A DNA stretch of 23,147 nucleotides from a virus. The notes below the pieces were generated by a model, which was given only the letters and a program-made list of their open reading frames with translations, did not search any database and was not told the DNA's origin. Every line of letters starts with the position of its first letter. Positions within the stretch are counted from its first letter, which is position 1. This document shows, piece by piece, positions 1-23,147 of this stretch. The stretch lies in the IMG/VR virus record IMGVR_UViG_3300013021_000009, positions 1 through 23,147 of that record; one strand, 5' to 3'. The translations under genes were made by a program, and so were the position numbers.

Positions 1-72
1 AACATATCCTACATCAAGAATTTTACCGGTTCGGACATCGGTTTCAATATCTATAAATGCAATGGTGTTCAT
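1..72 (-). CDS. Partial 3'-5' exonuclease-like protein (N-terminus only)
   Basis: Only the first 24 codons are in the window; the gene continues past base 1. Reading leftward from ATG at 72 the protein begins MNTIAFIDIETDVRTGKILD. The pattern hydrophobic-x-D-x-E-T followed by KILDVGYV is the Exo I motif of DEDD-family 3'-5' exonucleases (DnaQ/RNase T fold), where Asp and Glu bind the catalytic metals. From memory, some Bacteroidota RecQ-type helicases start with a similar exonuclease-like segment, so the full protein could be a stand-alone exonuclease or an exonuclease-helicase fusion; the window cannot tell. It is a chromosomal neighbour of tRNA-Arg, divergent from it, and not part of the integrated element. 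Confidence 0.55.
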   Translation of the reverse strand, partial: MNTIAFIDIETDVRTGKILDVGYV

Positions 73-108
73 AGTCTGCTGAATGCACAGGTCATAGTTG
101 TAAACAAT

Positions 109-116
109 CAAATATA
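109..116 (-). promoter_or_regulatory. Possible -7 box for the leftward exonuclease gene
   Basis: The minus strand reads TATATTTG, matching the Bacteroidota -7 consensus TAnnTTTG, 37 bases before the ATG at 72. No well-spaced -33 TTTG is visible: the nearest TTG (143-145) is 26 bases away. This is a weak call. Confidence 0.3.
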
Positions 117-333
117 ACTATTTTAGTCCTAAACCCCTCATACAACAATAAAGATGGCGCATTCAATGAACTGCCAGGTTATTTATTCACTTAAGACAAA
201 AAAAAAAATAAATATATGACACGAAACACACTATCAATCATCAAACCAACAAGAAATCGGAAAATCTTTCCATTCCAGGAATAATTCAAGGCCAAAAAAA
301 CACTTTGAACGATGGTCTTTTCCATCTTTTTCC

Positions 334-341
334 TATCTTTG
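334..341 (+). promoter_or_regulatory. -7 box of the tRNA-Arg promoter
   Basis: TATCTTTG exactly fits TAnnTTTG and lies 20 bases before the tRNA 5' end, a normal distance. A TTTG occurs at 304-307 but its 26-base spacing is longer than the usual 19-21, so the -33 element is uncertain. Confidence 0.55.
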
Positions 342-360
342 CACCGCATTTGAGCAAAAT

Positions 361-434
361 GGTCCGGTAGCTCAGCTGGATAGAGCAACAGCCTTCTAAG
401 CTGTCGGTCGTGGGTTCGAATCCCGCCCGGATCA
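361..434 (+). tRNA. tRNA-Arg (anticodon UCU)
   Basis: A full cloverleaf can be drawn. Acceptor stem GGTCCGG (361-367) pairs with CCGGATC (427-433) with one G-U pair. D-arm stems are GCTC and GAGC. Anticodon stem ACAGC/GCTGT (388-392/400-404) encloses loop CTTCTAA with anticodon TCT at 395-397, which reads AGA. The variable loop is CGGTC. T-arm stems are GTGGG/CCCGC around TTCGAAT. The discriminator is A434 and CCA is not encoded. The last 14 bases, plus C435, are duplicated at 16246-16260, so this gene is the integration target. The 5' part is chromosomal and the 3' end belongs to the attachment core, so integration leaves an intact tRNA. Confidence 0.95.
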
Positions 435-435
435 C
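421..435 (+). repeat. attL core (15-bp direct repeat, copy 1)
   Basis: TCCCGCCCGGATCAC comprises the T-arm 3' side, acceptor 3' strand and discriminator of tRNA-Arg plus one base. An identical copy lies at 16246-16260. A second identical block, CCGCAATTCTT, follows both cores at exactly the same offset (445-455 and 16270-16280). The element therefore carries a mimic of both the tRNA end and the first half of its terminator. Confidence 0.9.
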
Positions 436-440
436 TGAAT

Positions 441-482
441 AAAGCCGCAATTCTTTTATTATTAAAGGGTTGCGGCTTTTTC
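441..482 (+). terminator. Intrinsic terminator behind tRNA-Arg (element-borne)
   Basis: AAAGCCGCAA (441-450) pairs with TTGCGGCTTT (470-479) and runs into five T residues (477-481). The inner CTTT/AAAG can extend the stem. Because it lies inside the element, it probably replaces the chromosomal terminator now displaced to 16266-16304, so the tRNA keeps a proper end after integration. Confidence 0.75.
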
Positions 483-491
483 GTTTAAGGA

Positions 492-527
492 TTGCACCCT
501 GTTTTGCACCCCTAAAAACTTGCACCC
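492..527 (+). repeat. Three direct TTGCACCC repeats upstream of the rightward promoter
   Basis: TTGCACCC occurs at 492-499, 504-511 and 520-527, with start-to-start distances of 12 and 16. The third copy ends three bases before the TTTG of the promoter at 531-562. The same octamer recurs at 6134-6153, 10340-10358 and 16080-16105. Near the att core it could be an integrase arm-type site, but copies at internal promoters argue for a regulator site shared across the element. Confidence 0.7.
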
Positions 528-530
528 CTT

Positions 531-562
531 TTTGACTTGAATTTATTTTATCACTACCTTTG
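531..562 (+). promoter_or_regulatory. Rightward Bacteroidota-type promoter
   Basis: TTTG at 531-534, a 20-base spacer and TACCTTTG at 555-562 match the primary Bacteroidota promoter (TTTG, 19-21, TAnnTTTG). The start site would be near 569. Transcription would pass an intrinsic terminator (602-643) before the ORF at 666. The TTGCACCC repeats sit just upstream of the -33 element. Confidence 0.65.
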
Positions 563-601
563 AAACATTGGAAGCCTTAAACAAGCTTTTGAATTTACTA
601 T

Positions 602-643
602 AAAGAGGGGCCGGCTCAAATGTGAGTATGCCCCTCTTTTTTT
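602..643 (+). terminator. Intrinsic terminator / putative attenuator before the rightward gene
   Basis: AAAGAGGGGC (602-611) pairs perfectly with GCCCCTCTTT (630-639), followed by Ts to 643. The 18-base loop holds a second small stem CTCA/TGAG. It lies only about 33 bases after the predicted start near 569 and 23 bases before the ATG at 666. Either the promoter makes a short RNA of about 75 nt, or the terminator controls read-through into the gene. Confidence 0.7.
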
Positions 644-665
644 GTCTTATCTAAACTCTACTGCT

Positions 666-1040
666 ATGAATCCAGACACATTACAAACTGTGGTTTTTGT
701 TACCTTTCTTATTCAAGTGGCTATACTGATAGCCTTTTTTGTTCTGGTTAATGACGTTCGGGCCATTAAAAAGAAGTTTGGGGCCGATAGGCTTAGCCAA
801 AAAACAGCACTCCTTAAAGCTTTGGAGAAAGCCAAATTCATGAATAAAAAAGATGAGATTGTTTCCATTTACAAGGAACTGGCATTTTTTGAGGTCAACA
901 CTCCAAGCGAACCATCTAAAAAATACCAGCTTTTTGATCTGGAAGAATTTGCCGAAGAAATAAAAAACCACGGTGGGGAAATACCTTCAGGTTTAAGTGA
1001 GAAAATTTCAGAGCTTCAAAGCAAGGTAAATAAGAAGTAA
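666..1040 (+). CDS. Small membrane-anchored protein of unknown function
   Basis: The protein has 124 residues from ATG 666. A longer reading from TTG 642 would start inside the terminator T-run and is unlikely. Residues about 7-27 (TVVFVTFLIQVAILIAFFVL) form one transmembrane helix near the N-terminus. The rest is a charged cytoplasmic-looking domain, lysine-rich at first (RAIKKKFG) and then helical, ending EKISELQSKVNKK. It is the only rightward gene in the element and stands alone under a promoter flanked by TTGCACCC repeats. Regulated single-gene cargo near an att site in satellites often affects host or helper phage, but nothing in this sequence proves that. I do not recognise the family. 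Confidence 0.7.
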   Translation: MNPDTLQTVVFVTFLIQVAILIAFFVLVNDVRAIKKKFGADRLSQKTALLKALEKAKFMNKKDEIVSIYKELAFFEVNTPSEPSKKYQLFDLEEFAEEIKNHGGEIPSGLSEKISELQSKVNKK

Positions 1041-1478
1041 CCGGAACAGCATTTTTTTAAACAACGGGATTCCGTTCTTTTGGCTGGTATGATAACGGTA
1101 TAACGTTTTGATAAAAGGGCGATAATGTTCGCTCTTTTTAATTAGGTGGAATTCCGCCTATTTACATACGGTGGATTCGCCGGTTTTATTTACCCCAAAA
1201 CAGGGGTGTTTCTATTCCGTAGGTTCTACGGGTTTACATACCCCAAATTCCGTGTATGTAAAATCAAAAGATAGTGCTGTGAGAAAATCACACTCCAAAC
1301 AGTCCGATTATCGGATAGTTTCCCCGGTGCAAAATTGCGTTGGCAGTTTATCAGGTAGTTAGATACCGTTGCCGTGTTTCCGGTATCGGTCTGAGAATGT
1401 GTTTTTAGCGGAATTACGATCTTTGTTTAACCGTTGCGGGGATTCCCGTTTCGGTAGGCAGATATGCCTACTGGGAAC
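1041..1478 (+). ncRNA. Hairpin-dense non-coding region, candidate structured RNA
   Basis: No convincing ORF is present. Consecutive stem-loops are: 1063-1076 (AACGG/CCGTT, loop GATT); 1113-1138 (10 bp with one G-U, then T5); 1143-1160 (TAGGTGG/CCGCCTA, loop AATT); 1169-1182 (CGGTG/CGCCG, loop GATT); 1192-1207 (ACCCC/GGGGT); 1217-1231 (CCGTAG/CTACGG, loop GTT); 1233-1262 (TTTACATAC/GTATGTAAA); 1278-1292 (TGTGA/TCACA); 1303-1315 (TCCGA/TCGGA); 1362-1387 (GATACCG/CGGTATC); 1437-1448 (CGGG/CCCG, loop GATT); and 1454-1471 (GTAGGCA/TGCCTAC with GATA loop after the inner pair). The G-T pairs inside stems at 1113, 1143 and 1169 would pair as RNA only from the plus strand. TTTACATAC also occurs as a direct repeat at 1161-1169. 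The stem at 1113-1139 resembles a terminator for the gene ending at 1040. A DNA-level role (origin, packaging site) is the alternative. Confidence 0.5.
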
Positions 1479-1480
1479 AA

Positions 1481-1516
1481 AAAAAAGGGCCTCACTTCTG
1501 AAGTGAAACCCCTTTT
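1481..1516 (-). terminator. Terminator of the long leftward operon (possibly bidirectional)
   Basis: TCACTT (1492-1497) pairs with AAGTGA (1501-1506); GGG (1487-1489) and flanking A residues pair with CCC and TTTT (1510-1516) beyond a two-base internal loop. On the minus strand the stem is followed by a run of eight T (complement of 1479-1486). It is the first strong stop after the last leftward gene (ends 1558). The plus-strand side also ends in TTTT, so it may stop rightward transcripts too. Confidence 0.75.
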
Positions 1517-1557
1517 CGGTAATATAGCAGGACTATAAAGATAATAAAATAGCTCTG

Positions 1558-1881
1558 TTAATCAATCCATTTATCCTCTTCCATGTGTTTATCAACAACC
1601 TTAATCATGATAGCATTTTGATATTTTAAGATTTTCTCCCCCACGGTATCCATAAAATTTGAATCTGCCATTTTCTCTTCAATCTCTTTTATCAGTGCAT
1701 TAGATGGCGACCCCTCCATCACTACTTCAGCAGGGTTGATATTTTCGTGGGAAATCTCATTAAACTTTTTACTTATATCCTCCCATTCTGGATTGCTTTT
1801 TAACAGGTCACTTATCTCTTTATGCAATTCTAAAAAGTCTTCGTGAGACTCTGGAAGGTTGGCTTTATTTTTATTTTTCAT
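1558..1881 (-). CDS. Hypothetical protein, last gene of the leftward operon
   Basis: The protein has 107 residues from ATG 1881. It is acidic and helical, with many Lys, Glu and Asp (starts MKNKNKANLPESHEDFLELH, ends HMEEDKWID), and has no membrane segment or cysteine motif. The leader AAATTTAAATCC just before the ATG is the A/T-rich type seen before other genes here. It follows the HTH gene (ends 1910) after 28 bases and precedes the operon terminator at 1481-1516. I do not recognise the family. Small acidic proteins at the end of phage or satellite operons can be inhibitors of host or helper proteins, but that is only context. Confidence 0.6.
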   Translation of the reverse strand: MKNKNKANLPESHEDFLELHKEISDLLKSNPEWEDISKKFNEISHENINPAEVVMEGSPSNALIKEIEEKMADSNFMDTVGEKILKYQNAIMIKVVDKHMEEDKWID

Positions 1882-1909
1882 GGATTTAAATTTAAAAGGT
1901 TCTTATTTA

Positions 1910-2197
1910 CTATTCAGGAACATTGTGTTCATAATAACTGGCCCGGTTGCTACTCTTTGCCACGCATTCAATTTCTATGCGGTCAATGCGAATTTTGGAT
2001 GTATTGGCCCCGTCTTTGATAAACTTAATTAGTCCCTCTCTTTTCCATCGATCCACAGTCCCACGGCCATACATTTTGCTCGCTTGGTTTAAAGTCAAAT
2101 ATGGCTTTAACTGTCCCAACTCAATCAAAACACGTTTTACTGTTATTTCGGAAAGATCCTCTAACAGCTTTCTCTTTTCATGATCTATAAATTCCAC
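1910..2197 (-). CDS. HTH_17/AlpA-like DNA-binding protein
   Basis: The protein has 95 residues, started at GTG 2197, 11 bases after the previous gene's stop; no in-frame ATG is nearby. An N-terminal helix (residues 1-30) precedes a compact helix-turn-helix-wing at about 33-76: YLTLNQASKMYG, then TVDRWKREGLIKFI and a short wing ending SKIRIDRIEIE. This is the layout of MerR-like excisionase/AlpA domains that bind direct repeats. It could be a late regulator, an excisionase, or the binder of the TTGCACCC sites. The other candidate regulator is the 110-residue protein at 13328-13660. The domain is a sound call; the target is inference. Confidence 0.65.
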   Translation of the reverse strand: MEFIDHEKRKLLEDLSEITVKRVLIELGQLKPYLTLNQASKMYGRGTVDRWKREGLIKFIKDGANTSKIRIDRIEIECVAKSSNRASYYEHNVPE

Positions 2198-2208
2198 AGG
2201 TATAAGGT

Positions 2209-2577
2209 TTAAGCAGATTGTTTTTCCAGTTTTTCCAAAGTCCTAAGTTCGGTAAGGTTGCCGTAGCACTTCTCTATGTTTTCCCACTCCTTACCAATTC
2301 GAGAAAGCATTTTAGTGATAAATGAATTTGCAAAGGTAACATCTGCAACCTCTCTTAATCTCAAATCTTCAACATCGTTAACATTGGTTTGCGGAAATAT
2401 TGGATTGTAATAGGCCATCATTGTTTCCTGAAGGTGTTCTGTTATCTCAGGCCCGCTCATTTGGGTGAATAACTCTTCAGTTAGTGCAACAATGATCCTT
2501 TCACTCTCTTTGATTTGTTTTTTAAGCTGTTCTCTTCTCTCTTCAATTTGCTTTTGAGTTTGTTCTTTTGAATTCAT
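2209..2577 (-). CDS. Hypothetical coiled-coil protein
   Basis: The protein has 122 residues from ATG 2577. Residues 1-45 are a charged helix with heptad-like spacing (SKEQTQKQIEERREQLKKQI), followed by a more globular middle containing MMAYYNPIFPQTNVNDVEDL and a C-terminal helix. It is the first gene of a three-gene cluster (122, 95 and 107 residues) that follows the terminator at 2750-2770. The cluster therefore needs read-through or its own promoter; I see no clear TAnnTTTG between 2580 and 2750. The upstream stretch carries the 10-bp inverted repeat GAGTTCGCAA/TTGCGAACTC. The family is not recognised. Confidence 0.6.
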   Translation of the reverse strand: MNSKEQTQKQIEERREQLKKQIKESERIIVALTEELFTQMSGPEITEHLQETMMAYYNPIFPQTNVNDVEDLRLREVADVTFANSFITKMLSRIGKEWENIEKCYGNLTELRTLEKLEKQSA

Positions 2578-2644
2578 GAGTTCGCAATTTAAAAATGATT
2601 AATAAAAAAACGGTTACATTATTCCTTTGCCTGCTTGCGAACTC
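2578..2644. repeat. 10-bp inverted repeat at the start of the 122-residue gene
   Basis: GAGTTCGCAA at 2578-2587 and TTGCGAACTC at 2635-2644 are perfect inverted copies separated by 47 bases. A partial direct copy, AGTTCGCA, sits at 2801-2808, just downstream of the leftward promoter at 2812-2844. The spacing is too long for a tight hairpin, so a repressor pair or looping site is more likely than a terminator. Confidence 0.45.
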
Positions 2645-2749
2645 TTAAATAATAAGGGTTATTCATGCCATTACAACACGAAAACAGTGGAATTAATGCA
2701 ACCGTCCTATATCTATACGGTTAAAGAAAATCTGTTGACATATAGGCAC

Positions 2750-2770
2750 AAAAAAACCTCCCATTGGAGG
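2750..2770 (-). terminator. Intrinsic terminator, leftward
   Basis: CCTCC (2757-2761) pairs with GGAGG (2766-2770) around loop CATT. On the minus strand it is followed by seven Ts (complement of 2750-2756). It stands about 60 bases past the end of the gene at 2832 and separates the structural block from the last three leftward genes. Confidence 0.7.
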
Positions 2771-2811
2771 CGGCCTATTGGTCACCCTTATTATTTATTT
2801 AGTTCGCACTT

Positions 2812-2844
2812 CAAAGATAGAAATTAAATTTTCACAATTCCAAA
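2812..2844 (-). promoter_or_regulatory. Leftward promoter at the 3' end of the 145-residue gene
   Basis: On the minus strand TTTG (2844-2841), a 21-base spacer and TATCTTTG (2819-2812) match the Bacteroidota consensus. The start would be near 2805, so a transcript would reach the terminator at 2750 after only about 55 nt. It would therefore be a short leader RNA, or an attenuated promoter for the three genes beyond. Confidence 0.5.
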
Positions 2845-3269
2845 TCTAAGCCTGTTAAATCTGAAATTATTTTTGCAGTGCTTATTACCTCATCCCTAAA
2901 ACGCCTTACCACCGTTTGGTTTAACGCCTGTTTGAAGTAATATGACAAAAGCCTTTCTTTGATTCCGGTAAACTCTGAAATTATAGGCCGGAAACCTACC
3001 CTTGCTTTCTTTTTAAATCCGTTTAAATAGTCCGGGTCAAAGAATAGGGCAAAAACAGCCACAAGCAAGGTTATTTCATTTTCTTTGTTACTTTCCGGCA
3101 TACTACCCCGCAAATCTATAAAGGCATCAAATACGGCCCTCATTTGCGTTTTTGTCATTTCTGGAATAATGGGCTTGCAATCTTCCACAAGTTCCGGGTA
3201 AAGGGCTCTAATTTTGGCAATGGTTACCTTTAAATGACTTTCGTAAACATCCATAAGGCTAAAGGGCAT
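2832..3269 (-). CDS. Phage structural-module protein of unknown function
   Basis: The protein has 145 residues from ATG 3269; MDVYESHL five codons later is an alternative start. It is mostly helical, with a hydrophobic middle (LLVAVFALFFDPDYL, about 68-82) that looks like a buried helix rather than a membrane span, and a C-terminal stretch RRFRDEVISTAKIISDLTGL. Its start overlaps the end of the HK97-gp10-like gene by 11 bases, so the two are probably translated together. Position after a gp10-like gene is where head-tail or tail-completion proteins sit in tailed phages, but I see no motif proving that. Confidence 0.6.
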   Translation of the reverse strand: MPFSLMDVYESHLKVTIAKIRALYPELVEDCKPIIPEMTKTQMRAVFDAFIDLRGSMPESNKENEITLLVAVFALFFDPDYLNGFKKKARVGFRPIISEFTGIKERLLSYYFKQALNQTVVRRFRDEVISTAKIISDLTGLDLEL

Positions 3270-3756
3270 TAGTTACACCACCAAGTTTAAAGCTGGTTCC
3301 AAAGTCTTTCCCTTTGGCAAATTTCCGAACACGCGATTCCAGGTCAACCATTGCCACGGTGCTTTGTGAGGTTATTACGTTGTACCCTTTGCTTTCCAAA
3401 TAGGATGCGTATTCCATAGCGGCAAACCCGACTAAGATCCATTTCATGGGAACACTATTTGTCAAAACTTCATTTACAATCTTACCGGTGTCAGTATCCA
3501 GGACCGGCAAAGAAGTTGCAACAACGGCCCCATCATAAACAATGGCATAGCCTATTGAGCTTCTTAAATTTGCTGTCTGGTCGGTATAGTCTCCCTTTGG
3601 AAAGGCCCCGGATATGTTTACCCCGTCCTTTGCATCCCGGGCAAACTCTTCTCCCACTCGTTCCATAATTGAAACAATACCGTGGTGGATATGGTTAAAG
3701 TAGTTTTGTAAATCTCTGTTGATTTCTCTTGCTGTAAAACGTGGATTAAATCCCAT
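3259..3756 (-). CDS. HK97 gp10-like tail-completion / head-tail joining protein
   Basis: The protein has 165 residues from ATG 3756. Three features are typical of HK97-gp10-like proteins: an N-terminal helix with GEEFARDAKDG (35-45), the signature YTDQTANLRSSIGY (57-70) leading into a beta-strand AIVYDG, and the late AMEYASYLESKGYNVI (113-128), which matches the usual A-x-YA-x-xLE-x-G-Y ending. In tailed phages these proteins form the tail terminator or joining ring between connector and tail tube. Here no portal, connector or tube gene accompanies it, so it would have to act on a helper phage's virion or be a remnant. The gene overlaps the next by 11 bases, and a strong hairpin (3773-3802) lies just upstream. 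Confidence 0.7.
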   Translation of the reverse strand: MGFNPRFTAREINRDLQNYFNHIHHGIVSIMERVGEEFARDAKDGVNISGAFPKGDYTDQTANLRSSIGYAIVYDGAVVATSLPVLDTDTGKIVNEVLTNSVPMKWILVGFAAMEYASYLESKGYNVITSQSTVAMVDLESRVRKFAKGKDFGTSFKLGGVTNAL

Positions 3757-3772
3757 TGCTTAGAGGTTTAAA

Positions 3773-3802
3773 GGGCCAAAGTGATAATCTGCACTTTGGC
3801 CC
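3773..3802 (-). other. Strong intercistronic hairpin
   Basis: GGGCCAAAGTG (3773-3783) pairs perfectly with CACTTTGGCCC (3792-3802) around an 8-base loop. On the minus strand it is followed by only TTTAAACC, so as a terminator it would be leaky. It lies between the head-fibre-like gene (ends 3811) and the gp10-like gene (starts 3756), suggesting partial termination or an mRNA-stability element. Confidence 0.6.
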
Positions 3803-3810
3803 CGTGGTGG

Positions 3811-4341
3811 TTAATTTGAAAACGACAAAAGAATGGTATCAGGGATTTGCTCCCTTGAAACCGGAGGAATGCGATTTGCATAAACCGTGCATCGAATAGC
3901 AATCGACAAAGTTTCATCCTCTTCTGCAAAAAGGGATTGATAAAGCAATCCGGTGTGCTTTCCTTCGGTGCTTTCTGAAGACAAAACATCGCCCAGCCCA
4001 GCCGTGATTACTGTAGCAAAGTTTAAAACATCATATTCCTCATTTTCCGTGTCAACACTGGTTATCTCTACCCCTTCGATAGTTGAACCAGCCTTAACAG
4101 TATGTCTTTTTGCGACCTTTACAGTTTGTGCGCTACTGACGGCCTCAAACACTTTGGCGGTTCTTACAAGTCTCGCCTTTCGGGTTTGCTCATCGTAAAT
4201 AAACAATGAACCTGCGGGAATTTCTTCACCCGGAATTAGTCCGGTCATCTCCAAAGAGAAACCGCCTTGTGCGTTTTCAAAATCTACTTGTGAAACGGGA
4301 ATGCCTTCCCTTGATTTTACTCTTTTAAATCCAAGTGCCAT
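3811..4341 (-). CDS. Head-fibre / capsid-decoration-like protein
   Basis: The protein has 176 residues from ATG 4341. The core (about residues 36-90) contains IPAGSLFIYDEQTRKARLVR, then KVFEAVSSAQTVKVAKRHTV and a KAGSTIEG strand. This arrangement (permissible starting value, conversion of a set of labels, then T-x-V-x-V-x-KGH/KRH) resembles head-fibre and decoration proteins that sit on capsid surfaces in Bacteroidota and Gram-positive phages. It is beta-rich, with no signal peptide or membrane span. No major capsid gene is present, so if expressed it would bind a helper's capsid or serve another role. Family assignment is from memory of the pattern and only moderately sure. Confidence 0.5.
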   Translation of the reverse strand: MALGFKRVKSREGIPVSQVDFENAQGGFSLEMTGLIPGEEIPAGSLFIYDEQTRKARLVRTAKVFEAVSSAQTVKVAKRHTVKAGSTIEGVEITSVDTENEEYDVLNFATVITAGLGDVLSSESTEGKHTGLLYQSLFAEEDETLSIAIRCTVYANRIPPVSREQIPDTILLSFSN

Positions 4342-4398
4342 GATAATTTGATTTTAATGATAAAAAATAATTGATTGTTGGGTTAGGGTTAAGGGTGG

Positions 4399-5100
4399 TT
4401 AATGAATAGCTTTCAACCATTCAGGATCCATATGAATTTGCTCTCCTGCCCCATAGTTGAATAAATAACCCTTGTGAGCACTACCGGGCATAACTGATGC
4501 CGGGATTCCGTTGGGTGCGTATTCTTTTGCCATCCGCTGAAGCTCCTGGAGTTGTTTCTCTGTCTCTTCTGCCAGTTCAAAAAACTTTTTCCGTGATTCA
4601 GAGTTAACAAAAACAGAACACTCGTCTTCAAGTGCTTTTTCGTCAAAGGTTACTTTCCCATCCTTGAACTGGAAATATTCCCAGTTCAAACGGCGAAGAA
4701 ACCCGGCTGATATTCCTTCCATAAAAACACGCTGAATGCCCCGGTGTTGTTCTGCCACCTTTTCCTCCCATCTGTCAAATGGTGCATCCACCGCCTCCCA
4801 AAGTTTTGCAGCTAAAACTTTATTTTTAGTTGCCTCCTGAATATCAGATTCCATCTTTTCCAGATATTCATTTTTTACCTGGCTTAGATTGTTGTTAATG
4901 ATTGCCCGGAAAACTTTGTCGGTTGCTTTACCAATTCCCAGCTCTTCGTATTGGTCAACCGCTGTTTGAAGTATTCCCAAAGATCTCTCATAGTCTCCTT
5001 TTAGTTGTCCAAATTTGAAGTCATCAAAATGCACTCTCTTTGGTGCTTCTTTGGTTTTCGTGGCCTCTGTGGCCTTTGTTTTTGCTTTTGTTTCTGCCAT
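4399..5100 (-). CDS. Phage-module protein of unknown function, helical
   Basis: The protein has 233 residues from ATG 5100. The N-terminus is a disordered Lys/Thr/Ala tract (MAETKAKTKATEATKTKEAP); the rest is helical, including a Gln/Glu-rich helix (EETEKQLQELQRMAKEY, about 176-192), and ends with a Gly-rich stretch GYLFNYGAGEQIHMDPEWLK. At 233 residues it is short for an HK97-fold capsid, and it lacks the features I would expect of one (delta domain, E-loop). A scaffold or minor virion protein is possible. It lies between the 80-residue gene and the head-fibre-like gene. The ATG is preceded by a perfect A/T palindrome TTTTAAATTTAAAA. Function unknown. Confidence 0.6.
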   Translation of the reverse strand: MAETKAKTKATEATKTKEAPKRVHFDDFKFGQLKGDYERSLGILQTAVDQYEELGIGKATDKVFRAIINNNLSQVKNEYLEKMESDIQEATKNKVLAAKLWEAVDAPFDRWEEKVAEQHRGIQRVFMEGISAGFLRRLNWEYFQFKDGKVTFDEKALEDECSVFVNSESRKKFFELAEETEKQLQELQRMAKEYAPNGIPASVMPGSAHKGYLFNYGAGEQIHMDPEWLKAIH

Positions 5101-5120
5101 GATTTTAAATTTAAAATTGA

Positions 5121-5363
5121 TTAATAAGAAGAATTATTTCCACCGGTGGCCCACGCTTCAATGGATGCAAGTGTGTATTTCTCGTAGGCTTCGGCTTGTG
5201 CATCAGTCAGGGGGATTTCTGCAGTTGTTACCACCTCCGGATCATGAAGCTGTTTGAAAAGTTCAGATTCGGTATCTCTGAGCATTTCAATTCTTGCTCT
5301 GGTCGCTAACTCTCCGTTACCTCTTACAAGGTCTTGGATTTGTCTTTTAGAAATTGTTTTCAT
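5121..5363 (-). CDS. Small hypothetical protein
   Basis: The protein has 80 residues from ATG 5363. It is hydrophilic and helical (starts MKTISKRQIQDLVRGNGELA; contains PLTDAQAEAYEKYTLASIEAW). It lies 20 bases before the 233-residue gene and about 48 bases after the 74-residue gene, so it reads as part of the same transcript. No family is recognised; small helical proteins between terS and capsid-related genes are common in phages. Confidence 0.55.
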   Translation of the reverse strand: MKTISKRQIQDLVRGNGELATRARIEMLRDTESELFKQLHDPEVVTTAEIPLTDAQAEAYEKYTLASIEAWATGGNNSSY

Positions 5364-5393
5364 CTTTGTAATTGTTTATTGATTAGAAAATAC

Positions 5394-5417
5394 CCGGTAG
5401 GATTATTGTCCTACCGG
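5394..5417 (-). other. Hairpin overlapping the end of the 74-residue gene
   Basis: CCGGTAGGA (5394-5402) pairs perfectly with TCCTACCGG (5409-5417) around TTATTG. The stop codon of the upstream gene (5411) lies inside the stem. On the minus strand it is followed by GTATTTTC, a weak T-tract, so it is a leaky terminator or a stability element. Confidence 0.6.
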
Positions 5418-5635
5418 CCGTTAATTGCGTTGGTTACTTCTTCAGCATCTCTTATGGCCTCTGAAGTGATAGGGATAACATTCTTTCTGCTTTGCATCAT
5501 TGCAAGGAACGTATCCCCGGTTTTTGTTGAAAATACAGGTGGCTCGTTAGCTTCCTTCGGGTTTATCTCCCCAGCCTGAATTCGTTTAAGGAATTCGATT
5601 TTCTCTGACTTGGTCAATTGGTCAACTCTTTTCAT
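5411..5635 (-). CDS. Small hypothetical protein next to terS
   Basis: The protein has 74 residues from ATG 5635, four bases after the small-terminase stop (5640-5642). Sequence features: KSEKIEFLKRIQAGEINPKE near the start, a central STKTGDTFLAMMQSRKNVIP and a hydrophilic end. The close spacing means it is probably co-translated with TerS and might be a partner, for instance a packaging modulator. That is inference only; no family is recognised. Its stop codon is buried in a 9-bp hairpin. Confidence 0.6.
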   Translation of the reverse strand: MKRVDQLTKSEKIEFLKRIQAGEINPKEANEPPVFSTKTGDTFLAMMQSRKNVIPITSEAIRDAEEVTNAINGR

Positions 5636-5639
5636 TTGC

Positions 5640-6110
5640 TTACTCCTTTTTTTGATCTGAATTATTTGTACTATCTGGATATAATCCGGCTATAATTCTG
5701 TTAAGGTCTTCCTCTGGCATCTTTTCAAATTCATGCCCTAAAACCTGTTTATCTCTCCAAACATTCGGCTTTCTATTTTTCAGCCAAAAGATTTGCGCGG
5801 TGGTGTCCGGCACAACCTGTTTAACCGTCTCCTTTTCTTCAACCAGCTTGCCGTTTTTTTTCTTCTTTTCGGTTTCGGTGTACTCATACCCCAAAGCCCT
5901 TTTTAAAAGAGAATTTTCCACCTGTATGTCAACCGGGGCTTTCCCACGCTTCAGAGCCTCTTTAAATTCCGGGTATTGCTCCACATACTTGTAAAAGGTT
6001 CCATTGCTTACTCCCAGCCTTTTCCTTATTTGCTGGTCTGTTAGGCCCTCCCTTGCGTACCCTTCAGCGAGTAAAGGCCATGTTTGCGGATCGTACTTTG
6101 TTTTTGCCAT
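5640..6110 (-). CDS. terS: Terminase small subunit
   Basis: The protein has 156 residues from ATG 6110. Residues 18-45 form a helix-turn-helix (GLTDQQIRKRLGVSNGTFYK) of the kind small terminases use to recognise pac or cos DNA. Residues 52-75 are an oligomerisation-type helix containing the common ALKRGKAPVD pattern. Residues 102-121 hold PDTTAQIFWLKNRKPNVWRD, a strong small-terminase signature (P-x-x-x-A-x-x-FWLKNR-x-P-x-x-WRD). No large subunit (ATPase plus nuclease) is encoded here, so this protein would need to redirect another phage's TerL, as terS of packaging satellites does. TTGCACCC half-sites lie 24-43 bases upstream of the ATG, which suggests regulation separate from the tape measure. 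Confidence 0.8.
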   Translation of the reverse strand: MAKTKYDPQTWPLLAEGYAREGLTDQQIRKRLGVSNGTFYKYVEQYPEFKEALKRGKAPVDIQVENSLLKRALGYEYTETEKKKKNGKLVEEKETVKQVVPDTTAQIFWLKNRKPNVWRDKQVLGHEFEKMPEEDLNRIIAGLYPDSTNNSDQKKE

Positions 6111-6133
6111 TGTTCTCTTGTTTTTCGTTGTCA

Positions 6134-6153
6134 GGGTGCGTCTAAGGGTGCAA
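6134..6153 (-). repeat. Paired TTGCACCC-type sites in front of terS
   Basis: On the minus strand, TTGCACCC (6153-6146) is followed 12 bases later by the variant ACGCACCC (6141-6134), so the repeats stand one helical turn apart. The terS ATG is at 6110. No clear TAnnTTTG is visible upstream, so whether they lie at a promoter or in a leader is open. Confidence 0.55.
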
Positions 6154-6228
6154 CTCCTTTTGTTTGGTTTAATACTCTCAGTTTTTAAAGGGGCTTTGGC
6201 TTGTAGTTTATCGTCCCGTATGGATGAT

Positions 6229-6429
6229 TTAAACCTTTTCCGGCCTTAAAACTCGTTTTCTCATTATCGCTCTTCGCCTCATTTGCTCAATTTCCTTTTT
6301 CCGGTGCCGCTCCTGGTTGCGTTCAATGTATGCTTTACGCTCTTCGGAATGAATCCAGTTGTCTTTGAGCAACTGATAAAGGTCATCTCTAAGATGAACT
6401 GGAATAGCTTCAATAAAATCTGCTAACAT
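6229..6429 (-). CDS. Small basic hypothetical protein
   Basis: The protein has 66 residues from ATG 6429. After MLADFIEAIPVHLRDDLYQL it becomes very basic (HSEERKAYIERNQERHRKKE, then MRRRAIMRKRVLRPEKV), suggesting nucleic-acid binding or disorder. It lies 128 bases after the tape-measure stop and 118 bases before terS. The family is not recognised. Its position between tape measure and terminase has no counterpart in ordinary phage gene order. Confidence 0.5.
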   Translation of the reverse strand: MLADFIEAIPVHLRDDLYQLLKDNWIHSEERKAYIERNQERHRKKEIEQMRRRAIMRKRVLRPEKV

Positions 6430-6457
6430 GACTTTTAATTTTAAAGGGTTTGTGATT

Positions 6458-6483
6458 GGGAACAGGCGGCCAAGCCTGCTCCC
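6458..6483. other. Hairpin after the tape-measure gene
   Basis: GGGAACAGGC (6458-6467) pairs with GCCTGCTCCC (6474-6483) with one A-C mismatch. No T-tract follows on the minus strand; the plus-strand side has CTTTTGATT. It is an mRNA structure between tape measure and the 66-residue gene rather than a clear leftward terminator. Confidence 0.45.
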
Positions 6484-6557
6484 TTTTGATTAGAACATTT
6501 GCCGATACCTATTTTTCAAGCCGGGGCCGTCTCTAATGTGGTTCATTGCTTACCTGT

Positions 6558-9500
6558 TTAAAGTCCTTTAGCTTTTAAGGGGTCGGAATTTTTGTCGGAA
6601 TTTTTGTTTGACTTCAAAACGTTAAGTTTGTTATCAATGCTTTCCAGGTGCTTGTTGTACCGCGTATTCGCCGCAATCTCTGACTGGTACCGGATTGATT
6701 CATTCATTATCCGTAAACTTTCCGCCTGATTAATTCGGATAGCGTTCATTTGTCCGCCGATCAATGAGGCGGTTCCCTCTGAAACTCCCTTTACTGCACC
6801 TGTTAAAGGGTCTTCCGATGCGCTGCCGTCAAAGATTGAAAAACCCTCTTCCTTAGCTGCTTTTTGCGCTTCTTCGAGTAGCTTTTTTACATCACCAACC
6901 CTCACCGCAGCATCTTTGGTAAAGTCACCTATTAAGCCTAAAGCACTTTGATAGCCTCCACCAGCATAAGCCTGTTCAAAGTCTTCCCCAAATTGATTGA
7001 GCAAAGGCCCCATCACCTGGTTTACAACTTCCCCGGCAATCATATTCTCAAGAATCTCTTCCACGCTGTCTCCAAAGGCGGCGGCCGCGTCTGTTCCTTC
7101 CTCAAATGCTGTTACAAGTGCATTTTTCAAATCGTCTCCCATCATGCCAACCAACTCTTGGCTCACTTGCTTCATTTGCTGTTCAGCTTCTTCCATTTTG
7201 GTTTGCCAGTCAATGGTATTCTGAAGCAAATTTTCTGTTTCCTCATTAAGTAAACCTTGCTCAATAAGTGTATTGGCATAATCAATATCTAACTTTCCGG
7301 TTTCATCAGTTAACTTCTCGTGCTGGCTTAAAAGGTTAGCCATCACCTTTTCCTCTTTTTTACCGAAAAGACCGCCTAATATTGCGCCGGCTGGCCCCAA
7401 AGCCGCGCCCCCTGCAACCTTACTCCAATCTGTCACATCTTTTGTTCCTACCTGAACAGTTCCTTTTTCGCTAAGGTCGTTCATAGCCTCCTGGTAACCT
7501 TGTGTCGCATCTTTGTAAGCTTCGGCCGCATCCGACATTCGCCCGACATAATCTGTCAAAAAAATACTTTCGTTGAGTTCGGTTTGAAGTCTTAATTGTT
7601 CGTTGAGGCTTAAATTGTACTGATTCTGAAGTGCATTAACGGAATGATAAAAGGCCTCTTCAGCTGCTTTACGCTCTTTGGATGCGTTTATTAAGCTTAA
7701 TGTAAAATCAGTTAATCTTTGCGCACCCGCAGATGCGGCCCCTAAATAGTCACCCGATGCGGCCATTTTTGCCATATTCCCGGCACTCCCTACCGTGTCC
7801 GCAATGGTCATCATAACGTTGCCAAGTTCCGCATTAATACCTCCAACGGCTTTGGCAATATCCTGCATTATGTATGCTATTTGTATGGCATTTTGTCCGA
7901 ACTCATCCATCCTCTGGAGGTCTAAAGCTGACTGCAAAGCTTGCCCGGCTTCCTCCCATTTGCGTTTGTAAGCATCCAGATTGGCTAAATCTTTGGAGTC
8001 TGGGACGGCTGGTGTGCCAACTTTTGCCCAAGAGCTTTTTAGTTCGTCTGGAACAGCCTGCCTGGCATCAAGAGTTAATCCCTCAGCTGCGGCCATTTGG
8101 TAAATCGCCATTTTGGCCTGAACGTTATCAGCGTATGCCTCCAACTGTTTTAAAAGAAAATCTTCCAGGCTCTGTCCTTGGTCCAGTAATTGGGAGTTGT
8201 GTTCTTTTATGGCTGCAACATCTTCCTTCCTGGCTGTGCGCAAGGCCCCAAAATACTCTTCGTAAGCTTTCTTTTGCTCTGATAGTGATTTTTCAAAAGC
8301 TTTGACATCAAAAGGCCCGGTTTTTTCTCCTCCTCCATCTTCACTACCACCAGATATAATATCCTCAATCTGTTTGTTTATTGCCTCAATATCCTTTTTC
8401 GCCTTTTCATACCCTTCTTTAGTTTCTGGCAATTGCATTGTGATACTTCCAAAGGATTCGTATTTTGCCAATTCCTTTTGAAGTCCTCTTCTTTGCTTCA
8501 TAAGGGCCGCAACCTCTTTCCCATAATCAACAAGGTCTTTTTGATATTCCAGGTCTTCAAAAAGACGGTCGCGCCTTTCCTCAAGTCTCTTTTGTTGATT
8601 ATACCTTTCGTTTGAATTAATTTCCCCCTCCCTGTATTGCTGTTCAATATTTTGGGATTCCGTAAGGATGCCAGACAATTCATTTTCAAGAACCTTTAAT
8701 TTTATGGTTTTCTCAAGGCTTTTCCCATATTCATCAATGGTGCTTTGGAGCGTGGTGATTGAAGCGTGTTCCGCATCTATATTAGAAAGAAGGTCGGGGT
8801 ATTTTCTATTCAACTCCTCAACAAGTTCAACCCTCCTTTCACTTCCTGGCTTAGCTTCTGCCAATTTCCTTTTGTACATATCGAGCATTCTGTTTTCATG
8901 CTCCATTTTGGAATTAACTTCCCCCGTAACATCTGCCAATCTCTCAACCTCACTAGCTGCATCTTTGGTTTCGGTATTAAAAACAGCCAAATAAGTAACC
9001 AAACCAGCAACGGCGGCGGCCAATAAACCCCAGGGATTGGCTTTTGTTACCAAATTGAAGGCGGCCTGTGCATCCTTCGCGGTTCTGATCTGTTTTACCA
9101 GACTGCCCCAAACCTTTATGGATTCCAATATATTGCCTGACTGTCTGGCAATGGCTCCCAGTGCCAAAGCGGCCCGATAGGCTCCATAAGTGGCAATAAG
9201 AACTTTCAGGGTGTCAATGATAGTTTCATAATTCTCCACCAAGGTTTTCAAACCGCCAATTCCGGCGTAAATCATGCCTTCATTGCTTTCCCCAACTTCG
9301 TTAAGCATACGGTCCCACGCGTCCCCTAAATTGGAAACCTGACCAGTGAGTGAACCAGATTGCTTTTCCATTAGGTTGAAAAATTGGCCGCCCTCATTGG
9401 TCATGTTCTTAATTGCAGCTTGCAACTCTTCAAATCCAATTTGGCCCTGTTCGGCCATTTTGTAGATCTCTTTGTCAGTAGCTCCGACTACTTTTGCAAG

Positions 9501-10043
9501 CTCTGAAATTATAGGAATACCCCTTTCGGCAAACTGGTTTAACTCTTCGGCCTGCATCTTGCCCTTAGCTGAAACTTTACCGTAAGCTTGTATAAGGTCA
9601 GTAACCGGAACGGATGCACCGGCGGCAAGGTCACCCAAACGGCGTAAACTTTCGGTTACTTGGTCGGCTGGTTCTTTAAATGCCAGCAACCTCTTTGCAC
9701 CTTGCCCCAGCTCTGTTAATGAAAAGGGGGTTTTGGCTGCCATTTCTACAACCTCACTCATTAACCGGTCCGCTTTTTCTTTGCTCCCCAGCATCGTTTG
9801 CAACGCAATATCCAGCTGTTGAAACTCCCCCCGGACTTGGATAACCTGATCTAAAAATCCTTTTGCGGCTGTGATTGAAAAGTACCCGGCCATTGCCGCA
9901 CCGATTCTTTTAAAGGTACTATCAACCTGGTTCCCCTGATTTTTCACGTCCTTTGTGAATTTAGAGATTCGCTGGTTCATCTCTCTTATGTCTCTTTTTA
10001 CCTGCTCGCCGTCAATTTCAGCGTGCCATACCAAATTTCCCAT
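6558..10043 (-). CDS. Phage tail tape-measure protein
   Basis: The protein has 1161 residues from ATG 10043, by far the largest product of the element. The N-terminal region (about 70-240) carries the tape-measure signature: GEFQQLDIALQTMLGSKEKA, then MAAKTPFSLTELGQGAKRLL, DLIQAYGKVSAKGKMQAEEL and QFAERGIPIISELAKVVG. Residues about 280-360 contain hydrophobic helices (LIATYGAYRAALALGAI and GLLAAAVAGLVTYLAVF). Long coiled-coil stretches follow (about 370-650). A Gly/Ala-rich region (about 865-895) and another coiled region lead to a C-terminus rich in Asn, Lys and Ser. In Siphoviridae- or Myoviridae-like tails such a protein sets tail length and passes DNA into the host. No tube, chaperone, distal tail or baseplate gene is nearby, and it precedes rather than follows terS, which is an inverted order. 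It is intact, with no frameshift. Confidence 0.9.
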   Translation of the reverse strand: MGNLVWHAEIDGEQVKRDIREMNQRISKFTKDVKNQGNQVDSTFKRIGAAMAGYFSITAAKGFLDQVIQVRGEFQQLDIALQTMLGSKEKADRLMSEVVEMAAKTPFSLTELGQGAKRLLAFKEPADQVTESLRRLGDLAAGASVPVTDLIQAYGKVSAKGKMQAEELNQFAERGIPIISELAKVVGATDKEIYKMAEQGQIGFEELQAAIKNMTNEGGQFFNLMEKQSGSLTGQVSNLGDAWDRMLNEVGESNEGMIYAGIGGLKTLVENYETIIDTLKVLIATYGAYRAALALGAIARQSGNILESIKVWGSLVKQIRTAKDAQAAFNLVTKANPWGLLAAAVAGLVTYLAVFNTETKDAASEVERLADVTGEVNSKMEHENRMLDMYKRKLAEAKPGSERRVELVEELNRKYPDLLSNIDAEHASITTLQSTIDEYGKSLEKTIKLKVLENELSGILTESQNIEQQYREGEINSNERYNQQKRLEERRDRLFEDLEYQKDLVDYGKEVAALMKQRRGLQKELAKYESFGSITMQLPETKEGYEKAKKDIEAINKQIEDIISGGSEDGGGEKTGPFDVKAFEKSLSEQKKAYEEYFGALRTARKEDVAAIKEHNSQLLDQGQSLEDFLLKQLEAYADNVQAKMAIYQMAAAEGLTLDARQAVPDELKSSWAKVGTPAVPDSKDLANLDAYKRKWEEAGQALQSALDLQRMDEFGQNAIQIAYIMQDIAKAVGGINAELGNVMMTIADTVGSAGNMAKMAASGDYLGAASAGAQRLTDFTLSLINASKERKAAEEAFYHSVNALQNQYNLSLNEQLRLQTELNESIFLTDYVGRMSDAAEAYKDATQGYQEAMNDLSEKGTVQVGTKDVTDWSKVAGGAALGPAGAILGGLFGKKEEKVMANLLSQHEKLTDETGKLDIDYANTLIEQGLLNEETENLLQNTIDWQTKMEEAEQQMKQVSQELVGMMGDDLKNALVTAFEEGTDAAAAFGDSVEEILENMIAGEVVNQVMGPLLNQFGEDFEQAYAGGGYQSALGLIGDFTKDAAVRVGDVKKLLEEAQKAAKEEGFSIFDGSASEDPLTGAVKGVSEGTASLIGGQMNAIRINQAESLRIMNESIRYQSEIAANTRYNKHLESIDNKLNVLKSNKNSDKNSDPLKAKGL

Positions 10044-10058
10044 GTTTTTTTAGTTTAG

Positions 10059-10325
10059 TTAGTTATTACTTGGTAACGGCAGATCCACCCATGAAGGCAC
10101 ATCTGAAAGGGTTTGTAACATCTCTTGAAAAAAGATTATATCGTGTTCAATCTGCTTTATGCGGATTCTGTTTTTATCTCTATTGAGTAAAAGCATTGAA
10201 ACCTCATGTGCCTTTTCCTGAATGACCTTTTCAATATTTATTATTCTCAGATTCCTTCTCACTTCATTCAGGTAGTTAAAATTCCCAGTAATCAGCTGGC
10301 CGGGTTTTATTGTTGGATTTTTCAT
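10059..10325 (-). CDS. Small hypothetical protein, first gene of the tape-measure operon
   Basis: The protein has 88 residues from ATG 10325. A longer reading from TTG 10358 would translate through the TTGCACCC sites and is rejected. It begins MKNPTIKPGQLITGNFNYLN and is helical in the middle (RDKNRIRIKQIEHDIIFF). Fifteen bases separate its stop from the tape-measure ATG, so it is the first gene of that transcription unit. In tailed phages the gene just before tape measure is often a tail-assembly chaperone, but size and position are the only support for that here. Confidence 0.55.
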   Translation of the reverse strand: MKNPTIKPGQLITGNFNYLNEVRRNLRIINIEKVIQEKAHEVSMLLLNRDKNRIRIKQIEHDIIFFQEMLQTLSDVPSWVDLPLPSNN

Positions 10326-10339
10326 TTTTTTCGGTTTTC

Positions 10340-10370
10340 GGGTGCAAATAGGGTGCAACTTTCAAAATTA
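10340..10370 (-). promoter_or_regulatory. Tape-measure operon promoter with two TTGCACCC sites at the start point
   Basis: On the minus strand TAATTTTG (10370-10363) fits the TAnnTTTG box. It is followed by TTGCACCC at 10358-10351 and 10347-10340, 11 bases apart. The first copy sits on the predicted start site, a classic repressor position. The nearest -33 TTG (10396-10394) has a 23-base spacer, a little long. The ATG at 10325 follows. Confidence 0.6.
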
Positions 10371-10447
10371 TATTATTAACTTACTCTGTCTTTCAATTAC
10401 TTAACCTGTTTTTATTTCATCCTTAGCAGACTTGAACCCTGTTTTTT

Positions 10448-10475
10448 GCCCCGGAATTGGCTATAATTCCGGGGC
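10448..10475. other. 11-bp perfect GC-rich hairpin between two small genes
   Basis: GCCCCGGAATT (10448-10458) pairs with AATTCCGGGGC (10465-10475), loop GGCTAT. It stands just past the end of the 77-residue gene (10483). On the minus strand it is followed by AAAAAAC, not T, so it is not a standard leftward terminator. Its role is unclear; it may block or shield RNA. It lies upstream of the tape-measure promoter. Confidence 0.6.
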
Positions 10476-10482
10476 GGGTTTT

Positions 10483-10716
10483 CTATCCTTCAACCTCTTT
10501 GATAATGGCCTTTAAGCCTTTTACCATTTGCTTAGCTTCTTTAATGGATATGGAGGTTACAATCTCTTTTGTCTCGTCCAAGTCGGAGACCACGAATGTG
10601 ATATCAGGTTTTTGAGGGATCCCATCCAGGTAAGGGGTTGTTTTCTGAAAGGTCATTTCCACGTCCATTGTGTTTTCTGGTTGGTAAACCGTGTGTTTTG
10701 ATTTGTGCTTTTTCAT
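10483..10716 (-). CDS. Small hypothetical protein after the helicase gene
   Basis: The protein has 77 residues from ATG 10716. It starts MKKHKSKHTVYQPENTMDVE; the second half (TFVVSDLDETKEIVTSISIK, then KQMVKGLKAIIKEVEG) looks like an alternating strand-helix fold. It follows the helicase stop by 69 bases and ends before a strong hairpin, so it probably closes the replication operon. The family is not recognised. Confidence 0.55.
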   Translation of the reverse strand: MKKHKSKHTVYQPENTMDVEMTFQKTTPYLDGIPQKPDITFVVSDLDETKEIVTSISIKEAKQMVKGLKAIIKEVEG

Positions 10717-10785
10717 TGCTTTTGATTTATTTGGTTAAAAATTGATTGAATTCTGTTTTTTAGGCCTCCACATTCTCCACGTTGT

Positions 10786-12105
10786 TTAATATGGTGCGGC
10801 CCCATCAGGTGTATGGATTATGTCATAAAATTTCGTTATTGTCTCATTGTGTTTAGTCACCGCGCCCCCGATTTTACCATCCCGATTTTTTGCGAAATAG
10901 AAATATGCTTTGCCCTTTTCGTCTATTGCTTTGGAATCGTAATAAATGGGTCGATGTGGAAAGACCACGATATCTGCATCCTGCTCAATAGCCCCGGATT
11001 CGCGAAGGTCTGAGAGTATGGGTTTTTTATCAGGTCTGTTTTCAGGCCCCCTGTTCAACTGTGAGAGCAAAAACACCGGCAAATCAAACTCCTTTGCAAT
11101 GCCTTTCATGGTTTTGGATATTTCAGCCACTTGTTGTTCTCTGGGAAGGCTCCTGTCTCCTTTCATTAACCCCAAATAATCCACAACGATTGCTTTAATG
11201 CCGTGCTGCTTTTTGTAGATTTTCGCTTTGGCTTTAACGTGTCCGAGAGATACGGCCGGTGTGTCATCAATGTAAAGTCCCAAATCCTGAACGTGTGAAA
11301 CAGCTTCATCCAAAACGCCCCATTGATTGGCGGTCAATCGGTCAAGGTCATAACCCGAAAGGCCCGATTCCCTTTGTAAAACCCTTGTGGTAAGTTTGCG
11401 GGCTGTCATTTCCAACGAAAAGAAAAGAACCGGGCCGGCCGTGCTGGCAATGTGTATCGCTTCATGAAGTGCAAACGCTGTTTTTCCCATAGATGGCCGG
11501 GCAGCAATTATTATCAAAAGACCGTTTTCCCAAACTGGCACAAATTGCCGGATAGCTGCTAAAGAGGGTTTAACTCCATATTGTGGCGTATTTTCGCTTT
11601 GTTGGCGGTCTCTTATACTTTCGATTGTATCGGCCACATTCTTTTTAAAATCTTTAATCTGCGATCTGTTTTCCACCTCATCCGTCACACGGTCAACCAA
11701 TCGGGTAGCTCTATCAATGAAATAATCCAAATCATTACTGGGGTCCGTTCCCAATTTATCCAAGCGTCTTATTTCAGTTACTAATGTGCGGCGTATGGAA
11801 TATTCTTTGATGATTCGGGCGTGATACTCAATATGTGCGGCGGCTGCTACGTCTGCCATTAAGCCGGTAACCTCAAAAGCTGACATCTGGCTTTGCTGCT
11901 TTTTGAGTTGAAAGATGACCGATGCAATATCTATCGGGGTGTTTTCTTTAAAAAGGTTTTGAATAGCCTCGTAAACCTCTGAATGCTCCTTTTGGTAAAA
12001 ATCTGATGCACTCAGTATGTCAGTGACTTTCAGGTAAGCGTCTGGCTCAATTATGAGCTGACCTAATACTTTTCTTTCGGTTTCTATGTCGTGTAGGTTT
12101 TCCAT
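10786..12105 (-). CDS. dnaB: Replicative DNA helicase, DnaB family
   Basis: The protein has 439 residues from ATG 12105, close to the usual DnaB length (about 450-470). The N-terminal domain (1-110) has the DnaB start ETERKVLGQLIIEPDAY and KEHSEVYEAIQNLF. The RecA-like domain has Walker A ARPSMGKTAFAL (202-213), Walker B AIVVDYLGLM (305-314) and the downstream LSQLNRGPENRPDKKPILSD and DLRESGAIEQDADIV, all conserved in DnaB. It unwinds DNA ahead of the fork as a hexamer. It follows the initiator gene by nine bases, matching the O-then-helicase modules of many temperate phages and satellites. Having its own helicase lets the element replicate outside the host's DnaA-DnaC control. Confidence 0.93.
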   Translation of the reverse strand: MENLHDIETERKVLGQLIIEPDAYLKVTDILSASDFYQKEHSEVYEAIQNLFKENTPIDIASVIFQLKKQQSQMSAFEVTGLMADVAAAAHIEYHARIIKEYSIRRTLVTEIRRLDKLGTDPSNDLDYFIDRATRLVDRVTDEVENRSQIKDFKKNVADTIESIRDRQQSENTPQYGVKPSLAAIRQFVPVWENGLLIIIAARPSMGKTAFALHEAIHIASTAGPVLFFSLEMTARKLTTRVLQRESGLSGYDLDRLTANQWGVLDEAVSHVQDLGLYIDDTPAVSLGHVKAKAKIYKKQHGIKAIVVDYLGLMKGDRSLPREQQVAEISKTMKGIAKEFDLPVFLLSQLNRGPENRPDKKPILSDLRESGAIEQDADIVVFPHRPIYYDSKAIDEKGKAYFYFAKNRDGKIGGAVTKHNETITKFYDIIHTPDGAAPY

Positions 12106-12114
12106 TGTCTATGT

Positions 12115-12795
12115 CTATGCGGGTGAATATTCCAAATAGTTAATGTCTGCTTTCTCCTGTTCGGTGGATGAGGTAATAATCTCATCGTTCCATGATTCAC
12201 CGTTAAGGTAAGTAAGCGGGTTTTTTCTGTATTGCTTATCAGGTGTTGATGTGATATAAGCCGGTAACGTCTGAAAGATTTTTTCTTTATCTGACTGGCT
12301 TAGTCTCTTCCACTTTGCAAAACATTTTTTTCGATCCTTCTTTTTGTCGTATTGCGTCCAAAACTTCTCAAAATCGCGTGTTAATACTTCTTTACCTTCT
12401 TTACCTTCTTTAGTAGTGGTCGTTTGTTGGTCGTTTGTTGGCTCTTTTGCTGGTCGTTTTGCTGGTCGCTTGGCTTCTCCTTCGCTCTGGTAATCTTCCC
12501 ATTTACAAATAGTTACAACGCTAAATTTGTTGGTCGTTTTGATGGCTATTTCGTTGGTCGATTTTAAGCGATTTAATGAAGTGCGAATTTGTCGTTCTGA
12601 TAACTTCAATTCTTTGGCTAATCTCTTCCTCCCGGTTATTAACTGTCCGGGCTGCAACGCGATACCCTGCCAACTATTTGCTTCAAAACTCGCATTTAGC
12701 AAAAGGTGTATAAACACTCTAAAGGTGTTGGCGTCATCGTACCACTCCCATTCTGTGAGTTTTCTGAAAAGTTTTATGTAACCTCCGTTTTTCAA
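12115..12795 (-). CDS. Replication initiator, phage O / DnaD-like
   Basis: The protein has 226 residues from TTG 12795; no ATG fits and the first residues (MKNGGYIKLFRKLTEWEWYD) match the conserved N-terminus of such proteins. Residues 1-95 form a winged helix (RLAKELKLSERQIRTSLNRL, then TNKFSVVTICKWEDYQ). Residues 100-135 are a low-complexity linker (AKRPAKRPAKEPTNDQQTTT). Residues 135-205 hold a domain starting FEKFWTQYDKKKDRKKCFAK and ending YRKNPLTYLNGESWNDE, common in phage replication proteins near helicase genes, which suggests helicase contact. The DNA of the linker carries the iteron-like repeats (12417-12563), like lambda ori within gene O. It lies 10 bases after the 70-residue gene and 9 before the helicase. 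Confidence 0.75.
   Translation of the reverse strand: MKNGGYIKLFRKLTEWEWYDDANTFRVFIHLLLNASFEANSWQGIALQPGQLITGRKRLAKELKLSERQIRTSLNRLKSTNEIAIKTTNKFSVVTICKWEDYQSEGEAKRPAKRPAKEPTNDQQTTTTKEGKEGKEVLTRDFEKFWTQYDKKKDRKKCFAKWKRLSQSDKEKIFQTLPAYITSTPDKQYRKNPLTYLNGESWNDEIITSSTEQEKADINYLEYSPA
12417..12563. repeat. Iteron-like repeats inside the initiator gene (candidate origin)
   Basis: Seven copies of TGGTCGTTT or close variants start at 12417, 12428, 12439 (TGGCTCTTT), 12451, 12463 (TGGTCGCTT), 12531 and 12555 (TGGTCGATT). Spacings are 11, 11, 12, 12, 68 and 24, near whole helical turns. Read on the coding strand the copies fall in all three codon phases (phase 0: 3, 4, 5; phase 1: 1, 6, 7; phase 2: 2), so the protein alone does not explain their conservation. 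Lambda's origin has the same layout inside gene O. Confidence 0.65.
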
Positions 12796-12805
12796 TTCAA
12801 AGCGT

Positions 12806-13018
12806 TTAGTAGATTACAAGTTTTTCAAGTTCTTTCGTTAGCCGGAAAGGGCTTCTCTGCCATTGCTTAAGAAGTTCTTCAGCTCTTTTCCGGTCGGGGG
12901 TAATGGTGCCGGGTAGTATATGATATCCAAGTGCTACCCCCCTGGTAGCGGTATCAATCTCCATTACATGATTGATTAGTCCGGCGTCAACGGTTGCAGC
13001 CACACAATAGTATATCAT
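12806..13018 (-). CDS. Small hypothetical protein of the replication operon
   Basis: The protein has 70 residues from ATG 13018, whose ATGA overlaps the previous stop by four bases, a coupling signal. It starts MIYYCVAATVDAGLINHVME and ends PFRLTKELEKLVIY. A GGAGG ribosome site (complement of 13024-13028) lies just ahead, one of the few clear ones in the window. No family is recognised; conserved position between a winged-helix gene and the initiator suggests a replication role, untested. Confidence 0.6.
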   Translation of the reverse strand: MIYYCVAATVDAGLINHVMEIDTATRGVALGYHILPGTITPDRKRAEELLKQWQRSPFRLTKELEKLVIY

Positions 13019-13338
13019 TGTGCACCTCCTTTCTTCCTGATCGGTGCTGAATGGATGAAATAAACTTTCATGCGGGTATTATCGCCCAAATGCAGCCAGT
13101 AGTCAGAGACTGGAACACCCCCGGCTCTTAAATAGCGAATATGCGACCTCGGATCAGATACACCAGTTTCCCTTACCAGTTCGGCAGTAGTGTATTGTCC
13201 GGTAAGTAGTACGGAATGGATTGATTGAGTGGCTGGCCCGAAGTCGGAAAGATTGATTATCTTTGTCCCATTGATTCCCCCTTTCGATTCTGCCCCTTTT
13301 ACCGTCCCCACGGTTTCGGGGCTTTTTTTATGCTTCAT
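13015..13338 (-). CDS. Phage-type winged-helix DNA-binding protein
   Basis: The protein has 107 residues from ATG 13338, overlapping the upstream gene by 11 bases and preceded by GGGAGG. Residues 1-30 are disordered. Residues 35-100 show a winged helix: QSIHSVLLTGQYTTAELVRE, GVSDPRSHIRYLRAGGVPVS and the wing DYWLHLGDNTRMKVYFIH. This SDPRSHIRYLR-x-x-G pattern is seen in small Bacteroidota phage and mobile-element proteins placed next to replication genes. It may help open the origin or regulate the operon. It ends with the overlapping ATGA of the 70-residue gene. Confidence 0.65.
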   Translation of the reverse strand: MKHKKSPETVGTVKGAESKGGINGTKIINLSDFGPATQSIHSVLLTGQYTTAELVRETGVSDPRSHIRYLRAGGVPVSDYWLHLGDNTRMKVYFIHSAPIRKKGGAQ

Positions 13339-13660
13339 GGCTGGCCTCCCTTCCTTCGGCTATTTTTTGAATATCTGAAAGCTTGTACCTGACTTGGCGG
13401 CCAATTTTGAAGGCTGGCAAAATGTCTTTTCGGTTCCACGTCCAAAGAGTCACCTTAGAAACCTGAAGCATCTTTGCGGCTTGGTCAGGTGTCAAATACT
13501 GCTCTTCAGATGAAATTTTTTCGGATTTGTTTTCATGAAGTTCTCGGGCGGCTGTCTGAATAGCATTTACAATTTCTATCCCCGATATTTCAAATTTGAG
13601 CTTTCCAGCGAGTTCTGGATTTGAAAGAATTGTGTGTAAATTAAATGGTTGTGTGTTCAT
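13328..13660 (-). CDS. AlpA/excisionase-like HTH_17 protein
   Basis: The protein has 110 residues from ATG 13660. Residues 56-102 form the HTH_17 domain: LTPDQAAKMLQVSKVTLWTW, then ILPAFKIGRQVRYKLSDIQK. It has a longer N-terminus (1-50) with no clear motif. In integrated elements such proteins act as excisionases or activators like AlpA. It is first in the replication operon (HTH, winged helix, 70-residue protein, initiator, helicase) and is preceded by a 12-bp inverted repeat that overlaps its predicted promoter, so it probably controls itself. A CI-like repressor is not seen in the element, so this may be its main switch. Confidence 0.75.
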   Translation of the reverse strand: MNTQPFNLHTILSNPELAGKLKFEISGIEIVNAIQTAARELHENKSEKISSEEQYLTPDQAAKMLQVSKVTLWTWNRKDILPAFKIGRQVRYKLSDIQKIAEGREASHEA

Positions 13661-13662
13661 GA

Positions 13663-13714
13663 CGTTGTATGTTTAATTGTGATTAACTTGATTCGTTACC
13701 ACAAACATACAACG
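13663..13714 (-). promoter_or_regulatory. 12-bp inverted repeat spanning the promoter of the HTH operon
   Basis: CGTTGTATGTTT (13663-13674) and AAACATACAACG (13703-13714) are perfect inverted copies separated by 28 bases. The right arm covers the -7 box TATGTTTG (minus strand, 13709-13702). The left arm ends two bases from the ATG at 13660. No good -33 is visible. A second small inverted repeat, CTTTAA/TTAAAG (13716-13732), lies just upstream. It looks like an operator pair for the gene's own product or a helper-phage protein. Confidence 0.6.
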
Positions 13715-13793
13715 ACTTTAAGTTAGTTAAAGAATTGATTGACAGTTACTTATCTAAAAGTATTTAGACTTTTTTAGATTTTAGGCATAAAAA

Positions 13794-13813
13794 AAGGCCA
13801 AATTAATGGCCTT
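13794..13813 (-). terminator. Terminator of the integrase operon
   Basis: AAGGCCA (13794-13800) pairs with TGGCCTT (13807-13813). On the minus strand the stem is followed by a run of seven T (complement of 13789-13795). It stands 30 bases after the 297-residue gene ends and separates the integrase operon from the HTH operon. Confidence 0.8.
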
Positions 13814-13843
13814 CAAATAGTTGTATTTTAGATAAGTTTTCTG

Positions 13844-14737
13844 CTATTCTTTTTTAATGTTTTTCAAATACCCCTCCGGGTAACCTTCATTTTCCATTAG
13901 GTCGATAATATCTCCCCTGCGATTATCTGGTTTGGTGTTCTCGTATAAAGGCTTTCCATTATCTAAGATGAAATATCGATTCCAAACCTTATACCTACCA
14001 CGTCCATCACTTACCATGCCTAAATGCTCACAGAATTTATTTGCATCGGACGGTTTACCAATCCAGATAACTTTGTTTTTCTCCGTTGGATATGGCCCAT
14101 TTTTCATAGCATTGTTAAAAACATCCTTGTCGATGTTATCAATGTATTTTCTATGCCAAAGTTTTTCCATTAACTGGGAATGATCCTTTACCTGTTCTTT
14201 GAGTTGTTTAAGTTCGTAGATTAACCAATACCACTCAAAGAATTCCAATAAGTCATCAACAGCAACCGTTCTTTCTCTTTCTCCAAAGGAGCTCCATTTT
14301 TGATAGTAATTAATAGCAAGCGGGGTTAATTCCTCTTCGTTCATGGGTTGTCCTGACTCATTCCAATCAATATAACCAAACCTTGTTTTTGTTATCTCTT
14401 TTATCATTAAATAAATCTGATTCTTTAAATATCCCTGTTCTCCGTCAGGTGCGATCTTTGATAATGCTTTATGATTTAGAACCTCCGAACCTATTAACCG
14501 ATTATTTTTCGTTATGAGCATCATTTCACTAATTACCTCCGCAGGTGATTGTTCTGGCAAAGGCCTTTCATTTTCAAGCCGATCATATATTTCAATCAGC
14601 GACCTGCCTTCTTTGATTACAGTTTCCATATCAGTAAAAACGGATTTTACTATATGCCCTGCAATTATATCCAATACTTTCTTATCAGTACCGGGAAACT
14701 CTTTTTGCAGTATTGTGTGTATGTTTTCCTTATTCAT
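13844..14737 (-). CDS. Integrase-coupled protein of unknown function (cargo candidate)
   Basis: The protein has 297 residues; its ATG (14737-14735) overlaps the integrase stop by one base (TAATG), so it is translationally coupled. It starts MNKENIHTILQKEFPGTDKK. A C-terminal region reads NKVIWIGKPSDANKFCEHLG (about 219-238), followed by a Gly/Arg strand GRGRYKVWNRYFILDNGK. The KVIWIG-x-x-x-D pattern recalls the end of RteC-like regulators of Bacteroides conjugative elements, but the match is short. It is the only long protein in the element without a structural, replication or integration assignment, so it is the best cargo or control candidate. It is terminated by its own stop at 13794-13813. 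Confidence 0.65.
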   Translation of the reverse strand: MNKENIHTILQKEFPGTDKKVLDIIAGHIVKSVFTDMETVIKEGRSLIEIYDRLENERPLPEQSPAEVISEMMLITKNNRLIGSEVLNHKALSKIAPDGEQGYLKNQIYLMIKEITKTRFGYIDWNESGQPMNEEELTPLAINYYQKWSSFGERERTVAVDDLLEFFEWYWLIYELKQLKEQVKDHSQLMEKLWHRKYIDNIDKDVFNNAMKNGPYPTEKNKVIWIGKPSDANKFCEHLGMVSDGRGRYKVWNRYFILDNGKPLYENTKPDNRRGDIIDLMENEGYPEGYLKNIKKE

Positions 14738-16038
14738 TACCCTACAACCTTTAAATGATTACCGTTTTTAGTCCAATGCTGTAATAACAAATTGGCGTGT
14801 TCTTCTTCGCTAACTTTTAGGTATTTACGAAAGGCAGACTCGGACTTATGCCCGCTGATTTTCATTATTGATTGCGAGGGGAATCCGGCTTTAAACAAGT
14901 TGGTACAAAAAGATCTGCGGGCAGAATGGGAACTGACCAATTCCCACTTTTGCCGTTTTACGGTTCTTTTGATACCTCCACGGGTTTCGGAAATGTGAAG
15001 ATCTTCATTTAACTCTGCCAGCTTTGCAATCTCTTTGAGAAAGTCGTTTGTCTTCTGATTCGAAATAGCGGCCGGCAAACGGCCTTCGTACTTCTCTAAA
15101 ATGGAAGTAACAACCGGATGCAATGGAATTACAACCCTATCCCCTGTTTTGGATTGTGTAACACGTATAAAACCGTCTTGAATGTTTTCAGGCTTCACTC
15201 GTGAAAGGTCGCCAAACCTTAAACCAGTCCAGCAACCAACCAAAAACAGATCCCTCACCCGTTCAAGGTATGGCCTGTTTGAAAGGTCAATTTGTTGAAT
15301 GCGGTTTAATTCGGCTTCATTAAGATAGATGCTGTCTGTTTCTACCTGAATTTTAACAAAGCGGTGTGATTTGTACCGTAGGTTTGTGTTTATACCGTCC
15401 TCCGTTGCTTTATTGAGAAATACTTTCAGGTTTTTTATAAATTTTCCTACGCTGTTGGCCTTGTAGTATTTTGGTTCCTCTGTGGATCCTATGTTTTTTG
15501 TTTGGAGAAAGCTTATCCAATCATTGTAAAAATCCAGGTCAATATCATTAAAATCAATTTCCCGACCAGCTGCAAACTCCTTGAGTAGTTCAAAGGTTCG
15601 GATATAGTCCCGGCGAATGCGATAATGTACAGGACTGCCCGTTTTTGGGTTTATGCTTTGCTCTGACTGCTCTATAAAATGAGAAATAAACTCAAACAGA
15701 GTGACTGGCTTTTTCTCAAAGCTTTCAGGATTTCTGAATTTCTCAATACATTCAGAAAGCCATTCTTTGGAAAGTTCCCCTTTGTCCTGGTAAGATTTTA
15801 AAATATGTCTTTCCAACGTCTCCAGCTGGTCTTTATACCAGTCCCTTTCTGCAAAGTCTCCTGAATTAGAAATTTTGGCGCGGGTAGTCCGTGCTTTCTG
15901 ATTCCAAAATTTAGCCGGGATGCTTAGATGAGTTTTTGAATAGACGTCCTTTTGTCCGTCCCGAAGTCGTACCCGAATAGTAACGGGCTTTGATTTTGTT
16001 TTCGCATTTGTGCGAATAAACCATTTGAGTGAAGCCAT
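14737..16038 (-). CDS. int: Tyrosine site-specific integrase
   Basis: The protein has 433 residues from ATG 16038. Residues 1-75 form a Bacteroidota-type arm-binding beta domain (VTIRVRLRDGQKDVYSKTHL, LSIPAKFWNQK). Residues 110-215 are the SAM-like core-binding domain. The catalytic domain shows all residues: R274 (TGLRFGDL), K297 (SKTGDRV), H371 and R374 (HSARRSF), H397 (SGHKS) and nucleophile Y406 (FRKYL). It recombines attP with the tRNA-Arg 3' end. It lies about 200 bases from the right core, reads away from it, and shares a transcript with the gene at 13844. Its promoter carries a TTGCACCC palindrome. Length and motifs are complete, so it is probably active. Confidence 0.95.
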   Translation of the reverse strand: MASLKWFIRTNAKTKSKPVTIRVRLRDGQKDVYSKTHLSIPAKFWNQKARTTRAKISNSGDFAERDWYKDQLETLERHILKSYQDKGELSKEWLSECIEKFRNPESFEKKPVTLFEFISHFIEQSEQSINPKTGSPVHYRIRRDYIRTFELLKEFAAGREIDFNDIDLDFYNDWISFLQTKNIGSTEEPKYYKANSVGKFIKNLKVFLNKATEDGINTNLRYKSHRFVKIQVETDSIYLNEAELNRIQQIDLSNRPYLERVRDLFLVGCWTGLRFGDLSRVKPENIQDGFIRVTQSKTGDRVVIPLHPVVTSILEKYEGRLPAAISNQKTNDFLKEIAKLAELNEDLHISETRGGIKRTVKRQKWELVSSHSARRSFCTNLFKAGFPSQSIMKISGHKSESAFRKYLKVSEEEHANLLLQHWTKNGNHLKVVG

Positions 16039-16064
16039 GATTTCAAGTTTTGAATTTACTAATC

Positions 16065-16106
16065 CAAAGATAAACTAAAGGGTGCAACTTTGCAAATTTG
16101 CACCCT
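16065..16106 (-). promoter_or_regulatory. Integrase promoter overlapped by a TTGCACCC palindrome
   Basis: On the minus strand TTTG (16096-16093), a 20-base spacer and TATCTTTG (16072-16065) form a full Bacteroidota promoter. AGGGTGCAA (16079-16087) and TTGCACCCT (16098-16106) are perfect 9-bp inverted arms with a 10-base spacer; their centre covers the -33 element. A bound protein would block int transcription directly. A second inverted repeat, TAAACAAC/GTTGTTTA (16153-16160/16190-16197), lies between here and attR and may be an integrase or excisionase site. Confidence 0.7.
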
Positions 16107-16245
16107 AAAAAAGTTTTTCAACTGAAAGTTAATTTAGTTCTACTTAATTTCATAAACAACAAAAAACGGCTCTATGTTTAGGTTATAAGGTTGTTTACTC
16201 TAATATTGTTGCTTTATATGAAAATTGAAAATTAATATAAATAAG

Positions 16246-16260
16246 TCCCGCCCGGATCAC
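16246..16260 (+). repeat. attR core (15-bp direct repeat, copy 2)
   Basis: TCCCGCCCGGATCAC is identical to 421-435 and marks the right end. The sequence upstream (AATATAAATAAG) bears no relation to the tRNA, so this is a fragment, not a gene. Downstream, CCGCAATTCTT matches the left side at the same offset. Confidence 0.9.
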
Positions 16261-16265
16261 AACAA

Positions 16266-16304
16266 AAAACCGCAATTCTTCAATAGAAGAGTTGCGGTTT
16301 TTTT
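16266..16304 (+). terminator. Intrinsic terminator, probably the original tRNA-Arg terminator
   Basis: AAAACCGCAA (16266-16275) pairs with TTGCGGTTTT (16292-16301), with inner TTCTTC/GAAGAG around AATA, then Ts to 16304. It lies just outside the element and matches the hairpin following the tRNA at 441-482 in shape and in its first arm. It has been stranded by the insertion. Confidence 0.8.
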
Positions 16305-16348
16305 GTGAGCTTCTGCCTCAAACCCCTTTTATTGGCCCTATAAAACAA

Positions 16349-16385
16349 AATTCCCCGAAAGCACAGCACACGCTTCCGGGGAATT
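16349..16385 (-). terminator. Terminator-like hairpin, probably for the xylan operon
   Basis: AATTCCCCG (16349-16357) pairs with CGGGGAATT (16377-16385); inner GAA-GC/GCTTC extends the stem. On the minus strand the stem is followed by TTTTGTTTTATAGG. It is the first strong leftward stop after the GH5-GH43 gene, although 375 bases away. Confidence 0.6.
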
Positions 16386-16759
16386 ACTGAGAAAAACTGA
16401 ATATCCAGGCCTGATTATAACCTGAACAAATAGCTTTTAGGTCTTTAAATCGTCAAAAAACCTACTGCTTCAAAAATAGTTAATCAATCATTGGTCCTGA
16501 TTTGATTTAAGATATTATTCTTTCAATATCAGACACACCTCTCACTGCCCCTTTCTTTAAAGAATCTTTTTAGACAACTCACCGATTATATCTGATTTTA
16601 AAACTAAAATATCTCTAAATTAAAAACCTCTACCATGTTTCATGGCTTTACAAAACATAAAACCTAAGAAAGAAAAAACAAATCATCCCTAAATTAATCA
16701 AAGAACCTGTCTGAAAACCCGGCAGAACAGAGCCCGAAACGATATCTTCTCATCAATTC
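16386..16759. other. Non-coding stretch between the element and the xylan locus
   Basis: No ORF with coding features is found. The stretch is A/T-rich with no clear promoter; it probably contains the 3' untranslated region of the GH5-GH43 transcript. I see no RNA gene, repeat or attachment site. Confidence 0.5.
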
Positions 16760-19700
16760 CTAATAAGAGTCAGATACCACCACCTTTCCATATCCTTTTT
16801 CAGTATTGCCAATCACATAAACGCCTGTAACAAGACCTGAAACAGCATTCTTTCTTTTTACCTTTGAGCGAAGCAACCTCCCGGTTAAAGAATAGACGTC
16901 CACCTTTTCGTCAGGCAACAGTTCATCAAAATCAATTTCCTGAACCGAAGTGTCATATTCATCCGAATTAGACAGAAAAACATCTTCAATAAGAATTGGA
17001 CTTCCCCCCAACGACCAGAACCCAACGATATAAATATGCGAAGGATCGAGCGCAACCAACTGTCCATCGACCTCTTTCTTCATGCGGTTCAAATCAATAA
17101 CCAATTCTGTTTCATCCTGCACGTCATAGCTAAAAGGTGAAGACCAGTAACTGCTCTCATCAAAGATGCGAAATGAGGCATTTCCGCCGGGAATTTTCTT
17201 AAGTTTAACCACCAGAAATTTATATCCTGACAAATCCAGTCCGTTGTCGTACTGCCAACCACCAAAGCCATATTGTCCGGTAATCAGTTCACCTGTCGAT
17301 TCATCAAAGGTTCCCGTTTCCCAGATGGAAGGATTAAATCCTTCGTTGGTTAAAGGAAAAATGCTTACGACGACAGTAAAACTGACACTTTGCTGATTTC
17401 CAAGCTTGTCCTCATAGGTAGCGGTAATATTAGCCTTCCCGTTTTCTCCGGCTACAACTCGTCCGTTCACCACGTATGCTACCTCGGGATTGCTGTTAAC
17501 CACAGATACTTCTGAAGAAACAATTTCCGTATGCCCATCCTGAAAAAGAGCAGTAATTCTTAATGTCCTGTTGCTTCCCAAAACCAGTTCCAACTCCTGG
17601 TCGTCCATATACAGTTGGTCCAGCGTTAACTGTTCCTCTGTAAAACCTGTAAAACTATCGTCGTAGAACAAATCTTCGGAAAAGGTTGCCTCCGTAGTAA
17701 ACCAGTACACATCCACAAAACCACCTGTTGTTTCAGTAGCATAGTTAAATATGGCGAATTTATTACCGGTAAAAACCGACAGGTCGAATGCCATATTCAG
17801 ATCATCTCCCATCGGCTGATATGTCTGATTATCGGTACTGTAATAAAACTTTGCGATACCGGTACCGTAGTTGGCTACTGCTCTTAAGTAAACCACTTCT
17901 TCAGCCAAAGCATCAGTCGCTACCTGAGCTACGCCATCCAGCTCTGTCATTATTCGCTTCTCTCCGTTAGCAACCGTTACGCCGATAAAAGCATAAGGAT
18001 CCTGAAAAACAGCCAAACCGGCCACATCACCTTCCTGCATATTACTGGCATCCAGCTTGATGGTTCCATAAGAATCAGTCGCTTCGGAGTGATAGCCAAA
18101 AATCCTCTGAGTCAAGGTATTTCTTGCATTCAGCAAACCATCGGTCACCCCTGCAGTTTCAAGACGCAGAAATCCGGGCCGGTCAAACAGCGACCATTTG
18201 CTGTCATCCGGATTGTGGTTCCACCCCCACTGCTTACCCAACTGATAATTTCTGAAGTTATCATTGGTAGGCAACACTGTTACAGGATACGATTGCCCAA
18301 CATCGGGCTTGCGATAAGTCGTAACACCCTGCCCATTTTCACCAATTTCAGGCCAGTTATTCACCCAGGTTACAGGTTGCAAATTGGGAAAACGCCCAAA
18401 AGGCCCCTTGTCATAAAACAAAACCGTCCACCATTCTCCTGTCTGCGTTTCCACCAATGCCCCCTGATGGATATTGTCATCATCCAATAAAAGTTTCTCT
18501 TCATAATCCCCAAACAGATTCGTGGACCGGAAAGCGACCTGTGAAGCAGGCCATCCTCCATAAGTAGCATAGATGTAATAAAACCCGTTTATCTGGTACA
18601 TGTGACATCCCTCCAGTCCAGACTCCGGTCGTTCAATCACAGTGCGGTCTTCACCTATGGCTTCAAAATTATCATCCAGCTCAGTAATCTTAATGGTATT
18701 GATTCCATGTACCACATAAGTTTTCCCATCCTCGTCAAAGAAAAGCCCCGGGTCATAATAACTACGGGAAAGTTTTTGAAGGTCCCATTGTCCTGCCGGG
18801 TCAGAACTGGTCAATAAATACGCACCCTCATCGAGGGTATTGAACATGATGTAGAAAGTGCCATCATTATATCGCAAACTGGACGCCCATTGCCCACGTG
18901 CATACCTGTCTTCTCCATTCAAAAGATTATATGCATCACCTGCCTCAATCATTTCCAACGGATTGCTGCAATATTCCCAGTTAACCAGGTCATAACTTTT
19001 CAAAAGTGTTGCTCCGGGGAAGATGTGCATCGTAGTGCTTACCATGTAGTAAACATCATCCACACGAATCACATCCGGATCGGAGAAATCGGCGTGAATC
19101 AATGGATTTGTATAAGTTCCGTCACCGTTGTCACTGTGCGACTGATACTGAAATTCCGGTCGGGGATGATTCGTTTCTGCATATTCCTGATACCAGTGAT
19201 ATACAGGCCAGGGACAGGCTTCCGGGTCATTCAAAAAAGTATAGGTTTCGCCATCAGCAGGCTCTTCTGCGCTAAAATCTGCCAGGAAGTGAGGACTGGT
19301 AAATAACAACCAGCTTACATTCCCTGTTTCGTCCATAATTCTCTTAAAGTTGGCTCCAAATCCTTCGCCACCGGCTGTTCCTGTAATCCCTATTCCCCGC
19401 GAAACATCTTCATACTTCTCCGGTGCCCAATCCATTTCAGTAATCATGATTGGCGCAAAATCAGCAACCGGCTTCACATTGGCATCCCACTCCTGCTTGA
19501 ATACTTCATATCCATCGGCACTCCCAAACCAACCGGGATAAATATGCACAGCATAACCAATATTCTCTCCCTCAATGGGATTAACGGCATACCCTTTGTA
19601 CTGGGCCTGATAGGCTGAACCCGGAATCCAAAGCACATTATGAAATCCGTTTTCCCGAATTTTGTCCACTACAGGCTGAAAAATCTGTTTCAATACATCA

Positions 19701-20347
19701 AAATGGGCCTGTGTATTGTTCCCGACGCTTCCATCAGCCAGACGAATCCTTACCGGTTCATTAGCCAGTTCAAACATCACCTCCTCCATTTCCAGAATTT
19801 TTGGATGAGAAGAAACGATATCCCAAACGGTCATCAGATATTCGGCATAATTGTAGTCATCTTCAACACCTATCACTTCGGGGCTCACACCGGGAGGTCT
19901 TATCACCACATACAAGCCTTTGGAGATGGCATATTCAGCCATCGGGACAAAAACCTCATCAAGATATTTTCTGAAGCGGGTTTCACTGAAACAATTCGGT
20001 AATTCGTGACCATCAGGAGTACAACCAGGCTCATTTGACCAATAGGGATCCATGTGCAGTCGGAGAAAGTTCATCTTCCATCCTGCATCCAAAATGTCAT
20101 CAATCAGTCCCTGATTATAGGTCAGGCATCCTTCCACATCATAATTATTCCAATATTGCCCCCGCTCATTGAACCAGGGGCTGTAGGTCTGGGCAAAACC
20201 GTGAAGGTTAACAGTATTTCCATGGTTATCTTTAAGAAAGCGACCTTCCACGTGCAGACGGGGAGTAGGCATCTCCGGCCAGGCACGGAGAGTGTCAATT
20301 GAAAAGAGTAAAAAGAAACCGAACAAAAATATTAAGCGAGCCTTCAT
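16760..20347 (-). CDS. Secreted GH5-GH43 bifunctional glycoside hydrolase with T9SS tail
   Basis: The protein has 1195 residues; ATG 20347 is chosen because MKARLIFLFGFFLLFSIDTL is a signal peptide, while an upstream start adds a non-signal stretch. Residues 30-395 form a GH5 (cellulase-type) domain with acid/base E197 (ELANEPV) and nucleophile E304 (ITEMDWAP). Residues 411-700 form a GH43 five-blade domain with D423 (FSDPDVIRV), D532 (YDPGLFF) and E579 (GLEGCHMY) as the likely catalytic trio. A GH43 C-terminal beta-sandwich follows, then a Big-like domain (VLGSNRTLRITALF), a galactose-binding-like module near 1030-1140, and a T9SS type A sorting domain (VDVYSLTGRLLRSKV, GVYVIG). The two activities on one chain suggest attack on substituted xylan (backbone plus arabinose or xylose side groups). 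It lies downstream of the GH10 gene. Confidence 0.88.
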   Translation of the reverse strand: MKARLIFLFGFFLLFSIDTLRAWPEMPTPRLHVEGRFLKDNHGNTVNLHGFAQTYSPWFNERGQYWNNYDVEGCLTYNQGLIDDILDAGWKMNFLRLHMDPYWSNEPGCTPDGHELPNCFSETRFRKYLDEVFVPMAEYAISKGLYVVIRPPGVSPEVIGVEDDYNYAEYLMTVWDIVSSHPKILEMEEVMFELANEPVRIRLADGSVGNNTQAHFDVLKQIFQPVVDKIRENGFHNVLWIPGSAYQAQYKGYAVNPIEGENIGYAVHIYPGWFGSADGYEVFKQEWDANVKPVADFAPIMITEMDWAPEKYEDVSRGIGITGTAGGEGFGANFKRIMDETGNVSWLLFTSPHFLADFSAEEPADGETYTFLNDPEACPWPVYHWYQEYAETNHPRPEFQYQSHSDNGDGTYTNPLIHADFSDPDVIRVDDVYYMVSTTMHIFPGATLLKSYDLVNWEYCSNPLEMIEAGDAYNLLNGEDRYARGQWASSLRYNDGTFYIMFNTLDEGAYLLTSSDPAGQWDLQKLSRSYYDPGLFFDEDGKTYVVHGINTIKITELDDNFEAIGEDRTVIERPESGLEGCHMYQINGFYYIYATYGGWPASQVAFRSTNLFGDYEEKLLLDDDNIHQGALVETQTGEWWTVLFYDKGPFGRFPNLQPVTWVNNWPEIGENGQGVTTYRKPDVGQSYPVTVLPTNDNFRNYQLGKQWGWNHNPDDSKWSLFDRPGFLRLETAGVTDGLLNARNTLTQRIFGYHSEATDSYGTIKLDASNMQEGDVAGLAVFQDPYAFIGVTVANGEKRIMTELDGVAQVATDALAEEVVYLRAVANYGTGIAKFYYSTDNQTYQPMGDDLNMAFDLSVFTGNKFAIFNYATETTGGFVDVYWFTTEATFSEDLFYDDSFTGFTEEQLTLDQLYMDDQELELVLGSNRTLRITALFQDGHTEIVSSEVSVVNSNPEVAYVVNGRVVAGENGKANITATYEDKLGNQQSVSFTVVVSIFPLTNEGFNPSIWETGTFDESTGELITGQYGFGGWQYDNGLDLSGYKFLVVKLKKIPGGNASFRIFDESSYWSSPFSYDVQDETELVIDLNRMKKEVDGQLVALDPSHIYIVGFWSLGGSPILIEDVFLSNSDEYDTSVQEIDFDELLPDEKVDVYSLTGRLLRSKVKRKNAVSGLVTGVYVIGNTEKGYGKVVVSDSY

Positions 20348-20737
20348 AAAGGGTAAATTTTGATTAAACATCATTCCATGATGACCGAATAGCATTGGTT
20401 TTGGAAGAACTATTCCCATCTATAAAAGAACGAAAATAGAGTTCATTACCAAAACCTGTCTGCATTTCATAAAAATAAGCCAAACCATACCCTCCTATTG
20501 AAGGATATTGAGGACTACAGATAAATCCCACATTCCAACTAATAACACTATTCGAATTAACATGAAGAACCTCTTTGACGTATCAGGAGGGAATGTGTCT
20601 CATTAATTCCAAATGTAATTTATGAGACATAAATAAAAGAACAAGAAAAAAACTCCCCCCGGAAAAATCCGGGAGGAGTATCTATTTAACCTATTGCTTT
20701 GAAAAAAAATCTTTAAGCATTTTTAAATAATAAAAAC
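20348..20737. other. Intergenic region between the GH10 and GH5-GH43 genes
   Basis: No gene is seen in these 390 bases. The stretch holds the GH10 terminator (20652-20679) and, at 20596-20629, an inverted repeat TGTCTCAT/ATGAGACA with an 18-base loop. The promoter of the GH5-GH43 gene should lie here, but I see no clean TAnnTTTG. Confidence 0.5.
20652..20679 (-). terminator. Intrinsic terminator of the GH10 gene
   Basis: ACTCCCCCCGGA (20652-20663) pairs with TCCGGGAGGAGT (20668-20679) with one C-A mismatch, loop AAAA. On the minus strand it is followed by a run of seven T. It stands about 60 bases after the GH10 stop, so the GH5-GH43 gene is at least partly a separate unit. Confidence 0.8.
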
Positions 20738-22852
20738 CTATTCGCCTGCCAAACCATCGGCAAAACCGGCATAAGCTGGTTTACGGACATAATCCAAAGA
20801 CCAGAGCCCAATGGGTTCACCACCTCTCCAGGAAGAATCTGAAGGGCTGTCTGCAGGACTCCAGTGAGCAATACCATATCGCTGATTTACAGGTATAATT
20901 TCAAAGTACTTTCGAATAATGAAATTATAATATTCAGCCATAGCCATATGCTGTTCATGCGTAACATCTTCTGTCATCACAGCATCGCCGTTTTCGTCAA
21001 CCAGCCCCATATCCAACTCGGTGACTTTAACCAACTTTCCAGTTGCAGCTAACAACTCATACATCTTCACAATATGCTCTTCCTTACTGGCCTGTGTTTC
21101 AGGATTTAAATGGTACGAGACGTGCATTTGTGTGCCAATTCCATCAATTACAGTCACACCATCCGACTCCCATTGTTCGATCCAGTTGATCAGACTTTTC
21201 AACTTCTGGTTATCGTCCCAATCAGACTCCAGGTTATAGTCATTAACAAATAATTTCAGATTCTCTGGACCATGTTCACGAGCCAGTCCCACTGCAATAC
21301 GAACAAAGTTATCGCCCAGATAATCCTGCCAGTAGAAATTGCTTTCAGGGTCTCCATTTTCAGCCGATTGAAGGTCATAAAACCCGTCTCCGTCGTAATC
21401 TGCACCTGAAATAGCTTCATTCACCACATCCCATGCCGTTACATAACCATCGGTGGCTTCCATCATTGCGGAAATCCAGTTTTCCATTGCCCAGGTAAGG
21501 GTATCAGCCTTTTCTTCCGGAGTAAGGGGGATGCTATTTGCGGACTCTTCATAATACAGCTTAAGGTCATCAATATAAATCGTTCCGGCAAAATCGCCAT
21601 AACTAAACAAGAAACGAGTAACGGTTTCTTTAGTAACAGTTGTTGAAACAGTAACTTCCTTCCACTCAGTGTTAAAACTTATCGAAGCAAAATCACCGCC
21701 GGAAGAGTAATCGCTGGGATCTTGAAATCCAGGTCCTACAGAACCTTCGCCACTACCTTTGATTTTCATGCTAAGAAAATAAGTTCTTCCATTCTCCAAA
21801 GGATCAGAAAAATCAATAGCTGCCTGTACTTCCCATGAATTAACCACAGAGGGATTTGTCATCAAAAGCTCTCCATTTACAACCTCTCGAGTGGATCCGT
21901 TGCCCCATCCACCTAATGCCTCTCCATCGGAGAAATCACTCTCGTAAATATATCTCGGAACTTTAATGGATTTAGCTTCTTCATGCGTTACTTTCACCCA
22001 CTCAATTTCGTAGGTTCCAACATAACTTCCTGATTGCAGCATAACAAAGCTATTAGTAACAAGGCCATTAAACTCTGCTGACACTTCTGTCCACTCATCA
22101 GTAAAGGAAATTGGTTTATCTTCAGTATTGCCCCAATCACCCAAAGCCATTCTTATTTCACCTGGAGTAGAACCTTTGATGCGTAAAGTCACCTTATGCT
22201 TAGTGCCTACCTTGGTAGGCATGTTATTGGCAACATGATATTGTACAAAATAATTTTGCTCTCGTTCTTCATCATTGGTAACAACCAACACTCCATCCTG
22301 AACCACAGGCGTTACAGGGCCCTCAGACCAGCCGGTAAATCCTTCTTCTGAATAATCCTTAATTCCATCAACCACCTCATCAGTTGCATTAGGATCAAAT
22401 TCAGCCTCTTTATCGGCAATGATGCTTTCAAGATATTCTTTGTTCTGTTGCGAATGCCACACAAGAGTATGACCATAAATACCGATGTTGGCGGTCCTGG
22501 CGGCATCCATCAATTGTGCAACCTGAGCAAAATTCATTGATCCGTCATCTTGTACCACAGATCCATATTTCATGGCATTGCCAGCAGTTATCTCATCAAA
22601 ATTGGAATTTACAAGACTGTACACTGCTCCTCTTTCGGTATAGTCACTTGCTGAAACCGCTGCACCCAATTTAAAGTCCGGGTTCTCTGTACGATCTACG
22701 TAGGATTTTAACACATCATAGTCGTTCAGATACTCACTTTCTACGATACTTTCAGGCTTCTTTACATCATATTCGAGCCTGCTATCATCTGCACAAGAGG
22801 CCAATACGGACAATACCGCCGCATAGCTCCAGAATTTATATAAAAATTTCAT
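20738..22852 (-). CDS. GH10 endo-xylanase lipoprotein with inserted carbohydrate-binding modules
   Basis: The protein has 704 residues. ATG 22852 is chosen because MKFLYKFWSYAAVLSVLASC is a lipoprotein signal ending in lipobox LASC (Cys20); a longer upstream reading overlaps the preceding gene in another frame. The catalytic domain is split. The first part (about 57-150) has KLGAAVSASDY, NFDEITAGNAMKYG and IYGHTLVWHSQ. Two CBM4/9-type beta-sandwiches (about 165-435) interrupt it. The second part (440-704) has acid/base E479 (WDVVNEAI), FVNDYNLE and nucleophile E612 (VTELDMG). The same split architecture is known from Bacteroides and Prevotella surface xylanases of xylan loci. It cuts the xylan backbone at the cell surface, and the fragments enter through a SusC/D pair presumed to lie upstream outside the window. 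Confidence 0.92.
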   Translation of the reverse strand: MKFLYKFWSYAAVLSVLASCADDSRLEYDVKKPESIVESEYLNDYDVLKSYVDRTENPDFKLGAAVSASDYTERGAVYSLVNSNFDEITAGNAMKYGSVVQDDGSMNFAQVAQLMDAARTANIGIYGHTLVWHSQQNKEYLESIIADKEAEFDPNATDEVVDGIKDYSEEGFTGWSEGPVTPVVQDGVLVVTNDEEREQNYFVQYHVANNMPTKVGTKHKVTLRIKGSTPGEIRMALGDWGNTEDKPISFTDEWTEVSAEFNGLVTNSFVMLQSGSYVGTYEIEWVKVTHEEAKSIKVPRYIYESDFSDGEALGGWGNGSTREVVNGELLMTNPSVVNSWEVQAAIDFSDPLENGRTYFLSMKIKGSGEGSVGPGFQDPSDYSSGGDFASISFNTEWKEVTVSTTVTKETVTRFLFSYGDFAGTIYIDDLKLYYEESANSIPLTPEEKADTLTWAMENWISAMMEATDGYVTAWDVVNEAISGADYDGDGFYDLQSAENGDPESNFYWQDYLGDNFVRIAVGLAREHGPENLKLFVNDYNLESDWDDNQKLKSLINWIEQWESDGVTVIDGIGTQMHVSYHLNPETQASKEEHIVKMYELLAATGKLVKVTELDMGLVDENGDAVMTEDVTHEQHMAMAEYYNFIIRKYFEIIPVNQRYGIAHWSPADSPSDSSWRGGEPIGLWSLDYVRKPAYAGFADGLAGE

Positions 22853-22877
22853 AATCAATCTGATTTTAACGATTAAC

Positions 22878-23147
22878 TTACTCGGTATAAGTAGGATTGA
22901 ATGTCTCAATCTTAACACCCCGGTCACGAACCACAAGTGTATCTTTAGTCTGATACTGCTTAGTCCCGAAATCCACCTCATAATCCAGGTACAAAGCATT
23001 CCGATCCTCATCGCCCCAACTATTCTTGTCTCCATCTTTAACAAATTGTCCGGAACCACTGGCAGTATATCCTTCTGTACCAGAAACAATGGAACATTCG
23101 TTATTCTCATCAAACGTGAGGACCAATTCACAAGTAAGAGTTACCTG
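22878..23147 (-). CDS. Partial SusE-like / DUF1735-type surface glycan-binding lipoprotein (C-terminus)
   Basis: Only the last 89 residues are in the window; the reading frame is open to base 23147, so the N-terminus is outside. It includes SGQFVKDGDKNSWGDEDRNA, LYLDYEVDFG and TLVVRDRGVKIETFNPTYTE. This ending (GQF-x-x-DGDKNSWG, RNALYLDYE, VVRDRGVK-x-ETF) is typical of surface glycan-binding lipoproteins with an N-terminal DUF1735 domain found just upstream of xylanases in Bacteroidota xylan loci. It ends 25 bases before the GH10 start, so they share a transcript. It would hold xylan at the cell surface for the GH10 enzyme. Confidence 0.7.
   Translation of the reverse strand, partial: QVTLTCELVLTFDENNECSIVSGTEGYTASGSGQFVKDGDKNSWGDEDRNALYLDYEVDFGTKQYQTKDTLVVRDRGVKIETFNPTYTE

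Follow-up and report, generated by a model that had tools for sequence, protein, structure and literature searches.

Positions 1041 to 1478 of this DNA (a stretch of 23,147 nucleotides, the window) hold one potential hairpin after another, and they raise the question of whether they make up an RNA and, if so, what such an RNA might do. The initial annotation had proposed a run of about 430 bases of consecutive hairpins, and folding bore this out. When pair span was limited to 50 nt, these approximately 440 bases (the array) could form 15 small hairpins, with a folding z score against shuffles of -6.7 on the plus strand and -4.1 on the minus strand. Folded whole, 1041-1520 gave -163 kcal/mol (z of -5.3), and 0 of 100 shuffles equaled it. 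Raw local folding energy was uninformative for ranking loci because of G+C content; among 240-nt segments over the 23 kb, the array was in the strongest few, and 2561-2960 was stronger. There was no coding signal in the array, as the earlier reading had held. One small ORF (1171-1362) was rejected as coding by inspection, because the homologous arrays described below differ there by whole hairpins.

The array lies at the edge of an integrated element (421-16306, 15.8 kb), which sits in a stretch of chromosome between a tRNA-Arg (TCT) gene (361-435, plus strand, found by ARAGORN and Rfam) and a partial repeat of the tRNA end. The 3' end of the tRNA gene (421-435) is the integration site, and the att repeat at 421-484 recurs at 16246-16306 with 76% identity. 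The element encodes a tyrosine integrase (14737-16038), a DnaD-like helicase loader (12115-12795), DnaB (10786-12105), a tape measure protein (6558-10043), a small terminase (5640-6110), a neck-like protein resembling HK97 gp10 (3259-3756), an excisionase-like helix-turn-helix (HTH) protein, and a decoration-like protein. The scanned genes gave no match to a large terminase, a portal, or a clear major capsid protein, and the only head-family match was a weak one, to the decoration-like gene. An att site, an integrase, replication genes, and an incomplete set of virion genes, the marks of a phage satellite, are all present, and from its sequence the element looks like a phage satellite of Bacteroidota. 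No resident helper phage was apparent in the genome, in which there was one weak TerL-like match (22.7 bits).

Besides two near-identical copies of this element, IMG/VR yielded two relatives distinct from it, L013 (3300037722_001720) and L030 (3300027711_000359), both integrated in tRNA-Arg. Identity to the window element is 69% for the L030 integrase, 65% and 49% for the small terminases, and 58% and 52% for the neck proteins; the proteins common to the elements are only about 25 to 70% identical. The L030 element (436-12026, 11.5 kb) has both att sites, with 62-nt repeats at 98% identity, and a similarly reduced gene set. Therefore, a degenerate prophage is less likely than a phage satellite. 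(The three appear to be a family of tRNA-Arg satellites in Bacteroidota, 11 to 16 kb long, with a small terminase and a neck-like protein and without a large terminase. In two of them, the window element and L013, a tape measure gene lies upstream of the small terminase.) Like SaPI-type islands, these elements have an integrase, a replication module, and their own small terminase within 11 to 16 kb, with no TerL or capsid gene seen. However, the elements described here are from Bacteroidota and carry DnaB, neck-like, and (window and L013) tape measure genes.

Both relatives have a diverged array at the same edge of the element as in the window (L013:10630-10866, minus strand; L030:1149-1330, plus strand). 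The L013 and L030 arrays have in common a 72-nt block at 83% identity, and all three arrays contain AACGG-N4-CCGTT-CTTT and ACCCC-AAAACA-GGGG. Hairpin number and order vary, from about 5 to 15 hairpins. In the window, on the plus strand, the stem and flank of hairpin 1 (AACGG-GATT-CCGTT followed by CTTTTG, 1063-1076) are kept in 3/3 arrays, and the core of the ACCCC-AAAACA-GGGGT hairpin (1192-1207) is found identically once in L030 and twice in L013. A TAGGTGG-AATT-CCGCCTA hairpin (1143-1160) has an AATT counterpart in L013, with C-G there and U-G here. It is followed by CGGTG-GATT-CGCCG (1169-1182), and 1209-1247 is a diverged tandem copy (72%) of 1161-1199. Within that copy lies CCGTAG-GTT-CTACGG (1217-1231), and TTTACATAC...GTATGTAAA (1233-1262) is a diverged copy of the ACCCC module. 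Farther on are GTCCGATTATCGGAT (about 1301-1315), GCGGG-GATT-CCCGT (1436-1449), and GTAGGCA-GATA-TGCCTAC (1454-1471).

The initial annotation had named covariation among homologues as a check. In the collections searched, arrays turned up in two further elements, which makes only three independent arrays. Covariation inside the array is thin because most shared stems do not change: one 3-bp stem showed two double changes and a second stem showed one (counted by hand in three sequences, fewer than a formal test needs). When all three arrays were compared with phages by distant blastn, there was no match, and DNA searches of the genomes of 100 relatives and of 395 genomes of the class gave chance matches only, the best of which (L118) was coding. 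The array unit had no second site in the host genome and none in the 100 relatives. The pattern ACGGRWTTCCGTTCTTTNG had 31 matches in 84,980 genomes, apparently coding or chance and none with a surrounding array, and matches to TACCCCAAAACAGGGG in IMG/VR beyond the three elements look like chance. Relatives of the integrase, small terminase, neck protein, or loader (G303, which carries a full prophage in tRNA-Arg, G109, G1071, MT835951, MT836782, and MT836499) lacked the motifs.

Three identical G-GATT-C tetraloops had been reported, together with an AATT and a GATA loop. All are present, the GATT loops at 1068-1071, 1174-1177, and 1441-1444, and GTCCGATTATCGGAT adds a fourth GATT loop. The plus strand of the window array has four GATT-loop hairpins, compared with 0.23 expected in shuffles, and at least three identical tetraloops occurred in 0.05% of dinucleotide shuffles. 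The motif was named beforehand from the window alone, and therefore counts in the homologues are a test, of which L030 is the independent part. The recurrence held in L030, with three GATT-loop hairpins compared with 0.04 expected (0/2,000 shuffles reached three), but not significantly in L013, with one compared with 0.10 (P of 0.09). Hairpin 1 is homologous across the elements, so L030 adds two further cases rather than three. These other two have no obvious homology to those of the window, and one of the L030 GATT hairpins pairs otherwise in the minimum-energy fold. In a scan of fetched DNA totaling 2.25 million strand-bases, GATT hairpins clustered most densely in the window array, the L030 array, and a tandem repeat in an unrelated metagenome-assembled genome (MAG). 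(A Gemmiger MAG contig, L046, has tandem GC-rich hairpins with GATT-type loops at 1429-2698, a repeat family apparently unrelated to the satellite.)

G-T pairs had been taken as support for an RNA read from the plus strand. This is favored by the direction of the predicted promoter described below, by the GATT loops (on the minus strand, one in the window and none in L013 or L030), and by the 16 G-U pairs that the window array contains. However, L013 and L030 fold equally well or better on the minus strand. Therefore, the strand is supported but not settled.

The sequence leading into the array has a common plan. Running inward, 3/3 elements have a tRNA terminator, three TTGCAmCC repeats, a predicted TTTG-N20-TAnnTTTG promoter, and a terminator-like hairpin (hairpin A). 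In the window, the three direct repeats TTGCACCC (492-527, plus strand), whose TTGCAmCC is kept in both relatives, are probable arm-type integrase sites. Alignment predicts a promoter, TTTG-N20-TACCTTTG (531-562, plus strand), with a spacing of 20 in 3/3 elements, which we take to be of the Bacteroidota type. Hairpin A (window 602-639, plus strand; L013:10893-10935; L030:598-640) ends in a U-tract and has an invariant apex, CTCA-AAWG-TGAG. Its lower stem differs in sequence but keeps its pairing, with both-side changes at several pairs. (It might be a conditional terminator or a protein-recognized antitermination hairpin.) The array had been described as flanked by terminator-like stems. Downstream, a bidirectional terminator-like stem (1482-1516) does adjoin it, closing both the array and a convergent operon, but the upstream stem at 602-639 is separated from it by a 132-amino-acid ORF (642-1040, plus strand; probable ATG at 666 and one probable membrane segment).

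The array probably represents a genuine satellite RNA that has not been described before. Its variable hairpin number and order, its invariant hairpins, and its repeated loop argue for recognition hairpin by hairpin rather than by a single precise fold. Our preferred but tentative reading, to which we give a probability of roughly 0.4, is that it is a functional plus-strand satellite RNA that acts through its hairpins by multisite binding. From the features of the locus, we infer that a plus-strand transcript would start at about 569, pass hairpin A as a candidate conditional terminator and then an optional cargo gene, and end in the hairpin chain, up to the terminator at 1482-1516. On that strand, the repeated GAUU loops would be offered to a binding partner, protein or RNA, that would be titrated or recruited, with a presumed effect on the helper phage or the host. 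The sequence features suggest such a multisite RNA, and the proposal that the array is a protein-binding sponge is consistent with them; a packaging role, raised at the same time, has no specific support.

CsrB- and RsmZ-type RNAs are a few hundred bases of consecutive hairpins with a recurring loop motif, and they titrate a protein. The array likewise has back-to-back hairpins with a repeated loop. However, its motif is GATT rather than the ANGGA of the CsrB type (its loops are GATT, AATT, and ATTT, and a GGA string spans the closing base in several hairpins), and CsrA (PF02599) is absent from the host genome, which is 99.99% complete. Therefore, CsrA cannot be the partner, and a CsrA sponge is ruled out. 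That the RNA titrates some other GAUU-loop-binding protein, of the host or the helper phage, for control of host or phage expression in this CsrA-less host is a more specific idea that we consider rather unlikely. The host genome encodes two RRM_1 proteins. RbpB, an RRM protein, binds RNA globally in Bacteroides, with a preference for single-stranded regions (PMC11697453). Because of that preference, a protein of the RbpB kind is, by analogy, only a candidate for the partner.

Since ORF 642-1040 separates the array from the stem at 602-639, the array may be the 3' untranslated region (UTR) of the 132-amino-acid gene. Tandem weak terminators and RNase-blocking hairpins would then end or stabilize the cargo transcript and insulate it from the convergent operon. 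The array lies directly 3' of a cargo ORF in the window and in L030, and the convergent operon terminates on its far side. Between 400 and 1700, the plus strand has five terminator-like sites compared with 1.2 expected (three of them within the array), and the minus strand has none. However, no gene precedes the array in L013, in which a lipoprotein ORF comes after it. An ORF before the array in two elements and none in the third would fit either a noncoding RNA invaded by cargo genes or an RNA that forms the 3' portion of the cargo message. Furthermore, termination does not require invariant stems or a recurring GATT loop, and a strong terminator already exists at 1482-1516. We therefore consider a 3' UTR or insulator rather unlikely. 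(The ORFs at this edge are mutually unrelated, as in a cargo hot spot: a membrane protein at 642-1040 in the window, an HTH-like protein at L030:660-1118, and the lipoprotein at L013:10195-10578.)

The array could instead work as DNA, with inverted repeats to which a protein binds, or with hairpins that are extruded, and have a role in integration, excision, replication, or packaging. It is near att in 3/3 elements, AACGG-N4-CCGTT and ACCCC-N6-GGGG, whose stems are invariant, are palindromic as DNA too, and L013 and L030 fold without a plus-strand bias. However, the distance to att varies by about 400 to 500 bp through inserted cargo genes, the AAAACA loop and the CTTT 3' flank are kept in one orientation, and the GATT loops are strand specific, which makes a DNA element quite unlikely. 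Functionless, rapidly expanding palindromic repeats would account for the variable array length and for the duplication of 1161-1199 as 1209-1247. This explanation is very unlikely, because the same hairpins are kept in elements whose shared proteins have diverged so far and because the unit is missing elsewhere in the host genome and in 100 relatives.

GOLLD and ROOL are large structured phage RNAs that occur near tRNAs and form cages, with functions that are not known (PMC12286853). The array is also phage related and strongly structured, extends over hundreds of bases, and lies beside a tRNA gene. The initial annotation could not match it to either one, and covariance models agreed: with Rfam, the tRNA alone was matched in the window, at gathering and at permissive (E up to 5) thresholds. 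Therefore, the array is not ROOL or GOLLD, and a large ornate RNA of that kind is extremely improbable, since those RNAs have a fixed pseudoknotted fold whereas the array is a simple hairpin chain of variable length, and its three versions, which differ in hairpin number and order in the predicted secondary structures, keep no single architecture.

All three elements have a second structured region, element B (window 2577-2827, minus strand; L013:8930-9175; L030:1660-1920). A promoter-like TATCTTTG is followed by a leader of approximately 250 nt with internal terminators, in which one sequence occurs three times (forward, inverted, and forward), the last copy directly before a start codon. The leader also has AATAAGGGTA/TACCCTTATT pairing and an invariant TGTAATGGC. 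Element B has the strongest folding z score in the window (-6.0) and no Rfam match at the gathering threshold, and a search of the 2.9 million viral contigs of IMG/VR with its pattern gave these three elements only. Its layout could be that of a switch or of a C4- or IIR-like antisense leader.

For the array, the nearest functional precedent appears to be the noncoding RNA of the PLE satellite of Vibrio cholerae. The IIR transcript of PLE and the small RNA SviR are said to be the same RNA. The most abundant PLE transcript is noncoding (PMC7567579), and the conserved SviR binds phage transcripts (PMC12987554). Like SviR/IIR, the array is satellite encoded, intergenic, apparently noncoding, and kept across a satellite family. 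However, it comes from another phylum and satellite family, with no common sequence known, and would be an analogue rather than a member. Inverted repeats flank IIR, which also has complementarity to gene leaders. Neither feature was seen for the array, which was compared with the leader of element B, and element B itself is closer than the array to the IIR architecture. (Complementarity between the array and the element B leader was not in excess in the window and was within about one standard deviation of shuffles in L013 and L030.)

To our knowledge, satellite-encoded regulatory RNAs come from very few satellite families, and the roles of structured phage RNAs are largely open. If our preferred reading of the array as a multisite binding RNA is true, then a second, unrelated satellite family would have a compact hairpin RNA with a repeated loop. 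Its predicted promoter and leader hairpin make array expression directly testable. The array would also provide a defined pulldown bait in Bacteroidota, whose RNA-binding proteins differ from the classical CsrA.

Follow-up and report, generated by a model that had tools for sequence, protein, structure and literature searches.

Replication origins that lie inside the initiator gene are known from phage lambda and from RepA_N plasmids (PMC5703833), and an intragenic origin built of 11-bp iterons is already known from phage L. In the latter, which is close to ST64T, six 11-bp repeats (TGTCCAACGGA) within gene 18 were published as the likely origin; the same paper notes that origin-binding proteins of distant relationship seem to recognise a different iteron each, located in the gene of the protein itself (PMC8022706). 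In the record of Sf6, a putative origin is annotated at its repeats, and a DnaB gene follows. In lambda, iterons in the middle of gene O are followed by a 38-bp AT-rich sequence (PMC3349717, PMC7466680), and in the RepA_N plasmid pSK41 the binding sites of the initiator N-domain are located centrally in its own gene, where the encoded linker is dispensable (PMC5703833).

Here, we analyzed a window of 23,147 nucleotides, meaning the whole stretch at positions 1 to 23,147 of the IMG/VR virus record IMGVR_UViG_3300013021_000009. A gene for a 226-aa protein with a TTG start is located on its minus strand at 12115-12795 (running from 12795 to 12115); all features of this gene given below lie on the same strand. 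The product comprises a winged-helix N-domain (residues 1-107), a low-complexity linker (108-140) and a small C-domain, and it is matched by PHROG families of DnaD-like helicase loaders and replication initiation proteins (E 4.5e-28 and 7e-21). The AlphaFold2 (AF2) model predicts a wHTH with a pLDDT over 95, including helices at 56-63 and 67-79 and wing strands at 83-87 and 92-96, and a disordered linker after the winged helix. In tblastn searches, the N-domain showed 28-32% identity to the O proteins of HK022, Sf6 and ST64T (E about 1e-6 to 1e-9), with further matches to staphylococcal and Lactobacillus DnaD-like proteins and to Vibrio and Cellulophaga phage proteins. A family HMM, rebuilt from the first-round hits before its E values were obtained, recovered the O-like proteins of the HK022/Sf6/ST64T branch at E 4e-24 to 2.5e-27 and did not match lambda O. 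Pfam likewise returned no lambda O family for the window protein, and a PDB profile search returned generic HTH matches only. By sequence similarity, the window initiator is a homologue of the O-like proteins of HK022, Sf6 and phage L/ST64T. The same initiator, with 100% protein identity across all 226 residues, is encoded on the IMG/VR contig IMGVR_UViG_3300033695_000026. The gene that follows it in the window (10786-12105, minus strand) encodes a DnaB-like replicative helicase (Pfam DnaB_C E 6e-76, DnaB N E 1.6e-23), in agreement with the initial annotation.

Within the initiator gene, the motif TGGTCGTTT, which reads AAACGACCA on the coding strand, occurs in four exact copies, two copies with one mismatch and two degenerate copies with two or more mismatches. 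Five of these lie in the linker-encoding DNA: exact copies at 12417-12425 (phase 1, encoding TTT), 12428-12436 (phase 2, NDQ) and 12451-12459 (phase 0, KRP), a one-mismatch copy at 12463-12471 (TGGTCGCTT, coding strand AAGCGACCA; phase 0, KRP) and a degenerate copy at 12439-12447 (TGGCTCTTT, coding strand AAAGAGCCA; phase 0, KEP), which is in register at 11/12 bp. The remaining three are located in the DNA encoding the wing: an exact copy at 12531-12539 (residues K86-T-T-N), a degenerate copy at 12543-12551 (TGGCTATTT, coding strand AAATAGCCA; I83-A-I), which forms the third element at 12-bp spacing and whose neighbouring columns show synonymous conservation, and a one-mismatch copy at 12555-12563 (TGGTCGATT, coding strand AATCGACCA; K78-S-T-N, end of the recognition helix). 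The spacings across all eight copies are 11, 11, 12, 12, 68, 12 and 12 bp. When exact-motif and mismatch positions were re-derived, the repeat coordinates of the initial annotation proved correct, as did its assignment of KRP, NDQ and TTT to iteron copies. It had listed seven copies, including the degenerate one at 12439, with spacings of 11, 11, 12, 12, 68 and 24 bp; the spacings stand, except that the last resolves into two 12-bp steps around an eighth, degenerate copy at 12543. Likewise, all three codon phases are used overall, as had been claimed, but the three wing copies share a single frame (phase 1).

Compared with synonymous-codon shuffles of the window gene, four exact copies are far above the null mean of 0.29, and this number was reached in 0/5000 shuffles. 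The commonest exact 9-mer likewise occurs four times, a count that stayed at three or below in all of 3000 shuffles, and the 14 7-mers repeated at lag 11/12 were equalled in 2/3000 shuffles. A looser count, covering every 9-mer of the entire gene and allowing up to one mismatch, gave 6 against a null mean of 4.8 (maximum 8), which is not significant alone. For this gene by itself, the argument lies in exactness and spacing; the strong argument comes from the family. Beyond the initiator gene, the window holds merely scattered single one-mismatch matches (313, 3820, 17009 and 18390), and among 395 genomes of the window's class the exact tandem was found only in the window's own genome.

A lambda-like origin had been proposed for this segment. 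The layout of iterons and an A-rich tract inside an initiator gene that precedes a helicase gene does match lambdoid origins, but the nearest relatives are the HK022, Sf6 and phage L/ST64T proteins, and the unit is an 11-bp iteron as in phage L gene 18 rather than the 18-bp iteron of lambda (PMC8022706). While lambda, like the window, has its iterons midway along the initiator gene, followed by a tract that is AT-rich in lambda and in the average of the window's family, its iterons are spaced at about 20-24 bp and the loader gene P comes next, whereas the window shows 11-12-bp spacing with DnaB next. Phage L/ST64T (gene 18 and gene 12), Sf6 (43/44) and HK022 (O/P) encode a homologous O-like winged-helix initiator. 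In L, ST64T and Sf6, 11-bp iterons lie in the linker part of the initiator's own gene as in the window, with a different sequence (TGTCCAACGG in all three), and in ST64T (gp12) and Sf6 (gene 44) a DnaB-type helicase follows; unlike the window, Sf6 has two sub-arrays 44 bp apart. Judged from sequence and gene order, the window arrangement is of the P22/L/HK022 type rather than that of lambda's O plus P. The DnaD-like or replisome organizer proteins of Staphylococcus and Lactobacillus phages share the N-domain family, and 11-bp linker repeats are present in the staphylococcal phage HSA84 (AACAACAAATC) and in AT3 (GTCAATCAA); in the records examined, no DnaB comes directly after these genes, and AT3 has a DnaC-like loader.

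The RepA_N initiator of pSK41 resembles the window in combining a winged-helix N-domain with sites placed centrally in the gene. Structures 4pql, 4pt7 and 5kbj align over initiator residues 1-116 (Z 8.2-8.7), but kinship to RepA_N does not follow from this, since CAP-type winged helices tie in Z over fewer residues; a Pfam search gave no match of the window initiator to the RepA_N domain. The staphylococcal plasmid pPR9 encodes an initiator whose N-domain is phage-like, and it can replicate as a mini-replicon (PMC5703833). We rejected it as an experimental link, as it is unmatched by the family profile and carries 15-bp in-frame repeats, and refer to it as an analogy only.

For the family survey, 265 relatives of the initiator were clustered at 75% identity, resulting in 85 clusters. 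Their linker DNA repeats at lag 11 with an 8.7-fold excess over the synonymous null and shows further peaks at 22-23 and 34, the excess at lag 33 (2.6-fold) being partly protein-driven; the N-domain DNA of the same clusters showed no such lag-11 repetition. For the 53 clusters retrieved solely through protein similarity, the lag-11 excess was 6.9-fold and a clear array was present in 33, while about 40% showed no clear array by the detector used. All three codon phases are used in 43 of the 59 clear arrays, in which 147 spacings are 11 bp and 44 are 12 bp. Overall, 11-bp iterons occur in this linker in the majority of the non-redundant relatives examined, and some relatives have 9-bp in-frame repeats only. 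The iterons fall into 18 sequence groups and are clade-specific, a further example being GGGCAAGCAAA in Cellulophaga phi18:3. Where AAACGACCAAC is repeated and read in three frames, it yields the 11-residue protein repeat KRPTNDQQTTN, a recurrent linker motif. The synonymous-codon tests support the earlier suggestion that selection acts on the DNA. A pattern opposite to the same protein with scrambled repeats was found, with the same 9-mer kept in proteins of roughly 30-50% identity that differ in their linker residues.

In IMG/VR viral contigs, pairs of AAACGACCA 11 bp apart sit in this initiator family in 56/63 cases, compared to only 14/35 for pairs 12 bp apart. A backward pattern was run as a chance control and turned out to be uninformative, with at least 120 matches and with TTTGCTGGT itself belonging to the iteron array; for this reason, the raw count of 76 contigs was set aside and location and spacing were used instead. 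In a survey of helicase neighbours on short flanks, DnaB was found for 7 clusters and DnaC for one, 48 had no match to the four query proteins and 29 had no room.

Just 3' of the last linker iteron of the window lies a purine-rich tract (12377-12416, minus strand), which is a candidate unwinding element. It contains the in-frame 9-bp units AAAGAAGGT and AAAGAAGGT followed by AAAGAAG, encoding KEGKEGKE. When 60 clusters were aligned on their last linker iteron, the AT content was 0.55 within the array, climbed to 0.75 between +10 and +30 (A 0.58, purines 0.77) and had dropped back by +50; the gene mean is 0.61. In the family average, an A-rich and purine-rich tract of low stability is located 0-50 bp 3' of the array, paralleling the order of iterons and AT-rich DNA in lambda; the window's own tract, at 0.67 (30-bp steps), is below the family mean of 0.75. 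We consider it highly probable that this segment is the theta-type origin of an integrated phage-like element of ~15.8 kb, located inside the element's own initiator gene, where the N-domain would bind the iterons, the tract would open and DnaB would be loaded. The repeats could instead be initiator-binding sites for autoregulation or copy-number control, by roadblock or handcuffing, with the melting site elsewhere. Plasmid iterons often serve control, and the position of the wing copies apart from the melting tract would fit such a role. We nevertheless regard control as an unlikely sole function, given that, averaged over the family, the A-rich tract directly adjoins the array, which is also the layout of lambdoid origins (PMC7466680, PMC3349717), and that in phage L and Sf6 the origin was placed at the repeats.

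The copies in the wing-encoding DNA were assessed in 59 genes with a per-gene matrix, made from the gene's own linker copies alone and scanned over its own N-domain DNA. The best N-domain site fell in the wing-encoding DNA in 54/59 genes, where synonymous shuffles predict 35.5, and in 28/59 it scored above at least 95% of the shuffles (p<=0.05); these p-values overstate independence, as relatives share ancestry. For genes fetched by protein alone, the best site was in the wing in 29/33 (17.4 expected) and reached p<=0.05 in 9/33; the window gene's own test, at p=0.06, is borderline alone. Each gene's matrix was also compared between its own wing and the wings of genes with dissimilar iterons, and the own wing reached a mean percentile of 0.88, compared to 0.57 for the remaining N-domain. 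With one value per iteron group (n=18), 10/18 were at 0.9 or above (p=0.0015), meaning that in 10 of the 18 groups the sequence of the wing follows the iteron of its own gene. The codon choice points in the same direction: the wing Thr-Thr is encoded as ACG-ACC in 20/22 AAACGACCA clusters and in 0/6 other clusters, and Thr codons elsewhere in the N-domains of AAACGACCA clusters are ACG in 20% and ACC in 13%. A motif-blind scan for synonymous conservation over all N-domain columns ranked the KSTNEIAIKTTNK residues at the top (z 23, 14, 10, 9, 9 and 9; these values ignore relatedness, the control being the other columns of the same genes). In the other 52 clusters, the columns of the KSTNEIAIKTTNK segment also lead, with other codons. 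In the AF2 model, the KSTNEIAIKTTNK residues begin at the end of the recognition helix, continue along the first strand of the wing and end at its tip. Many relatives appear to keep their wing DNA as an iteron through codon choice, with the residues unchanged. Iteron-like copies in the wing DNA are missing from Sf6, HK022 and a few others, and from the enterobacterial members, and wing copies are therefore not essential to the design.

Since synonymous conservation alone cannot separate DNA from RNA, the conserved wing codons could reflect an mRNA element or a translation effect, with the linker array still acting as origin. This is less likely again than a pure control function, as the conserved wing letters are those of the same gene's linker iteron and change with it, and the distances between the wing copies and the start of the linker array, taken at its first copy, group around 55, 66-68 and 78-79 bp, i.e. 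at multiples of about 11. That the repeats have no DNA function and arose as a side effect of repeats at the protein level, or through recent slippage within a disordered linker, would suit the low complexity and hydrophilic character of the linkers and the relatives with 9-bp in-frame repeats only, but is very improbable in view of a spacing of 11 that shifts the frame so that residues differ from copy to copy, repeats above the synonymous null, a 9-mer persisting in divergent proteins and constrained wing codons within a folded domain.

In the mechanism that we infer for the origin, the winged-helix domain of the initiator would bind the tandem 11-12-bp iterons on the coding strand, i.e. the linker array of five and the three copies in the wing DNA about six helical turns (68 bp) off. 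The initiator would coat the linker array, and probably the wing-encoded copies too, on one face of the DNA, the bound array would assist the opening of the purine/A-rich tract that lies directly downstream, and DnaB, encoded by the next gene, would then be loaded at the opened tract. The wing copies could act as high-affinity nucleation sites, in array phasing or in autoregulation, and the data favour none of these. On balance, we favour the view that, across this widespread family, the wing-encoding segment is one of the sites read by the protein itself, in helical register with the linker array. Specificity determinant and target would then be the same nucleotides and co-diversify, making each gene a natural protein-site pair. 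As each gene contains the sites for its own product, an iteron and the domain that reads it would travel together. That the iterons extend into the wing-encoding DNA and co-vary there with the linker iteron over the family appears to be new here; no description of wing-encoded iterons was found in the open papers searched, which, with subscription literature outside the scope, is weak evidence of novelty.

The genes of this family, carrying their own candidate binding sites, pair dozens of divergent winged-helix domains with putative DNA targets. Such a set provides ready data for deriving a recognition code and for predicting, from sequence alone, where phage origins lie and whether they are compatible. 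In the wing copies, one DNA stretch clearly doubles as the code of a folded protein and as a probable cis element, which is testable by synonymous recoding.

With regard to the surroundings, the region at 1558-16038 encodes an integrase, an excisionase-like gene, the initiator, DnaB, a 1161-aa tape measure protein and a small terminase subunit. Neither a large terminase nor a portal was recognised in this region, and its sole head-like match, to a major head protein family at 3811-4341, is weak (E 9e-4); the element is possibly a phage satellite or else a prophage in decay. A 15-bp direct repeat (TCCCGCCCGGATCAC) is present at 421-435, the 3' end of a tRNA-Arg(TCT) gene (361-435), and at 16246-16260 beyond the integrase, and the two copies are probably the att sites of the ~15.8-kb element. 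Large open frames adjoining the element (16760-23131) look like host polysaccharide-degradation genes, as judged by eye from their translations.
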